From the NCBI RefSeq assembly GCF_003628755.1, contig NZ_CP029256.1, positions 2,685,585 through 2,749,584 on the forward strand: a DNA stretch of 64,000 bases, given 5' to 3'. Below are positions 1 through 64,000 of the stretch, in pieces (position 1 is the first letter of the stretch; every line of letters begins with the position of its first letter). The notes beneath the pieces are model-generated. The model had not been told where the DNA came from. It saw nothing but the letters and a program-made list of their open reading frames with translations, and searched no databases. Origin of the DNA: Christensenella minuta (lineage in GTDB: Bacteria > Bacillota > Clostridia > Christensenellales > Christensenellaceae). Both the position numbers and the translations under genes were made by a program.

Positions 1-300
1 TACATCTTCCGGAGTTGCCTTTTGTGAGAGGGAGAAAAGCATCCGTTTATCTGGATTGTCCTTGATATCCTGTAATAGTTGTATCATTTCATCGTCGGTT
101 TCTTTTGGTTCTCGGCCCAAGAGATAATCTATTGATACGGAAAAATAATCAGCGATTTTTTCCAATATTTCAGACCTTGGGGTATAACCGTTCTGCTTCC
201 AATTCGTAATACTAGCCTTGCTTATACCCATTTCAAATGCGGCCTTGCTAGGGGAAATTCCTTTAATTTTGCAAAGCTCAGCAAATCGCTCATAGAACAC
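1..300 (-). CDS. XRE-family prophage repressor (N-terminal part, runs off window)
   Basis: Leftward frame from a GTG at 298-300, preceded on its strand by AAGGATGTGA, reads MFYERFAELCKIKGISPSKA and stays open to the window edge (about 100 residues visible). Residues about 5-60 form a helix-turn-helix of the Cro/C1 type (AAFEMGISKASITNWKQNG), then the usual DYFSVSIDYLLG segment that ends this fold. It is divergent from a run of rightward early phage genes, the classic position of a lysogeny repressor controlling a two-way operator. The C-terminal part, and any integrase beyond it, lie outside the window. Family assignment is firm; the role as the prophage master repressor is inferred from position. 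Confidence 0.85.
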   Translation of the reverse strand, partial: MFYERFAELCKIKGISPSKAAFEMGISKASITNWKQNGYTPRSEILEKIADYFSVSIDYLLGREPKETDDEMIQLLQDIKDNPDKRMLFSLSQKATPEDV

Positions 301-491
301 TCAGATCACATCCTTAAAAAAGTTCATAAAAATTTACCTAATACGCTTGACAAGTTCATAAACATGTAATATTATGGTGTAAAAGTAAATGAACATGAAC
401 CAATATCGCGTATAAGTTTATATTCTTGCAATTTATTATATTGAATTAGTTCATGGAAGTCAACTATTATTCTAAAAAAGGAGGGGAAGAT
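301..491. promoter_or_regulatory. Prophage early promoter and repressor operator region
   Basis: A rightward sigma-70 promoter is visible: TTGACA at 347-352, 17 bp, TATTAT at 370-375. AGTTCATAAA occurs twice (321-330 and 353-362), the second inside the promoter spacer. Further GTTCAT/ATGAAC half-sites occur near 390-400 (GAACATGAAC) and 451-456. Such repeated half-sites between divergent repressor and early genes are expected operators for the XRE repressor. No gene is seen in this stretch. Confidence 0.65.
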
Positions 492-689
492 ATGATTCAA
501 GCATGGACGGCTGATGTTGTAGCGCGTATGCACATGGCAAAAATACAGAAAAAGCAACTTGCACGAGAAGCGGGTTATACACCTGAATATCTCGGGATGA
601 TTCTCGGTGGAAAGTGAGATACCAAGAAAGCAAAGGCTAATATACTCATAGCTCTGGAACGTCTTGAAGGGCAAGCAGACCAAAAATAA
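492..689 (+). pseudogene. Cro-like small HTH phage protein interrupted by an in-frame TGA
   Basis: After a strong AAAGGAGG site the ATG at 492 opens a 41-codon frame (MIQAWTADVVARMHMAKIQK...LGMILGGK) that meets TGA at 615-617 and then stays open in the same frame for 23 more codons (DTKKAKANILIALERLEGQ...) to TAA at 687-689. Read through, it is a 65-residue protein of a common phage family in which an Arg usually follows GK, so CGA to TGA is the simplest explanation. It is the first gene of the rightward early operon, where a Cro-like regulator is expected. A 41-residue truncated product or stop-codon readthrough are alternatives. Confidence 0.65.
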
Positions 690-730
690 CCACCACTACA
701 AAAAATTTATGAAAGAATGGAGAAAGAAAG

Positions 731-952
731 ATGACTAAAAAAGAATTTCTAGCAGAATTAAGAAATTACGGGATCAAGGGATTAAAGGCAAGAAGAACCG
801 CAAAGCAAATGTATGCCCTGCATGGTTCATACGACAATGCTTTTGCATCAATAAATGGTATGCAGAGGGGACTTCAGGGCGCTTTCACAGGATTAACAAA
901 GGCAATTAACATGATGGCAAAATCTATCGGCGGAGATATGGAGGAATGGTAA
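731..952 (+). CDS. Small early phage protein, unknown function
   Basis: 73 residues, basic N-terminal half and a hydrophobic-amphipathic C-terminal half (INGMQRGLQGAFTGLTKAIN). The start has AGAAAGAAAG upstream. Its TAA overlaps the ATG of the next gene (TAATG), so translation is probably coupled. I recognise no domain. It sits in the early operon before the replication genes. Confidence 0.6.
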   Translation: MTKKEFLAELRNYGIKGLKARRTAKQMYALHGSYDNAFASINGMQRGLQGAFTGLTKAINMMAKSIGGDMEEW

Positions 953-1203
953 TGAAAAAATTCAAACTTTTAAGACTGAAAATGTACGATCAGGACATTA
1001 CACAAGAGGATATTGCGCAGCATATTGCCAATGTTCTGAACAACACTTGCTCAATATCTCATATCAGCGATCTATTTAACGGGCGCAGTTCATGGCGCAT
1101 GGATGAAGCGTATGCCGTCCTTGACCTGCTCAAGGTTCCACATAGTGAGCTTCATAAGTACTTCCCTAAAGATGGGGAAAGGTCTTGCTTTGTGCAAATA
1201 TAG
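952..1203 (+). CDS. Small early phage protein, HTH-like
   Basis: The start at 952 (MKKFKLLRLKMYDQ) is preferred over an ATG six bases earlier because GAGGAA lies 8 bases upstream of it. 83 residues. The order DITQEDIAQHIANVLNNTC, SISHISDLFNGRSSW, RMDEAYAVLDLL looks like a four-helix Cro/C1-type DNA-binding fold in which a conserved start-at-serine recognition helix is followed by a second helix. It may be a second early regulator. The fold is inferred by eye. Confidence 0.6.
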   Translation: MKKFKLLRLKMYDQDITQEDIAQHIANVLNNTCSISHISDLFNGRSSWRMDEAYAVLDLLKVPHSELHKYFPKDGERSCFVQI

Positions 1204-1212
1204 GAGGCAGAT

Positions 1213-1545
1213 ATGGGAAACGTAGTACCGTTCATTCAGAAACCGGAAATATTGCGGTTCAAGAATTTTGCACTGCCGGAAGTCGCAATGAAGATTGTCT
1301 TTGTATTTGAAGGGCACGCAAAGTACTGTGAGCAGGCTGGAGAACTTGAGGACGCAGGATATTATCGAAAACTTGCCCAGGACATCATGGAGCATGGAAC
1401 CGACCCTTACATCAACGAAATATGCGACTACATATCAGACATATTTTGGTCGGTAGACGGCATGCCGTCGCAATATCTGGGTGAAAAGGATATAAGATTT
1501 CTTCAAGCTGTATGCGAATATCGGGAAGGAGAGATCGAGCAATGA
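1213..1545 (+). CDS. Early phage protein, unknown function
   Basis: 110 residues, start ATG 1213 after an AGGAGG site. Acidic, no signal peptide or membrane segment. No domain recognised. The last codons overlap the ATG of the following gene (ATGA), so the two are probably translationally coupled within the early operon. Confidence 0.6.
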   Translation: MGNVVPFIQKPEILRFKNFALPEVAMKIVFVFEGHAKYCEQAGELEDAGYYRKLAQDIMEHGTDPYINEICDYISDIFWSVDGMPSQYLGEKDIRFLQAVCEYREGEIEQ

Positions 1546-1880
1546 CAAGAGAAGAAAAGAATTTTATACAGTGGTTGTATTGGATTGGAAAAAATGTACG
1601 CAGAAAAGGCCTTCCGTACTTCAAAAATGGTACAAGGGTAACGGTAGATCAATACTACTCAATGCTCAGGAAGGTTATGCGCGAAAAAGAGGAACAGGAT
1701 CGTATGCTTACTGACAAGGAAACTGAAATATTCTTTGGCGAGATCGGGGAAAAGAGTTTCCGCGCGGGATATTACGGACATATGCCCTATGAAATCAAAT
1801 CTAAGTGGCAAAAGAAAAGATCGCTGCGCCAACAACGATCAATTCAGAAAGACACTCTATCTACGCCTATTTTACCATAG
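1542..1880 (+). CDS. Early phage protein, unknown function (basic)
   Basis: 112 residues from ATG 1542, which overlaps the preceding stop and follows GGAAGGAGAG. Very basic C-terminal third (KSKWQKKRSLRQQRS), which suggests nucleic-acid contact, but I recognise no family. An overlapping frame (about 1735-1974) on the same strand is treated as a shadow because the gene below has its own ribosome site. Confidence 0.55.
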   Translation: MTREEKNFIQWLYWIGKNVRRKGLPYFKNGTRVTVDQYYSMLRKVMREKEEQDRMLTDKETEIFFGEIGEKSFRAGYYGHMPYEIKSKWQKKRSLRQQRSIQKDTLSTPILP

Positions 1881-1899
1881 GCGGAAAGGAAAAAGCAAG

Positions 1900-1974
1900 A
1901 TGATTAATTTATTCAATATAATGGATTCTGTTAAACAGGAGAAAATAGCGCTTGAAAAGCAACAAGCATATTGA
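1900..1974 (+). CDS. 24-residue early phage peptide
   Basis: ATG 1900 follows GGCGGAAAGGAAAAAGC and encodes 24 residues (MINLFNIMDSVKQEKIALEK...) ending at TGA 1972-1974, which overlaps the ATG of the next gene. Coupled overlaps on both sides support a real gene, although it is very short. Confidence 0.4.
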   Translation: MINLFNIMDSVKQEKIALEKQQAY

Positions 1975-2159
1975 TGGCCGTCCACGATGCAGCACATCAT
2001 TCACCAAATAATCCCAAATGTTACGAAGGGGCTATCTACGCAGCAGAGGATATAGTCAGTAATACAGTAGTAATGTTGGAAGTGTTGAAAGATGGCATAT
2101 CCAATCATTTACAAGCAGAGCGCAAGAATATCACAAACGAGAAAGGCGGTACAAAGTGA
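1974..2159 (+). CDS. Small early phage protein, unknown function
   Basis: 61 residues from ATG 1974 (TGATG overlap with the preceding stop; a TTG one codon earlier is also possible). Reads MAVHDAAHHSPNNPKCYEGA. The stop overlaps the GTG of the next gene (GTGA). No family recognised. Confidence 0.5.
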   Translation: MAVHDAAHHSPNNPKCYEGAIYAAEDIVSNTVVMLEVLKDGISNHLQAERKNITNEKGGTK

Positions 2160-2383
2160 AAGATTATGAAGATATGACGCTTGAAGAACTGATCTATGAA
2201 TATGAAAAATTCGTAGGAAGGCAAACGACAAAAGCAGAAAGAGTGCTTCTGGCAATGATGCATACAGAGATAATAGATGCATACAAAAGAGGGTTTGTGG
2301 CAGGGACGATGAACGGCGCTGGATTGCCCGTAACACCGCCTGCGGGCGTGCATTCGACTAGGGAGGCGGCTCGAAATGAATAA
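2156..2383 (+). CDS. Small early phage protein, unknown function
   Basis: 75 residues starting at GTG 2156 with GAAAGGCGG upstream. Starts with an acidic helix (DYEDMTLEELIYEYEKFVGR) typical of many small siphovirus early proteins. C-terminal part is proline/glycine-rich (GLPVTPPAGV). The end overlaps the next gene by 8 bases. Function unknown. Confidence 0.55.
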   Translation: MKDYEDMTLEELIYEYEKFVGRQTTKAERVLLAMMHTEIIDAYKRGFVAGTMNGAGLPVTPPAGVHSTREAARNE

Positions 2384-2624
2384 ATACGAGATATGCGGGA
2401 AAGAATATCCAATAATCGGCCGCTTTGATGCAGTGTCGCCGGATGGTGTTGTAGCTTCGAATATACCGCTTTTAGATATCCCCATGATGACGGATTATCA
2501 ATGGCAACGGAATTGTTTAAAGCGCCGGATTGAACATCCAGAGTATTACGAAGTAATAGAGGACGTGCCCGCCACAATTGCACGTTTAGAAAAATGGCTT
2601 AATGAGCACAAAAAGAGGGATTAA
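2376..2624 (+). CDS. Small early phage protein, unknown function
   Basis: 82 residues from ATG 2376 with GGGAGGCGG upstream. Reads MNKYEICGKEYPIIGRFDAV; the C-terminal half is a basic/acidic helix (TIARLEKWLNEHKKRD). Phage origin is inferred only from the tight packing between early genes and the replication protein. Function unknown. Confidence 0.55.
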   Translation: MNKYEICGKEYPIIGRFDAVSPDGVVASNIPLLDIPMMTDYQWQRNCLKRRIEHPEYYEVIEDVPATIARLEKWLNEHKKRD

Positions 2625-2626
2625 TT

Positions 2627-3369
2627 GTGACATCTGGCGGTTTTATAAAACTTCATAGAGAAATGCTTGATAAGGCTATTTGGCGGGAATCAACCGCCGA
2701 ACAAAAAGTGATTCTTGTTACGCTGCTTATGATGGCCAATCATGCTGAAAATGAATGGGAATGGGGCGGGGAAAAATTCAAGGCTAAGCCAGGCCAATTC
2801 GTGACGAGCGAGGCCTCTATTGTGGAAAAATGCGGGAATGGGGTTAAGAGGCAAAGTGTAAGAACTGCGTTAAAAAAATTTGAAAAATATGAATTTCTGA
2901 CCCGCGAAGCAACCAAGAGAAATTCGCTCATAACCATTATAAATTGGGAAAAATATCAGGGTTCTAAAAGAAAGACTAACCAACGGGCTAACCAAGAACT
3001 AACCAAGAGCCAACCAACAGCTAACCAAGAGCTAACCACTAACAAGAATGAAAAGAATGATAAGAATATAAAGAGAGGGGGGGCTTTGACCCCGAGCCCC
3101 TCCTCATGGAAAAGGGATTCAGTCCAAAGATCGATGAGGCCATCAGAGAGTGGTGGAGGTACAAGAGTGAAAGAAAAGAGGCATACAAAGAAACGGGCTG
3201 GAAAAAACTTTTGTCTCAATTCCAGAATAAAATTAATGTCTATGGGGAACAGGCTTTGGTTGAAGCACTGGACAGGGCGATCTCTTCAGGGTGGAAGGGA
3301 TGGGATTTTCAAAGTAGCTTTACAAAATTGGCACAGGAAGATTCAGGGGAACACTACGAGGAGTTTTAG
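2627..3369 (+). pseudogene. DnaD/DnaB-loader-like replication protein, split by a frameshift at a G7 run
   Basis: GTG 2627 opens a frame whose first ~115 residues (GGFIKLHREMLDKAIWRES, then QFVTSEASIVEKCG and a winged-helix region ending TIINWEKYQG) are the N-terminal domain of phage replication-initiation proteins. A polar linker of Asn/Gln/Lys repeats follows. The expected C-terminal domain (MEKGFSPKIDEAIREWWRYK ... WDFQSSFTKLAQED) is present but in the -1 frame, from about 3076 to 3369. The two frames meet at seven Gs (3077-3083); one extra G would restore a single protein of about 247 residues. In the initial frame the ORF runs on to 3391 with an unrelated basic tail. Immediately upstream of the helicase gene, so the probable role is helicase loading at the phage origin. 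Confidence 0.7.
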
Positions 3370-3372
3370 GCA

Positions 3373-4728
3373 ATGGAAGAATTGGAACTAATCCCGCAGG
3401 ATATTGAAGCGGAGCGGAGCGTAATAGGGGCCGCGCTGCTGCGCCCGGAGTGTGCCTTTGAAGTGCTGTCAAGCTTGCAGAAGGATGATTTTTCAAGCAT
3501 CGTGCATATGCATGTCTATGAAGCGATGGAGAAGCTTGCAAAAGAGGGAATCACGCCGGATATTGTAACGGTCAATAGCAGGCTTGAAGCCCTGCATTTG
3601 GCAACGCCCGGAACCATCGAGTATTTAAGCGGGCTTACAGTCGAGACCATAACGACGAAAAATATTAAAAGCCACATCGACATTATCCGGGAGAAATCAA
3701 AGCGGCGGCGGCTGAAAGAAATTTGCGCAAGGGCAATCTCGGAAACGTCTGATCCGGAAAATGATATTGACGACATAGCAAACGGACTGTGTAACGCTAT
3801 CTATGATCTTGACCGGCGCAAGTCGGATGTAAAGCCGCTGAAAACGGCATATCAGGAAGCGTACGCCGAGATCGTGGAAGCGGTAGAAGCCAAAAAGGAA
3901 GGGAAGTTGCTTGGCATACAGACAGGGTTTCCAAGGCTTGACAAACGGCTTGCAGGACTGAAAAAGGGGGAATTGATCGTAATAGGCGCACGGTCCAGCA
4001 TGGGGAAAACCTCTTTTGCTATGAACATAGCGGATCACGTAAAGAAAGATCACAAGGTGCTGTACTTCTCGCTCGAAATGGTTCCATCCCAGTTGGCGTT
4101 ACGGCTCATGGCGGGGGACGCGAAAATCTCAATGCAAGACCTTAGAACCGGAGACATAGGCGGCAAGGAAATAGCGCGGCTTGGAACGGCGATACAGGGC
4201 GTGAATGGGAATATGTTTATCAGTGACAACTTCAAGCAAAGCACAACGGATATCATGGCGCTGTCTCAAAAGGTGCGCAGAGAATACGGGCTTGATCTAG
4301 TGATTATAGACTATTTGCAGCTTATCACACGCACAGAGTTTAAGGACAACGAAGTGCAGGCGCTTGACGCGATCACACGGCAGCTAAAAGTTATTGCCGG
4401 AGAATTGGAGGTACCCGTTATCCTCCTTAGCCAATTATCGCGGGAGGCTGATAAAGGCAACAAGGGCGGCCAGCGCGGGAGAGTACCGGAATTGTCAGAA
4501 CTGCGCGGGAGCGGAGCCATCGAGCAAAACGCAGATGTGGTGCTGTTGCTCCATAAGCAATCACGTGACAGCACGGAAGCCAAGTTGATTGTCGCCAAGC
4601 AGCGCAACGGTGCAACGGGCATAATGGGGCTGCACTGGAACGGCGAAACTACACGGTTTACAGAAGAAGACTCGATACACAAATATTACGGCAAAACACC
4701 GTTTGACAAACAGGAGGTAGAGTATTGA
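3373..4728 (+). CDS. dnaB: Replicative DNA helicase, DnaB family
   Basis: 451 residues, a normal length for DnaB. Residues ~5-105 are the N-terminal interaction domain (PQDIEAERSVIGAALL); ~175-440 are the RecA-like ATPase, with Walker A GARSSMGKT at 205-213, Walker B LVIIDYLQL near 310, and the LSQLSREAD and DVVLLLHKQ motifs further on. It unwinds phage DNA 5'-3' as a hexamer and recruits primase. ATG 3373 has GAGGAG nine bases upstream. It follows the replication-initiation protein, forming the replication module. It is phage-borne rather than the host gene, judging by its place. Confidence 0.93.
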   Translation: MEELELIPQDIEAERSVIGAALLRPECAFEVLSSLQKDDFSSIVHMHVYEAMEKLAKEGITPDIVTVNSRLEALHLATPGTIEYLSGLTVETITTKNIKSHIDIIREKSKRRRLKEICARAISETSDPENDIDDIANGLCNAIYDLDRRKSDVKPLKTAYQEAYAEIVEAVEAKKEGKLLGIQTGFPRLDKRLAGLKKGELIVIGARSSMGKTSFAMNIADHVKKDHKVLYFSLEMVPSQLALRLMAGDAKISMQDLRTGDIGGKEIARLGTAIQGVNGNMFISDNFKQSTTDIMALSQKVRREYGLDLVIIDYLQLITRTEFKDNEVQALDAITRQLKVIAGELEVPVILLSQLSREADKGNKGGQRGRVPELSELRGSGAIEQNADVVLLLHKQSRDSTEAKLIVAKQRNGATGIMGLHWNGETTRFTEEDSIHKYYGKTPFDKQEVEY

Positions 4729-4895
4729 TAACGCCATGCATGATACTGGAGGCACAAAAGAGGCTTAATCGGATCACGAGAGCCAAACCATACAAATACG
4801 CCATGCGGCAGTGTGGACAGGAAAGGCGGAGGTTCATCAGGGCGGCGCTGATGGCTAAGCTGCTAAACGATATTTATGACGAGTGGAGCGCATAA
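4725..4895 (+). CDS. Small basic phage protein, unknown function
   Basis: 56 residues, starting at TTG 4725, which overlaps the dnaB stop (TTGA) and lies 8 bases after AGGAGG. Highly basic (QKRLNRITRAKPYKYAMRQC, RRRFIRAALMAKLL), so nucleic-acid binding is likely. No family recognised. The non-ATG start is chosen because of the ribosome site and the coupled overlap. Confidence 0.5.
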   Translation: MITPCMILEAQKRLNRITRAKPYKYAMRQCGQERRRFIRAALMAKLLNDIYDEWSA

Positions 4896-4896
4896 T

Positions 4897-5337
4897 ATGA
4901 CGATACGCGAAAAGCTGGAGCAATACAGGGCGCTTGTGGTAGAAGTGCGCAACCTGGAACAACGGATCAGCGATATGCAAACACAGAAAGTGTCTTCCTG
5001 CGATATAGTAAAAATGTCGTCGCCTGAATTTCCTTTTACGGAGCACAGCAGTAAGGTGATAGGGCATGCCATAGATAAGACAACGCTTCAAAAGGTTGTG
5101 GGCATCTATAAAGACCGGCTTGAAAAGGCAATGGCTATGATGCTGGAAGTAGAAACGTTCATCTCATCCGTAGAAGACAGCGAGATGCGGGAGCTTTTGC
5201 GGCTGCGGTATATAGAGGGCTTGCCGTGGTGGAAAATACCCATGCGATTGGAAATGGCTGGTGATGGAACTTGGCAATGCAAAAAAGTTTATGGATTTTT
5301 GCAAAATTTTGAAAATCGTCAAGAAAATCAAGGTTGA
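4897..5337 (+). CDS. ArpU/RinA-like phage late-gene regulator (DUF1492-type)
   Basis: 147 residues from ATG 4897. Residues ~5-85 form a long coiled-coil (REKLEQYRALVVEVRNLEQR), and the C-terminal ~50 residues resemble sigma-70 region 4 (EMRELLRLRYIEGLPWWKIP followed by a second helix containing GTWQCKKVY). This architecture and its position directly before the terminase block are typical of the regulators that switch on phage packaging and structural genes. A hairpin terminator follows at 5371. Family call is by pattern; target promoters are not identified. Confidence 0.7.
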   Translation: MTIREKLEQYRALVVEVRNLEQRISDMQTQKVSSCDIVKMSSPEFPFTEHSSKVIGHAIDKTTLQKVVGIYKDRLEKAMAMMLEVETFISSVEDSEMRELLRLRYIEGLPWWKIPMRLEMAGDGTWQCKKVYGFLQNFENRQENQG

Positions 5338-5370
5338 TCCGTGGTAAAATGCTATTAGTGAAAAGTAGCT

Positions 5371-5401
5371 AAACGTCATCCTGATGGGTGGCGTTTTTGT
5401 T
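5371..5401 (+). terminator. Intrinsic terminator after the early operon
   Basis: AAACGTCATCC (5371-5381), loop TGAT, GGGTGGCGTTT (5386-5396) form an 11-bp stem with a few G.U pairs, followed by a T-rich run. It separates the late regulator from the non-coding region that starts three bases later. Confidence 0.75.
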
Positions 5402-5403
5402 TT

Positions 5404-5484
5404 GGGGATGTGAATGGTTTCGACGCGATGTAAGCCCGAAGCGGATATTCGCGGACACGAGTTCAATTCTCGTCATCTCCACCA
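5404..5484 (+). ncRNA. Miniature tmRNA-like / tRNA-like RNA with no tag-coding part
   Basis: GGGGATG (5404-5410) pairs with CATCTCC (5474-5480) in a 7-bp acceptor stem, with a G.U at the third pair, the alanine identity element of tmRNA and tRNA-Ala. Discriminator A and an encoded CCA follow (5481-5484). The 5' strand continues TGAATGGTTTCGACG, matching the conserved 5' end of tmRNA. ACGAG/CTCGT around TTCAATT (5457-5473) is a T arm. CGCGA (5424-5428) can pair with TCGCG (5449-5453) as a shortened P2-like helix. A normal tmRNA is about 350 nt and carries a tag reading frame and pseudoknots between the two halves; here only about 30 nt separate them. It is not a canonical tRNA, having no D arm or anticodon arm of normal form. 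Function is unknown. Confidence 0.7.
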
Positions 5485-5866
5485 GTGCCAGTGCGTGGGT
5501 AGGCATGGAAACGCACGAAAATCCGCGAATAAAATGCAGTGAACCGTATGCCTGCGGAGAATTGCGCGGGGGCGGGCTGGAGCGGACTGGCTAGAGATCA
5601 GCGGCCCCTTTTATAAGATTCCATGCGGAGAGGTCAATAAAGTCACGTGAAAGCGGGTAGGCGCATACCGGTATAATCAGGCGGCATTTGGGAAGCCGTC
5701 GAGTGCCAACGGGAATAGCCGTGCGCCCAAGCTGGCTGATACCCGAAAAAACCAAGCCGTAGGTTTCCTGCACAGATAAGAGCAGGTTTTAGAGCGGAAT
5801 AGGATTAAATGATTGCCGCTTGCCCGCAGCGACATATAAATAGCGGGCTTGAAACAAAAAGGCCAT
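5485..5866 (+). ncRNA. Candidate structured non-coding RNA or packaging-site region
   Basis: About 380 bp, GC-rich, no convincing protein frame, dense in complementary segments: GTGCGT/ACGCAC (5491-5496, 5511-5516); TGCAG/CTGCG (5535-5539, 5552-5556); GGGGC with inner GCTG pairing to CAGC and GCCCC, followed by TTTT (5569-5612); CCTGC/GCAGG then TTTT (5767-5790); GCCCGC/GCGGGC (5822-5848). TCCGCGAAT at 5522-5530 is an exact 9-nt complement of 5447-5455 in the tmRNA-like RNA. Perfect palindromes TCACGTGA (5643-5650) and ATACCGGTAT (5665-5674) also occur, and could be a terminase recognition site. Either a large phage RNA (compare GOLLD and ROOL classes) or a packaging site would fit; I cannot decide. 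Confidence 0.45.
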
Positions 5867-5867
5867 G

Positions 5868-5891
5868 AAAGACTCCTGATGGGGTCTTTTT
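5868..5891 (+). terminator. Terminator-like hairpin before the packaging genes
   Basis: AAAGACTCC (5868-5876), TGAT loop, GGGGTCTTT (5881-5889), then TT. The sequence TCCTGATGGG is shared with the terminator at 5371-5401, so the non-coding region is bracketed by two hairpins of the same design. Confidence 0.6.
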
Positions 5892-5914
5892 GGTTTACCA
5901 AAAGGGATGGAGAT

Positions 5915-6088
5915 ATGGACAAATACAATCCTGAGCATTATTTGGATTTGACCGCCGCGATTGCGGTAAGCCGGGCAGACAGAAGGAGTAAGCCTAAAAT
6001 GAAACATACAAGACATAGCTATCGCATTGGCGACCTGTATAGATTCGCATGGGTAAACGGGAGGTTAACGTTGTGGCGGCTAAGCTAA
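5915..6088 (+). CDS. Small conserved-type phage protein before terminase
   Basis: 57 residues from ATG 5915 with GGGATGGAG upstream (MDKYNPEHYLDLTAAIAVSR). The pattern (short N-terminal DPTA-like motif, basic middle, C-terminal beta-like GDLYRFAWVNGRLTLW) recalls small proteins commonly placed just before the small terminase gene in Firmicutes siphophages. Overlaps the terminase start by 16 bases. Function unknown. Confidence 0.55.
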   Translation: MDKYNPEHYLDLTAAIAVSRADRRSKPKMKHTRHSYRIGDLYRFAWVNGRLTLWRLS

Positions 6089-6567
6089 CGCCGAGGCAAA
6101 AAGCATTTGCGGAATTTTACATTCAGCTAGGCAACGCTACGGAAGCGGCGAAGCGCGCGGGGTATTCAGAGAAAACAGCAAATAGAATTGGCGCAGAAAA
6201 CTTGACAAAACCTGTTATACGTGAATACGTCGATAAAGTGCAGTCAGAAATATCCTCAAGCCGCATAGCAGACGCGCGAGAAGTGCAAGAAACATTAACG
6301 CGCATATTGCGTAGGGAAGAAACCGAAAGTGTTGTAATCGTCTGCAAGACCCGTAAAAGCTCGTATGACAAAGCGGGGAAACGAAAGACGGAAGAAAAAG
6401 AAACCCCGGAGATCGTGCGGATTCCAGCAAAGATCAGCGACGTGAATAAAGCCGCTGAACTGCTGGGGAAGGTTCATGGTCTATATACCGATAAGGTTGA
6501 TCTTTCGGGCGGCGTGGATTTGAGGATACAGGTAGACTATGGCAACGATCAAGGTTCAAGCGAATAA
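6073..6567 (+). CDS. terS: Terminase small subunit
   Basis: 164 residues from GTG 6073, which has GGGAGG at the right distance; an in-frame ATG 24 bases upstream lacks one. Residues ~5-60 are the Terminase_2 HTH domain (LTPRQKAFAEFYIQLGNATE, AAKRAGYSEKTANRIGAENL), which recognises the packaging site. A basic/acidic central region and a C-terminal portion (KISDVNKAAELLGKVHGLYT) complete the family pattern. It overlaps the large subunit by 29 bases, and the two form the packaging motor with the portal. Confidence 0.88.
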   Translation: MAAKLTPRQKAFAEFYIQLGNATEAAKRAGYSEKTANRIGAENLTKPVIREYVDKVQSEISSSRIADAREVQETLTRILRREETESVVIVCKTRKSSYDKAGKRKTEEKETPEIVRIPAKISDVNKAAELLGKVHGLYTDKVDLSGGVDLRIQVDYGNDQGSSE

Positions 6568-7771
6568 AATATTTGCACCAGTAGATAAAAGCAAATGCCG
6601 CTATGTGCTTCTGAAAGGGAGCGCAGGAAGCGGGAAAAGCGTTGACACTGCGCAGCATTATATATTGCGTCTGATGCAGGATAGGGGTCGAAACCTCTTG
6701 GCATTGCGTAAATCGGAGGTAACGAACCGTGATAGCACTTTCGCGGAGTTATCCGGGGCAATATCGCGCATGGGGCTGTGGGACTACTGGAAGCCTATAA
6801 TGTCGCCGCTTGAACTGCGGTGTGTCAACGGGGCGAAAATCATCTTTCGCGGCATGAACGACGACAGACAGCGCGAGAAGATCAAGTCTATCACGTTTGA
6901 AAAAGGAAGCCTTACAGATATATGGCTCGAGGAAGCGACGGAATTTTCAAGGGCGGATGTGGACATACTAGATGACCGTTTGAGAGGAAAACTCCCGGAT
7001 GGTCTTTTTTATCAGATGCGGTTTACGTTCAATCCGGTGGCGGCAACACACTGGATTAAACATGATTATTTTGATACGGTTGATCCTAATGTTTTTACAC
7101 ACCATAGCACATACTTAGACAATCGTTTTATAGATGCGCCATACCATGCGCGCATGATGCGGCGCAAGGAGCTAGACCCGGACGGGTATCGGGTGTATGG
7201 CCTCGGAGAATGGGGCGAAGTCGGCGGGCTTATCATTACTAACTGGACGGCAGAAGATATGAGCCAAGACCCAAACGACTACGACAGCGTTTCACTTGGT
7301 CAAGACTTTGGTTTTAACCACGCTAACGCTATTTTATTGCTTGGATTTAAGGACGATGAAATATACGTCTTAAAGGAGCAATACGATTACGAGAAGGACA
7401 CGGGAGAGATAATAGCGGCTTGCATCATGCCGAAACACGTAATGATGTACTGCGACAGCGCGGAGCCAGACAGGATTAAAACATGGCGTTCTTCCGGGTA
7501 TAAAGCCGTGGCAGTTAAGAAAGAGCAAGGGAGCGTACAAGCGCAGATCGACTATTTAAAAGCGCATAAAATACACATTCATCCTTCATGCGTAAATCTT
7601 ATGAAGGAGCTCCAACAATGGAAGTGGAAGCGTGACGAAAAGCGGGATGTGTGGCTAGATGAACCCGTTCCATTTCTTGACGATGCAATCGCCGCGCTGC
7701 GGTATGGAATAGAGCCAGTGCGCAAGGTGCGCAGACTACAGAGTTTTTCAAAGGAAGGGCTAGGACTTTGA
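6539..7771 (+). CDS. terL: Terminase large subunit (PBSX/Terminase_3 type)
   Basis: 410 residues. N-terminal ATPase: Walker A GSAGSGKS at 27-34, Walker B region LTDIWLEEATEFS near 125-137. C-terminal RNase H-like nuclease: DFGFNHAN near 255, YCDSAEPDRIK near 305, and FLDDAIAALRYGIEP near 380 supply the acidic residues. It pumps DNA into the procapsid and cuts concatemers. Start ATG 6539 lies inside the small-subunit gene and the stop overlaps the portal start, so the packaging genes are coupled. Confidence 0.94.
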   Translation: MATIKVQANKIFAPVDKSKCRYVLLKGSAGSGKSVDTAQHYILRLMQDRGRNLLALRKSEVTNRDSTFAELSGAISRMGLWDYWKPIMSPLELRCVNGAKIIFRGMNDDRQREKIKSITFEKGSLTDIWLEEATEFSRADVDILDDRLRGKLPDGLFYQMRFTFNPVAATHWIKHDYFDTVDPNVFTHHSTYLDNRFIDAPYHARMMRRKELDPDGYRVYGLGEWGEVGGLIITNWTAEDMSQDPNDYDSVSLGQDFGFNHANAILLLGFKDDEIYVLKEQYDYEKDTGEIIAACIMPKHVMMYCDSAEPDRIKTWRSSGYKAVAVKKEQGSVQAQIDYLKAHKIHIHPSCVNLMKELQQWKWKRDEKRDVWLDEPVPFLDDAIAALRYGIEPVRKVRRLQSFSKEGLGL

Positions 7772-9108
7772 TAGAGTATAGAATCAACAAAGACAAAGAA
7801 CTTACTGTTGACGAAATCCGGCAGCTTATAACGAATAGCGCGGCAGAGGCGGCGCGTAGGCAGTATTTGCACCAGCAGTATGACGGGAAGCAGGACATTT
7901 TAAATCGCACTGTTTCAGACCCGACCAAGCCGAACAACAGGCTTGTGAATAATTATCCGGCGTATATCACAGACAGTTACACGGGTTATTTCATGGGTGT
8001 ACCCGTCACGTATAAGGCGGCAGAGGGCGCGCCGGATGATATGCTGATTGAGATAAAAGCGCTATTTGACTATAACGACGAACAGAGCGAAAACGCAGAA
8101 CTCGCAAAAGAAGCCAGCATCACGGGCGACGCTTATGAGCTTTTATATCTGGATAGTGATTCAAACGTTAGATTTACGGCGTTGGATTACACGGAAACCT
8201 GCATTGCGGTATATGATGCAGCCCTAGAGGGTGAAATGCTGTACTTCATCCGGGCATACGATGTGCTAAAAGACCTATTCTCAAACGAAAAAACGCAAAC
8301 GGTTGAGGTGTACGATCAAAAGCAGGTATCATACTATACCGCAGATGCTGCTACGCTAAAGCTTACTGGACAAAGACTACATTACTTCAATGATGTTCCC
8401 GTTGTGGTATATAAAAACAACAAAGAGGGCATAGGCGATTTTGAGCGCGAAATGACACTTATAAACGCCTATGACAAGATGCAGAGCGACAGCGCGAACG
8501 ACCTCGAATATTTTACTGACGCCTATTTAGTGCTGCGTGGTCTTGGCGGGACGACTGCGGAAGATGTATTTGCAATGAAGGAGCAGCGCGTACTGTCTTT
8601 GTCGGATGCGGATTCTCACGCTGAATGGCTAATAAAACAGATTAATGATACGTACATCGAGAACCTTAAAAACCGTATAGATGATGATATTCACAAATTT
8701 AGCAAGTGCCCGAAACTTACGGATGAATCGTTTGCAAATAACCTTTCCGGCATTGCGATCAAGTATAAACTGATTGGATTTGAGAATGTAACGAGCGTAA
8801 AAGAGAGATATTTTAAAAAGGCACTACAGCGAAGAATTGAATTGATTTGCAATGTGCAAAATTTGTTTGCTAAGAATTACGATTACACCATGATAGATAT
8901 GACGTTTACCCGCAATATCCCCGTGAACGCGACAGAAGCCGCCGACATGGTAAACAAGATAACCGGGGTAGTATCGCGTGAAACGGCATTAGGGCAATTG
9001 CCATTTGTAACAGATGTGGAGGACGAAATAAGCAAGATAGATTCCGAAAAGCCAACATACGAAATAGCGTATCAGGAAGACGACGAAGGGCAGCCGGTGT
9101 TTAAGTGA
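7768..9108 (+). CDS. Portal protein (SPP1 gp6 family)
   Basis: 446 residues from TTG 7768, which overlaps the terL stop and follows AAGGAAGGG. Hallmarks of the SPP1 gp6-like portal are visible: NRLVNNYPAYITDSYTGYFM, the stem/wing region with AYDKMQSDSANDLEYFTDAY, and a C-terminal part with DMTFTRNIPVNATEAAD. Twelve copies form the DNA entry ring and join the terminase to the head. A C-terminal acidic tail (YQEDDEGQPVF) is typical. Confidence 0.9.
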   Translation: MIEYRINKDKELTVDEIRQLITNSAAEAARRQYLHQQYDGKQDILNRTVSDPTKPNNRLVNNYPAYITDSYTGYFMGVPVTYKAAEGAPDDMLIEIKALFDYNDEQSENAELAKEASITGDAYELLYLDSDSNVRFTALDYTETCIAVYDAALEGEMLYFIRAYDVLKDLFSNEKTQTVEVYDQKQVSYYTADAATLKLTGQRLHYFNDVPVVVYKNNKEGIGDFEREMTLINAYDKMQSDSANDLEYFTDAYLVLRGLGGTTAEDVFAMKEQRVLSLSDADSHAEWLIKQINDTYIENLKNRIDDDIHKFSKCPKLTDESFANNLSGIAIKYKLIGFENVTSVKERYFKKALQRRIELICNVQNLFAKNYDYTMIDMTFTRNIPVNATEAADMVNKITGVVSRETALGQLPFVTDVEDEISKIDSEKPTYEIAYQEDDEGQPVFK

Positions 9109-9944
9109 TGGGCAGCGCGGAATATTGGCGAAAGCGTACGCTTGAAAGTGAAGCTTACGCGAACGGGTTAGCTGAATCCGAGATAGTGAGACAACAGAAG
9201 CTATACAAGGCGGCATACAAACAGCTTGCTAAGCAGATAGACGGCTTGTATATCCAAGTGGTGGAGTACGGCGAGGAGTTAAGCAGGACGCAGTTGTGGA
9301 ACTTTTCTAGATGGTATCAGCTTGAACAGCGGCTAGGCAAGATCACGGGAGAGATTACCACAAACCAGATACGCGGGACGGAACGAACGCTTATAAAGGT
9401 GTTTGAAAAGACAATGGGCGTAACGCTTAAAGATTTGAAACAAAGCGGCGCGCCCGTCAACCTGTCCTTTGATATGCTGGACAACGTGCAGATCAAGCAA
9501 CTTGTGAATACCGCATGGAATGATGCTTCTTTCTCCCAGCGTTATATAGAAAACGGTATCAAAATGGGCGAGAGGGTGAAACAAGATATTACCGATATGC
9601 TTATATCTGGTAAATCACCCGGAGCTATTAAGAAAGCATTGCAAGGCGACCTTAACATGAACTACTACGCGGCTGATCGCCTTGTGCGGACGGAAGCAAA
9701 TCACTACTACAACGATGCGGCAATGAAATCTTATAAGGCCGCCGGGGTGATAATGGTTGAATACATCGCTGAAGTGGATGATCGTATTTGTGATGAATGC
9801 GAGGGTTATTCCGGTCAGATTTACCCGATAGATGGCGCGCCAACGCTACCAATTCACCCGAATTGCCGTTGCTGTTATGCCCCTGTAGTGGAAGTGGGCG
9901 ACGATTTAACGGAAGCGGCAGAGCTACTAAAAAAATATGCTTAA
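9108..9944 (+). CDS. Minor head protein (SPP1 gp7 / Mu F-like)
   Basis: 278 residues from ATG 9108 (a GTG one codon upstream is possible). Helical N-terminal half (SAEYWRKRTLESEAYANGLA), then the Phage_Mu_F domain with RTEANHYYNDAAMKSYKAAG and the Cys/His pattern CDECEGYSG ... HPNCRC. These proteins are packaged in small copy number near the portal and help head morphogenesis or DNA ejection. Overlaps the portal stop. Followed by an intrinsic terminator. Confidence 0.88.
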   Translation: MGSAEYWRKRTLESEAYANGLAESEIVRQQKLYKAAYKQLAKQIDGLYIQVVEYGEELSRTQLWNFSRWYQLEQRLGKITGEITTNQIRGTERTLIKVFEKTMGVTLKDLKQSGAPVNLSFDMLDNVQIKQLVNTAWNDASFSQRYIENGIKMGERVKQDITDMLISGKSPGAIKKALQGDLNMNYYAADRLVRTEANHYYNDAAMKSYKAAGVIMVEYIAEVDDRICDECEGYSGQIYPIDGAPTLPIHPNCRCCYAPVVEVGDDLTEAAELLKKYA

Positions 9945-9945
9945 T

Positions 9946-9969
9946 AGAAGCTTAACAGCTTCTTTTTTA
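9946..9969 (+). terminator. Intrinsic terminator after the minor head gene
   Basis: AGAAGC (9946-9951), loop TTAACA, GCTTCT (9958-9963) and a run of six T. It probably lowers transcription between the packaging genes and the abundant scaffold/capsid genes. Confidence 0.75.
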
Positions 9970-10040
9970 TTACGCTTTATAGGGCTGTGCGACAACAGAA
10001 CTAAAGGGGCGGCAATGCCGCAACTTACGGAGGTTAAGAA

Positions 10041-10676
10041 ATGGAAAAATTTTTACAGGGTTATTTGCTTAACAGGCTTACACCGATGATGGACGCAGAT
10101 GGGGGCGCGGCCGGAGACCCGGGCGGCGAACCAGATGGAGGCGGTTCCGGCGGTGGAAAGCCGGACGGTGGCGAAGGTAAAACTTACACCGAAGCCGAGA
10201 TTGCAGAATTATTGCAAGCGGAAGCGGACAGAAGGGTTACGGCGGCACTGAAAAAGCAAAAGAGAGAGTATGAGGAAAAGCTATCCCTTTCAAAGCTGGA
10301 TGAGGAACAGCGCAAGGAAGCTGAAAAAGACCTTGAAATTAAGCGCCTTAATGAGCGTATTTCAGAAATGAGCACGAGCATTAACAAAGGCGAGGTAATC
10401 AAAGTTTTGGCGGCGCGTGGGCTTGATCCCGCTTTTGCCGACATCATCACGATTGGGGACGACATCAAAGAAGCGCAGGCGCGCATTGATACGCTCGACA
10501 AACTGTTTAAACAGGCGGTTGAGGCTACGGTCAAGAAGCGCATTGCGGGAGATGCGCCAGCAAAAGGTAGCGGGACGGGAACGCCCACGACCCTAAAGGG
10601 GATGAATGTTCAGCAGAGGGCAGAGCTTTACGAGAGCAACCCGGAACTATTTAGAAAGCTAAAAGGAGCAGAGTAA
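10041..10676 (+). CDS. Capsid scaffold protein (DUF4355 type)
   Basis: 211 residues from ATG 10041 after GGAGG. Gly/Asp-rich N-terminal segment (residues ~20-50), then a long coiled coil (AEADRRVTAALKKQKREYEE to ~120) and a C-terminal helical part that ends NPELFRKLKGAE. Low-complexity head, coiled-coil middle and position directly before the capsid gene identify a scaffold of the Firmicutes siphophage type. It directs procapsid assembly and is lost from mature heads. Confidence 0.85.
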   Translation: MEKFLQGYLLNRLTPMMDADGGAAGDPGGEPDGGGSGGGKPDGGEGKTYTEAEIAELLQAEADRRVTAALKKQKREYEEKLSLSKLDEEQRKEAEKDLEIKRLNERISEMSTSINKGEVIKVLAARGLDPAFADIITIGDDIKEAQARIDTLDKLFKQAVEATVKKRIAGDAPAKGSGTGTPTTLKGMNVQQRAELYESNPELFRKLKGAE

Positions 10677-11558
10677 ATGGCAAATATTGTATATCCTAAC
10701 GAAGTTCTTGAATCTATAGTTGAAGACATTTTAGAAACGCGGCTTAACACCAGAACACTTATGACGGTTGATATGTCGCTTAGCGGCGCAGCCGGCATGA
10801 AAAAAGTAATTAACCGCTATACCTATACGGGGTACGTTGAAAGCCTCTCGCAGGGCGAGAAGAACACACAGCGCGGCAAACTTGAATTTCTGCCTTATGA
10901 GTATGAAGTAGGCGTAGCTCAACAGGTATGGGATTACCATGATGAAGAAGTGATGAAAGATCCAGGTATTGTCAATCTCGGCGTACAGGGAATGGCTAAT
11001 GCTATGTGGAATGACATGAACCAGAAATTTTTTGATGAACTGCGCAAGGCTGAAATTTTCCAGACGATTGAATCAGCGAACAAGATCGCGTATGACGATA
11101 TTGTTGACGCAATCGCGGCCCTTGACCTTGAGGACGAAAGCCAGCTTTATATCTTGTGCGGGCTGAATACCAAGGCTGCACTTAGGAAAAACAGCCTTTT
11201 TACAGGCGCGAAACAAGGCGAGATCATCTTTACCGGGCAGATTGGCGACATTAGCGGACTTCCCGTTGTGTACTCTAAAAAAGTGCCTGCCGATCTTGCT
11301 TACGTAGCAACCAAAGAAGCGGTAACGCTTTTCACCAAAAAGGATAGCGAGATTGAGCAGGAGAGGGACAAGGAAGCGAGAAAAAATACGATTATTTCCC
11401 GTAAGGTGAACCTCGTTGCCCTCACCAACGCGAAATGCCTTTGTATGATCGGCAAAGCGTCGGCTACCCCGGTTCTCACACAATCTAGCATTGCGGCGGG
11501 AATAATAAGACCATATCCGGTACGAACGCGGCGGGGGCGGTTGTTCGCGTGTACGTGA
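10677..11558 (+). CDS. Major capsid protein (N4 gp56-like family)
   Basis: 293 residues, ATG 10677 directly after the scaffold stop with AAGGAGC upstream. The order of strands and helices fits the N4-gp56/HK97-fold capsids of siphophages: TLMTVDMSLSGAAGMKKVIN, LEFLPYEYEVGVAQQVWDYH, VNLGVQGMANAMWNDMNQKF, then AKQGEIIFTGQIGDISGLPV and a C-terminal part ending CLCMIGKASATPVL. From about residue 272 the frame becomes unrelated (RPYPVRTRRGRLFACT), while the -1 frame carries an Ig-like domain. The true C-terminus is therefore either lost by a 1-base deletion or reached by frameshifting. Confidence 0.88.
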   Translation: MANIVYPNEVLESIVEDILETRLNTRTLMTVDMSLSGAAGMKKVINRYTYTGYVESLSQGEKNTQRGKLEFLPYEYEVGVAQQVWDYHDEEVMKDPGIVNLGVQGMANAMWNDMNQKFFDELRKAEIFQTIESANKIAYDDIVDAIAALDLEDESQLYILCGLNTKAALRKNSLFTGAKQGEIIFTGQIGDISGLPVVYSKKVPADLAYVATKEAVTLFTKKDSEIEQERDKEARKNTIISRKVNLVALTNAKCLCMIGKASATPVLTQSSIAAGIIRPYPVRTRRGRLFACT

Positions 11559-11704
11559 ATGATATTCCGGTAGGCTATGCGGCTGTAGATGGCACTACAT
11601 GGACGTATACTATTGACGCAGTTTCATCGGGCGATAAGGTAAAAGTCTCTGCAATGACGGACGGGAAAATTCCAGCGTTCTGCGCAGCGGTTACGGTCTC
11701 TTAA
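11489..11704 (+). other. Bacterial Ig-like domain in the -1 frame of the capsid gene
   Basis: Between TAG 11486-11488 and TAA 11702-11704 the -1 frame of the capsid gene is open and encodes GNNKTISGTNAAGAVVRVYV and on through TWTYTIDAVSSGDKVKVSAM. TxSGTxAAGAxVxVYVN is the start of a bacterial/phage Ig-like fold of about 65 residues. It has no start codon of its own with a ribosome site. A single added G in GGG 11498-11500 would fuse capsid and Ig domain in frame (IAAGNNKTISG). Ig domains attached to capsids by frameshifting are known in tailed phages, but no canonical slippery heptamer is present here. Confidence 0.65.
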
Positions 11705-11724
11705 TCTACTACAGGGGGCAAGTC

Positions 11725-12015
11725 ATGAGCGCGACGGATAAATTAAAGGCGTACATCCCCGAAATCCAAAACGCTACAGCCGCCGCTATAATCGAAGATA
11801 CCGAACAGGCATTTAAGGAGCTTTGCAACGTCGAGGCCATACCCGATGAAGCAAGCTCCTTGATTGTTGAAATGGCGGTTATACGGTACAACCGATTAGG
11901 CAGCGAGGGTTTAGCGTCACAAGGCTATAGCGGCGCATCAGAGAGCTTTATAAACGGTCTGCCGGATGATCTATTGCGTAGGCTTGGGAAGTACAGGAGG
12001 CTTAAAACGCTATGA
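11725..12015 (+). CDS. Head-tail connector protein (YqbG/gp6-like)
   Basis: 96 residues from ATG 11725 after GGGGGC. Helical, with IVEMAVIRYNRLGSEGLASQ and YSGASESFINGLPDDLLRRL, the conserved end of the phage connector family (RYNRxGxEGxxSQSyxGxSxSF). Forms a ring below the portal. First gene of the connector block; its stop overlaps the next ATG. Confidence 0.85.
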   Translation: MSATDKLKAYIPEIQNATAAAIIEDTEQAFKELCNVEAIPDEASSLIVEMAVIRYNRLGSEGLASQGYSGASESFINGLPDDLLRRLGKYRRLKTL

Positions 12016-12320
12016 TTAGCAGGCGAATGAAAGCGGTTAAGATCGTGGAGCGTGATATAAGCGATTCGGTGTTTGGAAAAGATTCCAGGCCGCGAGAAGT
12101 AAAGACCGTGCAAATGGCAATCTGCACGCTTACGGGCGCGGAAGTCCAATATTTAAACATCAACGCTCAAGGAAGCTCACACGTTGGATTGACGCTTGAC
12201 AGGACGCTTAAACACGGGCAAGAGGTACACGACGGAGATGACGTTTATAGAATCACGTACCCAAACAACGATGCGCGGTTATCACAGATTTTTCTTGAAA
12301 GGGTGATAGCAGATGGCTAA
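12012..12320 (+). CDS. Head closure / head-tail adaptor protein
   Basis: 102 residues from ATG 12012, overlapping the connector stop. Size, order and a beta-rich C-terminal part (LKHGQEVHDGDDVYRITYPN) match the head-closure proteins (SPP1 gp16-like) that seal the connector. Assignment rests mainly on gene order. Confidence 0.65.
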   Translation: MISRRMKAVKIVERDISDSVFGKDSRPREVKTVQMAICTLTGAEVQYLNINAQGSSHVGLTLDRTLKHGQEVHDGDDVYRITYPNNDARLSQIFLERVIADG

Positions 12321-12744
12321 GACAGAAGTAGACGCAAGCGAAGTTTTAAGGAACTTTGAGAACTTTGTTAAAAAAGCCTTGCCGGACGCTATCAAAGATG
12401 GTCTTGAACAAGCTTGCCTTGTGGTCGAAAATGCTGCAAAAAATAATTGCCCTGCAGATAAAGGCACTTTGCGCGCAAGCATAACTCACGTTGTGGAAGA
12501 AAACGGCGAAAACCTTGAAGGATATGTAGGCAGTGGGATAGATTACGCGCCATATATTCATCAAGGTACAGGGTTATTTGCCATAGATGGAAATGGGCGA
12601 AAAAATGTTCCTTGGCGGTATCAAGACGAAAAAGGCGAATGGCACACAACCGAAGGGCAGCGACCCAATCCGTTTATATCCGACGCAATAGAACAAAACC
12701 GGGCAAAGATCATAAATTGCTTTAAGGACGTGATGAAGAAATGA
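12313..12744 (+). CDS. HK97 gp10-like tail component
   Basis: 143 residues from ATG 12313. The central pattern LVVENAAKNNCPADKGTLRA ... YVGSGIDYAPYIHQGTG and a C-terminal RPNPFISDAIEQN are the signature of HK97-gp10_like proteins, a connector or tail-completion component. Overlaps both neighbours by a few bases. Confidence 0.87.
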   Translation: MAKTEVDASEVLRNFENFVKKALPDAIKDGLEQACLVVENAAKNNCPADKGTLRASITHVVEENGENLEGYVGSGIDYAPYIHQGTGLFAIDGNGRKNVPWRYQDEKGEWHTTEGQRPNPFISDAIEQNRAKIINCFKDVMKK

Positions 12745-13103
12745 TAATTGAAGACGTTGTAAGCGCCCTAAAAGCAGACCCCGCCGTAAGCGGCTATGTG
12801 AGAGATCGTATGACCGCATTTTCGACCGACTCAACAGATGATGGTATTGTTTTCAATTTCTCGCCGCAGACGGATGACAAGATTTCCCGCGTTGATAAGC
12901 TGGAAATCATGATTATATCCAAGAGCGTTGCACGGGTGTACGAGATTCACGAGGCTGTGAAGAATGTATTGCTTACGCTTGGAGATGATCCGTTTAATGA
13001 TACGATTTTAGGCGTTGAAATAAACGGCGGCGGCGTTCTTGAAAATCTGAAAACAGGAACCTACCACCACACAACATATTATTATTTAAGGAGCAAAGTA
13101 TAA
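12741..13103 (+). CDS. Tail completion protein
   Basis: 120 residues from ATG 12741. Alpha/beta pattern with DKISRVDKLEIMIISKS and VYEIHEAVKNVLLTLGDDPF, as in the tail terminator/completion family that lies between gp10-like and tail-tube genes. It shares its last A with the next ATG (TAATG). Confidence 0.7.
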   Translation: MIIEDVVSALKADPAVSGYVRDRMTAFSTDSTDDGIVFNFSPQTDDKISRVDKLEIMIISKSVARVYEIHEAVKNVLLTLGDDPFNDTILGVEINGGGVLENLKTGTYHHTTYYYLRSKV

Positions 13104-13657
13104 TGGCACAGGCAAATGAAGAAGTAATTTTAGGATCAGGCGATCTGTTTGTAATGAGTTATACCGGGGAGGCAATCCCGGAGGATTCTGTAATCGAGAC
13201 GACCTCCAATCAGATAGGCCATATCCAGGGCGGCGCAACGCTGGAATACAAGCCGACAGACTACAGCGTTGTAGATGATATGGGAGCGGTCTTAAAACGC
13301 TTTATTACGGAGGAAGAAGTAACGCTTAAATCGGGCGTGCTGACGTGGGGCGTTAACACGCTTGCAAAATTATGTCCGGCCGGGGCACTTACGGAGGATT
13401 CTTCAACGCACAAATCCACGCTGAAAATCGGCGGACGCGGTAAGACGGGCATTAGCAAGGTTTTAGCGCGGTTTGTTCATACATATGACACCGGGCTTAA
13501 GCTGCGCATTACGATAGTTGCAACCGCATCTAGCGGCTTCACCCTTGCTTTTGCAAAGGACAAGGAAACTGTGATCGATGCAGAATTAAAAGCCGTGCCG
13601 CATGATACAGACGGTACGCTCGTTGTTATTGAGCAGGACACAAGGACAGCCGGTTAA
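13103..13657 (+). CDS. Major tail (tube) protein
   Basis: 184 residues from ATG 13103, after AGGAG. Beta-rich with GSGDLFVMSYTGEAIPEDSV, IGHIQGGATLEYKPTDY and a C-terminal strand pair (VPHDTDGTLVVIEQD). Size, position before the tail-chaperone pair and an attenuator-like terminator immediately after it fit the abundant tube subunit. Confidence 0.82.
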   Translation: MAQANEEVILGSGDLFVMSYTGEAIPEDSVIETTSNQIGHIQGGATLEYKPTDYSVVDDMGAVLKRFITEEEVTLKSGVLTWGVNTLAKLCPAGALTEDSSTHKSTLKIGGRGKTGISKVLARFVHTYDTGLKLRITIVATASSGFTLAFAKDKETVIDAELKAVPHDTDGTLVVIEQDTRTAG

Positions 13658-13668
13658 AATATGAATAT

Positions 13669-13700
13669 GGGGCGTTCTATGCGAGCGTCCCTTTTCTTTT
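13669..13700 (+). terminator. Intrinsic terminator/attenuator after the tail tube gene
   Basis: GGGGCGTTC (13669-13677), loop TATGC, GAGCGTCCC (13683-13691) and TTTTCTTTT. It would let the tube gene be expressed above the tape-measure genes. Confidence 0.75.
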
Positions 13701-13717
13701 ATAAGGAGTAATTAAAA

Positions 13718-14047
13718 ATGGGAAATGTAATAGATTTAAGCATTTTTGCAAACGAGACCTTAGAAGTAACTATGCCTACAGGCGAAACGATTCATGTTAA
13801 AAAGCCAACACAGAAAATTACCATTCGCATGATGGAAATGCAGAAAACGCTTAAACAGTGCGCGGAAGAACCCGAAAAAATGTTTGCAGCGATCAACAAA
13901 ATGCTGGTCGATATTCTAGAGCATAACACAGAGGGGAAAAAATACAGCATACAATATTTTGAAGATAACATGAGTATCGCGGTTGCAAATGCACTTCTTA
14001 GCGAGTACATGAGCTTTACTAGTAACATACAAAACCAAAAAAACTGA
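13718..14047 (+). CDS. Tail assembly chaperone (gpG-like)
   Basis: 109 residues from ATG 13718 after AAGGAG. Reads VIDLSIFANETLEVTMPTGE with a helical C-terminal half. Its last sense codons are CAA AAA AAC, then TGA. The heptamer A AAA AAC (14038-14044) lies in frame, so a fraction of ribosomes should slip -1 into the next frame. This is the conserved G/GT arrangement upstream of the tape measure gene; both forms coat the tape measure during tail assembly. Confidence 0.85.
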   Translation: MGNVIDLSIFANETLEVTMPTGETIHVKKPTQKITIRMMEMQKTLKQCAEEPEKMFAAINKMLVDILEHNTEGKKYSIQYFEDNMSIAVANALLSEYMSFTSNIQNQKN

Positions 14048-14325
14048 AAATGCCGTCTTTGCCCGGACAGAGTAACGGCGGCGATATAGAAATTATGTCA
14101 TCCGTGCGGCGGGTAATGCGATATTGCGGGTGCACGTTTTACGAAGCCCTAGAGCTTCCCACAGACGTTTTTTTACTGTGTGACAAGAATATGTATATTG
14201 AAGACCTGCAAAAGACCCCAGAGGGGCGCAAATACCTTGCAGACTGTGAACGGATGGCAAAGACAGAGCCAGACACAGAAGCATTGAAGCAAAAAGGGCT
14301 AACCTATAGGAGCGTAAAAGAGTGA
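14044..14325 (+). CDS. Tail assembly chaperone extension (gpT-like), reached by -1 frameshift
   Basis: After slippage at A AAA AAC, reading continues CTG AAA ATG CCG from 14044 for 93 residues (SSVRRVMRYCGCTFYEALEL ... LTYRSVKE), giving a 202-residue G-T fusion with the preceding gene. An internal ATG at 14050 lacks a clear ribosome site, so independent translation is less likely. It ends by overlapping the GTG of the tape measure gene. Frame, spacing and heptamer are seen directly; function follows from the lambda-type G/GT family. Confidence 0.82.
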   Translation: MKMPSLPGQSNGGDIEIMSSVRRVMRYCGCTFYEALELPTDVFLLCDKNMYIEDLQKTPEGRKYLADCERMAKTEPDTEALKQKGLTYRSVKE

Positions 14326-17306
14326 ATACAGTAGATTTAGGCGCATTGCGCATTGGGTTGATTGCAGACCTTACTAAAGGATTGTCTGATTTAGATAAGT
14401 TGAAAAAAACCACTGAATCAGTGCAAACAACGGCACAAAAAAATTTAAGTAAAGTAGGCAATGCGTTTATGGGGATCGGCACCGCCATAACCGGAACTGC
14501 AATTGCCATCGGTACGGCTAGTACAAAAGCGGGGATTGAATTTGAAAGCGCGTTCGCTGGGGTTGAAAAAACGGTAGATGCAACAGACGAACAGTTAGCA
14601 GAGCTAAGAGAGGGCATTATTGACCTGTCTAAGGAAATGCCGCAATCTGCAAGCGAAATTTCGGGAGTAGCAGAGGCGGCGGGGCAGTTGGGCATAAAAA
14701 CAGAAAACGTATTAGATTTTACGAAAACAATGGTTATGATGGGCGATTCAACGAATATGTCCTCAGAAACCGCCGCAACCTCTTTAGCAAGATTAGCTAA
14801 TATTACACAAATGCCACAAACCGAGTTTAACAGACTAGGTTCTGTGATCGTAGCACTTGGCAATAACTTAGCCACGACAGAAAGTGAAATTACAGATATG
14901 GGGTTGCGTCTTGCCGGTGCTGGTAAACAGATCGGACTTACAGAAGCGCAAACACTAGGGTTAGCTGGGGCGTTATCGTCCGTAGGCATTGAAGCAGAAG
15001 CGGGCGGCTCTGCAATGTCAAAAGTAATGGTTGATATGCAGCTTGCTGTAGAAACGGGCGGGGAATCGCTTGACAACTTTGCTAAGGTTGCAGGGATGAC
15101 AGCAGAAGATTTCCAGAAGTCTTTTAGAGATGATGCAGCCGGTGCGCTAATTTCTTTTATAACGGGCTTGCAAAACGCAGAACAGCACGGCACGAGTGCA
15201 ATTAAAGTGCTTGATGATATGGGAATAACAGAGGTGCGTATGCGTGATGCCTTGCTACGCGCTGCTGGTGCTGGCGACCTATTTACTGAGGCAATCTCCC
15301 TTGGTACTAAGGCGTGGGACGAAAACACGGCATTGACGGCAGAAGCCGGGAAACGCTATGAAACGACTGAATCAAAAATAAAAATTTTGAAAAACCAGAT
15401 AACAGCATTATTTTTAAAAATAGCTGATGTGGTTTTACCGATTGTAAAGCAGGTGATTAGCTTCATTTCGGATTTAGTGGAGAAGCTTTCCAATATGAGC
15501 AAAAGCCAGCAAGAAATGATTATCAAGATTGGTCTGGTTGTTGCCGCTATCGGTCCGCTGCTTATAATCATGGGTACGCTTATGAAATCGTTGTCCGCTC
15601 TTATGGCTCATCCAATTGTTTTAACAATAACGCTTGTCGTTGCGGCTATTGCTACTTTAGTAGCGGCTATAAGCGCAGTTCCAACCGAAATGGAGATGAT
15701 GAGCGAAGCCATAGACAAGAACACAGAGGCTACAAACGCATGGTTCGAATCTATGAACGGAGCACGTGCAAATTTAGGCGACTTTTCCGGGATGGTGAAT
15801 GAGTATGGGCAAAACGCAAGCGACCTAACAAGTATCATTGATGAAAATACACAGAAAATAAACGATATTTACGCAGAGGCATACTCTAGGGGAGATGAGC
15901 TAAGGCAAAGCGAAATTGATAAAATAAACGAGTACGTTGACAATATAGCGGAAGCCCAAAACAGGCTTGCAGAGCTTGAAAAATCTAAAGCAGAAGCGCG
16001 CATTTCATCCTTGCAATGGCAGCTTGACAACATGAATTTAACAGCGGAGGAAGAACAAGGGATATTAAACACGTTGCAAGAAGTGAGGGCTGATTACACA
16101 AAAGCGACACAAGATATTATTTCTAATGAAATCGCCGCACTCGATCAACGTTTGCAAAATAACCAAATTTCGCAGGAGGAATACAATCGCCTACGCGAAC
16201 AGGCGTTACAAAAAAACCAAGAGTATGCAAACACTGAAAAAGCTATGTCTGATAAGCTTACAACCGATCTACTTGCAAGCCAACAGGAACGTTTCAACCT
16301 AAATATGAACGATTACAACAACAGGGTTCATCAGTTCAATAAGATAGAAGAAATCGGGCAATATCATGGCGAAAAAATGGCAGCGATCAACAACAACGAG
16401 ACGCTTAGCTGGTTTGAAAAACAGGTGCGACTTCAAGCGGCAGAACGCGAAATGCTTACAGATTTTGCGAACTTTGCGGCGGGGCAGGAGGTCACTTGGA
16501 CAGATTACAACTTTGCAGTAGACAGGAATATATCAGACGCCACCGCTGCATTTTTTAATTGGATAGCAAACAATAAAGCACAAGGCAGGCAGCTTTCAGA
16601 AGACAGTAGGCAAAACGCGCGCGACATTCTGAACGCTTACGCTAGTTTGCCGGAAGATTTGCGGGAAAGCGGTCTTGACTCATTGCGTGGGCTTGCGCAA
16701 GGTATGGCAGACGAATTTCCGGGGCTTAAAGATGCGGCCAGCATGGACATGGATCAGCTCATACAAGCTATGAACGACGCTTTAGGCGTTGCTTCTCCTT
16801 CGTGGAAAATGGATAGCGCAGGACAAAACCTTATGGAGGGGCTGAAACAAGGCACAAATAAGAAAGCCCCAAGCCTCATGGACCATATCAGAAACATAGG
16901 TCAATCCATGATTGACGGATTTAAGAATCTGTTTCAAATCAAATCGCCGTCGCGTGTTTTCCGGGGGTTCGGTGAGAATATCGGCGCAGGGCTGGAAGAG
17001 GGCCTTTTATCCAGCACTGACGCAGTAATGAAGGCCGGGGACGAACTAAGCAAAGCGGCGCTAGATGGCTTGAACGCCAATAAACTTGAAATGGAGGCAG
17101 TAGCCTTTGCAGGAGATGCGCTAGCAGACGCTTACAGAACGCCGGACATTAGCGGGTATATAAATACTCATGAAGGTAGTAAAGACGCATCAGGGAGCGT
17201 TATAAAGAACGAGCAGAACAACTATTTCACGGCGCGGGAGCTTACGCCATACGAACAGGCGCAACAGGCGCGCCGACTTGGTAAGGCGCTGTTTGAAGGT
17301 GTATAA
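14322..17306 (+). CDS. Tail tape measure protein
   Basis: 994 residues from GTG 14322 (AGGAG upstream). N-terminal TP901-type core (residues ~60-330: FESAFAGVEKTVDATDEQLA, MPQSASEISGVAEAAGQLGI, GVEAEAGGSAMSKVM-like motif), hydrophobic segments near 395-460 (IGLVVAAIGPLLIIMGTL; IVLTITLVVAAIATLVAAIS), long coiled coil ~500-760, and C-terminal SPSWKMDSAGQNLMEGLKQG / KSPSRVFRGFGENIGAGLEE repeats typical of the family. Length sets the tail length (roughly 150 nm if about 1.5 angstrom per residue). A long antisense frame here is a shadow. Confidence 0.95.
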   Translation: MNTVDLGALRIGLIADLTKGLSDLDKLKKTTESVQTTAQKNLSKVGNAFMGIGTAITGTAIAIGTASTKAGIEFESAFAGVEKTVDATDEQLAELREGIIDLSKEMPQSASEISGVAEAAGQLGIKTENVLDFTKTMVMMGDSTNMSSETAATSLARLANITQMPQTEFNRLGSVIVALGNNLATTESEITDMGLRLAGAGKQIGLTEAQTLGLAGALSSVGIEAEAGGSAMSKVMVDMQLAVETGGESLDNFAKVAGMTAEDFQKSFRDDAAGALISFITGLQNAEQHGTSAIKVLDDMGITEVRMRDALLRAAGAGDLFTEAISLGTKAWDENTALTAEAGKRYETTESKIKILKNQITALFLKIADVVLPIVKQVISFISDLVEKLSNMSKSQQEMIIKIGLVVAAIGPLLIIMGTLMKSLSALMAHPIVLTITLVVAAIATLVAAISAVPTEMEMMSEAIDKNTEATNAWFESMNGARANLGDFSGMVNEYGQNASDLTSIIDENTQKINDIYAEAYSRGDELRQSEIDKINEYVDNIAEAQNRLAELEKSKAEARISSLQWQLDNMNLTAEEEQGILNTLQEVRADYTKATQDIISNEIAALDQRLQNNQISQEEYNRLREQALQKNQEYANTEKAMSDKLTTDLLASQQERFNLNMNDYNNRVHQFNKIEEIGQYHGEKMAAINNNETLSWFEKQVRLQAAEREMLTDFANFAAGQEVTWTDYNFAVDRNISDATAAFFNWIANNKAQGRQLSEDSRQNARDILNAYASLPEDLRESGLDSLRGLAQGMADEFPGLKDAASMDMDQLIQAMNDALGVASPSWKMDSAGQNLMEGLKQGTNKKAPSLMDHIRNIGQSMIDGFKNLFQIKSPSRVFRGFGENIGAGLEEGLLSSTDAVMKAGDELSKAALDGLNANKLEMEAVAFAGDALADAYRTPDISGYINTHEGSKDASGSVIKNEQNNYFTARELTPYEQAQQARRLGKALFEGV

Positions 17307-18164
17307 ATGGAACGGATAAAATTTATAAACTCGAAGAATCAAATTTTTACCGCGTCATATGACGAAAACGCAAGGTTTATAATCAATAGCCTTGGAGGGT
17401 TGCGCGCTGCGGATATTCAGATCGTTCAATCGTCTGGGTATTTGCAGCATGGCGCGACCTATGGCCGAAGCCTTTACGGAGTGCGCCCAATCCCGATCCA
17501 GTTTTACTATAGCTATTCCAGCACAGCGGAGTTTTACAAGACTATGGACGGACTCCAGCGCGTTTTTAATCCTATGCTTGGCGAAGGCGTCTTAATCTAT
17601 GAAAACGACCATCACAGCCGCATGATAAGGGCTACGGTGACGGAACAGCCGGACATTGCCTCTAACACTGGGCTTGGGCTACGGGTGATAGGACTTGAGC
17701 TTACGGCGCACGATCCATTCTTTGAAGACCTGATAGAAACGCGCGTCAGAATGGCTGACTTTGTAGGCGGGCTAAAATTCCCTCACAGAATGCCCATGAG
17801 GTTTGGCAAGCGCGGCGATTCCGTGACGATCAATAACAGTGGGGACGCGCCCGCGCCTATCCGATGCGAATTTAGAGGCGCGGCCACAAATCCGGCGCTT
17901 AAAAACGACACAACAGGTGAGGCGCTGAAGGTAGTGGCGACGATTGCGGCGGGCGATACGCTTGTAATTGACACCGCATACGGTAAAAAAAACGTCACGA
18001 TTGAGCGAGGCGACGGAACGATTGAGGACGCTACAAACTCCGTGGATGATGAACAATCTTCCTTCTTCTCTCTTGCGCTTGGAAGCAATAGGCTTTCTTT
18101 TTCTGCTGATACCGGCGCGCCGGTAGTTTATGTAAATTATAAACGTCTATATGGGAATGGATAA
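17307..18164 (+). CDS. Distal tail protein (Dit, SPP1 gp19.1-like)
   Basis: 285 residues directly after the tape measure stop. FINSKNQIFTASYDENARF start, then GATYGRSLYGVRPIPIQFYY, the beta-rich N-terminal domain of Dit (siphovirus tail component), and a galectin-like C-terminal half (VTINNSGDAPAPIRCEFRGA). It forms the hub ring between tail tube and tip. Confidence 0.85.
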   Translation: MERIKFINSKNQIFTASYDENARFIINSLGGLRAADIQIVQSSGYLQHGATYGRSLYGVRPIPIQFYYSYSSTAEFYKTMDGLQRVFNPMLGEGVLIYENDHHSRMIRATVTEQPDIASNTGLGLRVIGLELTAHDPFFEDLIETRVRMADFVGGLKFPHRMPMRFGKRGDSVTINNSGDAPAPIRCEFRGAATNPALKNDTTGEALKVVATIAAGDTLVIDTAYGKKNVTIERGDGTIEDATNSVDDEQSSFFSLALGSNRLSFSADTGAPVVYVNYKRLYGNG

Positions 18165-18167
18165 CAA

Positions 18168-19268
18168 ATGGAAATCAAATGCTATAAATTTACGCCGACT
18201 GAATTAAAATTTTGCGGGGTAATAGATGATCCCGTTTCTTTTATGTTTTGCCGCAAGTACAGTGGTATAGGAGAATGGCAGATAGTCCAAAGCCTTGATA
18301 CGGTGAACGCTGCCCGGATTGCGGATTTCGATTTTATTCAAATCGCGCCCCGTGTGGCTGGGATTGTGACAAAGGTTATCACAGACAAAGGAACTTCCAA
18401 CAAGCGAACGATTAAAGGCATAGAGCTAAAAGGTATAGCCAAGCAAAGAATCGTAATGCCGCCTACTGGTAGCGCTGAACTTTCATACAGCAATACGGCA
18501 GTAAATAAGGTGATGGAAGGGTTGTTTGCAACGCAGATCGTAAGCCCTTCCGATACCAATAGAGCGATTCCGCTTACGCGGGTAATCCCTCTTGCGTCGG
18601 ATGTTACAACAAAAATTTATTATAGTGGGCGTTTTGCCGATCTGCACGAAGACCTGACGAACATTTCAGCGGCCAGCGGTGTTGGGTGGTATGCCGAAAT
18701 AGCAGAGGGCTATATTGATTTTTCATGTATGATCGGATTAGACAGGACGGCAGGACAGCAGGAAAATCAAAGGCTTATATTATCCCTGCATAACAACCGT
18801 CTAGATAGTTTGTATGTCGATAAAAATACCCGATGGGTAAACCTTGGATATGTCGCTGGACAAGGCGAGGGAACGCAAAGAACGGTTATAACGCGAAGCG
18901 TGAACAATGACACGTCCGGGCTCGGACGTTATGAAGCCTACATTGATGCACGCGACCTTTCTACGGTAGATGAGTTAAAAAGCCGTGGAGACGAAAAGCT
19001 AGCGGAGTTTGGCGACAACATAACCGTGACCGCTACTATGTCGAAATCGTTTGCAACGCAATACGGAACGGCGTTTGACCTTGGCGACATTGCCACAATA
19101 AAAGATGATGCGTTGCCAATGGGCGCGCTTGATGCGCGTATCACAGAAATAGAGACCGTGTGCGAGGGCGGCGAGCAGACAATAAGCGTTACGCTTGGAT
19201 ATAACAAATCTCAAATAAATGATGTTTTGAACCGCTTGAAAAACAACAAATCTATAAACGCGAGGTAA
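18168..19268 (+). CDS. Tail tip/baseplate protein (Gp37-like, Tal position)
   Basis: 366 residues from ATG 18168. Begins KCYKFTPTELKFCGVIDDPV and contains SFMFCRKYSGIGEWQIVQSL and TRVIPLASDVTTKIYYSGRF, then AYIDARDLSTVDELKSRGDE and a C-terminal strand LGYNKSQINDVLNRL. This is the pattern of ReqiPepy6 Gp37-like siphovirus proteins, the hub of the tail tip. No obvious peptidase motif. Confidence 0.75.
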   Translation: MEIKCYKFTPTELKFCGVIDDPVSFMFCRKYSGIGEWQIVQSLDTVNAARIADFDFIQIAPRVAGIVTKVITDKGTSNKRTIKGIELKGIAKQRIVMPPTGSAELSYSNTAVNKVMEGLFATQIVSPSDTNRAIPLTRVIPLASDVTTKIYYSGRFADLHEDLTNISAASGVGWYAEIAEGYIDFSCMIGLDRTAGQQENQRLILSLHNNRLDSLYVDKNTRWVNLGYVAGQGEGTQRTVITRSVNNDTSGLGRYEAYIDARDLSTVDELKSRGDEKLAEFGDNITVTATMSKSFATQYGTAFDLGDIATIKDDALPMGALDARITEIETVCEGGEQTISVTLGYNKSQINDVLNRLKNNKSINAR

Positions 19269-19273
19269 ATAGC

Positions 19274-20629
19274 ATGGCAGTAAATTTTGACAATTTCGGA
19301 TTTTTTGATTATGTGGAAGGGGAGCTTGACGACCGCTACGAGTATAATTCAGACGAATATAGCGAGATTATGGATAGCATTTTGGGGACTGGCATTATAC
19401 AAGGCAAAGGAGATACCCTTGCGTGCGAAGCTGGCGCGGGTGCGGTCATTGTCAACACGGGCGTGGTAGTCGTGGATGGGCGAATCGGGATTTTACACGA
19501 GAGCAAAAGTGTTCTAATTGATTCCGTGGAATCCGGCTATAGCCGAATAGACCGTATTGTTGCACGAAAGGACCTTGCAAACCGTATAGTATGCCTTGAC
19601 GCAATCAAGGGAACGCCGACCACTGGAACACCTGCAGCACCGGAACTGACGCGCACCACATCAATTTATGAGGCCTCACTGTGTCGGGTATTGGTCTCGG
19701 GCAGCGGGATCATAGTTACAGACGAACGCGGGGACGCGGCGTTGTGCGGCTACATTCCGCAATATAATAATTTGATGGGCAAATCAATGTACGACACTAA
19801 TAACGACGGAGCAGTTGATGTGGCAGACGACGCGGAGAAGCTGGGCGGAAAAGCCGCAGTATTGTATGCGCTTGCCGCGGATGTGTTGAAAAATAGCGGA
19901 GCACAAATATTAGATGGAAGTCTTGACGCAAGTGGAAGCATCATAGCGCCTAATTTCAGGATAGATGTAGCGGACGGTTCTATGTGGTTTACGGGCGGGT
20001 CAAGGCTGTTCAGGATTCACTATGACGGCGGCAACAATCTATATTTTCACGTATATAATGCCAATGGGACAAGTGTTGTGGCGACGCCGCTGTATATATC
20101 GGCAGCGGGAGAGGTTGTCGCACCAACGATAAACGCGACGGGCGCGCTGAAATCGCAGGGTACATATAACCGTACAACGACGGCGGCGGCGAACACTCAT
20201 ATTTCCGACAGCGCAAGCGGCCATCATTTTTACCGCTCTACATCATCACAGCGGTGGAAGACGAATATCAACGCCGCAGACCTGGAAGAGATCAGAAAAG
20301 CATTATTAAAAATCCTTGTGGTCAACTTTACATCATTGTGTGAATGCGACGATCCAGATAAGGTACACACGGGATTTATTGCAGAACAGCTTGCAGAGAT
20401 AGACCGGCGCATGGCAACGTACGGCACGGATGATGATGGCAATGAGCAAGTGGAAGGATTTGACAGCAACGAATTGATTTCGCGCACTGTGGCCGGGTGG
20501 CAGATACATGAAATGGAGATAAATAGGATTAAAGCGAAAGCTGCAAAATTCGACGCGCTTTCGGCGCTGCTCGTTTCCAAAGGGATACTCACACAGGAAG
20601 AAATTGACGGATTGGGGGATAAGGCATGA
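19274..20629 (+). CDS. Tail fibre/baseplate protein with C-terminal S74 chaperone domain
   Basis: 451 residues. Residues ~1-180 are a baseplate attachment part (NFGFFDYVEGELDDRYEYNS); a linker and beta-rich shaft follow; ~310-451 resembles the peptidase S74 intramolecular chaperone (SQRWKTNINAADLEEIRKAL, VHTGFIAEQLAEIDRR, GWQIHEMEINRIKAKAAKFD). S74 domains trimerise the fibre and cut themselves off. The protein should carry receptor binding. It overlaps the next gene by 4 bases. Confidence 0.78.
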   Translation: MAVNFDNFGFFDYVEGELDDRYEYNSDEYSEIMDSILGTGIIQGKGDTLACEAGAGAVIVNTGVVVVDGRIGILHESKSVLIDSVESGYSRIDRIVARKDLANRIVCLDAIKGTPTTGTPAAPELTRTTSIYEASLCRVLVSGSGIIVTDERGDAALCGYIPQYNNLMGKSMYDTNNDGAVDVADDAEKLGGKAAVLYALAADVLKNSGAQILDGSLDASGSIIAPNFRIDVADGSMWFTGGSRLFRIHYDGGNNLYFHVYNANGTSVVATPLYISAAGEVVAPTINATGALKSQGTYNRTTTAAANTHISDSASGHHFYRSTSSQRWKTNINAADLEEIRKALLKILVVNFTSLCECDDPDKVHTGFIAEQLAEIDRRMATYGTDDDGNEQVEGFDSNELISRTVAGWQIHEMEINRIKAKAAKFDALSALLVSKGILTQEEIDGLGDKA

Positions 20630-20895
20630 TGCAAATAGAAATCACAATCCTGATTGCCGTAGTCGGGTGCTTTGTCGGCCTTGCGGGGTGGCTGACCGGA
20701 CGGGACAAAAAAATAGCGAATGACAGCAAGTGGCGGGGCGGTGTAGACGCAAAGCTCGACACGATACTTGGCATAAAAAGCGACGTCGAAAAGCTCGATT
20801 GCAAGGTGGACGACCACGAACACAGAATTACGGCGGTAGAAGAAAGCGCGAAGCAAGCGCACAAAAGAATCGATCATATACAAAAAGACCACTAG
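20626..20895 (+). CDS. Small membrane protein with coiled coil (XhlA/holin-like)
   Basis: 88-89 residues from ATG 20626 or 20629. N-terminal membrane helix (ITILIAVVGCFVGLAGWLTG, residues ~4-25), then a coiled coil (KLDTILGIKSDVEKLDCKVDD and ITAVEESAKQ). This matches XhlA/hemolysin-type proteins that accompany holin and endolysin. A second, more typical holin lies after the endolysin, so lysis may use two membrane proteins. A weak GC hairpin with T-run (20895-20918) follows. Confidence 0.7.
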   Translation: MMQIEITILIAVVGCFVGLAGWLTGRDKKIANDSKWRGGVDAKLDTILGIKSDVEKLDCKVDDHEHRITAVEESAKQAHKRIDHIQKDH

Positions 20896-20934
20896 GCGGC
20901 GAGAGCCGTTTTTATTTTGAAAGGAGCTATTATA

Positions 20935-21672
20935 ATGGCAAAAATTACAGCGGCGCAGCTCATAGAGGGCTGCAAAAAAAGGTTAGGCTGGGGGTATGTC
21001 CTCGGCGGGCAGGGCGAATTGTATTCCGAGGATGTGGGAAAGCGGTTTTTTGAAAGATATAACGAAAAGCCCCTGTCCTACTATATCAAGGAATGCGCTA
21101 AATGGTTTGGTAAGCACGTTGTAGATTGTTCCGGGCTTATCATCGAGGCATTCAGGGATTATCTGCCCAGCTACGGCGATATGACGGCAAACGGTCTTTA
21201 TGACAGATGCTTTGAGCGTGGGGCAATCGGGACGATCCCGGAAGTGCCGGGTGTGTGCGTTTGGAAGAATGGGCATATAGGGATTTATATTGGCGGCGGT
21301 AAAGTCATTGAATCGCGCGGTAAAGCCTATGGAGTGGTGGAAACGGTGTTAAACGCGCGGGATTTTACGAACTGGGGCAAGTTGCGTGATGTAGACTACG
21401 CAACGGCCACGCCACAGCCCGCAGCGCCTTCACAGAACGCTCCTACGCTTACGCGCAACCTTTCCAATGGGATGCGCGGCGAAGACGTGAGACAGGCGCA
21501 GGAGCGGCTTGAAAAGCATCTTGCACAGCCGGGGAAGATCGACGGCATCTTCGGAGAAAGGACGGAAGCAGCCGTAAAGCGTTTCCAGCAAGCGCGCAAG
21601 AACGAAGGCCGTGACATTGGCGCGGTAGATGGGATCATCGGCCCAAAGACATGGGCGATCCTGTGGGAATAA
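20935..21672 (+). CDS. Endolysin: NlpC/P60 peptidase with peptidoglycan-binding domain
   Basis: 245 residues from ATG 20935 (AAAGGAG upstream; an upstream TTG in frame is not needed). NlpC/P60-type domain ~1-155: catalytic Cys65 in HVVDCSGLI, His114 in NGHIGIYIGG. A Pro/Ala linker (~158-175) leads to a PG_binding_1 domain (NLSNGMRGEDVRQAQERLEK ... DGIFGERTEAAVKRFQQARK ... DGIIGPKTW). It cleaves stem-peptide bonds of peptidoglycan at lysis. Confidence 0.9.
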   Translation: MAKITAAQLIEGCKKRLGWGYVLGGQGELYSEDVGKRFFERYNEKPLSYYIKECAKWFGKHVVDCSGLIIEAFRDYLPSYGDMTANGLYDRCFERGAIGTIPEVPGVCVWKNGHIGIYIGGGKVIESRGKAYGVVETVLNARDFTNWGKLRDVDYATATPQPAAPSQNAPTLTRNLSNGMRGEDVRQAQERLEKHLAQPGKIDGIFGERTEAAVKRFQQARKNEGRDIGAVDGIIGPKTWAILWE

Positions 21673-21690
21673 GGAAAGGAGAAGTAGGGA

Positions 21691-21882
21691 ATGGAAAATA
21701 TGCAGAACAGGTTAAGAAGTTGGCCGTTATGGCTGGCAATCGCGGCGCTGGCCGTGTGGGTAGTGAAGGCTTTCGGAGGTCTTGACATCTCGCAGCAGGT
21801 GAACGATTTCATGAACGTTGCCTTGCCTGTTGTGGTCGGTTTCGGGATTATCAATAATCCCACAGATGCAAAGAAAATATAA
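21691..21882 (+). CDS. Phage holin (phi LC3-like)
   Basis: 63 residues from ATG 21691 with AAGGAGAAG upstream. Two membrane helices (SWPLWLAIAALAVWVVKAFG and FMNVALPVVVGFGIINNPTD), the arrangement of the phi LC3/A118-type holins whose C-terminus ends G-I-I-x-x-P-T-D. It permeabilises the membrane so that the endolysin reaches the wall. Last recognisable prophage gene; terminator follows. Confidence 0.83.
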   Translation: MENMQNRLRSWPLWLAIAALAVWVVKAFGGLDISQQVNDFMNVALPVVVGFGIINNPTDAKKI

Positions 21883-21889
21883 CGGAATC

Positions 21890-21917
21890 GGGCGGCCTTG
21901 CGGTCGCCCTTTTTTTG
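21890..21917 (+). terminator. Terminator of the prophage late operon
   Basis: GGGCGGCC (21890-21897), loop TTGC, GGTCGCCC (21902-21909), then eight T. Strong rho-independent signal after the holin gene. Confidence 0.9.
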
Positions 21918-22012
21918 TTCGTTTGGTTAAAGTGGGTTCAAATGTGGGTTATTATAAATATTGCTCGGCGCAAATCCGGCAATGTAATCGCATTTTAGGG
22001 ATAAAAAACAGG

Positions 22013-22045
22013 CGTTTCCGACCCCCAATCATTTGCGGAAACGCC
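22013..22045 (-). terminator. Terminator of the perR-like gene near the prophage/host border
   Basis: GGCGTTTCCG / CGGAAACGCC form a 10-bp stem with a loop of about 13, followed on the minus strand by GTTTTTTA. The prophage's right end must lie between the holin terminator (21917) and the regulator gene, but I could not identify an att core because the left end is outside the window. Confidence 0.75.
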
Positions 22046-22085
22046 CGTTCTTCAGATATAAGATATATTTCAGCTGCACGGCAAT

Positions 22086-22478
22086 TTAGGAGGATGCCTT
22101 TGCAGATGAAGCGCAATGCTTGCATGTGCCGTAAAACAAGATCGCGTGGCCTGAGATCCGGCAGCCCGTCTTTTCCTCGAATTCGTGATCGAACGGCGGA
22201 ACATATTCCCGCGGAACGTCCACCATTGCCCCGCATTTCTCGCAGATCATGTGGTAATGCGGTTCCAGCGTGCCGTCGAAATGATCTGCGCCGCCCGGAA
22301 CGGGAATTTTTATAAGCAGCCCGTTTTTCGCAAGCTGGTTCAGGTTCCGGTATACCGTCGCAAGGCTCAGCTCGGGGTGATCGGGCTTCAAAAAGGAAAA
22401 AACCGCATCTGCCGTGGGATGCACCCTGTTTTCCAGTACGGCTTTGAGTATCAGTTCCCTTTGCTTTGAATAGATCAT
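22086..22478 (-). CDS. perR: Fur-family regulator, PerR-like
   Basis: 130 residues. N-terminal winged helix (HPTADAVFSFLKPDHPELSL, ATVYRNLNQLAKNGLL) and C-terminal dimerisation domain. The PerR-type metal ligands can be aligned: His in HPTAD, Asp in HFDG, His-Tyr-His in PHYHMIC, Asp in MVDV; structural zinc cysteines are CEKC and CKHC. It would repress peroxide-stress and metal genes until oxidised. AT-rich dyads upstream (22496-22542) are candidate autoregulatory boxes. PerR rather than Fur or Zur is my preference from the Asp/His set, not proven. Confidence 0.82.
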   Translation of the reverse strand: MIYSKQRELILKAVLENRVHPTADAVFSFLKPDHPELSLATVYRNLNQLAKNGLLIKIPVPGGADHFDGTLEPHYHMICEKCGAMVDVPREYVPPFDHEFEEKTGCRISGHAILFYGTCKHCASSAKASS

Positions 22479-22495
22479 AGCCTCACCTTTTCAAA

Positions 22496-22542
22496 GATCA
22501 TAATTAAGAATAATTATCATTCCTGATTATGATTATACTCTC
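22496..22542. promoter_or_regulatory. AT-rich Fur/PerR-type operator region
   Basis: Overlapping dyads such as ATAATTAAGAATAATTAT and TGATTATGATTAT lie just upstream of the regulator start. They resemble the TTATAATnATTATAA and TGATAATnATTATCA boxes of PerR and Fur without matching either perfectly. Confidence 0.5.
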
Positions 22543-22640
22543 CACATCAAAAAAGTCAACACAAAATTGTAAAAATTTGCATAATTTTTTTCCGGATTGT
22601 TATATACAAGAGGCAAGACAAAATACAGGAGGAAACCGGT

Positions 22641-22847
22641 ATGCACAAAATCATAAAAATCGAAGGAATGACCTGCGGGCATTGCGCGCAGCGTGTGGAA
22701 ACTCTTCTGAATCAAATGGAAAACGTATCCGCGAGGGTCTATCTCGAACAGAATGCCGCGGATGTGGACGTCGGAGCACAGGTAAGCGATGAAACGCTTC
22801 GCGCGGTGGTGGAGAATGCAGGATTTCAGGTAACGTCCATCGAATAA
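22641..22847 (+). CDS. Heavy-metal-associated (CopZ-like) metallochaperone
   Basis: 68 residues from ATG 22641 after CAGGAGG. Single HMA domain with the metal site GMTCGHC at residues 9-15 and a ferredoxin-like fold ending VVENAGFQVTSIE. Such proteins bind Cu(I) or related soft metals and pass them to P-type ATPases or regulators; no ATPase gene is adjacent. Its 3' end overlaps the convergent phosphatase gene by 22 bases. Confidence 0.85.
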   Translation: MHKIIKIEGMTCGHCAQRVETLLNQMENVSARVYLEQNAADVDVGAQVSDETLRAVVENAGFQVTSIE

Positions 22848-23362
22848 AGCGGGCGCGGCGTGTCAAACCGCCGGATGAGCGCCATCGCGGCATAGGCGCA
22901 GCCGCATCCGAGCAGCGTCCCCGCGAGAACGTCGGACGGGAAGTGCACAAATACATAAACCCGGGAAAAGGCGATCAGGAGCGCGTAGGCCGAAGCGGGG
23001 ATGCGCACTTTCCTGTTTGTGGCGTAGAGCACTGTCAGCGCGGCAAAGGAAGACGAAGCGTGGCCCGACGGAAAGGAAGAACCGGGGGGCGGCGGGATGA
23101 GAAGCTCCATAACGCCGTATTGCTGGAAGGGGCGCGGGCGCATTACAAGGTCCTTTACGATCACGTTTCCGATCACATAGGCAAGCGCGATTGCGAAAAA
23201 CAGCATCAGGCCTTGCCTGCGCGTCCTTTTGTCAAGCAGCAGCAATAACGTGGCCAGCAGCCATAGGAACCCGGAGTTGCCAATCAGGGAAAAGGAGGCC
23301 ATGAGTACGTCAAGGATACCGCACGAAAAAAAAGCGGTATGCAGCATGGCTTGGTCGGGCAT
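22826..23362 (-). CDS. PAP2-family membrane phosphatase
   Basis: 178 residues. Several membrane helices, and all three PAP2 motifs: KDLVMRPRP (K-x6-RP), PSGHASSSF, and SRVYVFVHFPSD (SR-x5-H-x3-D). Members dephosphorylate undecaprenyl pyrophosphate or lipid phosphates at the outer face of the membrane. Single gene, convergent with the metallochaperone. Substrate not decided by the sequence. Confidence 0.88.
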   Translation of the reverse strand: MPDQAMLHTAFFSCGILDVLMASFSLIGNSGFLWLLATLLLLLDKRTRRQGLMLFFAIALAYVIGNVIVKDLVMRPRPFQQYGVMELLIPPPPGSSFPSGHASSSFAALTVLYATNRKVRIPASAYALLIAFSRVYVFVHFPSDVLAGTLLGCGCAYAAMALIRRFDTPRPLYSMDVT

Positions 23363-23468
23363 TGGCGTCTTCCTCCTTTAGACATTCAAATGACATTATA
23401 GACAAACCGGGAAGCAAATGCACGCAACATTTTCTAAACAATTCCTGAACAATTCCCCCGAAGTATAT

Positions 23469-23502
23469 AAAAAGGCCCGGGAACACCAGAAAGGCTTCCC
23501 GG
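23469..23502 (-). terminator. Terminator of the aldo/keto reductase operon
   Basis: CCGGGAA (23477-23483) and TTCCCGG (23496-23502) pair; on the minus strand the stem is followed by GCCTTTTT. It ends the leftward operon. Confidence 0.75.
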
Positions 23503-23521
23503 ACCGCAGACCTGCCCGTGC

Positions 23522-24637
23522 TTATTCCTCAAATACGGCGGCGACTTTTTTGAGCTGGTTTATGATATCGATATGCTGGGGGCAGGCGTGCTCGCATTGC
23601 CCGCAGGCGATGCAGCCAGACGCTCTGCCGAAAATTTTGGCATAGTTATTGTAATAGACCGACTGCAGGGAAAAAGTGGACGGCTTAGCCTGCTTTTCGG
23701 TATTATAGAGCGCAAAATATTTCGGGATAGGGATATTTTCCGGGCATCCCGGCACGCAATACTGGCAGGCGGTACAGGGGATGGCGATAGATTCATTGAT
23801 GATATCCGCCACCTGCCGGACCATCTCCCGCTCTTCCGGGGAAAGGGGTTGGAAATCGCGCATATAATCCGTATTGTCAAGGAGCTGCGCCATGGTAGAC
23901 ATCCCGCTCAGCACCATCATCACGTTTTCAAGGCTGGCGGCGAAACGAATGCCCCACGAGGGAACGGACCAATTTGGGCGGCGCTCTAAGAGAAGCTGTT
24001 CTGCTTTCGGCGGCACCTGCGCCAACATGCCGCCCTTCACCGGTTCCATAACGATTACCTTTTTTCCATGCCTTTGCGCAGCCTCATAGCATAGGCGGGA
24101 CTGGATGCTTTCGTTGTCCCAATCGAGGTAATTGATTTGCAGCTGAACGAAATCAACTTCCGGATGCTCGGTCAGGATCCGGTCCAAAAGCTGTGCGCTG
24201 TCGTGGAAGGAAAAGCCGATGCTGCGGATCATTCCTTCCTGTTTTTTTCGGGAGATAAAACGGAAGCTGTCCATTTTCTCCGCGATTTCATAAGTTTCCG
24301 TGCCGAGGTTATGCAGCAGATAGTAGTCGAAATAATCCACGCCGCATTTCTCAAGCTCTTCGTCAAAAATACGGACTTGGTCGTCCTTTTGCCTCATGAG
24401 ACGCATGGGAAGCTTGGTCGCCAATGTAAAACTGCCGCGGGGATGGCGTTTTACCAATGCCTCCCGAATGGCATATTCACTTTTCAGACCGTGGTAGACG
24501 TACGCAGTATCAAAATAAGTAAAACCGCGTCCGAGGAAAACATCTACCATGCGCGATACCGTATCAAGATCGATTGCTTCCGCATTGTTCGGGTCAAGCA
24601 ACGGGAGCCGCATGAACCCAAAACCTAGTTTTTTCAT
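23522..24637 (-). CDS. Aldo/keto reductase with C-terminal 4Fe-4S ferredoxin domain
   Basis: 371 residues; ATG 24637 chosen (GAGGCGG upstream) over an in-frame TTG just before it. AKR barrel ~1-280 ([23 protein letters not shown] with the catalytic Tyr, [26 protein letters not shown]). C-terminal ~290-371 binds two iron-sulfur clusters ([12 protein letters not shown] and [12 protein letters not shown]). These anaerobe enzymes couple carbonyl/alcohol conversion to ferredoxin-type electron transfer; substrate unknown. Last gene of the leftward operon. Confidence 0.88.
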
Positions 24638-24676
24638 CAAGATCCGCCTCTTTTTCTGTTGGTATAAAGAGCTTAT

Positions 24677-25822
24677 TTATCCGCCGAACGTTTCTCTCGC
24701 CCGTTCCATATTTTCGCGGATAGGAACCCCAAACGGACACCGCGTTTCGCATGCGCCGCAGGCGGTGCAGTCCGAAGCAGGGTGGGAAAGGGCCGCGTAA
24801 TGTTCGCGCACTGTTTCGGGAACCGTATCCTGCGCCCTTGCAAGATTCAAGAATTTCGTGACGGCAGCTACATCGATCCCCTGCGGGCAGGGGGCACAGT
24901 GGCCGCAGTACATACAATGCCCCTGCCAGCTGATTTTTGGAAAAGATGCAAACGCCGCCGCATAATCCTTTTCGCTGGCCGGGGCTGTTTCATAGGAAAG
25001 GTCAGCGTCGAGCTGCTCCCGTGAATGGACGCCCGCAAATACCGTCGCCACGGCGGGGCGTGTGAGTGCGTAGTGAATACACTGGTTTACCGTCAACGCC
25101 ACCCCGGCAGGTGAATCAGCCGTCAAAAGGTCGCCGCCGCCAAAGGCTTTCATTACGGTGATGCCAACGCCCATACGCTGGCATGTTTCGTACAGCGCCT
25201 CGCGGTTGGGGTCCATATTGAAAAGATGGTTCTTATAGCTTTCTTCCGCCCACAGGGCTTCGATATCTTCCCCGCCGGGCTGCAAGTCATAACAGGGGTT
25301 GACGCTGAACATCAGCACGCGGATCAGACCGCTTTTCACAGCTTCGAGCGCGGCAATAGGATTGTGGCTGGAAAGGCCGATTTCCCGGATATTCCCGGCG
25401 GCTTTCAGCTCTTCGGCATACCGCATGACTTCTCCGTCCGCGATGCTGTGCCAGGTATCTACAGAATCGACATAGTGGATCATGCCGACGTCGATATAAT
25501 CCGTTCCGAGACGGGTGAGCAAATCGTCGAAAGAGGCGCGGACCTCGTCCGGCCTGCGCGTCGCTTTGTATTGCCCGTCCTGCCAAACGGTGCATAAGTG
25601 CGCCTGCATCACAAAATCCTTTCTTTGTCCGCGCAGGACGCTGCCGACCCGGCTTCGCAGATCCGGGTCAGGGCTGTAGAGGTCCATGCAGTTCACGCCG
25701 TGTTTCCGGGCAAGGTCAAACATTTGCCGGGTAAACGCTTCGTCCCTACCGGCAAAGCCTTCGCACCCGAGGCCGATTTCACTTACACTGATGCCCGTTT
25801 CGCCGAGCGCACGATACTTCAT
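24677..25822 (-). CDS. Aldo/keto reductase with C-terminal 4Fe-4S ferredoxin domain (paralog)
   Basis: 381 residues from ATG with GGAGGTAATCT upstream. AKR start MKYRALGETGISVSEIGLGC, barrel through ~280, with GVNCMDLYSPDPDLRSRVGS in the place where the catalytic Asp-x3-Tyr usually sits (DLYS), and IGLSSHNPIAALEAVKSG. C-terminal CMYCGHCAPCPQGID and CTACGACETRCPFG bind 4Fe-4S clusters. Neighbour of a similar enzyme, overlapping the DUF1893 gene by 4 bases; same operon. Substrate unknown. Confidence 0.87.
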   Translation of the reverse strand: MKYRALGETGISVSEIGLGCEGFAGRDEAFTRQMFDLARKHGVNCMDLYSPDPDLRSRVGSVLRGQRKDFVMQAHLCTVWQDGQYKATRRPDEVRASFDDLLTRLGTDYIDVGMIHYVDSVDTWHSIADGEVMRYAEELKAAGNIREIGLSSHNPIAALEAVKSGLIRVLMFSVNPCYDLQPGGEDIEALWAEESYKNHLFNMDPNREALYETCQRMGVGITVMKAFGGGDLLTADSPAGVALTVNQCIHYALTRPAVATVFAGVHSREQLDADLSYETAPASEKDYAAAFASFPKISWQGHCMYCGHCAPCPQGIDVAAVTKFLNLARAQDTVPETVREHYAALSHPASDCTACGACETRCPFGVPIRENMERARETFGG

Positions 25823-26256
25823 AGATTACCTCCCCGTCCGTTTGCCCGGCGCGCCATTGCGGTCTTGATCGCTGTGAATGCCTGCGCGGGGTCATCGATT
25901 TCCGCAACGGCTTTTTCCATGGGACAGGGCCCGGTTCCCGCACGGTTTTCGATAGACGGCGTAAGCGTATCGCAGGAAAAGGCAATCCCGTTTTGCCGCA
26001 GCACTGGCAGGGCGGACCCGCTCATCACAGGAGCATATATTTCCCGCGCCCCGGCCAGTGCAAATAAAAGCGCGGCGGCCTTGCCGACGATCTTGTCGGC
26101 GGCGGAAAAACCATTGAGACCTGCGCCCGAGGAAAGAAATTCCACTAGGGGGGCGATGCCCGCTTTTCGGCTGGTATAAATGATATCGCCTTTCACAAGG
26201 ACGCAGGAACAGTCTTCTGTTTGCAGGAGGGCCTTTGCCCGTTCTATATCACGCAT
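25819..26256 (-). CDS. DUF1893-family protein
   Basis: 146 residues from ATG 26256, which overlaps the end of the ECF gene. Begins MRDIERAKALLQTEDCSCVL with VKGDIIYTSRKAGIAPLVEF, the DUF1893 pattern, then DKIVGKAAALLFALAGAREI with SGSALPVLRQNGIAFSCDTL. The fold is related to cytidine-deaminase-like proteins but the function is not established. Sits between the transporter subunit and the reductases, so it probably acts in the same pathway. Confidence 0.75.
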   Translation of the reverse strand: MRDIERAKALLQTEDCSCVLVKGDIIYTSRKAGIAPLVEFLSSGAGLNGFSAADKIVGKAAALLFALAGAREIYAPVMSGSALPVLRQNGIAFSCDTLTPSIENRAGTGPCPMEKAVAEIDDPAQAFTAIKTAMARRANGRGGNL

Positions 26257-26806
26257 GGCTCTTCTCCCGGTTTTCCAGCCAGAAGACAGCAAGGGGGATC
26301 AGGCACCATTGGAGTGCGAGGCCCGGGAGTCCTGTGGCAATGCTCATCCAGATGGAACTTACCGTTACCGCTTCGCTGCCCATGCCATAGACCGCGGCGA
26401 AGACAGCTGCCGCGCGAATAATCCGGCCGGCAACTTGTGCCAGGAGTAATTTTACAATCACGGGCATTTTGGTTTTGCCAAGAAACCCGGCCGCAAGCCC
26501 ATAACCCGCAAGTTCGATCATCATAAAAGGAACCATTGCCGCGCCCGGCATGCCAGATAGGGCGAAACTCAGCAGCGGGCTGAGCGCGCCTGCCACCGTA
26601 CCGACGACCGGTCCCGCAAGCAAGCCCACCAGCAGGATCGGCAGGTGCATGGGTAGGAACGCCTGACCGAGGGACGTGCCCATCCCAGACACGGCGCCCA
26701 GTACATGGAATAACTGAGGCAGAGCCACCGCAAATACGATAGCCGTCAGGATAGCGGTGGACTTGGCCTTGATTGTTTCCTTTTGAAGCGTGATTGCATG
26801 TAACAT
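26249..26806 (-). CDS. ECF transporter substrate-binding (S) component
   Basis: 185 residues from ATG 26806, with TGAGGAGAA upstream (longer in-frame starts lack a site). Six membrane helices with GQAFLPMHLPILLVGLLAGP, VAGALSPLLSFALSGMPGAA and MIELAGYGLAAGFLGKTK, the pattern of ECF-type vitamin/cofactor S components. It needs the shared EcfAA'T module encoded elsewhere. First gene of the operon; substrate cannot be read from the sequence. Confidence 0.83.
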   Translation of the reverse strand: MLHAITLQKETIKAKSTAILTAIVFAVALPQLFHVLGAVSGMGTSLGQAFLPMHLPILLVGLLAGPVVGTVAGALSPLLSFALSGMPGAAMVPFMMIELAGYGLAAGFLGKTKMPVIVKLLLAQVAGRIIRAAAVFAAVYGMGSEAVTVSSIWMSIATGLPGLALQWCLIPLAVFWLENREKSHA

Positions 26807-26844
26807 AATAACGATTCTCCTCAAATGTTTGATAGTTCCTATTA

Positions 26845-26875
26845 AGGGTAACACCTGGAGTGCGCTCTAAGTCAA
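26845..26875 (-). promoter_or_regulatory. MerR-family-type promoter with 19-bp spacer
   Basis: On the minus strand TTGACT (26870-26875), exactly 19 bp, TACCCT (26845-26850). The spacer is an inverted repeat, CTTAGAGCGCACTCCAGG (26854-26871). Long-spacer promoters with such a CTTAGAGTxxACTCTAAG-like dyad are the targets of MerR-family activators of the AdhR/NmlR group that respond to aldehydes or electrophiles. The operon it drives encodes two aldo/keto reductases, which fits. No merR-like gene is in the window. Confidence 0.7.
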
Positions 26876-27035
26876 GAGGGATTTTTCTATTTAAGGAATT
26901 TATGTGCGAAAAGGATAAGCAAGACGTGAAAACCATCGGCATAAAAGCGATCGCCTATTTGCGAAAGATTGATTGCACAAGCATGCGGCATTCCTTATTG
27001 CACAAATTATAAATTAAAATGCTGCAATCAGGGCG

Positions 27036-27064
27036 TTGACTTTTTCCGGGCTTTATTATACAAT
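27036..27064 (+). promoter_or_regulatory. Promoter of tRNA-Arg
   Basis: TTGACT (27036-27041), 17 bp, TACAAT (27059-27064), about 25 bases before the tRNA 5' end. Confidence 0.75.
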
Positions 27065-27088
27065 AATATAGCTTCAAATTTTATAGTT

Positions 27089-27165
27089 GTGCCAGTAGCT
27101 CAGCTGGATAGAGTGTTTGACTACGAATCAAAAGGTCGGGGGTTCGAATCCCTTCTGGCACACCA
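27089..27165 (+). tRNA. tRNA-Arg (ACG)
   Basis: 77 nt with encoded CCA. Acceptor GTGCCAG pairs with CTGGCAC; D arm AGCTCAGCTGGATAGAG; anticodon loop CTACGAA with anticodon ACG reading CGU/CGC/CGA; T arm CGGGGGTTCGAATCCCTTC region; discriminator A. Its 3' half from 27121 is duplicated at 56569, so this gene is the integration target of the 29.4-kb element. Confidence 0.95.
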
Positions 27166-27166
27166 G
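27121..27166. repeat. attL core (46-bp direct repeat with 56569-56614)
   Basis: The 46 bases from the anticodon loop to one base past CCA are identical to 56569-56614. The 35-bp tRNA terminator that follows is also duplicated with a one-base offset. The 3' end of a tRNA with a tyrosine integrase 140 bp away is a standard attachment site. Confidence 0.93.
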
Positions 27167-27201
27167 AAAAAGCCTTTAACCATGCGGGTTAAAGGCTTTT
27201 T
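27167..27201 (+). terminator. Terminator after tRNA-Arg (element-derived copy)
   Basis: AAAAAGCCTTTAACC and GGTTAAAGGCTTTTT form a 15-bp stem with a 5-base loop. A second identical copy stands at 56616-56650. After integration one is host-derived and one element-derived. Confidence 0.9.
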
Positions 27202-27230
27202 GCTTTTTCTTGATTTTTCCGGGAGCTTGT

Positions 27231-27252
27231 TTTGGTCATTATTTGGTCATTA
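27231..27252. repeat. Candidate integrase arm site (22-bp repeat shared with 56430-56451)
   Basis: A 22-bp segment beginning TTTGGTCATTA, itself a tandem of TTTGGTCATTA, is found identically inside both ends of the element, here 65 bp from the attL core and at the other end 118 bp from the attR core. Position and duplication suggest arm-type binding sites of the integrase. Confidence 0.55.
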
Positions 27253-27303
27253 CGGCGTTTTTTTATAGGTTTTCCGACACGATGAAAAAAGAGGCGTTTC
27301 CGT

Positions 27304-28689
27304 TTAGGATTGCCCCTCTTTCGATGCAGGATTTAAGATATCGTCGAGCACTTCCGCCGCCGCTGCGTCGGCTGATTGTATGGCGTGAGCGTATATATTA
27401 ACCGTTGTGGAGGTCTGCGCATGTCCGAGCCGCTGTGATACTGTTCTGATGTCTGCCTTATTAGCGATCAGCAAAGTTGCGTTTGTGTGCCGGAGGCTAT
27501 GTAGCGTAACGGGTGGCAAGTCTGTCTTCTTGATGAATTTTGCGAACCACCCGGAAACGGTATCTGGGTGAATAGGGTTCCCGTCCCATTGCGTAAACAA
27601 TCTGTCCGTATTGTGCCATTGATCGCCAAGCTGCAACCGTTCTTCATTCTGCCACGCCTTATGGCTCTTTAATAATTGGCAAGCCACAGTCGGCAGCTTG
27701 ATAACGCGCATGGACGATCTCGTTTTTGTGGTATCGGTATAAATCCCCTTATCCGGCAAATATAAGCTGTTCCTCTGTACGCTCATGGTCTGATTATCAA
27801 AATCGATGTCTTTCCATTCAAGGCCGCATAACTCCCCGCGCCGCAGACCTGTATAAATCAGCAGGATTATCATTGTTCTATACTGCGGCGGCGCACCGTC
27901 AAGAAGCTCTATTAAATGCCGCGCCTGCTTATCGTCTAAATATTTCGCTTCCGTGTGTTCAAGGCGCGGCGGCTTTACCCGCATGGCTGGATTGCTTAAA
28001 ATCACTTGCCATTGTACCGCCGTTGTAAGGATAACGGAAATAAGCCTGTGATAGTGATTCAGCGTGTTTTTGTTCAGCCTGCGTTCTTCGGTCGCGGGTT
28101 TAAAGTACTCTTCCACACTAAGCCCGTATGCTTCCGCCGCTTTTTCGGCGGTTTTCCGGGAAACATGCTTTTGCTGCATAAGGTTCTGCGCCGTGTTGAT
28201 TCCGATGTGTGCGGATTTTGAAAGCCGCGCAATAGATTGCCTATGTTTTTTCAGATAGGCAAGCATTTTATCAGTCGCAATATAGCCGATATTGCTTTTT
28301 ACGCCGTTTTCAGCAAGGTTATTATAAAAGGCCAATAAATGATTTGGCTGTAGCCTGTCGAGGCGTATATGACCGATTGCGGCGTTGATACGTGGAAGCA
28401 AGGCGCGGTAGCTGCTGACCGTTCGGGGCTTTAGCTGTTTTTCCGCGTAATCGGTAAGCCAACGCTCTGTAAAAGAGGCAAATTTAATATTGCTGTCTAT
28501 AAATTGGCTTGTCAAAACCTGTTCTTCAAACAATGCGGCCTGCTTCTGTGCCTCTTTTAAGGCCGTTTTTTCATTCATACCGGGTTTGGGCCTATACGTC
28601 ATGGAAGCAAACATCTGTTTCCCCGTTACGTCGTAGCCATTTGATACCCGTATGCGGTACGTGTTATTTCTTTTCGTGATCGTCGCCAT
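27304..28689 (-). CDS. int: Tyrosine recombinase (element integrase) with embedded HTH segment
   Basis: 461 residues from ATG 28689, which overlaps the repressor stop. Order: Arm-type N-terminal beta domain (TKRNNTYRIRVSNGYDVTGK), SAM-like core-binding domain interrupted at ~150-215 by an XRE-like helix-turn-helix (SIARLSKSAHIGINTAQNLM, AEKAAEAYGLSVEEYF), then the catalytic domain with Arg in YTGLRRGELCGLEW, HSLRHTNAT, RLGHAQTSTTVNIYAHA (His and nucleophile Tyr). It should catalyse integration into and excision from tRNA-Arg. It is read toward the att site and overlaps the repressor gene, so the two are probably cotranscribed. Confidence 0.93.
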   Translation of the reverse strand: MATITKRNNTYRIRVSNGYDVTGKQMFASMTYRPKPGMNEKTALKEAQKQAALFEEQVLTSQFIDSNIKFASFTERWLTDYAEKQLKPRTVSSYRALLPRINAAIGHIRLDRLQPNHLLAFYNNLAENGVKSNIGYIATDKMLAYLKKHRQSIARLSKSAHIGINTAQNLMQQKHVSRKTAEKAAEAYGLSVEEYFKPATEERRLNKNTLNHYHRLISVILTTAVQWQVILSNPAMRVKPPRLEHTEAKYLDDKQARHLIELLDGAPPQYRTMIILLIYTGLRRGELCGLEWKDIDFDNQTMSVQRNSLYLPDKGIYTDTTKTRSSMRVIKLPTVACQLLKSHKAWQNEERLQLGDQWHNTDRLFTQWDGNPIHPDTVSGWFAKFIKKTDLPPVTLHSLRHTNATLLIANKADIRTVSQRLGHAQTSTTVNIYAHAIQSADAAAAEVLDDILNPASKEGQS

Positions 28690-29314
28690 TTTCGGAAGCC
28701 TCTTTGGTACCTTTATCAAATATTGCATCTAATTCACGTTCAAATTCCTCATCAACGCCCATTAAATTATACTTCTTGTACTCCTGTAATTTATCATTCA
28801 GCCAAAGATCGTATAGGTGTTTATCAATCGTTCCAGCCTTGTACAGACTATATAATTTCTCAAAGTCTTCGATGAATTTTATAATATAGAAGTGCGCATC
28901 ATGCAGAGCTTCGCCGTTATCTGTAAAATGAAAGGCTATACCCGCGCTATATTCCGTGGCATATTCATTATGAACGATAGTATCAATGATCTTCTCATCA
29001 TAATAAAAAGAAGCATCGATCACGGAAATATCTAAAATACTTTTAATAATATCGCTTAAATTTTCGGGTTTATGCTCTTGTTTATTTTCAAGTCCACACA
29101 GCCAATCAAGCGATACCCCGCACTTTTGCGCAATATCTATCGCAACGGCTAAAGATGGATTTTTAGCGTTATTCTCATACGCGGATAAAGAAGTGATAGC
29201 AATCCCCAATTCCTCCGAAAAATCAGCCTGTGACTTATTGCCGCGCACTTCTCGGAGCCTTTCTGCAAATTTTACAAGTTTTGGGTTTTTGATTTTTGGG
29301 CGCGACTTATCCAT
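28664..29314 (-). CDS. XRE-family repressor of the integrated element
   Basis: 216 residues from ATG 29314 (AGGAGG upstream; longer frame upstream is not preceded by a site). HTH ~20-75 (ERLREVRGNKSQADFSEELG, IAITSLSAYENNAKNPSLAV) then CGVSLDWLCGLEN; the C-terminal ~130 residues are helical and acidic without a LexA-like peptidase Ser/Lys pattern. It is upstream of and overlaps integrase, and is divergent from the early genes at 29580, as in lysogeny modules and in satellite master repressors (Stl-like). Confidence 0.82.
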   Translation of the reverse strand: MDKSRPKIKNPKLVKFAERLREVRGNKSQADFSEELGIAITSLSAYENNAKNPSLAVAIDIAQKCGVSLDWLCGLENKQEHKPENLSDIIKSILDISVIDASFYYDEKIIDTIVHNEYATEYSAGIAFHFTDNGEALHDAHFYIIKFIEDFEKLYSLYKAGTIDKHLYDLWLNDKLQEYKKYNLMGVDEEFERELDAIFDKGTKEASENGDDHEKK

Positions 29315-29347
29315 TATTTTAGCCTCCTGTGCTTTTTGTACACTATT

Positions 29348-29377
29348 ATCATACAACAGCAACAATAACAGCGTCAA
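29348..29377 (-). promoter_or_regulatory. Promoter for the repressor-integrase operon
   Basis: On the minus strand TTGACG (29372-29377), 18 bp, TATGAT (29348-29353), 34 bases before the chosen start. Confidence 0.5.
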
Positions 29378-29519
29378 TAAATATTTTTGTGTTTTCATAT
29401 GTTTGAATCGGTTCGAAAATAAATTATTTGTGTATTATTGTTTGTTTTGGCGAAGTTTAATGTTGTTTAATTTATTTTAGTGTTTTTATATGCGCTATAT
29501 TCGTTTTATAAATACTATA

Positions 29520-29548
29520 TTGAAATTATATCCACATAGGTGTATAAT
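29520..29548 (+). promoter_or_regulatory. Early promoter of the integrated element
   Basis: TTGAAA (29520-29525), 17 bp, TATAAT (29543-29548). Drives the rightward small genes and prim-pol; lies in a divergent, AT-rich region facing the repressor gene. Confidence 0.7.
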
Positions 29549-29579
29549 AACAGAAACAACAAACGGAGGTGTCAAAGCT

Positions 29580-29762
29580 ATGTATTCCAAGAATTTAGAC
29601 TTGAAAACAGAAGCGAAAGCGGCGGGAGTGTATTTGTGGCAAATAGCTGATAAATTAGGAATGCGGGATAATGAGTTCAGCCGGAAACTGCGCAAAGAAT
29701 TATCCGCTGAGAAAAAAGCGGAAATCCGCGCCATTATCAAGGAATTAAGCGAGGTGAAATAG
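29580..29762 (+). CDS. Small DNA-binding early protein of the element
   Basis: 60 residues from ATG 29580 (CGGAGGTGTCAAAGCT upstream). DLKTEAKAAGVYLWQIADKL followed by GMRDNEFSRKLRKELSAEKK resembles a phage-type HTH (AAGVYLWQIADKLGMRDNEFS). This family is common beside repressors in Firmicutes phages and satellites. Probably regulatory; unproven. Confidence 0.65.
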   Translation: MYSKNLDLKTEAKAAGVYLWQIADKLGMRDNEFSRKLRKELSAEKKAEIRAIIKELSEVK

Positions 29763-29763
29763 T

Positions 29764-29994
29764 ATGCTGCGTATGCGAACAATCGAGCAGGCGGCGGCAG
29801 AGATCAAAAAGGCCGATCCAGACACCGCCATAACGAAATACGCGATCCGGCAGCTCGTGGTCTCTCACGAGATACCGAGCATCACACGCGGGAACAAGTA
29901 TCTAATCAACATTGACGCTTTGCTTGCGTATCTGGGCGGAGAAACGCAGCCGGAGCCGCCCCGGAACGTAATCCGCATGGTTTCCGAGAGGTAG
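29764..29994 (+). CDS. Excisionase/HTH_17-like protein
   Basis: 76 residues. RTIEQAAAEIKKADPDTAIT, then TKYAIRQLVVSHEIPSITRG and NKYLINIDALLAYLGG form the MerR/excisionase-type winged helix (helix-turn-helix, then a GxKYLI wing). Small proteins of this type assist integrase during excision or act as early regulators. Two bases after the preceding stop. Confidence 0.72.
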   Translation: MLRMRTIEQAAAEIKKADPDTAITKYAIRQLVVSHEIPSITRGNKYLINIDALLAYLGGETQPEPPRNVIRMVSER

Positions 29995-30000
29995 GAACGA

Positions 30001-30606
30001 ATGACGAATACACAGAATCTGTCCGCCGCACTAAAAGAATCCGCCTTATTCTGCGTGTGGAAAAAAGAGGAACGCGGCGGCAAACCTACCAAGATCCCAT
30101 ACAATCCCATTACAGGCGGCAAGGCGCAGCCGAACAATAAAGCGACCTTTGCTCCGTTCCAGACAGCGGCAACAGTTATGGAAAGTTATGACGGGCTGGG
30201 AATCGGTATCTTTGATGGGCTGTGCGCTATAGATATAGACCATTGTATCAAGGACGGTAAGCCCTCCGAAATGGCAGCAGACATTATTTCCACAATGGAC
30301 AGTTACACCGAATACAGCCCAAGCGGAAGTGGCGTACATATTTATTTCACCGTATCGGCGGGATTTCAGTATAACAAAGCAAAGTATTATATCAACAACC
30401 AAAAATCCGGGCTTGAGGTGTACATCTCCGGCGCAACGCAGAAATACGTTACCGTGACCGGGAACGCTATAGGAACGCGCGTCATCATGGAACGTGGGGA
30501 GCAACTTCAAAAGGTACTGGACAAATATATGCTGCGTAGAAAGCCGGACGAAGCACGAGGGAAGCACGAGCAAACCTCTTTTTCCCTATCGGACGACGAT
30601 ACATGA
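30001..30606 (+). CDS. Archaeo-eukaryotic primase/prim-pol domain protein (short)
   Basis: 201 residues from ATG 30001 (GAGGTAGGAACGA upstream). FCVWKKEERGGKPTKIPYNP start, then AIDIDHCIKDGKP (Asp-x-Asp metal motif) and YSPSGSGVHIYFTVSAGF (the SGxGxHIyf histidine motif), then GLEVYISGATQKYVTVTGN. This is the bifunctional primase-polymerase domain of phage and satellite replication proteins. In phages it is usually followed by a D5/SF3 helicase of several hundred residues; here the protein stops after a polar tail, and the iteron-like region follows. Confidence 0.82.
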   Translation: MTNTQNLSAALKESALFCVWKKEERGGKPTKIPYNPITGGKAQPNNKATFAPFQTAATVMESYDGLGIGIFDGLCAIDIDHCIKDGKPSEMAADIISTMDSYTEYSPSGSGVHIYFTVSAGFQYNKAKYYINNQKSGLEVYISGATQKYVTVTGNAIGTRVIMERGEQLQKVLDKYMLRRKPDEARGKHEQTSFSLSDDDT

Positions 30607-31039
30607 CGATGAAATACTAACTTTCACATGAGAGAGTAAAAAGTTAAATATAAAAAAGTTGGAAAACGATCACCTTCCATCGTCAAAACAGCTTAACCAA
30701 GCGGTTTAAGCGGTGTGCGCAACTGTGGGGGGAAGGAGGGCGAAAATAGAAGTTTTGAAAAAGTATCGAGAGAAAACGCCTGAGTTTTCCAACCGAGAAA
30801 AAAGAGGTTTTTCCCCACTATAAAAAAGCCGAAAATACAAGCGGAAAAGATAGGTTTTCCAACACGAGAAAAAAACAAAGATAGGTTTTCTGACACGATA
30901 AAGAGAGGATGCCCCAATTTTGGGGAACGAAACGGGAGTTTTTTCCCACGATAAAACAAGAGGGGTTTTAAGGGGGTTTTTCCGAAGCCCTTTATAAAAA
31001 AGGGTTCGGGACAAAATAAACATACGGAGGAAAAAAGAA
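30607..31039. repeat. Iteron-like repeat region, candidate replication origin
   Basis: No gene in 433 bp. Five imperfect copies of a ~22-bp motif, consensus GATAGGTTTTCCaACACGAt followed by AAAA, start near 30782, 30804, 30849, 30880 and 30936, all in the same orientation and separated by A-rich spacers. A further close copy (ATAGGTTTTCCGACACGAT) stands at 27265-27283 beside the integrase. A GC dyad, CCCCAATTTTGGGG, is at 30911-30924. Directly downstream of the prim-pol gene, the layout suggests an origin bound by an initiator. Confidence 0.6.
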
Positions 31040-31258
31040 ATGGTAAAGTATTGGGAAAATGAAACGCCGCAGACGGCAGACACGGGAGCAAATGTATTTC
31101 GGTATTTCAAAGAAGCGGGCAAGCTGCAAGTGAGTATGCCTTATTGGGAGGACGCGAACGGGAACCGGAAGCCGGGAAAGACGGTAACGCTTGACGTTGC
31201 GGCGTTCCGTGGATCGCCGGAGGCTATGGAATTGCTGCGGGGCGTTCTTGATGAATGA
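31040..31258 (+). CDS. Small phage/satellite protein, unknown function
   Basis: 72 residues from ATG 31040 with ACGGAGG upstream (VKYWENETPQTADTGANVFR, then YFKEAGKLQVSMPYWEDANG). Soluble, acidic, no recognised domain. Overlaps the next gene. Confidence 0.6.
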   Translation: MVKYWENETPQTADTGANVFRYFKEAGKLQVSMPYWEDANGNRKPGKTVTLDVAAFRGSPEAMELLRGVLDE

Positions 31259-31442
31259 TGGCAAGTACAAGAAATGCCCGGTGTGCGGTAAGCGGTTCTG
31301 GGTTGCGGGCAAATGGGCGTACAAACTCGATACAAAGTATTTTTGCTGCTATACGCACTACGTAGAGGGCGGAGGCGACGGAGGGCTTGACCGGGTAAAC
31401 GGTATCAAGCGCAAACGGCGGTCAAGGTGGCACCGGGAATGA
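31251..31442 (+). CDS. Small zinc-ribbon-like protein
   Basis: 63 residues from ATG 31251, overlapping the preceding stop. CPVCGKRFWV ... YFCCYTHY supplies a Cys4-type zinc site, followed by a basic tail (NGIKRKRRSRWHRE). Common beside replication genes in phages; function unknown. Confidence 0.6.
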   Translation: MNDGKYKKCPVCGKRFWVAGKWAYKLDTKYFCCYTHYVEGGGDGGLDRVNGIKRKRRSRWHRE

Positions 31443-31497
31443 TTGCGAGATTTGCAAGACCCTAAAAAGGACAACGAACAGTGAGCGCGAGTGCGCA

Positions 31498-31746
31498 ATG
31501 ATGAATCCGCAGGATAATAAAATCTGCGCGTACTTCCGGGATTGCGTGTTGCCGAACAATCCGGCACTTGAAGCGGAGATACTGCACAAGGACACGCAAA
31601 AGAAAGTTTGTGTGATATGCGACGGTGAGTTTGTTCCGGTGAACAATAGACAGGTATACTGTTCGCCGGAATGTGAGCGGAAAGGCAACAGAATTAAGAG
31701 CCGCGCCCGCATGGAGAAGAAAAGGGGGTTAAATGTTACGATTTAG
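31498..31746 (+). CDS. Small cysteine-rich phage-like protein
   Basis: 82 residues from ATG 31498 (or 31501). CVICDGEFVPVNNRQVYCSP and ECERKGNRIKSRARMEKK form a treble-clef or zinc-ribbon pattern of two Cys pairs followed by a basic helix, recalling the zinc finger of HNH-type phage proteins but without the nuclease part. Its stop codon lies inside a 14-bp inverted repeat. Confidence 0.55.
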   Translation: MMNPQDNKICAYFRDCVLPNNPALEAEILHKDTQKKVCVICDGEFVPVNNRQVYCSPECERKGNRIKSRARMEKKRGLNVTI

Positions 31747-31848
31747 AAAAGAAAAAAGCCTTTTGTAATGCGGGCTTGCGGGGTGCGTATTTTGAGGGTT
31801 GGACTTATTTATACCTATCCCCCTAAAATCGGGGTTCTAAATCGTAAC
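31735..31848. repeat. 114-bp segment bounded by 14-bp perfect inverted repeats
   Basis: GTTACGATTTAGAA (31735-31748) and TTCTAAATCGTAAC (31835-31848) are perfect inverted repeats 86 bp apart. The interior has no gene and holds a small hairpin (CCCCTAAAATCGGGG, 31820-31834). It could be a miniature inverted-repeat element, a large hairpin acting on the transcript, or a protein-binding site. The left repeat supplies the last codons and stop of the preceding gene. Confidence 0.55.
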
Positions 31849-31945
31849 AAAGCACAAACAAAAAGAGCAGCCTGCCCAAAGGCAGCTGCCGCCCTTTCCG
31901 TGTCCTTGTTTCATGGTAAATATACTATGCCACGGGAGGCGCGGA

Positions 31946-32719
31946 ATGTCAAACGAGGAAGCTGCGCGGCGTATACAGGGCGGAGAGCAAAGCGCAATCC
32001 CTCTTTTATGGGAGGGCGTGAAAAGGTTCGTCCGGTTGTGGGCGCATAAATACTATGTGCAACATGAGAGCTTGTGCAGACGTACGGGAGTTGAAAAAGA
32101 GGATTTATATCAATGCGGGTACTTTGCCATGCTAAGCGCGGTGCGGGCGTATGACGCGGCAAAAGGCTATCAGTTCATTACCTACATGGCCTATCACCTG
32201 CAAAACGAATTTAACGCCGCTGTGGGCGTTCGGACGACAAAAGGACGTAACAACGCACAAATACGCCTAATAAGCCTTGAAGCGGAAAAAGAGGGCGCAG
32301 ACGGCATTATAAACAGCGACAGCATACCAGACGAAGCGGCGCAGAATGATTTGGATAACGCCATTGAGAATCTATACAGCGAGGAAGCCCGCCGCAACAT
32401 TGCCCCGGCTCTTGAACGGTTATCTACGGACGAATACGAGATCATGCGGCGGTATTTCTATCGAGGCCAGAAGCTATCAGAGATAGCGCGGGACATGGGC
32501 GTGGAATACCACAAAATACAGAGGCTTTACGGTTCGGCTCTGCGCAGACTAAGACACGCAAAAGAGGTACAGGAGTACAAAGAGGAATACATGAGCTTGT
32601 GGGCTTATAGGGGTACAGGGTTCGCCTCTTTTCGGGACAGACAGGAAAGCAGCGTTGAACGAGCGGCGGCGTATCTGGAAGAATTGCGGGAAAAACTCAA
32701 GGTGTGGGGGTATGAATAG
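31946..32719 (+). CDS. Sigma-70-family factor of the element
   Basis: 257 residues from ATG 31946 (GGGAGGCGCGGA upstream). Region 2 pattern LWAHKYYVQHESLCRRTGVE, EDLYQCGYFAMLSAVRAYDA, GYQFITYMAYHLQNEF; region 4 ALERLSTDEYEIMRRYFYRG with QKLSEIARDMGVEYHKIQRL, YGSALRRLRH. Helical C-terminal extension of ~60 residues. Such factors serve as activators of late or transfer functions in Firmicutes phages and satellites. Its target promoters are unknown. Confidence 0.85.
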   Translation: MSNEEAARRIQGGEQSAIPLLWEGVKRFVRLWAHKYYVQHESLCRRTGVEKEDLYQCGYFAMLSAVRAYDAAKGYQFITYMAYHLQNEFNAAVGVRTTKGRNNAQIRLISLEAEKEGADGIINSDSIPDEAAQNDLDNAIENLYSEEARRNIAPALERLSTDEYEIMRRYFYRGQKLSEIARDMGVEYHKIQRLYGSALRRLRHAKEVQEYKEEYMSLWAYRGTGFASFRDRQESSVERAAAYLEELREKLKVWGYE

Positions 32720-32877
32720 TCCCCCCATTCGGAAATTACAGGAGAACACGGGAGACCGGGTTGCGGGAGTTAGATTTTACCCTGCAAGGCTCGCGCGAGG
32801 GGGTGTGAAAATGTGATTGCGCATGATACAATAATACCAGAGTTTGCGCTAAGAATAATCCGAAAAGAGGAGATATT

Positions 32878-33444
32878 ATGAGTTTTCAAATTGAGATTAT
32901 ACATGGGCATGATAGCGGTTCCTATTTTTGGATTATGCCGGTTCGATGCCGCTCTGGGGTTCATGTTTTGGGTATCTGCGATGTAGAAGAAAAACGTGAT
33001 GCCGAAATTTCTATAGAAGAAGAAAATGTGGCATCTTTTCTCGCTGTCTTTTTCCGAAAATATTTTGATAAAGATTTAATTTGGAATCGAATTCGAGAAG
33101 ATTGCGAAATAGAGTTTGAATGGTATCTGGAGCATAATTTTTATACCTATCCAACTATACAAATAATGCTTCAGGAGATACAAAATGTTGCAAATCTTCT
33201 AAAAACTGATTGCACTAATCCTTTGCTCGATGAATATAAAGCACAGTTTTCAATCTATGATATGACGGAACCGGACAGTATTCTCCGGGAAGAAGCCTAT
33301 GTGGCGACAGAAGAGCGTAAGAAGCAAATGATAGAGGAAAATATTGATGTAGTCATTGACTTTTATCATCGCTTTTGCACAGAACTTTCTAAAATGATCG
33401 AAGAAGCACCTGACTATCAATGTATATCTATTATGGGGCCATAA
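32878..33444 (+). CDS. Hypothetical protein, AT-rich
   Basis: 188 residues from ATG 32878 (AAAGAGGAG upstream), preceded by TATGAGAT-type AT-rich sequence. Acidic, soluble (SFQIEIIHGHDSGSYFWIMP; EEKRDAEISIEEENVASFLA). I do not recognise it. Clearly lower GC than the genes before it, so it may be a separately acquired cargo gene (for instance an immunity protein). Own terminator follows. Confidence 0.6.
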   Translation: MSFQIEIIHGHDSGSYFWIMPVRCRSGVHVLGICDVEEKRDAEISIEEENVASFLAVFFRKYFDKDLIWNRIREDCEIEFEWYLEHNFYTYPTIQIMLQEIQNVANLLKTDCTNPLLDEYKAQFSIYDMTEPDSILREEAYVATEERKKQMIEENIDVVIDFYHRFCTELSKMIEEAPDYQCISIMGP

Positions 33445-33473
33445 GGCATAGCAATGAAGCATATAAGATAACA

Positions 33474-33501
33474 AAAATGAGGGCTTACAACGCCCTCTTT
33501 T
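33474..33501 (+). terminator. Terminator after the hypothetical gene
   Basis: GAGGGC (33479-33484), loop TTACAAC, GCCCTC (33492-33497) and TTTT. Confidence 0.75.
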
Positions 33502-33518
33502 GCTGTCTGTATGGGTGG

Positions 33519-34882
33519 TAGTGCTGAAAAAAATGTGTAAACCTCCATTGTCAGATGAGATAAAATGATGATGGAGGTTAAAAAAATGGCAAGGAAAAAC
33601 AACACAAAACTAAGAGAACTGATGGACGAGTTTGGCGTAAAAACGATGGATGATGTCCATGCGTTCGTAAAGATGCTGACGGCAGAGACAATTCAGGCGG
33701 CTCTGGACGGGGAACTGGAAAACGAGCTCGGATACAGCAAGTACGACTACAAAAACAAAAATACGGATAATAGCCGCAACGGCTACAGCACAAAAACAGT
33801 GCAGGGAGCGGTTGGAGAAATGGAGATATCTGTACCACGGGATCGTAACGGAGAGTTTGAACCGCAGCTTGTGAAGAAACACCAAACGGATATTTCGGCG
33901 ATAGAGGACAAAATTATCTTCATGTATTCGCAGGGCATCTCCACGCGGGATATTCAAAAAACGATGCAGGAGATGTACGGCATAGACGTGGATGACAGCC
34001 GTGTGTCTAAGATAACAGACAAGGTCTTGCCGTTGGTGCGCGAATGGCAGGAGCGTCCATTACAGAGCGTCTATGCCATGCTGATGCTGGATGCGATTCA
34101 CTACTGTGTGCGTGATAACGGGATCGTGGTGAAAAAAGCGGCATACATTGCCATCGGAACAGATTTGGAGGGGCGAAAGGATGTCCTTGGTATTTGGGTT
34201 GGTGCGACAGAATCGTCAAAATACTGGCTGAATGTACTGAACGGCTTGAAAAACAGAGGGCTGAAAGATATACTGATAGCGAGTGTGGACGGGCTTTCCG
34301 GGTTTGTGGATGCGATCAACACGGCATATCCGCAAACAGAGGTGCAGCGCTGCATCATCCACCAAATCCGGTCGTCGACGCGGTATGTATCCTACAAGGA
34401 CAGGAAGGCATTTACGGCTGACTTAAAGCTCATCTACAAGGCCGCCACGGAAGACCTTGCCCTGCTGGCGTTGGAAGACCTGTCCAACCGCTGGAGCGCC
34501 AAATATCCACTTTCGGTGAAATCCTGGCAGGCTAACTGGCCGGAGCTTTCGACGATGTTCAAATACCCGCCTGAAATCCGCAAGTTGATATACACGACGA
34601 ACGCAATCGAGAATTTTAACCGCCAACTGCGGAAGGTCACGAAAACGAAGAGCGCTTTTGTTTCGGACGGCGCCTTGATGAAAGTGCTTTACCTTGCGAC
34701 CATGAACATAACAGAAAAGTGGAGCATGCCGATTCGGGACTGGGGCATGATACTGGATAATCTGATGGTCTATTTTGGGGACAGGATTGATATCTCGCTG
34801 TAAGAAACAGCCCTGGCCAATCGGCCAGGGCTAACAAAGACTTTATCTGACTTTGGGACTTTACACAAAATTTTACGCGCTA
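33519..34882 (+). mobile_element. IS256-family element, copy 1 (intact)
   Basis: Ends are TAGTGCTGAAAAAAATGTGT on the left and the complement of TAGCGCGTAAAATTTTGTGT on the right, imperfect inverted repeats of about 23 bp. 1364 bp, one transposase gene and a terminator-like hairpin (CCCTGGCCaatcGGCCAGGG) after it. A second copy with the same orientation lies at 51898-53261. I see no target duplication beside this copy, and its right end cuts the IS3 orfB. Confidence 0.88.
33586..34803 (+). CDS. IS256-family transposase (mutator type)
   Basis: 405 residues from ATG 33586, seven bases after GGAGG (in-frame ATGs upstream include that site). Transposase_mut pattern: ELENELGYSKYDYKNKNTDN, RNGYSTKTVQGAVGEMEISV, PRDRNGEFEPQLVKKHQTDI; DDE residues in MLDAIHYCVRD, SVDGLSGFVDAI and TTNAIENFNRQLRK. 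Full length for the family and without frameshift, so likely active. Confidence 0.95.
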   Translation: MARKNNTKLRELMDEFGVKTMDDVHAFVKMLTAETIQAALDGELENELGYSKYDYKNKNTDNSRNGYSTKTVQGAVGEMEISVPRDRNGEFEPQLVKKHQTDISAIEDKIIFMYSQGISTRDIQKTMQEMYGIDVDDSRVSKITDKVLPLVREWQERPLQSVYAMLMLDAIHYCVRDNGIVVKKAAYIAIGTDLEGRKDVLGIWVGATESSKYWLNVLNGLKNRGLKDILIASVDGLSGFVDAINTAYPQTEVQRCIIHQIRSSTRYVSYKDRKAFTADLKLIYKAATEDLALLALEDLSNRWSAKYPLSVKSWQANWPELSTMFKYPPEIRKLIYTTNAIENFNRQLRKVTKTKSAFVSDGALMKVLYLATMNITEKWSMPIRDWGMILDNLMVYFGDRIDISL

Positions 34883-35545
34883 TCTCACGGCATTGTCAAG
34901 GCAATTTCCTTTGCGCGACATACTCTGCCGGATACCCTTTTCCCGGAGCATTCTTTGATATTGTTTCATCTGATACTGCCAGCCCTGGTCAGAGTGCAAG
35001 ATCAAATTCACGCTGTTAGGAAGTCGCCTAAATGCCTTTTCCAGCATATCTACTGTTTGTGAAAAACGTGGATGATGACTGATACTGTAGCTGACAATTT
35101 CTCTGTTGTATAAATCCAATATGGGAGAAAGATACAGCTTCTGTCCAAACAGAGAAAATTCGGTCACATCCGTCACCCACTTCTCATTGGGTATGCCTGC
35201 ATGAAAGTCGCGCTGTAACAGATCGGGGGCAATTTCCCCAACCTCGCCTCGATATGAAGCATATCTCTTCATCCGAACACGGCAGTAAAGGCCAAGTTGC
35301 CGCATCAGTCGTTGTACGGTTTTATGGTTAATATGGTATCCTCGATTTTGTAATTCCAGCGTAATCCGTCGATAACCAACCCTCTGGCGATTTTCTTCGT
35401 AAATCACAGCTATTTCCTCCTTTACTGCCACGTATTTGTCAGGCTTCTCTAACTGCTTTGTGTGATAATAGTATGTGCTACGGGCAAGTCCTGCGATTTC
35501 AAGTAACAGGGTGATCCTGTGTACATGCCTTAGCTCCCGGATCAC
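34880..35545 (-). pseudogene. IS3 OrfB transposase, C-terminally truncated by IS256
   Basis: 222 residues of an IS150-type OrfB. HTH_21 part (ALLEIAGLARSTYYYHTKQL-like) and rve integrase core with DVTEFSLFGQKLYLSPILDL and LILHSDQGWQYQ, ending SMSRKGNCLDNAV just before the catalytic Glu that should follow (usually NAVMENFF). The stop codon TAG is supplied by the IS256 end. Catalytically dead by loss of the third acidic residue. Confidence 0.88.
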
Positions 35546-36103
35546 CTGGGTTTTCTCTCTTGCCGTTCCTTTTCTTGAACTAAGGCGTTCAATTTTTTTA
35601 AATAGTCTACCTCCGCGCGCAGGCGTTGGTTCTCTGCAATCAAGTCTTCTTCCGCTTGCTTAGTCAGCTTTGGTGGACGGCCTTTGATTCTGCGACCTCG
35701 GCGTTCAGCATACAATCCTTGCGCCCCTTCCTCTAAGTAGATGCGCTCCCAGCGACTAATTGTGCTATGTATAGCTATGTTATATTTCGCTGCCGTTTCC
35801 CGCAATGACAGTCTGTTTATGCGCATATCCTCTATAACGGTTTGCTTGAACTCTCCGGTATAACTGCTTCCCCGCCGATCCAGGCCTGCCACTCCATGCT
35901 GTTCATACGCCGCTATCCATTTTTGAATATCTCCTTTATGGATGCCCGTATTTCGCCCGGCCTCTTTAATGCCCCATTCTCCTGATAACACCTTTTCTAC
36001 TATCGATACCTTTTCTTCCAGGCTATACTTCTTTTTTCCCAATAAAATACACCCCTCTCGCTAAACAGTTTATCATACTGTCCAACTTTTGGGGTGCAGT
36101 TCA
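34883..36103 (-). mobile_element. IS3-family (IS150-like) element remnant
   Basis: The right end on the plus strand is the complement of TGAACTGCACCCCAAAAGTT..., the characteristic IS3-family terminus, ending at 36103. orfA and most of orfB follow leftward, but the far end is missing because IS256 copy 1 joins at 34882, inside orfB. The lost part of orfB is not found left of the IS256 copy, so a deletion accompanied or followed the insertion. Confidence 0.85.
35542..36042 (-). CDS. IS3-family OrfA (IS150-like)
   Basis: 166 residues. Two HTH domains (EEKVSIVEKVLSGEWGIKEA, NRLSLRETAAKYNIAIHSTI) and a C-terminal leucine-rich coiled coil (DLIAENQRLRAEVDYLKKLN). Overlaps orfB by 4 bases. Normally fused to OrfB by -1 frameshifting. 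Remnant only, since orfB is truncated. Confidence 0.85.
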   Translation of the reverse strand: MGKKKYSLEEKVSIVEKVLSGEWGIKEAGRNTGIHKGDIQKWIAAYEQHGVAGLDRRGSSYTGEFKQTVIEDMRINRLSLRETAAKYNIAIHSTISRWERIYLEEGAQGLYAERRGRRIKGRPPKLTKQAEEDLIAENQRLRAEVDYLKKLNALVQEKERQERKPR

Positions 36104-36119
36104 CGTGCCGGGGCGGTTG

Positions 36120-36188
36120 TTATTTTTTGCCTTTGAAAATCTGATAGATAACAATCAATATAATTGTTAACATTACCAAGTATTCCAT
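36120..36188 (-). CDS. Type I toxin-like hydrophobic peptide (putative holin-like toxin)
   Basis: 22 residues: MEYLVMLTIILIVIYQIFKG then KK. One membrane helix with a charged C-terminus and an AAAGTGGTGAT ribosome site, preceded by a conserved-looking GTTAGCCACTTCTCCGTTTC leader. This is the layout of the many small holin-like/TxpA-type toxins of Firmicutes, which are silenced by an antisense RNA at the 3' end. The expected AACCGCCC...GGGCGGTT terminator hairpin is halved by the IS3 end at 36103 (only CAACCGCCCCGGC remains), so the antisense gene is probably lost. Expression is unknown. Confidence 0.5.
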   Translation of the reverse strand: MEYLVMLTIILIVIYQIFKGKK

Positions 36189-37077
36189 TGACATCACCAC
36201 TTTCTAGCCGTCAGAAACGGAGAAGTGGCTAACCGCCCGCATTGTACCCTTGCAAACTATATTTTTAACGTGAAAAAAAGGAAAAAGCAACAAAGTTACT
36301 TTTCCTTTTCATCAAAACAAGCGTGATAGATTTTCCAAAAGAGGTCAATTTCTTTTTTGGCTTCCGTTGCTGATTCGGCAACGGAGCAATTGAAGTTATT
36401 GGGCTGAAATAGAAAAACGAAAAAGAGCAAAAGAAACTATTGCACATCCTTTGAAAATCCGAATACTCTCATAGCTATCTGGGCCATAGATAATTTTTGG
36501 CAAGGAATGCAAAGGAAGACATACTTAGCAGTGTTGTAAAGGGAATAACGCACAAATATTGAGAAGTATGTTTTCCCATGCAGGATAACATATTTTAATT
36601 CAAGAACCTAATGGGTATACGGGAGCCGATAGAAAATTGAACGGCCCGCGGCTTTGCACAGTTATATCCTGTTTGTAGTGCCCTTGAGAAGCGAGAGATT
36701 CAAGATATACGGGTACAACTTGCTGTGCGCCGGGAAGTGCATTGACAGAAACCATGAGAAGCTTTGGTACGAGTCCTTCTAATTCAGGGAGCGGGATGCA
36801 AGCCAAACAGACAATCGACTGCTTGGGTTCAGCAGCTACTGATTAAGTTCCTCCTCTATCTCGTTTGGCGTATAAATCAGCTTTCGGTTTTCAGGCGAAG
36901 ATTTAGATATACGGCTATCATCACTATGCCGTACATTTTTTCAAGATTTTTCTTATTCTTAATATAGATGCCCCGTAAATAAATGAAGCTGATTTATTCC
37001 TTACGGATGTCCGTCAGGGACTTCTTCACCAGTTGTGGTTCAAATACAAGATATACGACATCAAATTATTTTGATAA
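36189..37077. other. Gene-poor 0.9-kb region
   Basis: No gene that I can support. Short frames on the minus strand (about 36265-36447 and 36600-36806) lack ribosome sites or ATG starts. A hairpin CCGTTGC/GCAACGG (about 36365-36388) and a stretch complementary over CCTTTTTCC/GGAAAAAGG (36280-36320) are visible. It may hold decayed sequence between the toxin and the regulatory operon. Confidence 0.4.
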
Positions 37078-38568
37078 TTAGCGGCCCATATAAGCCCTGT
37101 AATAGGTTAGTACATCATCGCTGGAATGTCGGTTCATATCAAATTGGGTAAGGACTTTTTTTTCGCCGGTAAAAAGAATTGTATCGCAGATATGTAACTG
37201 GTCATAAATATTGTTAGAAATAAGCAGGATAGATATTCCTGCACGTTCTTTAAGATGAACAATTTTGCGAAGGATTTGAGTGACGGAAAGACTATCCATT
37301 AACTTAGTGGGATTTATTAGGACCAATATAGACGGCCCCAGCATCAAAGCACGGCATAAGGATAATTCTAGGCGCATTTTGCGGCTAAAAGCTTTGATTG
37401 AATGTTTACGCATTTCTGATAATTCTTCCATAAAATGAGGCAGAACAAGCTCATTATACAACATCTGTATTTTAGAGTGTGGAATTATTCCGAAAGGAAG
37501 GCTAAATTCCTTCTGGGCAAGAAGTGTAATATTTTCATTCATTGAAAGATTCTCATAAATAATGTCATTTTCAGGAATTAAGAAAATATCACGATAGATA
37601 GCGCTGCGTAATAAAGGTCGCTGTCTAAATAGAATTTGCCCCTGTGTCGGGTGGGGAATTTTTAGAACGGCTAAAATGCCCTCCAGCATGTGTTTATTGT
37701 TGCAGAGCAGGCCCACGATTTGGCTTTTGTGTATGGCCATACTAAAAGACTTTAGCATCTTACCATAACAAACATTTTGCCATTCTAAAAGTGGACTGCC
37801 TTGATTTCGTAATATTTTGCCAGACCTATATAACGGTTCTTTAATTTTTTGGCCAATCATGATAGATGTCAGTTTTTTTTCATCAAATTGGTCAGAACTG
37901 CATATACTAGCAATTGTTCCTTCGCGTACAACAAAAATTCGATCACATAGGTGCATGAGTGTCTTTGCCCGATACTCAGATAAAAGAATAGAAATTCCCT
38001 CTTTGCAGATAATCTTTAAGACATTATGTATTGTTGTTAATTGATCCTCGGTAAAAGTAAAGAGGATATCTTCTATTACAATTATTTCTGCATGTTCAGC
38101 AATCGCTCGTGCGAGCAGGACAATAAATTGTTCCACCAAATTAAGATCGCGCACTTTTGTTTTGGAAGGAATACGTAGCCCCAAAAAATTTAAAATCGCT
38201 TGTGACTGCATGGCATGAACCTGTTCATTTACTAAAAATCTTTTCGGATTTTCTGGCATTAGAAAAATATTATTTGTTAAATCAAAATCTAAAAATAAAG
38301 AGTTGAAACTGTTAATGCGAACGATGCCCATTTGCTTAGCATGGACGGGAGATAATAGTACTACTGGTTTTTCATTCCGGTAAATACGTCCTGCGGTTGG
38401 AAGAATATTGCCGCATAAAATTTGAATTAAGGTAGTTCTTCCGGAATTATTTAATCCAAACAGTCCTACTATTTCATTTTTTTGTAGGTTTAGCCAAGCG
38501 TTATACAGCGTAGGAACATTGTGTGCATTAGCAAAAATTCCTTCTAACCGCAATACTTCTCGAATCAT
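37078..38568 (-). CDS. Degenerate RbsA-like double-ABC protein, third gene of a two-component operon
   Basis: 496 residues with the length and two-half layout of sugar-ABC ATPases (RbsA/MglA), but the motifs are eroded. First half: GLNNSGRTT (38-46) in place of GxNGAGKST, LNLVEQ in place of LSxGxxQ, IVIEDIL in place of a Walker B followed by Pro-Thr. Second half: GLLCNNKHMLEG for Walker A, FSRKMRLELSLCRALML for the signature, LVLINPTKLMD for Walker B. ATP hydrolysis is therefore doubtful. It overlaps the kinase gene by 4 bases, and its partner ATPase with good motifs is in the divergent operon. A regulatory or sensing role next to the YesM-type kinase seems likelier than transport. Confidence 0.75.
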   Translation of the reverse strand: MIREVLRLEGIFANAHNVPTLYNAWLNLQKNEIVGLFGLNNSGRTTLIQILCGNILPTAGRIYRNEKPVVLLSPVHAKQMGIVRINSFNSLFLDFDLTNNIFLMPENPKRFLVNEQVHAMQSQAILNFLGLRIPSKTKVRDLNLVEQFIVLLARAIAEHAEIIVIEDILFTFTEDQLTTIHNVLKIICKEGISILLSEYRAKTLMHLCDRIFVVREGTIASICSSDQFDEKKLTSIMIGQKIKEPLYRSGKILRNQGSPLLEWQNVCYGKMLKSFSMAIHKSQIVGLLCNNKHMLEGILAVLKIPHPTQGQILFRQRPLLRSAIYRDIFLIPENDIIYENLSMNENITLLAQKEFSLPFGIIPHSKIQMLYNELVLPHFMEELSEMRKHSIKAFSRKMRLELSLCRALMLGPSILVLINPTKLMDSLSVTQILRKIVHLKERAGISILLISNNIYDQLHICDTILFTGEKKVLTQFDMNRHSSDDVLTYYRAYMGR

Positions 38569-39620
38569 GGTCTTACCCCATTTTCTAAAATTAAGGGGAG
38601 GGTGACTTCAACTTCTGTACCAATATTTAGAGTGCTGGAAATTGTCAGGCCATACTGCTCACCCATCTGAAGACGAATACGCTGGTGAATATTATAGAGC
38701 CCGATTCCTATTCCTCTCTTCTTTTGTTCAGATGCAAAAAACGGTAATTTAAGTTTGTCCATAGACACTAAGCGGCAATTTATTTCATTCAGCCGGTCCC
38801 TGGAAATTCCCATACCATTGTCTGTAATGCGTATAATTAACCGTTTCTCAGTTGTATAAATATCCAATGTGATCAAACCGCCCTCGGGCAATAGTTCTAA
38901 ACCATGAAAGATAGCATTTTCTACTAAAGGCTGTAAAGTCAACTTGGGAACCTTGTAAGAAAGTAAATGCGGGATCTCTGTATGAAACTTGGTATGCAGT
39001 TGAAATTTTCCGGGGAATCGAAAATCCTGTATCAATATATAATTTTGAACATTTTCCAGTTCATCGGAAAGTGGAACTAACGTATCCATATTCTGGATAC
39101 TGCTGCGAAATAAATGTGACATTGCTTCTGTGATATCCGCAATCTCTGGAACATTTTTTTTCTGCGCAAATCCACGGATCGATTCCAATGTGTTAAATAA
39201 AAAGTGTGGATTAATCTGGCTTTGGAGGGCGTCGAGCTCTGCCTCTGTGCGCAAATATTCTAAAGTTAGTTCGCGATTGGCCAAGCGTTGCTGATTATCC
39301 ATGATCCAATCTAACATTGCTTCCGGACTGTCTGCATAGCCGTTTTGTTGAGATGTTGTATTGCTACGTATTGAAAGCAATTTGATCAAAAAGTGTTCAT
39401 AAGGGCGGAGGACGCGCAATTCAAAAAAAATAATAAAAAACAAAAACAATCCGAGTAGTAATGCGTTTATTGCAACAAAATAGAGTGGAAGGTATCTTTG
39501 TGTTAGGCTAAAGATGATAGATGGCAATACAATTAAAATTGCCCCTGCTGTAAAAACAAGGTTGCGCTGGGGAATACGAATAATCCAAGGAAGCGTATTA
39601 AAAAATTCAATTTTTTTCAT
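38565..39620 (-). CDS. YesM-type sensor histidine kinase without an extracellular sensor domain
   Basis: 351 residues. Two membrane helices (LVFTAGAILIVLPSIIFSLT; LYFVAINALLLGLFLFFIIF) with only a short loop between, then a coiled coil and His_kinase (LQSQINPHFLFNTLESIRGF, phospho-His in PHFLFN) and HATPase_c (LTLQPLVENAIFHGLELLPE, ITDNGMGISRDRL, GIGIGLYNIHQRIR). Usual YesM proteins carry a large extracellular Cache-type domain that is missing here, so the signal must come from partners or from the membrane. Cotranscribed with the response regulator upstream and the ABC-like protein downstream. Confidence 0.87.
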   Translation of the reverse strand: MKKIEFFNTLPWIIRIPQRNLVFTAGAILIVLPSIIFSLTQRYLPLYFVAINALLLGLFLFFIIFFELRVLRPYEHFLIKLLSIRSNTTSQQNGYADSPEAMLDWIMDNQQRLANRELTLEYLRTEAELDALQSQINPHFLFNTLESIRGFAQKKNVPEIADITEAMSHLFRSSIQNMDTLVPLSDELENVQNYILIQDFRFPGKFQLHTKFHTEIPHLLSYKVPKLTLQPLVENAIFHGLELLPEGGLITLDIYTTEKRLIIRITDNGMGISRDRLNEINCRLVSMDKLKLPFFASEQKKRGIGIGLYNIHQRIRLQMGEQYGLTISSTLNIGTEVEVTLPLILENGVRP

Positions 39621-39635
39621 TCGCTATCTCCATTT

Positions 39636-41267
39636 CTAGAGAGAGATTGAGACATGTTTCCTGCGGTATTCTGCGGGAGAAATACCTACATACTTTTTAA
39701 ATACTTTAGAAAAATACCGGGCATTCTGGAATCCAACCATTTCTGCTATAGATGCAATACTTTCTTGTAGATTTTTCAACAATTCTTTAGACTTTTCAAT
39801 CCGATATTCATTGATATAGTCTACAAAATTAAGGCCTGTATCTCGTTTGAAGCAAATACTAAAGTAGACAGGATTTAAAAAGACTTGGTTCGCAATATCT
39901 TTTAAACTAATATGTTCATTGTAATGCCGGGCAATATATTTTTTGGCAATCAAAACCGCTATATTTTCCGGCGGATGTGCTGGGTCGTAGTAATGCTTAA
40001 ATTCATTCAACAGATATTTCGTAAAGGTTGTTTCAAGCTGTCGAAGAGATACGCAGTTGTCTAATAATTCGTAGAGTTCCTGATCCTTCTGTTTTCGATT
40101 TAGATCCTCTGCGATATGGATTGAAATTAATGTATTCCAGAACAAATCTGCCAACTCATAACAAATCTTGAAATAATACTTGGCGCTTTTAATCTCAGAA
40201 AGCCCCGCGTTGGTAAAGATATCCATAATCTGAGTTTGTAGCGCGTTTAAATCAAAACTTTCAATTGATTTCTTAAGCAAACGACTTTCGTAAGGAGACA
40301 AAGCGTTTTTAATATCCGGGTATTTATCCTCCTTGCAGGAAGTTGAAAGGAGGGTATTGCAGCCTGTCAAAATACGTTGCTGCAGAATGGCTGTTACGTC
40401 ATCCCAAGAAGAAGAGAGATCTGCAGAATTTAGTACCTCTTTACCAATAGCGATTGTCAGGCTAATACCTTCAAATTTTTTAATATAGGCAAATAAATTT
40501 TTCCCAGTCATAGCAATGGAAGAATGTATTGCCGCATATTGATCGTGATCGTAGTTAAGCAAAAAAACAACATAAGATTTAATCGGAAGGCAAATAACCG
40601 TATGGCAATAATCTACAACAACCACAGTAAGGTTCTCTTTGATTTTAGTGCGGATTGTTTCGAAAAAAGAATCTTCAGATATTGGTTCCGTATTGGAAAA
40701 TCTATCGATTTTACAACAAATTAACCGAAAGGAGCCAGTTTTAAAGCCTGTCAAGTATTTGGAATTCAATACATCCAAATTTGAGGGCAACTCTTTTTTC
40801 TCTATAATATGCTGGAGAAGAGATGCTTGCAAATGGTTTTTACTGGATAAGATTATTTTGTCTTGCTCCTTTAAAAGTATAGTTTTTTGCCGCTCTTCTG
40901 AAATTAACCGGATAAGCTTTTGCAACGCTTCATTAAGTTCCGTACGTTTGATTGGTTTTAATAGATAGTCTGTCACCCCATATTTAATGGCATTTTGTGC
41001 ATATTCAAATTGTCGAAATCCACTAATAATAATGAAATGAGCATCGTTATTTTGTAGCCGCACACGCTTGATAAGTTCGATCCCATCAAATCCAGGAAGA
41101 CGAATATCGGTAATAACGATATCGGGCCTTAAGGTTGTGATAGAATCAAATGCTGCAGAACCTTCTGTCGCAGTACCGACTAATTGCAAATCGGTTGCCT
41201 CCCAATCAATTAAAGCTTTTAGCATATCTAAAATATAAATTTCATCATCAACAAGCAATAGCTTCAT
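39636..41267 (-). CDS. YesN-type response regulator (receiver + AraC HTH)
   Basis: 543 residues. Receiver ~1-120 (KLLLVDDEIYILDMLKALID, phospho-Asp in IVITDIRLPGFDG, Lys in DYLLKPIKRTEL), a middle helical part, and C-terminal AraC-type DNA-binding ~440-543 (HISLKDIANQVFLNPVYFSI, CFKRDTGLNFVDYINEYRIE, IAEMVGFQNARYFSKVFKKY). Likely activates the divergent dehydrogenase-transport operon at 41523 upon signal from the kinase. Confidence 0.9.
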   Translation of the reverse strand: MKLLLVDDEIYILDMLKALIDWEATDLQLVGTATEGSAAFDSITTLRPDIVITDIRLPGFDGIELIKRVRLQNNDAHFIIISGFRQFEYAQNAIKYGVTDYLLKPIKRTELNEALQKLIRLISEERQKTILLKEQDKIILSSKNHLQASLLQHIIEKKELPSNLDVLNSKYLTGFKTGSFRLICCKIDRFSNTEPISEDSFFETIRTKIKENLTVVVVDYCHTVICLPIKSYVVFLLNYDHDQYAAIHSSIAMTGKNLFAYIKKFEGISLTIAIGKEVLNSADLSSSWDDVTAILQQRILTGCNTLLSTSCKEDKYPDIKNALSPYESRLLKKSIESFDLNALQTQIMDIFTNAGLSEIKSAKYYFKICYELADLFWNTLISIHIAEDLNRKQKDQELYELLDNCVSLRQLETTFTKYLLNEFKHYYDPAHPPENIAVLIAKKYIARHYNEHISLKDIANQVFLNPVYFSICFKRDTGLNFVDYINEYRIEKSKELLKNLQESIASIAEMVGFQNARYFSKVFKKYVGISPAEYRRKHVSISL

Positions 41268-41522
41268 TTGAAATTCCCCCTGAAAGATGTGCTAATCACT
41301 AATAGGATCATTAATAGAATAAATGGCGTGGCAATTTTAAAATTTAATAACATATTAGCACAAACGTTTTTTTTTGTCAAACAATAGCGGGCTTTGGTGT
41401 ATAGACATAAAAATTGTACCCTAAATGTAAATTTTAGGATATTGAATACAAAGCTGTATTCCCGTATCTTATCATTAAGAACTTTATTCAACCCCAAAAT
41501 AAAACTGAAGGAGCAAATAAAT
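41268..41522. promoter_or_regulatory. Divergent promoter region of the sugar cargo
   Basis: AT-rich, no gene. A rightward TTGTCA (41374-41379) has weak -10 matches (GTGTAT, or TATAGA at 41400-41405 with a long 20-bp spacer), which would suit an activator-dependent promoter. CCTAAATGTAAATTTTAGG (about 41421-41439) is a dyad that could bind the AraC-type regulator. Confidence 0.45.
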
Positions 41523-42563
41523 ATGAGAACGATTTGCTATACCTGTCCCGGATACGGTCTTAAGGAATTGGAGAAACCCCAGATGATATTTGAGGATGAT
41601 GTACTGGTTCGCATTGCCTATGCTGGGATCTGCGGATCTGACATCAATATTATCCATGGACACGAAGATGATTTTCTGGGAATCAATCCAGGCGATACCT
41701 ATGTATTAGGGCACGAAGCCTCTGGTTATGTTGAAGCCTTAGGAAAAAAAGCAAATACCAAAGGGCTAAAAGTTGGCGATAAAGTGGCGCTTTATTTCAA
41801 TCAATATTGTGGAAAATGCTATTATTGCCGCAACGCTCAAGAGCAGTTTTGCGAAAATGTACTGTCACGCGGCGGTTTTTTTGCCGATTATGCCGTTGTC
41901 AATGAACAACAGGTTTTTTTATTGCCGGATAATACAGATATGCGTAAAGCTGCGCTAGTCGAACCCATATCAGTTGTACAACGTGGAATCGACCTACTGA
42001 ACCTAAAACCAGGTATAAAAGTTGCGATAATTGGTGGCGGGAGCGTAGGATTGCTATTTACTGAACTATTGCATACTGCAGGTGCTGTACGGATTACGGT
42101 TATTGAACCGGTAGCAAATAAACGTACTATGGCACTGGAGTATGGAGCTGATTATGCGCTTGATCCTAACAAGGAAGATATGATTGCCCAGTGTATGCAA
42201 ATCACAGAAAGGCGTGGATTCGACGTAGTCGTAGAGACATCAGGAGTAAGATCTGCGATTCAGGCAGGATACGACATTTTAGGCAGGGGCGGTACACTTG
42301 AACTTTTTGCGAGCTACGGAAGCGGTGCTGTCTATCCGCTTGATCTGCCCTCTTTTTTTGCTAAAGAGGCGAAGGTGATAGGTGTATTCCAGTCACCTTA
42401 TATGTACCCGCGGGCCATTGAACTCTTTAATCGCCTTGAACTGGATCCGTTCATAGAGCATATCTATCAGCCGGAGGAATGGAAAGAAGCTTTTGAATTT
42501 CGAATGAGCGGAGGTCCACAAAAAGTATTATTTGAATTTCATAAAAATCAGGAGAATTTATGA
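41523..42563 (+). CDS. Zinc-dependent medium-chain alcohol/polyol dehydrogenase
   Basis: 346 residues from ATG 41523 (GAAGGAG upstream). MDR fold: catalytic Cys in AGICGSDINIIHG, GHEASGYVEALG, structural zinc CGKCYYCRNAQEQFC, nucleotide site IIGGGSVGLLF. Oxidises a sugar alcohol or sugar with NAD(P). Overlaps the ribosome site of the second dehydrogenase. First gene of the catabolic operon. Substrate unknown. Confidence 0.88.
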   Translation: MRTICYTCPGYGLKELEKPQMIFEDDVLVRIAYAGICGSDINIIHGHEDDFLGINPGDTYVLGHEASGYVEALGKKANTKGLKVGDKVALYFNQYCGKCYYCRNAQEQFCENVLSRGGFFADYAVVNEQQVFLLPDNTDMRKAALVEPISVVQRGIDLLNLKPGIKVAIIGGGSVGLLFTELLHTAGAVRITVIEPVANKRTMALEYGADYALDPNKEDMIAQCMQITERRGFDVVVETSGVRSAIQAGYDILGRGGTLELFASYGSGAVYPLDLPSFFAKEAKVIGVFQSPYMYPRAIELFNRLELDPFIEHIYQPEEWKEAFEFRMSGGPQKVLFEFHKNQENL

Positions 42564-42564
42564 T

Positions 42565-43605
42565 ATGAAAAGTTTAGCCATAGAAAAAAATTATACTCTA
42601 AACCTCATTGACATCCCTGTTCCTCAAATCGATAGAAGCAGTGCCCTTGTTAAAATACATGGCTGTGGCATCTGTGGCACAGATATGAAGATCGTTCATG
42701 GGACATTTAAAGAATTTGAGACATATCCATGTTTGCTTGGACATGAGGCAGTAGGTGAAGTTGTAGAGGTCGGAAGTGATGTAACAGCTTTTAAAGAAGG
42801 CGATAAAGTATTGCTTCCTTATTTGGAAGGTGAGATTGATGGATATATTCCTTCGCATGGCGCTTTTTCAGAGTACGGGATTTGTCACGATATCATTGCT
42901 ATGGCCAAAGAAGGGAGAGGCCCGGATTCCCCTGGATTCAATGAACTGTTTTATCCGCAGAAAAAAGTACCAGATGATTTTGACACTGAATGTGGGGTTA
43001 TGATGGTAACCTTGCGTGAGGTTCTAGCTGCCACACGGCACTTTGGGTTTACAGCTGGTCAAAGCTTAGTAGTATTTGGCGGTGGAGCGGTTGGTTTATC
43101 ATTTGTAAAATTTGCAAAGCTTATCGGGATGGCGCCAGTCATTTTGGTCGATATTATGGACGAAAAAGTCGATGATGCAAAATATATAGGTGCAGATTAT
43201 GCTCTTAATAGTATGAAAAGCGATATTGTGAGCGAAATACGCAAGTTATGTCCGCAAGGTGTAGATTATACGCTTGATGCAGTTGGGGTAAACGAATTGA
43301 TTTCCCAGTCTATGCAGCTTATTTGCCGGGGAGGGAAAATTCTAATATATGGAATTTCACCAGTGGTATCGATGCAGTTTGATTGGACATTAGCGCCAGA
43401 TAATTGGTCGTTGGATTTCTTTTGGGCACCAGACAAGATTTTAGAATCGGCCGTACACGATCAGTTAGTGCAGTGGATATCAATGGGAATTGTGAATCCA
43501 TATGATTTTATTTCCCACACATTTGCATACGCAGACATTATGAAGGCGTTTGATGTTCTGGAGCAAAAGAAACCCGCCAAAAAGATTATAGTAAAAATGA
43601 CATAA
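42565..43605 (+). CDS. Medium-chain dehydrogenase without structural zinc site
   Basis: 346 residues from ATG 42565 (AGGAGAATTTATGAT upstream). Catalytic Cys in GCGICGTDMKIVHG, GHEAVGEVVEVG, nucleotide site VFGGGAVGLSF. The four-Cys structural zinc loop of its neighbour is absent (region DGYIPSHGAFSEYGICHD), placing it in the sorbitol/threonine-type subgroup lacking it. It may oxidise the second hydroxyl of the same substrate or process a product. Confidence 0.86.
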   Translation: MKSLAIEKNYTLNLIDIPVPQIDRSSALVKIHGCGICGTDMKIVHGTFKEFETYPCLLGHEAVGEVVEVGSDVTAFKEGDKVLLPYLEGEIDGYIPSHGAFSEYGICHDIIAMAKEGRGPDSPGFNELFYPQKKVPDDFDTECGVMMVTLREVLAATRHFGFTAGQSLVVFGGGAVGLSFVKFAKLIGMAPVILVDIMDEKVDDAKYIGADYALNSMKSDIVSEIRKLCPQGVDYTLDAVGVNELISQSMQLICRGGKILIYGISPVVSMQFDWTLAPDNWSLDFFWAPDKILESAVHDQLVQWISMGIVNPYDFISHTFAYADIMKAFDVLEQKKPAKKIIVKMT

Positions 43606-43812
43606 GATGCTCTTGGTAACAGAATTCAAATATTAAACCAAAAAATTCAAAAACCATAGCTATTTGCCTTTGTTGTAATTAAGTACTAAAAAATAGTATC
43701 TACACATGTTGTACCTATATAGATTCATTGCGAAAAATCAAATCAGTCAAGTCTTACTAAACTCGAAAGTATTGAGTTTTTTAAAAAGAAAGGAATAAAA
43801 GGAGGAAATGTA
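43606..43812. promoter_or_regulatory. Intergenic region before the binding-protein gene
   Basis: 207 bp, AT-rich, no gene. GGAGG at 43801-43805 serves the next start. A separate promoter for the abundant binding protein is plausible but I see no clean -35/-10 pair. Confidence 0.35.
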
Positions 43813-44844
43813 ATGAAAAGAATTTGGGTAGTAGTAGTATGCTTAATGGTAATGGTGTTGTTCTTCTCAGGGTGCGGTGCGCCAGCAAATGATGCAGTAG
43901 AGAAAACACCCTCTGTTGCAGCAGAAGATGGGGACGCAAGCAAATCAAATGATACAGGGAAGCAGATCACCATTGGATTGACAGCGAGAGATCTTGCCAT
44001 CCCAGCTTATACCTCAATTACGGGACTATTAGAACAGAAATGTCAGGAAAATGGGGTACAGCTGACAGCGGTCAGTGCTAATGCCGATCCTTCAAAACAA
44101 GCTACACAAATTGAAAATTTTGTACAAAGCGATGTGGATTGCATAATCGTTATGGAAGCAGTTGAACAGTCGGCAGCGGCTACCACAGTACAGGATGCTG
44201 TTGCGGCAGGCGTGCCGGTGATTGGTTATGGGTTGGCTGTCGAAGGAAATACAACAGACCTTGTATGCCCAAACTATGATATAGGGTATGCAAGTGCTGA
44301 GCAGTGTGCGGAATGGATGAATGAAAATTATAATGGGAAAGGTGAAATTGGCATCCTCCATTTATCTCTAACATCTGAAGGGGGCATTGACCGATATGAA
44401 GGCGCTAAAGCCGGAATTAAAGACAAATTACCGGATGCGGAAATTGTAGCAGAGCAATTTGCGCAGACTGTAGAAGAAGGCGTCAAAGTTACAGAAAGTA
44501 TGATTCAAGCCAACCCCGATATAGTTGCAATTGTGTGCAGTTCTGGCGGTGCGGCAGTAGGCACGGCCGAGGCATTGACTGGTTTGGGTCTAAATGATGG
44601 AAAAATTGCTGTATTTGGTACAGATACGACAACTGACGTGCTTTCAGCAGTGAAATCTGAAGCGAATCCACTTTTGGCCACAGTATGTGTAGGTAGCGAT
44701 ACCTATATGGCAGATAAGCTTTACGAAATGGCAATGTTGATTATCAATGATGAACCCTATGAGGAACACTATCTGTCAAAGTTAGAAAAAATTGATGCCG
44801 CAAATGTGGATGAATTTATCGAAAGAGAGAATATAGCCCTTTAA
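43813..44844 (+). CDS. Sugar ABC transporter substrate-binding lipoprotein (RbsB-like)
   Basis: 343 residues. Lipoprotein signal MKRIWVVVVCLMVMVLFFSGC with lipobox FSGC, then a low-complexity linker and periplasmic-binding-protein type 1 fold (ITIGLTARDLAIPAYTSITG; VDCIIVMEAVEQSAAATTVQ; ADKLYEMAMLIIND). Binds the sugar or polyol outside the membrane and delivers it to the permease. A hairpin separates it from the ATPase gene. Confidence 0.9.
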   Translation: MKRIWVVVVCLMVMVLFFSGCGAPANDAVEKTPSVAAEDGDASKSNDTGKQITIGLTARDLAIPAYTSITGLLEQKCQENGVQLTAVSANADPSKQATQIENFVQSDVDCIIVMEAVEQSAAATTVQDAVAAGVPVIGYGLAVEGNTTDLVCPNYDIGYASAEQCAEWMNENYNGKGEIGILHLSLTSEGGIDRYEGAKAGIKDKLPDAEIVAEQFAQTVEEGVKVTESMIQANPDIVAIVCSSGGAAVGTAEALTGLGLNDGKIAVFGTDTTTDVLSAVKSEANPLLATVCVGSDTYMADKLYEMAMLIINDEPYEEHYLSKLEKIDAANVDEFIERENIAL

Positions 44845-44860
44845 CAATTAGGACCATAAA

Positions 44861-44896
44861 GCGGGCCGTCTATAGTCTTGAGTGTAGGTGGCCCGC
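44861..44896 (+). promoter_or_regulatory. Intergenic attenuator hairpin
   Basis: GCGGGCC (44861-44867) pairs with GGCCCGC (44890-44896) around a 22-base loop. Between the binding-protein and ATPase genes such hairpins usually stabilise the upstream message and lower downstream expression. Confidence 0.6.
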
Positions 44897-44914
44897 ATAA
44901 AAAGGAGTTATACT

Positions 44915-46414
44915 GTGGAAGAACATGCAATTTTAGAATTTCGCCATATTACGAAAAAGTTCCCAGGAACAATTGCTCTAGATGATGTTACGATTGATTT
45001 CAAAAAAGGCGAGGTCCATGCGTTGGTGGGCGAAAATGGAGCTGGGAAATCCACTTTGATAAAAACTTGCAGCGGTGCGATTTCACCCACGCAAGGAACT
45101 ATATATATATCTGGACAAAAGTTCGAAAAACTTGATCCGATTACTTCGCAGGAAAATGGCGTAGCTGTTATTTATCAGGAATTTAACCTTGTTAATGAAC
45201 TGAGTGTAGCTGAGAATGTTTATTTAGGAAATCCGATCAAAAAAAGAGGTATTGTTCCGGATTTTCGAGCAATGGAACAAGAAACTGAAAAAATTTTGAA
45301 ACGTTTCCATATCCAGATCGATTCTAAACGGTTGGTCGACAATCTGAGTATTGGATATCAGCAGATGGTAGAAATTACGAAAGCTGTTTCCAAAAAAGCT
45401 AAAATTTTAATTATGGATGAGCCAACAGCGCCTTTGACGACATCTGAAGTAAATATTCTAATGGATGTAATCGGTCAATTAAAATCCGAGGGCGTAACGA
45501 TCGTATATATTTCCCATCGGTTAGAAGAAGTTTTTCGCATTTCAGATCGTGTGTCTGTATTGCGTGACGGGAAATTGATCAAAACAATGCAAACAAGCGA
45601 TACAAATAGGGAAGAACTCATTAGCCTCATGGTAGGACGAACCCTGAAAGAGACCTTCCCGGTCAGAGAAAACACCATTAAAAGTGAGGTTTTGCTGGAA
45701 ACAAAAAATCTCAGTGGAAACGGAATTAAAGATATTTCATTTCAGGTACATAGAGGAGAAATACTTGCTTTTGCAGGCATTATGGGCGCCGGGCGTACAG
45801 AGTTAGCACAATTATTGTTTGGGATGGCTCGCCCTTCGGCAGGGGAAATTATTTTTAAAGGCAACCCCATATTTCCAAGGACGCCTGCTCAAGCGGCGGA
45901 TTTGGGTATCGCATTGGTTCCGGAAGACCGTAAACAGCAGGGAGCTGTCCTTGATATGTCGATTGCACATAACATCACATTGGCACAAATTAAAAAGTTA
46001 TCACATTTTTTTGTGATAGATAAGAAAAAAGAGATAGAGGTTGCCAGACAATACAAAAATGAACTGCGTATTAAAACACCGTCTCTGGTCAATGAAGTAA
46101 ACAGCCTGTCCGGAGGAAACCAGCAAAAAGTAGTTATAGCCAAATGGCTAGCCACATCTCCCGAACTTATCATTATGGATGAACCAACTAGAGGAGTCGA
46201 TGTTGGAGCAAAACAAGAAATCTATTACCTTATGAATAAATTAATTGATGCGGGTAAAACTATCATAATGATTTCGTCTGAAATGGAAGAAGTTATGGGG
46301 ATGGCAGATCGCATTATTGTACTAAGTGAAGGTGTTATGACTGCAGAACTGAAGCGAGGCGAATTCGATAAAGAGACTATATTACATTATGCATCAAAGA
46401 TAGGGGGGAATTAA
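44915..46414 (+). CDS. Sugar ABC transporter ATPase (RbsA/MglA-like)
   Basis: 499 residues from GTG 44915 (AAAAGGAG upstream). First half: Walker A GENGAGKST, LSIGYQQMVEITKAVSKKAK, Walker B LIMDEPTAPLTTSE. Second half: GIMGAGRTELAQLLFGMA, LSGGNQQKVVIAKWLATSPE, LIIMDEPTRGVDVGAK. All catalytic motifs are intact, unlike the regulatory-operon paralog at 37078. Energises import with the permease below. Confidence 0.93.
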   Translation: MEEHAILEFRHITKKFPGTIALDDVTIDFKKGEVHALVGENGAGKSTLIKTCSGAISPTQGTIYISGQKFEKLDPITSQENGVAVIYQEFNLVNELSVAENVYLGNPIKKRGIVPDFRAMEQETEKILKRFHIQIDSKRLVDNLSIGYQQMVEITKAVSKKAKILIMDEPTAPLTTSEVNILMDVIGQLKSEGVTIVYISHRLEEVFRISDRVSVLRDGKLIKTMQTSDTNREELISLMVGRTLKETFPVRENTIKSEVLLETKNLSGNGIKDISFQVHRGEILAFAGIMGAGRTELAQLLFGMARPSAGEIIFKGNPIFPRTPAQAADLGIALVPEDRKQQGAVLDMSIAHNITLAQIKKLSHFFVIDKKKEIEVARQYKNELRIKTPSLVNEVNSLSGGNQQKVVIAKWLATSPELIIMDEPTRGVDVGAKQEIYYLMNKLIDAGKTIIMISSEMEEVMGMADRIIVLSEGVMTAELKRGEFDKETILHYASKIGGN

Positions 46415-46416
46415 AA

Positions 46417-47382
46417 ATGTTAAAAGTATCAATCAGTTCTATTGTTAAAAAATATGCGGTATTTATTGTATTTATTATAGAAATTATTCTCTTCGCATGT
46501 TTGGCGGATACATTTTTTACAGTATCAAACTTTACCAATATATTACGGCAAGTATCAATGATCGCTATCGCAGGCGTTGGGCAAACCCTGGTACTGCTGA
46601 CAGGGAACATAGACCTATCTATTGGATCACAAATTACCTTGCTCAATGTATTGTGTGCATTTTTAATGGTAAATGTGGGAATAGATCCGGTGTTAGCTTG
46701 TATTGTTGGTATGACGACAACAATTGTAATAAGCTATTTGACTGGTTTTATAATTACCGCTACAAAAATGCCGGCGATGATTGCCACGATTGCCATGATG
46801 AGTATTCTGCGTGGTATCGCCTATATGATTTCAGATGGGCAATCGATTTTTGGCTTCCCAGAAAGCTTTCGTGTTCTGGGTCAAGGCGTAATTGGAGGTG
46901 TCATGCCGGTTCCTGTTGTTATCATGATTGCATGCCTTATATTTGGCTGGTTTATATTGAATAAAACTTATATAGGGCGGTATTTCTTTGCGATTGGGGG
47001 AAATGAAACTGCGGCTGAATTATCTGGGATCAATGTCAATAAGATGAAGAGACTGTCCTATACGCTAAATGGCATTTTTGTAGGATTTGCAGGCATTATT
47101 ATGCTGTCAAGGCTTAATACAGGCTCACCATTGACGGGAAAAGAATTTGAGTTTGATGTTCTGACGGCAGTGGTACTTGGCGGTGTCAGCATATCGGGCG
47201 GCAGAGCCAAAATATCCAGCGTTATTATCGGTGTTCTAATTATTGGAACTCTGACGAATGGGTTTGTACTGCTCAACGTTGGGGAATACCCGCAATTAGT
47301 AATCAAAGGAGTTGTATTGCTATTAGCAGTTGGCTTTGATTGTATTCAGCGGAGCAGAGAAGCAAAAACTAGCAAAATTTAA
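46417..47382 (+). CDS. Sugar ABC transporter permease (RbsC-like)
   Basis: 321 residues, about eight to ten membrane helices (YAVFIVFIIEIILFACLADT; TLVLLTGNIDLSIGSQITLL; FFAIGGNETAAELSGINVNK; VLGGVSISGGRAKISS). GNID-LSIG and AAxLSGINV are BPD_transp_2 marks. Forms the channel with two ATPase domains. Confidence 0.92.
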   Translation: MLKVSISSIVKKYAVFIVFIIEIILFACLADTFFTVSNFTNILRQVSMIAIAGVGQTLVLLTGNIDLSIGSQITLLNVLCAFLMVNVGIDPVLACIVGMTTTIVISYLTGFIITATKMPAMIATIAMMSILRGIAYMISDGQSIFGFPESFRVLGQGVIGGVMPVPVVIMIACLIFGWFILNKTYIGRYFFAIGGNETAAELSGINVNKMKRLSYTLNGIFVGFAGIIMLSRLNTGSPLTGKEFEFDVLTAVVLGGVSISGGRAKISSVIIGVLIIGTLTNGFVLLNVGEYPQLVIKGVVLLLAVGFDCIQRSREAKTSKI

Positions 47383-47435
47383 TGATCTCTGCAAGTATAC
47401 TTTAAAAACTTAATTATGTATGAAGGAGAATACAG

Positions 47436-48896
47436 ATGGAATATAAAAAATTTAAAGTAGCCTTTATCGGCGCAGGCAGTGTGGAATATGCGGAAAAGCT
47501 AATGTATGATATCTTATCAGTTCCTGAATTTCAGCAAATAGAAATTGCGTTTCACGATATTGATAAAGCAAAGTTAGAGCGGTCGGTAGCATTATGCCAA
47601 CGAGATATCGACGAAAATAAACTGTCCATTAAAATTGAGGGTACAACTGACCGACCCGAAGCCATTAAAGATGCCAAATATGTGTTCAATATGGCCAAGG
47701 TGGGCGGACTGAAGGCATGGGAATACGATTTGAAAATACCATTATCGTACGGATTGGACCAATGTGTAGGAGATACCCTGTGCGCTGGCGGCCTGATGTA
47801 TGGCGCGCGGATGATTCCGCTTGTTTTAGATATCTGCAAAGATATGAAAATGTATGCGGCGCCTAATGCTATGTTTTTTAATGTTGCAAATCCATTGACC
47901 ATGACAACCTGGGCTGCTGCTCATTATGGCAATGTGCCTTCTGTCGGTATGTGCCATGGCGTGGGTATTGGGCATCGGCAGTTTGCAAAAGTATTGGATA
48001 TGCCAGTGGAGGATATTTATATTACCTGTCTTGGCGTGAACCATATGGGTTTTTATACTGAAGTGAAAACAAAAGATGGAAAGAATTTAATCCCTATGCT
48101 TCCGGAGGCATATGCCAAACATCCGATTTATGGAGAACTGGAAAAAGCTCGTCGTGATATGTTGGATTGGTTTGGCGCATATAATTCAGAGCAAAATGGC
48201 CACACCACGGATCTTGTTCCATGGTATCGTACAGACCCCCGAACATTACCTGACTGGATTAGCTACTATCATGTTTTTGGCGGTGAAACAAATGGTTATT
48301 TCGGTATGTCGGAGCTTGAGCAGAAACTTGCGGCGGAAAATTATGATAAACGTATGCAATCGCCAGGACTTATTTTTGACCCCAACAAGCGGTCGACCGA
48401 ACATGCCTCCTTTTTAATGGAAGGGCTAGAATTAAACCGTATTTACCGCGGCCACGTCAATGTAGTCAACAATGGAAGTATTGCTAACATAATGGATGAG
48501 GCGATTGTCGAAGTTCCTGTATATGCAGATATTCATGGACTAAATGTACCAATTTATGGGGAGATGGATACTGCGCAGGCAGAGGTGGTCAATCGTATGG
48601 TTTCAGTCAATAAATTGGCGACTGAAGCATCGTGCACAGGCGATGTTAAAAAGCTTTATCAGGCTATGCTGCTTGATCCATTGACCGGTGCAGCCCTAGA
48701 CCCACGGGCGATTCGTCAGATGACAGATGAGATGCTAATCGCGGAAGAAAAATGGCTTCCTCAATTTAAAGAAGGCATACAGAGCGCCAAGAAATGTATA
48801 AAACAGGCCAAAGCAGAAGGTACTTATATTCCAACAAATCCAAATTATAAGGGAGCAGCGGTGCGTGATTTCCCTTATGAAATGTATAAAGAATAG
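47436..48896 (+). CDS. Glycoside hydrolase family 4 enzyme
   Basis: 486 residues. NAD-binding start KVAFIGAGSVEYAEKLMYDI, then EIAFHDIDKAKLERS, Cys in CHGVGIGHRQ and His in LGVNHMGFYTE for the divalent metal. GH4 enzymes use transient NAD oxidation at C3 and a metal to open alpha or beta glycosidic bonds of intracellular, often phosphorylated or unphosphorylated, glycosides. Substrate (alpha-glucoside, galactoside or uronide) cannot be assigned. Downstream of the ABC permease; its sugar product would feed the operon. Confidence 0.9.
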   Translation: MEYKKFKVAFIGAGSVEYAEKLMYDILSVPEFQQIEIAFHDIDKAKLERSVALCQRDIDENKLSIKIEGTTDRPEAIKDAKYVFNMAKVGGLKAWEYDLKIPLSYGLDQCVGDTLCAGGLMYGARMIPLVLDICKDMKMYAAPNAMFFNVANPLTMTTWAAAHYGNVPSVGMCHGVGIGHRQFAKVLDMPVEDIYITCLGVNHMGFYTEVKTKDGKNLIPMLPEAYAKHPIYGELEKARRDMLDWFGAYNSEQNGHTTDLVPWYRTDPRTLPDWISYYHVFGGETNGYFGMSELEQKLAAENYDKRMQSPGLIFDPNKRSTEHASFLMEGLELNRIYRGHVNVVNNGSIANIMDEAIVEVPVYADIHGLNVPIYGEMDTAQAEVVNRMVSVNKLATEASCTGDVKKLYQAMLLDPLTGAALDPRAIRQMTDEMLIAEEKWLPQFKEGIQSAKKCIKQAKAEGTYIPTNPNYKGAAVRDFPYEMYKE

Positions 48897-48913
48897 CCTT
48901 TCTTCCTATTTAA

Positions 48914-48962
48914 ATGTGGCAGCCGGAACCGAAATTTATTTTTTCTGGCTCTGGCTGCCGCA
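48914..48962 (+). terminator. Hairpin after the GH4 gene
   Basis: GTGGCAGCC and GGCTGCCGCAC pair with a loop of about 25 bases, without a long T-run. More likely a message-stability or partial attenuation hairpin than a strong terminator. Confidence 0.5.
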
Positions 48963-48992
48963 CAAATTTCGCGATTCCAGGAGGTAAATAAA

Positions 48993-49382
48993 ATGTTAAA
49001 AAATAGAAAGCATGATCATATTGGTATTGCTACTAACGATATAGAAAGCTTTGTAACGTGGTATGTAGACGAAATGGGGTTTGAAGAATTTGGTTCGTGT
49101 ACTGCACCAGATGGAACTCCCATTAAATTTATTCGCAATAATGAGCTCAAATATGAAGTGTTTCAACCTGCCAATGTTCAGCCTGAAAGCATAGGGAGAA
49201 TTGACCATGTTTCCTATATTTCCAAAGATATTGAAGGGGACTATAAGTATTGCCAAGAAAAAGGCTATAAGATTTTAACGGATGGAATTGAGGAAATTCC
49301 AACCGCGTGGGAGAGAGGCTGTCGCTATTTTAAAATTGCAGGGCCGAATGGTGAAGCAATTGAGTTCGATCAAATATTATGA
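48993..49382 (+). CDS. VOC-superfamily (glyoxalase-like) protein
   Basis: 129 residues from ATG 48993 (CCAGGAGG upstream). HDHIGIATNDIESFVTWYVD and GRIDHVSYISKDIEGDYKYC are the two beta-alpha-beta-beta-beta halves of the glyoxalase/bleomycin-resistance fold, with EFD at the end as a metal ligand. It might epimerise or isomerise a sugar intermediate; unknown. Confidence 0.8.
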   Translation: MLKNRKHDHIGIATNDIESFVTWYVDEMGFEEFGSCTAPDGTPIKFIRNNELKYEVFQPANVQPESIGRIDHVSYISKDIEGDYKYCQEKGYKILTDGIEEIPTAWERGCRYFKIAGPNGEAIEFDQIL

Positions 49383-49393
49383 GGAGAAAGATA

Positions 49394-50149
49394 ATGAAAA
49401 AAAACGCTGTAGTAACTGGGGCAGGCAGCGGAATTGGGCATGCTGTCGTAGAGCTGTTTTTAGATAAAGGCTATCGTGTATTTGCAATAGATATGCATCG
49501 GGAACAAATTTTAGAAAGTACACAGTCCAACGAACAAGAAGATTTTTTTGCCGTCGAACTTGATGTGCGGGATGCCGAAAAATTTTCTGAATTGGCAGCA
49601 AAGATGGATGAAAAAGGGGGATGTGATGTCCTTGTGAACTGTGCGGGTGTATTTTGCGGAAATCAAGTACATCAAGCACACGATAGGGATTATGATTTTC
49701 AGTTTGATGTGAATATGCGAGGAATATTCTATGCAACAAGGGCGCTTATCCCCGCTATGATAAAAAAGAACGAAGGTGCGATCGTTAATATTTCATCGGT
49801 TTCCGGTTTGCGAGGTGATTACAATGCGCCGCTCTATTGTGCGAGCAAAGCTGCTGTAATTGGATTTACACGAGCAATAGCGCTGGATTATGCGCAAAAT
49901 GGTGTGCGTATTAATTGTGTCTGCCCGTCCGCAACGGAAACGCCAATGTTTTTATCTGGCACAAATAAAAATGTGATGGATTCATTTCTAAGCGCACTTC
50001 CGGATCATCGGCTGGGAAAACCAACAGATGTTGCAAATGCGGTCTATTTCCTCACCTCAGAATCTGCTTCGCATATCAATGGACAAGTATTATGTGTAGA
50101 TGGAGGGCTTTCCGCATGGAATGGCCAACCGAGGCAAGATAAGGAGTAG
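49394..50149 (+). CDS. Short-chain dehydrogenase/reductase
   Basis: 251 residues from ATG 49394 (GAGGAGAAAGATA upstream). NAD(P) motif VTGAGSGIGHAV, NCAGVFCGNQ, Ser in NISSVSGL, Tyr-x3-Lys in YCASKAAVIG. Classical SDR, likely polyol or ketose oxidoreductase within the operon. Third dehydrogenase of the cluster. Confidence 0.9.
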   Translation: MKKNAVVTGAGSGIGHAVVELFLDKGYRVFAIDMHREQILESTQSNEQEDFFAVELDVRDAEKFSELAAKMDEKGGCDVLVNCAGVFCGNQVHQAHDRDYDFQFDVNMRGIFYATRALIPAMIKKNEGAIVNISSVSGLRGDYNAPLYCASKAAVIGFTRAIALDYAQNGVRINCVCPSATETPMFLSGTNKNVMDSFLSALPDHRLGKPTDVANAVYFLTSESASHINGQVLCVDGGLSAWNGQPRQDKE

Positions 50150-50152
50150 AAC

Positions 50153-51160
50153 GTGAAAAAGATAATAAATGACCCTGCCAATTTTGTCAGAGACACTATG
50201 GAAGGAATTGCGTTTGCCTATGCTGGAAAAGTGGCTCTTATAGATGGAGATGTGCGACTTTTGCGCTCTACCTATCCACGGAAAAAGGGCAAGGTAGGAA
50301 TTGTGACAGCAGGCGGAAGCGGACACTTACCATTGTTTCTGGGATATGTAGGGCAGGGGCTCGTAGATGGCTGCGTTGTTGGCAATGTATTTGCATCACC
50401 TTCTGCCGCCAAAATAGAACAAATGATACGCGCGTGTGATTTTGGTGGGGGAGTATTGTGCCTATATGGAAATTATGGCGGTGATAGAATGAATTTTACA
50501 TTGGCATGTGATTCTGTAGAATTTGATGGGATCGTAACACATCAAATCTTGGTGAAAGATGATATTGCTTCTGCGCCGATTGACCAAAAAGAAAAACGGC
50601 GCGGAGTTGCTGGTTTGGTCTATGCCTATAAAATTGCTGGCGCAGCTGCGGAAAGAATGTATGATATCGAACGTGTGGTAGAGATTACACAAAGTGCATT
50701 GCAAAATATACGAACTATAGGGGTTGCAACGGCTCCCTGCATTATTCCGAATATTGGAAGTCCGTCTTTTGTAGTGGAAGATAATCAAATTGAAATTGGC
50801 ATGGGAATACATGGTGAACCCGGTATTAATACAAGTACAATGATGACGGCCGATGAACTTGCAAACCTCCTGTTGGATAAGCTGTTAGATGATATGCCAG
50901 TTTCGTCTGGAAATACAGTTTCTGTTATGATAAACGGATTAGGCTCGACCCCGCTTGAAGAACAGTTTATCTTTTATCGTGCCGTTTACATGCGTCTCAA
51001 GAGTATGGGAATTCGCATCCATATGCCACATATAGGAGAGTTTGCAACCTCGATGGAGATGGCGGGACTTTCGCTTACGCTATTCCAACTGGATGATGAA
51101 CTAAAGTCGTTGTTAGATGCTCCGGCATGTTCGCCGTTTTATACGAATTATAATAAGTAG
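50153..51160 (+). CDS. Dihydroxyacetone/ketose kinase subunit DhaK-like
   Basis: 335 residues from GTG 50153 (AAGGAG upstream). DAK1 fold: AGGSGHLP (53-60) with His58, GNYGGDRMNF with Asp111, and His220 in GMGIHGEPG, which covalently binds the ketone. The three catalytic positions of DhaK are therefore present. Partner DhaL is next; no DhaM-type phosphotransfer subunit follows, so ATP is the likely donor or another DhaM is used. A C3-C4 ketose is the likely substrate. Confidence 0.9.
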   Translation: MKKIINDPANFVRDTMEGIAFAYAGKVALIDGDVRLLRSTYPRKKGKVGIVTAGGSGHLPLFLGYVGQGLVDGCVVGNVFASPSAAKIEQMIRACDFGGGVLCLYGNYGGDRMNFTLACDSVEFDGIVTHQILVKDDIASAPIDQKEKRRGVAGLVYAYKIAGAAAERMYDIERVVEITQSALQNIRTIGVATAPCIIPNIGSPSFVVEDNQIEIGMGIHGEPGINTSTMMTADELANLLLDKLLDDMPVSSGNTVSVMINGLGSTPLEEQFIFYRAVYMRLKSMGIRIHMPHIGEFATSMEMAGLSLTLFQLDDELKSLLDAPACSPFYTNYNK

Positions 51161-51175
51161 AGGAAATAAATTGTT

Positions 51176-51835
51176 ATGATCACAACAAAGAGCTTGACAA
51201 AAGCTTTCCATGAAATCAGTATTTGTATTTCAAAAAATGTAGACAAATTGACTAAATTAGACCAGAAATGCGGAGATGGTGATCTAGGTCTTTCGATGAG
51301 CAATGGGTTTTATGCGGTGGACACTTTTTTGGCTGCAAGCTCCGAAATTGACTTGGGACGAATTTTGATGCAGGCTGCAAACACATTAAATGAAGCCGCG
51401 CCTTCTTCGTTGGGGACTATATTGGCAATTGGGTTATCGGGGATGGCCAAACAGCTACGCGGTAAAAAGGAGATAAGTCTCTCTGCCCTAACTGATGCAA
51501 TGCAAACGGGGGTTCAAGCAATTATGAAGCGCGCGGGATCCAAAGCTGGTGAAAAGACAATTTTGGATGCGCTTATACCTGCAGTGGATGAACTGAAAAG
51601 ATATTCAAATAGTAATGAAGAGAGGGCATACCATGCGGCTGCGGAAGCGGCCGCTGCTGGAGCAGAAGAAACAGCCAATATGCTAGCTGTTCATGGACGT
51701 GCAGCATATTATGGTAGTCAGGGAATTGGTTGTGTAGACGGCGGAGCCGTTGTAGGAAGTTTGATTTTTGAAGCGATAGCGATATGTGCTTCACCTAATC
51801 ACAAAAGAAAAGCAGATGTGTTCCAAAATGAATAG
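51176..51835 (+). CDS. Ketose kinase nucleotide-binding subunit DhaL-like
   Basis: 219 residues from ATG 51176 (GAGGAAATAAATTGTT upstream). DAK2 motif with three Asp for Mg-nucleotide in KLDQKCGDGDLGLSM (29-42) and PSSLGTILAIGLSG, then AGSKAGEKTILDALIPA. Provides the ATP/ADP site of the split kinase with the preceding gene. Last gene of the catabolic operon before IS256 copy 2. Confidence 0.9.
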   Translation: MITTKSLTKAFHEISICISKNVDKLTKLDQKCGDGDLGLSMSNGFYAVDTFLAASSEIDLGRILMQAANTLNEAAPSSLGTILAIGLSGMAKQLRGKKEISLSALTDAMQTGVQAIMKRAGSKAGEKTILDALIPAVDELKRYSNSNEERAYHAAAEAAAAGAEETANMLAVHGRAAYYGSQGIGCVDGGAVVGSLIFEAIAICASPNHKRKADVFQNE

Positions 51836-51897
51836 AATGAAACCACACTTACATTTAAGAACAGTGCCTGAAATACAAGAAAAATTATGAATATGGG

Positions 51898-53261
51898 TAG
51901 TGCTGAAAAAAATGTGTAAACCTCCATTGTCAGATGAGATAAAATGATGATGGAGGTTAAAAAAATGGCAAGGAAAAACAACACAAAACTAAGAGAACTG
52001 ATGGACGAGTTTGGCGTAAAAACGATGGATGATGTCCATGCGTTCGTAAAGATGCTGACGGCAGAGACAATTCAGGCGGCTCTGGACGGGGAACTGGAAA
52101 ACGAGCTCGGATACAGCAAGTACGACTACAAAAACAAAAATACGGATAATAGCCGCAACGGCTACAGCACAAAAACAGTGCAGGGAGCGGTTGGAGAAAT
52201 GGAGATATCTGTACCACGGGATCGTAACGGAGAGTTTGAACCGCAGCTTGTGAAGAAACACCAAACGGATATTTCGGCGATAGAGGACAAAATTATCTTC
52301 ATGTATTCGCAGGGCATCTCCACGCGGGATATTCAAAAAACGATGCAGGAGATGTACGGCATAGACGTGGATGACAGCCGTGTGTCTAAGATAACAGACA
52401 AGGTCTTGCCGTTGGTGCGCGAATGGCAGGAGCGTCCATTACAGAGCGTCTATGCCATGCTGATGCTGGATGCGATTCACTACTGTGTGCGTGATAACGG
52501 GATCGTGGTGAAAAAAGCGGCATACATTGCCATCGGAACAGATTTGGAGGGGCAAAAGGATGTCCTTGGTATTTGGGTTGGTGCGACAGAATCGTCAAAA
52601 TACTGGCTGAATGTACTGAACGGCTTGAAAAACAGAGGGCTGAAAGATATACTGATAGCGAGTGTGGACGGGCTTTCCGGGTTTGTGGATGCGATCAACA
52701 CGGCATATCCGCAAACAGAGGTGCAGCGCTGCATCATCCACCAAATCCGGTCGTCGACGCGGTATGTATCCTACAAGGACAGGAAGGCATTTACGGCTGA
52801 CTTAAAGCCCATCTACAAGGCCGCCACGGAGACCTTGCCCTGCTGGCGTTGGAAGACCTGTCCAACCGCTGGAGCGCCAAATATCCACTTTCGGTGAAAT
52901 CCTGGCAGGCTAACTGGCCGGAGCTTTCGACGATGTTCAAATACCCGCCTGAAATCCGCAAGTTGATATACACGACGAACGCAATCGAGAATTTTAACCG
53001 CCAACTGCGGAAGGTCACGAAAACGAAGAGCGCTTTTGTTTCGGACGGCGCCCTAATGAAAGTGCTTTACCTTGCGACCATGAACATAACAGAAAAATGG
53101 AGCATGCCCATTCGGGATTGGGGCATGATATTGGATAATTTGATGGTCTATTTCGGAGACCGTATTGATATCCCGCTTTAAGAATTAGCCCTGGCCGATC
53201 CGGCCAGGGCCTGCAAGGACTTTATCTGACATTTGGACTTTACACAAAATTTTACGCGCTA
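51898..53261 (+). mobile_element. IS256-family element, copy 2 (frameshifted)
   Basis: Nearly identical to copy 1 over the first ~1.1 kb, same orientation, same ends. Transposase has a one-base deletion (copy 1 ACGGAAGACC, here ACGGAGACC near 52830). The final ~150 bp are more diverged, including the terminator-like hairpin. With copy 1 it brackets a 17-kb cargo. Confidence 0.88.
51965..53181 (+). pseudogene. IS256 transposase, disrupted by a 1-bp deletion
   Basis: Starts as copy 1 but the deletion near 52830 shifts the frame after residue ~288; the remaining 110 residues are in another frame (52849-53181, LSNRWSAKYPLSVKSWQANW). The last catalytic Glu lies in that second part, so the protein is dead. 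Two substitutions upstream relative to copy 1 are R to Q near 52554 and L to P near 52809. Confidence 0.92.
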
Positions 53262-53524
53262 CTCGCTGGCGGGCTGATCCACTCACCGTTGACTGCTTCT
53301 ATGAATTTGCGAAAAACTATTGACGGTACTTGCGACCGAAAATAACGGCGAAGCACTACACAAGCACAAAGCCGATATTGCAACGTTTGAAATATTTGTG
53401 GAACATGGGACATTTATTCCGAAAGTGTGAACAAAAAAAGGATAAAACGCAACACTTTCCAAAATGGAAATAGTTGAAAAAAGGCTTATCCGTACAGGAA
53501 CAAACCTCTTTTAAGTAAAAAAAT
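53262..53524. other. Remnant region right of IS256 copy 2
   Basis: No gene with a start. A frame open in 53326-53430 encodes LATENNGEALHKHKADIATF followed by EIFVEHGTFIPKV and a stop, which reads like the end of a lost gene, probably from the element backbone. Identity not recognised. Confidence 0.35.
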
Positions 53525-54385
53525 TTATCTTAAATAGTCTTCCCAATCCCCATTGCATCCCAAATGGCTTAACAAAATATTTGGATGCGTGGCGATAATG
53601 TTTTTAAATTCGTCCCGGAATGACTGTTGGCATTCTTTGGATAACAGGTTATACATTGCCACTATTTGGCAAAATACTCGGTTCCGTTTCACTATAGCAG
53701 GAGGATATTTTTTGCCATCTAATTTTGGGCTTGACACAGGGCGGTTGTATAATCTACCCCAGTGCGCACATATATTCCGTAAATCTGCAACGCTTTTGAA
53801 CCAGCTAGATACATAGACCCAGCTACTATTGAAATAGGTTTTCGCAATATGCTTTTTATCAGGAGTAAGCATATTATCATAGAGCTTACTTAATGCACCG
53901 ATGGTGATTGTTTGAACCGCGACCCAGACGGGAAAAACAGCCCCATATTTATTTTTATGATGTGCTACAAATACATCGTTCGAACGTTTGATTGTTTTAT
54001 CTAAATTACAGATAAATTGCGCATAGTAGTGGATATTGTCAAAGTTATCTGATTTCAAATAGCCCGTGGAACCATAAGCTTCAGCATGATGGTGTGATAT
54101 GGCATTTCTAAAGGCAATCTCTACACGTGCAATATATTTTAACAGTAAGACCTTTAATTCGTGATCGAAATAGTATAAATCCTCAATAGCTTCAAAAGTT
54201 ACGTCCGGGTAAAAATTTGAACCGTTTTTGAATGTAAGAAAATAGCCACTAAATCTATAATAATTGACCTTTTTTAAAAAATTTTCTACGGTGCTTCGAT
54301 TGTTTACAATTAGGCCATGATCAATAAGAATCTGGACAAGGCTATTATAATCATGAAATTGCTTTACCGGGCAAAGGTTAGGCAT
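53525..54385 (-). CDS. Abi_2-family abortive infection protein (AbiD/AbiF-like)
   Basis: 286 residues from ATG 54385 (CAGGGGGTATTACT upstream). Abi_2 pattern: NFLKKVNYYRFSGYFLTFKN, VEIAFRNAISHHHAEAYGS, and ADLRNICAHWGRLYNR, which contains the RNxxxH motif of HEPN-type ribonucleases. The family stops phage growth by killing or arresting the infected cell. A conserved-looking leader hairpin lies in its transcript (54410-54458). It is carried by the integrated element beside early genes, a common place for satellite defence cargo. Confidence 0.88.
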   Translation of the reverse strand: MPNLCPVKQFHDYNSLVQILIDHGLIVNNRSTVENFLKKVNYYRFSGYFLTFKNGSNFYPDVTFEAIEDLYYFDHELKVLLLKYIARVEIAFRNAISHHHAEAYGSTGYLKSDNFDNIHYYAQFICNLDKTIKRSNDVFVAHHKNKYGAVFPVWVAVQTITIGALSKLYDNMLTPDKKHIAKTYFNSSWVYVSSWFKSVADLRNICAHWGRLYNRPVSSPKLDGKKYPPAIVKRNRVFCQIVAMYNLLSKECQQSFRDEFKNIIATHPNILLSHLGCNGDWEDYLR

Positions 54386-54406
54386 AGTAATACCCCCTGA
54401 AAACAA

Positions 54407-54464
54407 ACGTCCCACCCTGGTACGCATAATAGTTTGCACTAACATAGGCGTGGTGGGATCTAGT
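54407..54464 (-). ncRNA. Structured leader RNA of the Abi_2 gene (candidate)
   Basis: Transcription should start about seven bases after TATAAT (minus strand, 54471-54476). The leader then folds as TCCCACC (54452-54458) with GGTGGGA (54410-54416), and inside it ACGC with GCGT, around a 22-nt AT-rich loop. A structured RNA class named abiF has been described upstream of Abi_2 genes; this leader may belong to it, but I cannot run the model. It could control or neutralise the toxin. Confidence 0.5.
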
Positions 54465-54470
54465 AGCTAT

Positions 54471-54500
54471 ATTATACCACAAATTGTCATTTTATAAACC
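54471..54500 (-). promoter_or_regulatory. Promoter of the Abi_2 gene
   Basis: TATAAT on the minus strand (54471-54476) with a -35 such as TTTATA 16 bp upstream (54493-54498). The -10 is good, the -35 poor. Confidence 0.55.
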
Positions 54501-54677
54501 AAAGGAAGTTGTCAATAATCGCCTTTTGAGATCAAATACGATTTTAAATCATATTTTCCAAAGCAATAGGTGATCATTTCTTCCGTTTTCTTCTGTTTGC
54601 TGTATTTTCTAGTAGTCTGTAGTATTTTGAAGTATTTAAGCAATTATATTTGCTCTATTGTCATTCTGTGGCCTCCC

Positions 54678-55070
54678 TCATCCTTTCATAGCCTCGATAT
54701 GCCGTTGATAACGTTTCGGGATATTGATACCTACAAGGAAGCCTAAAGCCTCCAGCGTGTGGGATATGACGTTAAAACCGTCTTTATAAAAGGCCGCAAT
54801 GCGCCGCTGCTTGCCCTCTATCCCCTTATAGTCAGGCGGGCATACAAACGTCCAGTCCGCGCCGGAATCATCAAGGACAATGCGGAAATATTTATCAATA
54901 TCACGGCTGTCTTTCCCTACGTTGGCAAGTAAAATGTGATGTTCCACACTGGCATCCACCGAACTCATAATGATTTCTGTTCCGTCGAAAGAAATTAGCA
55001 CTAAAAGAGGTTCTTTATCTGTGATTGCCTCTTTTACTGTTTGCTCATCGGGGTAATATGTGTAATTCAT
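54678..55070 (-). CDS. Phage-like protein, unknown function
   Basis: 130 residues from ATG 55070 (CGGAGGCCACAGA upstream). MNYTYYPDEQTVKEAITDKE start, soluble, acidic N-terminal half, then CPPDYKGIEGKQRRIAAFYK and LEALGFLVGINIPKRYQRHI. No recognised domain. Its start overlaps the end of the HTH gene by 4 bases, so the two form a leftward operon. Confidence 0.6.
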   Translation of the reverse strand: MNYTYYPDEQTVKEAITDKEPLLVLISFDGTEIIMSSVDASVEHHILLANVGKDSRDIDKYFRIVLDDSGADWTFVCPPDYKGIEGKQRRIAAFYKDGFNVISHTLEALGFLVGINIPKRYQRHIEAMKG

Positions 55071-55306
55071 TCTGTGGCCTCCGGTTTCCATTCAATACGA
55101 AAGCCAATTATTTTTGCAATCTCTTTGACTTCGCTATATTTAATCGTGCCGCGTGTTAGTTTGTTTGAGATATTCTGCGGCGTTGTCTTTTCATTTTCCG
55201 CCCTCTTTTTATTCATTTCCGCAACTATATCCACAAGCGACCAACCGGAAGCCGCAATATATGATTTTATTTCATTTCGAACATTTGAAAAATCCTTTTC
55301 GTTCAT
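55067..55306 (-). CDS. Small HTH regulator, probably autoregulated
   Basis: 79 residues from ATG 55306 (AGGAGGGTAT upstream). NEIKSYIAASGWSLVDIVAE, ENEKTTPQNISNKLTRGTIK and SEVKEIAKIIGFRIEWKPEA form a phage-type XRE HTH. Divergent from 55456, with an 18-bp inverted pair of sites between (55338-55355 and 55403-55420), one covering the spacer of the rightward promoter. Likely represses the rightward genes. Confidence 0.75.
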   Translation of the reverse strand: MNEKDFSNVRNEIKSYIAASGWSLVDIVAEMNKKRAENEKTTPQNISNKLTRGTIKYSEVKEIAKIIGFRIEWKPEATE

Positions 55307-55337
55307 CGTTATACCCTCCTGTTATTATTATAACATG

Positions 55338-55422
55338 AATACACTATAATGCAACTATCAAAACTAAAATAAATATATTTTATTGTTATAGTGTTGACAT
55401 TCGTTGCGATATAGTGTATAAT
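55338..55422. promoter_or_regulatory. Consensus promoter overlapped by paired operators
   Basis: TTGACA (55394-55399), 17 bp, TATAAT (55417-55422), a perfect sigma-70 promoter for 55456. AATACACTATAATGCAAC (55338-55355) and GTTGCGATATAGTGTATA (55403-55420) are near-perfect inverted copies, the second covering spacer and -10. A partial third copy, GTTATAGTGTT, is at 55385-55395. Confidence 0.8.
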
Positions 55423-55455
55423 GAAACTATGATAAAACAAAGGAGGCCACAAGCC

Positions 55456-55725
55456 ATGAGTATAAGCGAGTTAAGAACAAAGTTAAACGAGTACCGAGAC
55501 TACAAAGCGATGTTGAACGAGTTGCAAGACGCTATGAGCGCCATAGAGGACGATATCAAATCTTATATGGGCGAACAGGAAGAATTGAACGTAGAGGGCG
55601 TTAAAGTGCGCTGGACGCGGTATCAGTCCACAAGGTTTGACAGCAAGACCTTTGAGGCGGAACACGCCTCCATGTACGCCCAGTACACAAAGACTACGGA
55701 AGCCCGCCGTTTCACAGTGGCATAA
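55456..55725 (+). CDS. Phage-type protein, unknown function
   Basis: 89 residues from ATG 55456 (AAAGGAGGCCACAAGCC upstream). Coiled-coil start (SISELRTKLNEYRDYKAMLN), then EGVKVRWTRYQSTRFDSKTF and the ending AQYTKTTEARRFTVA, a widespread small siphovirus protein of the early region. Function unknown. Confidence 0.65.
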   Translation: MSISELRTKLNEYRDYKAMLNELQDAMSAIEDDIKSYMGEQEELNVEGVKVRWTRYQSTRFDSKTFEAEHASMYAQYTKTTEARRFTVA

Positions 55726-55843
55726 AAATAGGGCTGTTTGCACAACCTACCACAGCAACGCAAGCAGCCCATAATACCCCGCAAAGGAGGTTGTATGTCA
55801 ATTATGCGACCTCCGGCGGCAAATATCAAGGAGGAATTGAAAA

Positions 55844-56008
55844 TTGTACGAGATTGAAGAAAAGGACGGTAAGAAGCATGTCTGCATCCCAGTTATAGAA
55901 ATAAACGAGGATGGAGCCATTGACGGAAGGAGACTTAAAGAGATACTAGGCGTAGATGAAAACTGGCCCACTGCATGGGATATGGTAATGGGGAGGACTG
56001 GGGAATGA
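55844..56008 (+). CDS. Small element protein, unknown function
   Basis: 54 residues from TTG 55844, nine bases after AAGGAGG. Encodes YEIEEKDGKKHVCIPVIEIN and on to TAWDMVMGRTGE. The stop overlaps the ATG of the next gene (ATGA), which supports the frame. Not recognised. Confidence 0.45.
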   Translation: MYEIEEKDGKKHVCIPVIEINEDGAIDGRRLKEILGVDENWPTAWDMVMGRTGE

Positions 56009-56370
56009 GCTATTACAGAACGTGCCCTGTATGCGGGGCGCATTTAGACCCCGGCGAGAAATGCGACTGTCAGCGATACACGTTTGGCGTGTGTGACACG
56101 TTATACGGGGCGCGTGTGTGTTGGATGCAGGTAAAAGAGGGCGAAATTTCAATTAGTGATACTTCGGAGGTTTGCCGTGTGCTCGGTTATGGTTACGTGA
56201 TGCACATTGCAAGGCCAGAAGATCGCGAAGCTTGCTTCTGCGCTGTTATGGCTGATGAGACTGGGAACGGCTGCGAGGTAATAGAGACAATGGGGAAATA
56301 TGAGTACACTTTGAAAATAGACCATAGAGAGGAGGCGCACTCCGACAAAGGCAGCACCCCCGAGCATTAG
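56005..56370 (+). CDS. Zinc-ribbon phage-type protein
   Basis: 121 residues from ATG 56005. SYYRTCPVCGAHLDPGEKCD begins with a zinc ribbon (CPVC ... CDC) common to small phage early proteins. C-terminal half (VCRVLGYGYVMHIARPEDRE) is without a known domain. Last gene of the element before attR. Confidence 0.6.
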   Translation: MSYYRTCPVCGAHLDPGEKCDCQRYTFGVCDTLYGARVCWMQVKEGEISISDTSEVCRVLGYGYVMHIARPEDREACFCAVMADETGNGCEVIETMGKYEYTLKIDHREEAHSDKGSTPEH

Positions 56371-56568
56371 TTTTTTTTGTCATTATTTTTTCAAGGAATC
56401 GCTTAACCATGCAGGATAGAGAGCAAATTTTTGGTCATTATTTGGTCATTATTGCTACTAAAAACGACCTGAAACGGCTTGCGGACACCAGAGGCAAAAT
56501 GGAGAAAAACCGCATAACAATGCGGGTTTCGGCGATTTGGTGAAAAATGCAAAAACGGCGATTTCGTT
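56371..56568. other. Right end of the element, non-coding
   Basis: No gene supported; a leftward frame here lacks a ribosome site and crosses the att core. Holds the second copy of the 22-bp repeat that begins TTTGGTCATTA (56430-56451) and leads into attR. Confidence 0.55.
56430..56451. repeat. Candidate integrase arm site, right-end copy
   Basis: Identical over 22 bp to 27231-27252 and in the same orientation, 118 bp inside attR. Confidence 0.55.
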
Positions 56569-56614
56569 CTACGAATCAAAAGGTCGGGGGTTCGAATCCC
56601 TTCTGGCACACCAG
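56569..56614. repeat. attR core (46-bp direct repeat of tRNA-Arg 3' end)
   Basis: Identical to 27121-27166, including the T arm and CCA of tRNA-Arg. It lacks the tRNA 5' half, so it is not a gene. Marks the right border of a 29.4-kb element. Confidence 0.93.
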
Positions 56615-56615
56615 T

Positions 56616-56650
56616 AAAAAGCCTTTAACCATGCGGGTTAAAGGCTTTTT
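56616..56650 (+). terminator. Terminator copy at attR
   Basis: AAAAAGCCTTTAACC and GGTTAAAGGCTTTTT with a 5-base loop, identical to the hairpin at 27167-27201. Presumably the original host tRNA terminator displaced by integration. Confidence 0.85.
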
Positions 56651-56686
56651 ACTTTATATTTTAGGCACTTTAAACTGCCGTCTTGA

Positions 56687-56839
56687 ATTATCATTTTTGC
56701 GGGACGTCTCAATGCCCTCTTCGCTGGTGGATCGCTTGATCGTACAAATGTTACCTCGTATAAGGTTGTGAACAGCAATTTGCCAATGGTTCCTTTTTCC
56801 GGCACAGTGAGCGGTTCCGATCCTTTTTCGTCTAAATAA
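56687..56839 (+). pseudogene. Possible 3' remnant of a lost gene
   Basis: An open stretch without start encodes FAGRLNALFAGGSLDRTNVT and ends PFSGTVSGSDPFSSK and TAA. It begins soon after the displaced terminator. It may be the end of a host gene removed before or during insertion. No identity recognised. Confidence 0.3.
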
Positions 56840-56848
56840 AAAATCCGT

Positions 56849-58609
56849 TCATTCCTGGACTTTGATCCGTATCACAACCTGTGCGCCGTGAGGGGCGACA
56901 TTATGGATGGCAAGCACGGTATCGATTTCAGGATATAGGTAGTGCAGGCGGTCACGCACATTGCGAAGCCCGATATGCTGTCCGCGCTCGGATGCGCTGA
57001 CGGGAGGTTCGTCTTTGGCATAAAATGCTGAAGCGGCTTCCTCTGAAATTCCCTTTCCGTCATCTGTAACGGTAATCAGGAGGTAATCGCCATCGAGGCT
57101 GAAAGCAATATCGATTCTTCCGCTGATTTGTCCGGTCTTCACATCGTACAGGCCGTGAAGCAGCGAGTTTTCAACCAAGGGCTGAAGAATGTTCTTGGGA
57201 ACCTGAAACTTAAGCAGCTCTTCCGGACACAGGAATGAAATCGCTACATCCATTTGTGTGCGGTATTGTGTGATACTAATGTATTCACGCGTTACCGATA
57301 TTTCGTGCCCGATGGAATCAAATACTTCCGTGGGTGTGATGCGCAGCCGGTCCTGAAGGAGCTTAATCAGGGCCGTATTCAGCCCGATGATATCATCGAC
57401 TTTATTTTGGCGTGCGAGGGAAGTAATAATATTCATCGTATTTAAAATAAAGTGGGGGTCGATCTGGCTGACAACAAGGGAGAAACGGAGACGGTTTTCC
57501 TCACGCTCCTTCTCCAGCAGCGCTGCCGTATGCAGGTCGATCGTATCCAGCATAGAATTATAAATAGTGCTCAACTTGCCGATTTCATCCTGTGTTTCGA
57601 TATGAACGCGCGCCTTGTTTTTGCCTTGCGTAATACCTTTCATTGCGGCATACAATTGCTGGATAGGGGCGAGGCTGCGTGAAATTATTGGCAACAAAAT
57701 GATAATGGTTGCAAGGAAGATCAGGATGAAGCTAAGCAGGATGGCAAAAAAGTAGGACCAGAAGTCTGCATATAGGGTGGCTTGGGACGTATAGCCGATC
57801 AAGGAACAATTATGGTTTTTCCCGGAGGCAAGCGTAAAGTAATCGTAAGAGGAAGAATCTGCCGCATGAATGCGGCCGTAGATGTCTCCGAATTCCGGAT
57901 TGCTCGCAAAGACGTCCGTATTTTGGGAACTGTACAGGCTGTTGCCGTAAATATCGAACAAGGCGATATCGTCGAAAAAAGAAGCGGAGATATCGCTCAT
58001 ATATGTAAAAATATCCGTGATATCAGCGTAAATGCTAATGATATAAGGGACATCGCTGATTACAAATTTTTTACAATATGCAAAAGAATAAGAGAGGGAA
58101 TCCCCGCCTTTGGCATACGTGTAAATGGGGGAAATCCATGTGGATTTTGTGCCGTTTGCAATATCCCAATAGCTGGACGCGCTGAAGATGGCGGAATCGG
58201 CCTCGGATTTGCCTGTGATGGAAGAGAAAACAGCGCCGCCCATATCGTCTATAACGATGCGGCGGCAGGAATTATTGATACTGGCAAAATCGTTCAACAA
58301 AATATTGAGCTGTGCTGTTTCCTTCTCGGGGATACCGGAAGCGAGGGACGCCTGATTCAGTGCGGCAACTACGTCAGTGGAGCCGGCGAGGATATAGGCC
58401 ATGTTGGACATCGTGTGCAGCTGGTTGTCGAACAGGTTGACAATGGTTGTGGAAATATAATTGCATTTGTTGGTCGTGGAACGGATGAGCGCGGGGAGCA
58501 GCAAAGTAAAAAGCAGGATAATAACCAAAAGAAAAAGAGCCAGTTCCACAAACAGGAAACGGAATGTGATTTTTTTTGCCAATACGGATTTTACCTGGAT
58601 TTTATTCAT
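56849..58609 (-). CDS. YesM-type sensor histidine kinase
   Basis: 586 residues. Membrane helix ~14-40 (FRFLFVELALFLLVIILLFT), extracellular Cache-like domain ~45-290, second helix (FWSYFFAILLSFILIFLATI), HAMP, then His_kinase (SLVVSQIDPHFILNTMNIIT) and HATPase_c (ILQPLVENSLLHGLYDVKTG; VTDDGKGISEEAA; HIGLRNVRDRLHYLYP). Senses a sugar or related signal outside the cell. Overlaps its response regulator by 8 bases; adjacent to a divergent sugar ABC operon it probably controls. Confidence 0.92.
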   Translation of the reverse strand: MNKIQVKSVLAKKITFRFLFVELALFLLVIILLFTLLLPALIRSTTNKCNYISTTIVNLFDNQLHTMSNMAYILAGSTDVVAALNQASLASGIPEKETAQLNILLNDFASINNSCRRIVIDDMGGAVFSSITGKSEADSAIFSASSYWDIANGTKSTWISPIYTYAKGGDSLSYSFAYCKKFVISDVPYIISIYADITDIFTYMSDISASFFDDIALFDIYGNSLYSSQNTDVFASNPEFGDIYGRIHAADSSSYDYFTLASGKNHNCSLIGYTSQATLYADFWSYFFAILLSFILIFLATIIILLPIISRSLAPIQQLYAAMKGITQGKNKARVHIETQDEIGKLSTIYNSMLDTIDLHTAALLEKEREENRLRFSLVVSQIDPHFILNTMNIITSLARQNKVDDIIGLNTALIKLLQDRLRITPTEVFDSIGHEISVTREYISITQYRTQMDVAISFLCPEELLKFQVPKNILQPLVENSLLHGLYDVKTGQISGRIDIAFSLDGDYLLITVTDDGKGISEEAASAFYAKDEPPVSASERGQHIGLRNVRDRLHYLYPEIDTVLAIHNVAPHGAQVVIRIKVQE

Positions 58610-60140
58610 GATTCATATGCCTCTGGTACTCTTTGGGGGCCAGGCCGGTGCACTTTTGGAATATCTGGCTGAAATATTGACCGGAAGAATAACCGACGAG
58701 GGCCGCGATATCGGAGATGCGGCGCGTTGGATCCTGCAATAATTTTTTGGCTTTTCCGATCCGTACATCGGTAATGAACTTTTTAACGCTTTTACCTGTC
58801 TCCTGTTTGAACAGGGTACAGAGATAACCCACGGAAAGATAGGAAAAGCCGGCGAGCATAGAAGTCCCGAGCCGAATGTCGGAATAGTTTTGATAAATAA
58901 ATTCGATGGCGCGCTTGATGAGCGCAGAAGTGTCGGGGGCGCTGCCCTTATCCGCTGCGAGAGCTTCCTCCGCAGCGGATATGCACCAGGCGAAAAATTC
59001 TGCATAAGAATATACAGTGGGAAAAGACGGGTGCTCAAACCGCCGGCTGTACACCATTTGGTCGATTGAATGGAACAAACGGCCGGCCAGCTCCGGAAAA
59101 GGATCAAGGCCGTCACATTTTTCCAGAAAAAAGATTGCACGGTCGAATAATGTCCGCAGCTCGAAGAGATTGCCCTCTTCCAGCAAAGAAACCATCGCCG
59201 AAGGGTCCGCGTCGGGGTCCGGCGTTTTTCGCCCCGGAGCAAGGGAGGAAACCTCAACAATGAGGCTCCCGGCAGAAAGCTGACGGAAATGTCGTTCGGG
59301 AATACCGAGGGAAGCATATACGCTGTAAAAATCCGTAAGCGGCTGCATCGTCTCGGAAAACAACAGGCAGGCCCCGTGATGAAGGATGGATTCCAGGCGG
59401 TCAAGCAATTTCCGGCAAAAACGGTATAAATAATTTCTGGCCGCCAACTGGGATTTGGCATCGGAAAACTGCAGCACGAGTAAAATATGCCGGGCGGATA
59501 CCGGAACCGCAGCCACCGGGAGGATTTCCGCCGCATAAGGGAAATCCAGTATATTCTTCATAACCTCGTCCACTGCCATTTCGGGCAGGCCGGATCTTAT
59601 GGAGGAAGGCAACTCCAATATAATGTGATAATAACTTTTTTCCACGAAAGCCCGAAGGGTTTGATCCCTCTGCGTGGACGAGGGAATCGAAAGACGTCCG
59701 GAATGGAACAGCTCACCGATTACATTTTGCTTCAGGAAAGAAGTAAACTCAATTTCTTTTCGCAGCTCCTCGGCAATAGATTCCATCTTCCGGGAAAGGG
59801 TTTCCGGAGAAATCTCACTTTTCAAGAGATAATCGTTGGCAGCATACTGCAAGCCCTGTTTGGCGTAACAGAATTCATCGTAGGAGGTCAGCAGGATGAC
59901 GTGTACGGAGTGGTCGAGCGCGCGAATTTCGCGCAGCAGGTCGATTCCGTTCATCCCGGGCATTACAATATCGGTAATGACAAGCTGCGGATGGAATTGC
60001 CTAAAGAGGGTTAAGGCCTGGACGCCGTTCACTGCCGTAGCGACGACCTGGAAGCCGCCGCCTTGCCAATCGTACATGGATGTGATATCATCTAACAATA
60101 TTTTGTCGTCGTCTACGACAAGTACGGGAATATAATCCAT
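58602..60140 (-). CDS. YesN-type response regulator (receiver + AraC HTH)
   Basis: 512 residues. Receiver ~1-120 (PVLVVDDDKILLDDITSMYD, phospho-Asp in LVITDIVMPGMNGIDLLREI, Lys in YLLKSEISPETL), AraC-type HTH at the end (IRLGTSMLAGFSYLSVGYLC, TLFKQETGKSVKKFITDVRI, ISDIAALVGYSSGQYFSQIF). Partner of the kinase downstream and likely activator of the ABC operon at 60355. Confidence 0.92.
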   Translation of the reverse strand: MDYIPVLVVDDDKILLDDITSMYDWQGGGFQVVATAVNGVQALTLFRQFHPQLVITDIVMPGMNGIDLLREIRALDHSVHVILLTSYDEFCYAKQGLQYAANDYLLKSEISPETLSRKMESIAEELRKEIEFTSFLKQNVIGELFHSGRLSIPSSTQRDQTLRAFVEKSYYHIILELPSSIRSGLPEMAVDEVMKNILDFPYAAEILPVAAVPVSARHILLVLQFSDAKSQLAARNYLYRFCRKLLDRLESILHHGACLLFSETMQPLTDFYSVYASLGIPERHFRQLSAGSLIVEVSSLAPGRKTPDPDADPSAMVSLLEEGNLFELRTLFDRAIFFLEKCDGLDPFPELAGRLFHSIDQMVYSRRFEHPSFPTVYSYAEFFAWCISAAEEALAADKGSAPDTSALIKRAIEFIYQNYSDIRLGTSMLAGFSYLSVGYLCTLFKQETGKSVKKFITDVRIGKAKKLLQDPTRRISDIAALVGYSSGQYFSQIFQKCTGLAPKEYQRHMNHE

Positions 60141-60354
60141 TTTATCGCACCCCCGGGTTTTATCCTGCGTGACTTATTATAGTAAAAAAAGAGATTTAAA
60201 AAAAGTTTTTCAAGAATCATGTGAAGAAACATAACAAAAAATGAAGTTTATGATATTTTTTTTGTTTTGCCGCCCGTACATAATAATATCATAACCATCA
60301 TCAACAGATCAAAAATTTTTCAAAAACACCTGAATAGACGGCGGGGAGAGTTCC
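60141..60354. promoter_or_regulatory. Divergent region between the two-component and ABC operons
   Basis: 214 bp, AT-rich, no gene. CGGGGAGAG at 60341-60349 is the ribosome site of the ATPase gene. No consensus -35 is obvious, as expected for a regulator-dependent promoter. Confidence 0.4.
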
Positions 60355-61854
60355 ATGGAGAAAAAGGATGTTATTTTAACGGTCAATGGTATGGATAAGT
60401 CGTTTGGGGCAACGAAAGCCCTGAAAAACGTCGGTATTGAAATCTACAGGAACGAGATTCACGGATTGATTGGGGAAAACGGCTCGGGCAAATCCACTCT
60501 GTCCTCCATTATCGCAGGGATGCAAAAATGCGATGAAGGAACAATGGAATACTGCGGGCGGCCGTACGGGCCGGCCAATATCTTCGAGGCCGAAAAGGCC
60601 GGAATCGCTATGGTCGGACAGGAACAAAATACACTGGAAGACATTTCGGTCGCGGAAAACATTTTTATCGGAAAAGAGGAGAGGTTCCAGTCGGGGCCGA
60701 TTGTAAATTCCGGAAAAATGAACCGTGAAGCGCGGACGGTCCTGGATGGTCTCGGCCTTGGCAAAATAAAGGCTGAGGAACAGCTGAAGCATTACGATTT
60801 TGAGCAGCGAAAGCTGGTTGAAATCGCCCGGGCGTTGTATGATAGGCCAGAACTGATGATCGTTGACGAGACCTCGACCGCGCTCAGCAAATATGGCCGG
60901 GAAATTCTCTATCGGACAATCAACGGGCTGCGCGACCAAAACAAGGCGGTATTATTTATCTCCCATGACATTGTGGAGATCATGGCGGTCTGCGACCGTG
61001 TAACGATTCTGCGCGATGGTGAAATTGTCTGCACGCTGCCAAAGGAGCAATACGATTCGCACACCATGAAACAATACATGGTCGGCCGGGAGATCGAGGA
61101 AAATTATTACAGGACGGACTACGAGAACCGCCTGACAGACGAGGTCGCGTTACGGGCGGAACACATCAATACGGAGGTGCTCAAAGACGTATCGCTGGAG
61201 CTGCATTACGGAGAGATACTCGGCATCGGCGGGCTGACTGATTGCGGGATGCATGAGCTGGGACAGGTTTTGTTCGGCCTGCGCCGGCCGGTCGCGGGAA
61301 GCGTATGCACGGGAGACGGAACGCCGCTAAAGAATCCTTCCGTTGCGTTAAAAAAGAAAATCGCATACATCTCAAAAAACCGGGACAAGGAGGCCCTGAT
61401 GCTTTCCTCCACGATTCTGGAAAATATTTGCCTGCCTTCGCTGGACAAGTTGAAAAAAGGGCTGCTCGTTACACCGGGGGCAGAGAAGGCGTTTGCGCTG
61501 AAATATGCCGATTTGCTGAGCGTTAAGATGGACCGCATCACCCAGAACGTTATGTACCTGTCGGGTGGGAACAAGCAGAAAGTAGCGGTTGCAAAATGGT
61601 TGGGGACCGATGCGGATATCTATATATTTGACTGCCCGACGCGGGGGATCGACGTCGGCGTACAGTCGGATATCTATGACCTGCTGGAACGCCTGCGCAA
61701 AAAGAAAAAGGCGATCCTGATGATATCGGAGGAGCTTCCGGAAGTCATCGGGATGAGCGACAGGATCCTGATACTGAAAGACGGCTCTCTCACGGCGGAA
61801 ATCGGCAGGAGCAAAAATACGACCGAAAATACATTGATTCACTATATTATCTGA
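60355..61854 (+). CDS. Sugar ABC transporter ATPase (RbsA/MglA-like)
   Basis: 499 residues. First half: Walker A GENGSGKST, YDFEQRKLVEIARALYDRPE in place of LSIGxQQ, Walker B LMIVDETSTALS. Second half: GGLTDCGMHELGQVLFGLRR, LSGGNKQKVAVAKWLG, IYIFDCPTRGIDVGVQ, where Cys stands in the place of the usual catalytic Glu. Imports a sugar with the permease below. First gene of the operon. Confidence 0.9.
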   Translation: MEKKDVILTVNGMDKSFGATKALKNVGIEIYRNEIHGLIGENGSGKSTLSSIIAGMQKCDEGTMEYCGRPYGPANIFEAEKAGIAMVGQEQNTLEDISVAENIFIGKEERFQSGPIVNSGKMNREARTVLDGLGLGKIKAEEQLKHYDFEQRKLVEIARALYDRPELMIVDETSTALSKYGREILYRTINGLRDQNKAVLFISHDIVEIMAVCDRVTILRDGEIVCTLPKEQYDSHTMKQYMVGREIEENYYRTDYENRLTDEVALRAEHINTEVLKDVSLELHYGEILGIGGLTDCGMHELGQVLFGLRRPVAGSVCTGDGTPLKNPSVALKKKIAYISKNRDKEALMLSSTILENICLPSLDKLKKGLLVTPGAEKAFALKYADLLSVKMDRITQNVMYLSGGNKQKVAVAKWLGTDADIYIFDCPTRGIDVGVQSDIYDLLERLRKKKKAILMISEELPEVIGMSDRILILKDGSLTAEIGRSKNTTENTLIHYII

Positions 61855-61866
61855 GAGGGTGCGGAC

Positions 61867-62805
61867 ATGAAAAATAGCGGAGCCAAAGCAAAAACGATCA
61901 AAAACGGATTGCCGTTCATAGGGCTTATTTCCGTCATCGTGATCCTTGAGATAGCAAGCGGGGGGCAGCTGCTGACCTCCCGGAACATATCGACGCTGGT
62001 CAACGAGGTCTTTGTCCTGATGATCGGCGCGAGCGCCATGGTGTTTTTGATGGCGCAGGGCAACCTCGATCTTTCCATGATGGCCAATCTGGCGGTTTCC
62101 TGCGTGCTGGCGGTAAAAGCCGCACAGGTGAACCCGTTGCTTGCGATCCCGGTCGGTATCGGCGTGGGAACCGGTATTGGCGCGGTAAACGGCGTGATTA
62201 ATGCAAAATGCAAAATAGATTCGTTCATCACAACCATAGGGATGTCGTTTGTGCTGACCGGACTGGTGACCATTCTGCTCGACAATCAGGGGTCCATCGC
62301 CGGACCGATGGAAATGCTTTCCTGGAACAGCACCGAGCTGAGAATCGTAGTGCTGGCCTGTGTAGCGGCCGTGGGATATATCCTTTTTGAGTATTCCAAA
62401 CTGGGGAAATACTGCAAAGCCATTGGTTCGTGTGAAGAGGCGGCGCGTCAATCCGGAGTTAACGTGGATAAGGTAAAGATCATAACCTTTATGATAACGG
62501 GAGGGATCAGCGGCTTACTGGCATTTTTCAGCATCCTGCGGACGGGAACGGCGACTTCCAGCGTGGCGACGAATACGATGTTCAATATCCTGATCGCCGT
62601 TTTGCTCGGCGGCGTATCCATTACCGGAGGGTCGACCTCAAAATTCCGCGCGGCCATCTTGGGAAGCTTTACTATGGCATTCCTGGCAGTCGGTATGACG
62701 ATATGCAATGTCGACACTACGATCCAGCAGTTGATCCGCGGGGCGATCCTGATTGGGATCGTATACCTCACTTACGACAGGAGGGGAATCGCGATCATCA
62801 AATAA
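61867..62805 (+). CDS. Sugar ABC transporter permease (RbsC-like)
   Basis: 312 residues; ten-odd membrane helices (PFIGLISVIVILEIASGGQL; LMIGASAMVFLMAQGNLDLS; FMITGGISGLLAFFSI). GNLDLS and VLLGGVSITGGS are permease family marks. 12 bases after the ATPase stop. Confidence 0.92.
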   Translation: MKNSGAKAKTIKNGLPFIGLISVIVILEIASGGQLLTSRNISTLVNEVFVLMIGASAMVFLMAQGNLDLSMMANLAVSCVLAVKAAQVNPLLAIPVGIGVGTGIGAVNGVINAKCKIDSFITTIGMSFVLTGLVTILLDNQGSIAGPMEMLSWNSTELRIVVLACVAAVGYILFEYSKLGKYCKAIGSCEEAARQSGVNVDKVKIITFMITGGISGLLAFFSILRTGTATSSVATNTMFNILIAVLLGGVSITGGSTSKFRAAILGSFTMAFLAVGMTICNVDTTIQQLIRGAILIGIVYLTYDRRGIAIIK

Positions 62806-62810
62806 TTTTA

Positions 62811-62828
62811 TGGAAACGCTTGTTTCCA
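62811..62828 (+). promoter_or_regulatory. Intergenic hairpin before the binding-protein gene
   Basis: TGGAAAC (62811-62817), loop GCTT, GTTTCCA (62822-62828): a perfect 7-bp stem. It may stabilise the downstream message or mark a partial stop. Confidence 0.5.
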
Positions 62829-62858
62829 CGCTTTCAAATAAAAAAAGGAGGAAAAAAC

Positions 62859-64000
62859 ATGAAAGGTTACAAATGGCTTGCAATGATTTTGGTAATTGCA
62901 TTTGCGGCCGCGCTGTTTGCCGGATGCGCGGATGCGGCGCGTCCGGCGGACGGCGGAGGACAGGAAACGCCTGCGGCAGGATCGGATGCAGCGGAGGAAA
63001 CGGACGGAGGGGCGTCCTTCTCGGTCGGCTTCCTGGATCAGTCGGGCGAGGCGCCGCCGGTCGTCCGCATGAGGGAGATTATCCGCGGCGTTGTCGAGTC
63101 TGCCGGCGGAGAACTGATTTGCGATACCTCCAATGAAGATTCCGCGGAGGCACAGGTAAACGCATGTGAAAAACTGATTAGCGCAGGTGTGAAAGGCATC
63201 ATTATGACGCCGATGGCGGATTCGATCCTGCCCTCTATTATCAGCATGTGCGAAGAAAACGGCGTATACCTGGCCATTACTTTCCGCAATATCGGGGATG
63301 AAGACGTTGCAAAGATCGTGGAAGCATCCGAATATTATGCCGGAAACTGCTATGAGGATGAAGAAATGGCCGGATATAACGTTATGAGCGACGCCTTCGA
63401 GAAAAATCCGGATATCAAGCAGGTTGCGCTGATTGCCCTTGCCGTAGGGGATAATACGAGCGATGCGCGCGTGGCGGGGATTCAAAAGGCCTGCGCCGAA
63501 AACGGTGCGGAAGTGGTAGCGGAAGTGCGCGATATCCAGCAGGCGAGCGACGCGACCGAGGCGGTACAGAATTTTGTAGCGGCCTATCCGGAGCTTGACT
63601 GCATCGCGGTAGCGTCGTGTTATGAAAACAGCGCGATCACCGCGCTTCCCGAAGCGATCAAAGGGACCGGACTGACTGCCGACGACATCTGTATCGTAAG
63701 CTGCGACGGCGGGTCCGATATGACGAAGCTGTTCGATTACGGATATGCGATTTCCGTGGGCGGCGGCCATCTGGAGATAGACAGGGGCGCAACAGCCGTA
63801 ATGCTGGTGAATGCAATCCAGGGCAATCCCCTGGGTACGCCCGCGCATATCTCCATCCCGTATATGTACTTCGGCAGCGTGGAAGATGTCGGCGATTATG
63901 CGACCTATGTCGAGGGAGAAATTCCGATCTGGACCCAGGACGAGATCAGGGAGAACCTGTTGATTTCTCAAAATTCGGCGCTGGCGCCGGAGGATGTGAT
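62859..64000 (+). CDS. Sugar ABC transporter substrate-binding lipoprotein (cut by window end)
   Basis: From ATG 62859 (AAAGGAGG upstream) the frame is open to the window end, about 380 residues. Signal MKGYKWLAMILVIAFAAALFAGC with lipobox FAGC, Gly/Ala/Glu linker, then a periplasmic-binding type 1 fold (FSVGFLDQSGEAPPVVRMRE; LISAGVKGIIMTPMADSILP; DCIAVASCYENSAITALPEA). Third gene of the operon; receives the sugar outside the cell. Confidence 0.88.
   Translation, partial: MKGYKWLAMILVIAFAAALFAGCADAARPADGGGQETPAAGSDAAEETDGGASFSVGFLDQSGEAPPVVRMREIIRGVVESAGGELICDTSNEDSAEAQVNACEKLISAGVKGIIMTPMADSILPSIISMCEENGVYLAITFRNIGDEDVAKIVEASEYYAGNCYEDEEMAGYNVMSDAFEKNPDIKQVALIALAVGDNTSDARVAGIQKACAENGAEVVAEVRDIQQASDATEAVQNFVAAYPELDCIAVASCYENSAITALPEAIKGTGLTADDICIVSCDGGSDMTKLFDYGYAISVGGGHLEIDRGATAVMLVNAIQGNPLGTPAHISIPYMYFGSVEDVGDYATYVEGEIPIWTQDEIRENLLISQNSALAPEDV

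Follow-up and report, generated by a model that had tools for sequence, protein, structure and literature searches.

What would a prophage gain from an RNA that keeps the tRNA-like domain (TLD) of tmRNA and discards its tag part? The question is raised by 81 nt within the window, the 64,000-nt stretch of the Christensenella minuta genome analyzed here. A preliminary description had read these 81 nt as a TLD with the tag part removed, and had proposed a new kind of trans-translation decoy or regulator. Here, we ask whether the domain is genuine, how widely it occurs, to what it is joined, and what it might do.

A tag-less tRNA-like domain in a prophage

The Rfam tmRNA model (RF00023) matched window positions 5404–5484 with 70.2 bits (E = 2.7e-25), and both model ends, 1 and 374, were matched. 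In the alignment, 18 nt replace 312 model positions; approximately 290 model positions, among them the pseudoknot ring between the two TLD halves, are absent. The acceptor strand GGGGATG pairs with CATCTCC (5474–5480) over 7 bp, including G3.U70, and A73 (5481) and an encoded CCA (5482–5484) follow; TGGTTTCGACG stands directly after the 5′ strand. TTCGAC and GGAC are 28 nt apart, and these 28 nt hold no tag reading frame with a resume codon and a stop. The letters agree with what had been described, a 7-bp acceptor stem with G3.U70, an encoded ACCA, a T arm and a tmRNA-specific 5′ run, and together with the UUCGAC motif these are the elements of a tmRNA TLD. A covariance model built from the TLDs of other phages (R2, with the window outside the training set) scored 57.8 bits (E = 1.1e-12) over 5404–5481. 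The window is thus confirmed to contain a tmRNA TLD minus the tag part, and positions 5404–5484 are a closed domain (hereafter mini-TLD), the acceptor letters of which are those of the host ssrA.

ARAGORN, run on the window, made no call at the mini-TLD, and the anticodon arm of a tRNA is absent there. Folding energy was unremarkable (z = -1.08; 25 of 200 shuffles were equally good), hence the TLD would have escaped notice by this measure alone. A permuted tmRNA was rejected, given a weak match (20.6 bits against a cut-off of 47) and acceptor halves in unpermuted order. Nor do we favor an attachment-site remnant, as neither half of the TLD is missing and the P2 helix covaries.

The location in a prophage, also part of the preliminary description, is borne out by a phage regulator gene upstream and a terminase small subunit gene downstream (Table 1). 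In the window (phrog_51) and in its twin, a terminase small subunit gene follows within ~0.7 kb downstream of the RNA, and the same placement was found in L231 (phrog_606; GP3_package) and in a sister-species prophage, L228 (phrog_309). The copy in L230 has a DNA methyltransferase gene on one side and a metallophosphatase gene on the other. The window also holds a single tRNA-Arg(acg) gene at 27089–27165.

Table 1. Features of the mini-TLD locus in window coordinates.
Feature	Positions	Strand	Basis
Upstream gene, phage transcriptional regulator	4876..5337	+	phrog_36, 1e-15; DUF1492 just above cut-off
Terminator-like hairpin directly upstream of TLD	5371..5396	+	scan; 1 found vs 1.2 expected in shuffles
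Mini-TLD: acceptor stem, UUCGAC D-loop analogue, capped P2 helix, T arm, A73, encoded CCA	5404..5484	+	RF00023, R2
Acceptor 5′ strand GGGGATG; G3 of G3.U70 at 5406	5404..5410	+	letters read directly
P2 helix and capping hairpin, 28 nt, where tmRNA has tag frame and pseudoknots	5425..5452	+	
GGAC and T arm (GGAC-ACGAG-TTCAATT-CTCGT)	5453..5473	+	
Domain in all four C. minuta copies; unmatched in two sister-species RNAs	5485..5610	+	
Structured domain common to sister-species prophages (L013, L018; 94 percent)	5611..5809	+	
CptI-like antitoxin pseudoknot unit, single copy, 3′ end of conserved block	5810..5853	+	88 percent to L019 repeat; S1/S2 pairing
Terminator-like hairpin after RNA	5868..5891	+	by eye; not listed by terminator scan
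Downstream gene, terminase small subunit	6049..6567	+	phrog_51, 8.2e-43

TLD-only RNAs across phages

Viral contigs searched for a pattern that fixed only UUCGAC and GGACNNGNGTTCRANTC yielded at least 120 stretches, and two narrower patterns added more. Pooled, the scans (window-type loci L020, L021 and L023 included) gave at least 152 matches at 152 loci, comprising at least 111 distinct sequences, two of which are of the window type. Among the matches listed, 106 of 111 distinct sequences formed 7/7 acceptor pairs and 5/5 T-stem pairs, the acceptor register being the one that paired best, with G at position 1 slightly favored; L034, L036, L055, L093 (whose D arm marks it as an ordinary tRNA) and L102 fall outside this count. 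All 106 intact-stem sequences listed carry G3.U70 and A73, although the patterns fixed neither, so the alanine identity elements singled out in the window recur throughout; conservation of UUCGAC is by construction of the patterns. An encoded CCA is present in 28 of these 106 distinct sequences and absent from the other 78, hence 3′ tRNA processing is expected.

With R2, TLD-folding sequences among the matches listed scored at least 48 bits, and tRNAs and doubtful cases at most 36.5 bits. Two hundred genomes of the order were searched with R2 under stricter filters, and only the C. minuta genome exceeded 36.5 bits, the best match listed elsewhere being 36.5. Across a genome collection of 84,980 species (one genome per species; records near the C. 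minuta genome may be omitted), the pattern GGTTTCGACN{10,40}GGAC... found nine stretches, four of which reached 48 bits or more. The same pattern occurs in 85 of 122 viral loci among those listed, so the viral excess holds like for like, in raw counts rather than per base searched. The TLD-only form is therefore rare in cellular genomes.

Isolated phages carry it too. Five Streptomyces phages scored with R2 as follows: Shaeky, 91.4; LuckySocke, 84.8; BRock, 74.0; Riptide, 57.6; and Alone3, 56.1 bits. In all five the TLD lies inside a tRNA cluster, at a site with no annotated feature, and full-length BLAST matches were also found in GiJojo and pSt2308. BLAST searches of the phage and plasmid collections with the window unit found nothing, and BLAST with two other TLDs gave no full-length match (L070, none; L047, T-arm pieces only). 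Matches in Microbacterium phage Dismas (32.5 bits), Pseudomonas phage SM1 (29.4 and 23.5), a Salinibacter phage (27.3) and cyanophage S-SSM7 (30.1) had tRNA-background R2 scores and were not counted, and crAss-like cr130_1 (L148) had no match. We noted that the weak TLD-like matches in Dismas (L147:2439–2527) and SM1 (L208:1362–1533, in a gap of ~1.4 kb where no genes are annotated) are possible divergent relatives.

Gene finders overlook these RNAs: ARAGORN correctly named 0/60 TLDs in 60 viral loci, the TLD of L113 falling inside a 324-nt tmRNA call, and any tRNA was found on the DNA scanned in only 17 of the 60. RF00023 found the TLD RNA in 10/10 viral loci tested and in the window, a check with an Infernal tmRNA model that had been suggested. 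SmpB was found in 0/26 phage records (fragments included), so host SmpB would be the partner. Collectively, RNAs that are little more than a TLD are found in the window and in other phages, the window having ~370 nt more conserved alongside. Phage TLD-only RNAs are a broad class, and its breadth seems new.

Among 16 viral loci scanned for neighbors, the TLD lies by head or packaging genes in six (L028, L042, L056, L061, L100 and L108), by genes for replication or nucleic-acid enzymes in five, and by genes of no known function in five; the head/packaging share is biased, since the loci were hand-picked, many for large adjoining ORFs. One example lies between protease and major capsid genes. The major capsid gene is downstream of the mini-TLD in L028, L042, L056 and L061. 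In L113, a Pistol self-cleaving ribozyme (6093–6154, minus strand; 51.9 bits) precedes the mini-TLD of this phage by ~105 nt, both being on one strand.

The fold itself is under selection. In a set of 65 sequences (thinned at 0.88 similarity; L034, L036, L055, L093, L081 and L091 left out), acceptor pairs 1–3 are invariant, whereas both partners depart from the commonest pair in 13 sequences at pair 4, 36 at pair 5 and 22 at pair 6. P2 pairs 1–4 are formed in 62, 62, 60 and 59 of 63 sequences, with both-side changes in 39, 17, 39 and 36. Alignment A3 comprises 21 of 23 sequences with matching spacer lengths (L031 and L117 were dropped) and served to build R2; an earlier model, R1, from 39 sequences was set aside. 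In A3, where a small 3-bp hairpin caps P2, 98.0 percent of helix cells are paired, compared with 68.3 after shuffling, and covariation is 0.763, compared with 0.162 after shuffling and at most 0.135 for slid structures; 0/500 shuffles attained either value. The number of pairs with any both-side change, 15, was equalled in 44/500 shuffles. The P2, T and acceptor stems thus covary among homologs, as a covariation check proposed for the locus had called for.

A larger RNA with a CptI-like end

Five places in the C. minuta genome (2.97 Mb, one contig) scored above the Rfam tmRNA cut-off, namely the full ssrA (193.8 bits), which the host smpB gene directly adjoins (PF01668, 1.3e-61), and four 81-nt copies with 70.2 bits each. 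The mini-TLD is the 5′ start of a conserved block of ~450 nt, from 5404 to about 5853 in the window, and the four copies are 99–100 percent identical. The 81-nt extent first assigned to the RNA is right for the TLD itself, but the conserved unit is larger, a four-copy ~450-nt RNA ending in a CptI-like pseudoknot. Copies L011 and L012 lie in quite different flanks; their conservation begins within a few bases of the first base of the TLD and fades just past GCGGGCTT, at the RNA end. The surroundings of the window and L010 copies are nearly the same (99.98 percent identity over 13.3 kb), so these two copies are not independent. Window 1–13307 is 99.98 percent identical to L229 5696–19001, which lies ~25 kb upstream of it in this genome, a likeness that may reflect either two near-identical prophages or a duplication.

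A sister species (G001) has two RNAs, L013 and L018, with the 3′ part only (query 208–454, 94 percent) and no TLD; the match continues through the antitoxin-like end. In a DNA search of 101 genomes, this 3′ part was found only in C. minuta and G001, and in four further genomes the match was limited to ~34 nt at the T-arm end. By eye, part of the 5′ domain of the G001 RNAs also occurs just upstream of the TLD in one C. minuta copy (L004/L011). Because the G001 RNAs have no TLD and part of their 5′ domain lies just upstream of the TLD in L004/L011, the TLD looks like a module added to a larger prophage RNA. A 5′ stretch, GCCGCAACGAGG...GGAACACC, is common to a G001 RNA (L013, about 1447–1500) and one C. 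minuta copy (L011, about 1424–1500). In Rfam, the RNA had no match to GOLLD, ROOL or other known large RNA families. Its 3′ part holds a GTTTTAGAGC stretch resembling a type II CRISPR repeat. An RNA anti-CRISPR was rejected, as the C. minuta genome has no Cas1 match, and the arrays next to Cas1 in two sister species are built of different repeats, with no 11-mer in common with the RNA.

At a third place in G001, L019, only the last 48 nt of the RNA were matched (88 percent, E = 5.9e-10). Here, two antitoxin units with a spacing of 46 nt are preceded by a promoter-like site (11/12) and followed by a terminator-like hairpin and then by a CptIN family toxin gene (NF047359, 9.8e-37; PDB CptN 4rmo, 1.3e-20; AbiQ model, 0.0015; no Pfam match), which a TenpIN toxin gene (NF047358, 2.1e-39) adjoins. 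CptI is described, in the available text, as an H-type pseudoknot of 45 nt, its first loop a single nucleotide and its second A-rich (PMC4627078). Drawn by eye from four sequences only, the window unit as an H-type pseudoknot forms 6/6 S2 pairs and 6/7 S1 pairs, and 5/6 S2 pairs are changed on both sides against one or other of the two genuine CptI repeats. The window RNA has a single unit, not the tandem repeats (~45 nt) of CptI.

The CptIN family cut-off was passed by one of 200 genomes of the order, G001; the C. minuta genome gave no match, and neither did 14 control genomes. Pfam PF13958 (type III toxin) had no match in six genomes, the control likewise being without a match, and this search was set aside. 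In G001, the toxin gene and the RNA are ~11 kb apart on one IMG/VR viral contig. L228:2620–5866 (G001) is a prophage module of TenpIN and CptIN type III toxin-antitoxin genes, with a CI-like repressor on one side and an integrase on the other.

Proposed function, alternatives and known systems

Taking these results together, we regard it as an even call that a phage-borne, tag-less TLD inhibits host trans-translation by titrating SmpB and, in this genus, is joined to a CptI-like unit. RNase P and the 3′ tRNA machinery would trim the TLD and AlaRS would charge it. Abundant in infection, it would bind SmpB (and EF-Tu) and enter or occupy stalled ribosomes while offering no tag frame; SmpB would be titrated and host trans-translation inhibited. 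In this genus, a larger prophage RNA would have acquired the TLD at its 5′ end, and the CptI-like unit at its 3′ end may bind and silence the CptN toxin of cells or rival prophages. The proposal builds on the observed structure, alanine identity pair, phage spread and CptI-like linkage, and is supported by a contrast among the matches listed, where G3.U70 and A73 are invariant and acceptor pairs 4–6 change freely. Mao et al. (2009) reportedly performed the original TLD inhibition experiment. SmpB titration is the best mechanism because a TLD-only molecule has been published as a tmRNA inhibitor: in the available text, a molecule like the RNA of mycobacteriophage DS6A is a strong inhibitor of tmRNA whether or not it can be charged, with SmpB titration as a possible cause (PMC4131195), and in E. 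coli the endogenous tmRNA is inhibited by the DS6A form (PMC11915505). Since the non-chargeable TLD also inhibits, titration alone leaves the invariance of G3.U70 unexplained; ribosome entry as Ala-TLD would explain it.

Some observations speak against this proposal. The TLD of the window begins right after a terminator-like hairpin, promoter scans gave no convincing promoter for the window RNA, and in the predicted minimum-energy fold of the whole 467-nt RNA the acceptor stem is lost. For the antitoxin end, the C. minuta genome lacks a CptIN match, and available excerpts of PMC5086642 state that two CptIN systems tested showed no anti-phage activity, and that AbiQ clones with 0.8 repeats were inviable and 1.8 repeats were enough; a single unit may hence be too little. 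Antitoxin mimicry by a phage nevertheless has precedent, as phage TE escaped ToxIN via an expanded pseudo-ToxI (PMC5086642, PMC5449768, in the available text). With slightly less than even confidence, we extend the proposal to a composite decoy RNA, in which a 5′ alanylatable tmRNA head would block ribosome rescue and a 3′ pseudoknot would disarm prophage-borne CptN, its modules being swapped between prophages and the RNA belonging to a large, largely unannotated phage-specific class. The suggested swapping is based on the sister-species versions that have the antitoxin end and a different 5′ domain.

Several other explanations were weighed. The TLD might be processing punctuation, a place for RNase P and RNase Z to cleave late phage transcripts and so define the 5′ end of the downstream RNA or of a capsid or terminase mRNA, charging being incidental. 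The head/packaging neighbors in 6/16 loci (a biased share of a hand-picked sample), the position of the window TLD at the head of a longer RNA, and the 78 listed copies without an encoded CCA are all consistent with such a role, but any tRNA would serve, and G3.U70, A73 and the tmRNA D-loop analogue would not be needed; we consider it unlikely. It is similarly improbable that the RNA performs a tag-less rescue, as guessed for mitochondrial tmRNAs without a tag frame, in which Ala-TLD with SmpB would take the nascent chain, exit as peptidyl-TLD and free ribosomes for the phage. We know of no route for ribosome release from an A-site TLD, which counts against it. The effect reported in E. coli, in the text available to us, is also inhibition, although the invariant charging elements among the matches listed would suit rescue and tag-less mitochondrial and plastid tmRNAs are described in the accessible part of PMC11915505.

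The CptI-like antitoxin unit on the same RNA fits a further idea, that the TLD is bait diverting host systems that attack or sense tRNA or tmRNA (tRNA-modifying toxins, or the predicted RNA-targeting CoCoNuTs) and leaves trans-translation aside. SmpB-like domains are reported in predicted RNA-targeting defence (PMC11090510, in its available text), but the RNA activity of CoCoNuTs is itself a prediction, and we give this idea equally little weight. Least probable by far is a functionless relic, the two ends of a full tmRNA after a deletion. Beyond the missing middle nothing points to it, and the compensated stems already contradict it, as do the invariant 3-70 pair in 106 distinct intact-stem sequences listed and the near-identical block whose border coincides with the TLD although its flanks differ. 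The same 106 sequences exclude a recent deletion in this strain only, one of the circumstances that the preliminary description had named as fatal to its reading.

A natural TLD-only RNA with invariant charging elements across many phages would make blocking or bending trans-translation a common phage strategy, and would supply small inhibitors of natural origin for a pathway that has otherwise been probed with synthetic drugs. If the composite reading is correct, one phage transcript would carry several RNA mimics, an RNA counterpart to anti-defence gene islands.

How new is this RNA? In the available text of Hudson et al. 2014 (PMC4131195) and the 2025 tmRNA database paper (PMC11915505), DS6A has an RNA that is little more than a TLD. 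The window RNA is therefore not wholly new, and of the earlier suggestion of a new kind of decoy or regulator, the role stands as the best mechanism with published support, but the novelty does not. In the literature searched, mostly outside subscription journals and bioRxiv and in part as excerpts, DS6A is the only TLD-only phage case, with neither a wide class nor a TLD-antitoxin joint described. What seems new here is the breadth of the class and a TLD that starts a four-copy ~450-nt RNA with a CptI-like 3′ pseudoknot. By description only, the DS6A and window RNAs are alike in being phage-borne and little more than a TLD; DS6A, by contrast, is a single phage case, for which the available text mentions no larger RNA or antitoxin unit.

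Full tmRNAs, whether host ssrA or full and two-piece phage forms, share with the mini-TLD the G3.U70 acceptor, UUCGAC, T arm and start of P2, whereas the mini-TLD has no tag frame or inner pseudoknots and its P2 is capped after ~7 bp. Tag-less mitochondrial tmRNAs and plastid forms of ~65 bp (PMC11915505, in the text available) likewise have a TLD without the coding part, but are organellar rather than phage-borne. The window 3′ unit resembles CptI, as far as the available text of PMC4627078 describes it, in being an H-type pseudoknot with two stems, a very short L1 and an A-rich L2, and differs in being a single unit that has no adjoining toxin gene and is joined to a TLD. Pseudo-ToxI of phage TE illustrates, in the excerpts available, that phages can use antitoxin mimics (PMC5086642, PMC5449768). 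GOLLD and ROOL are, like the window RNA, large structured prophage RNAs, and according to the available text GOLLD linkers at times hold tRNAs (PMC12286853); the window RNA, which has no Rfam match to them, is ~450 nt long and carries a TLD in place of a tRNA.
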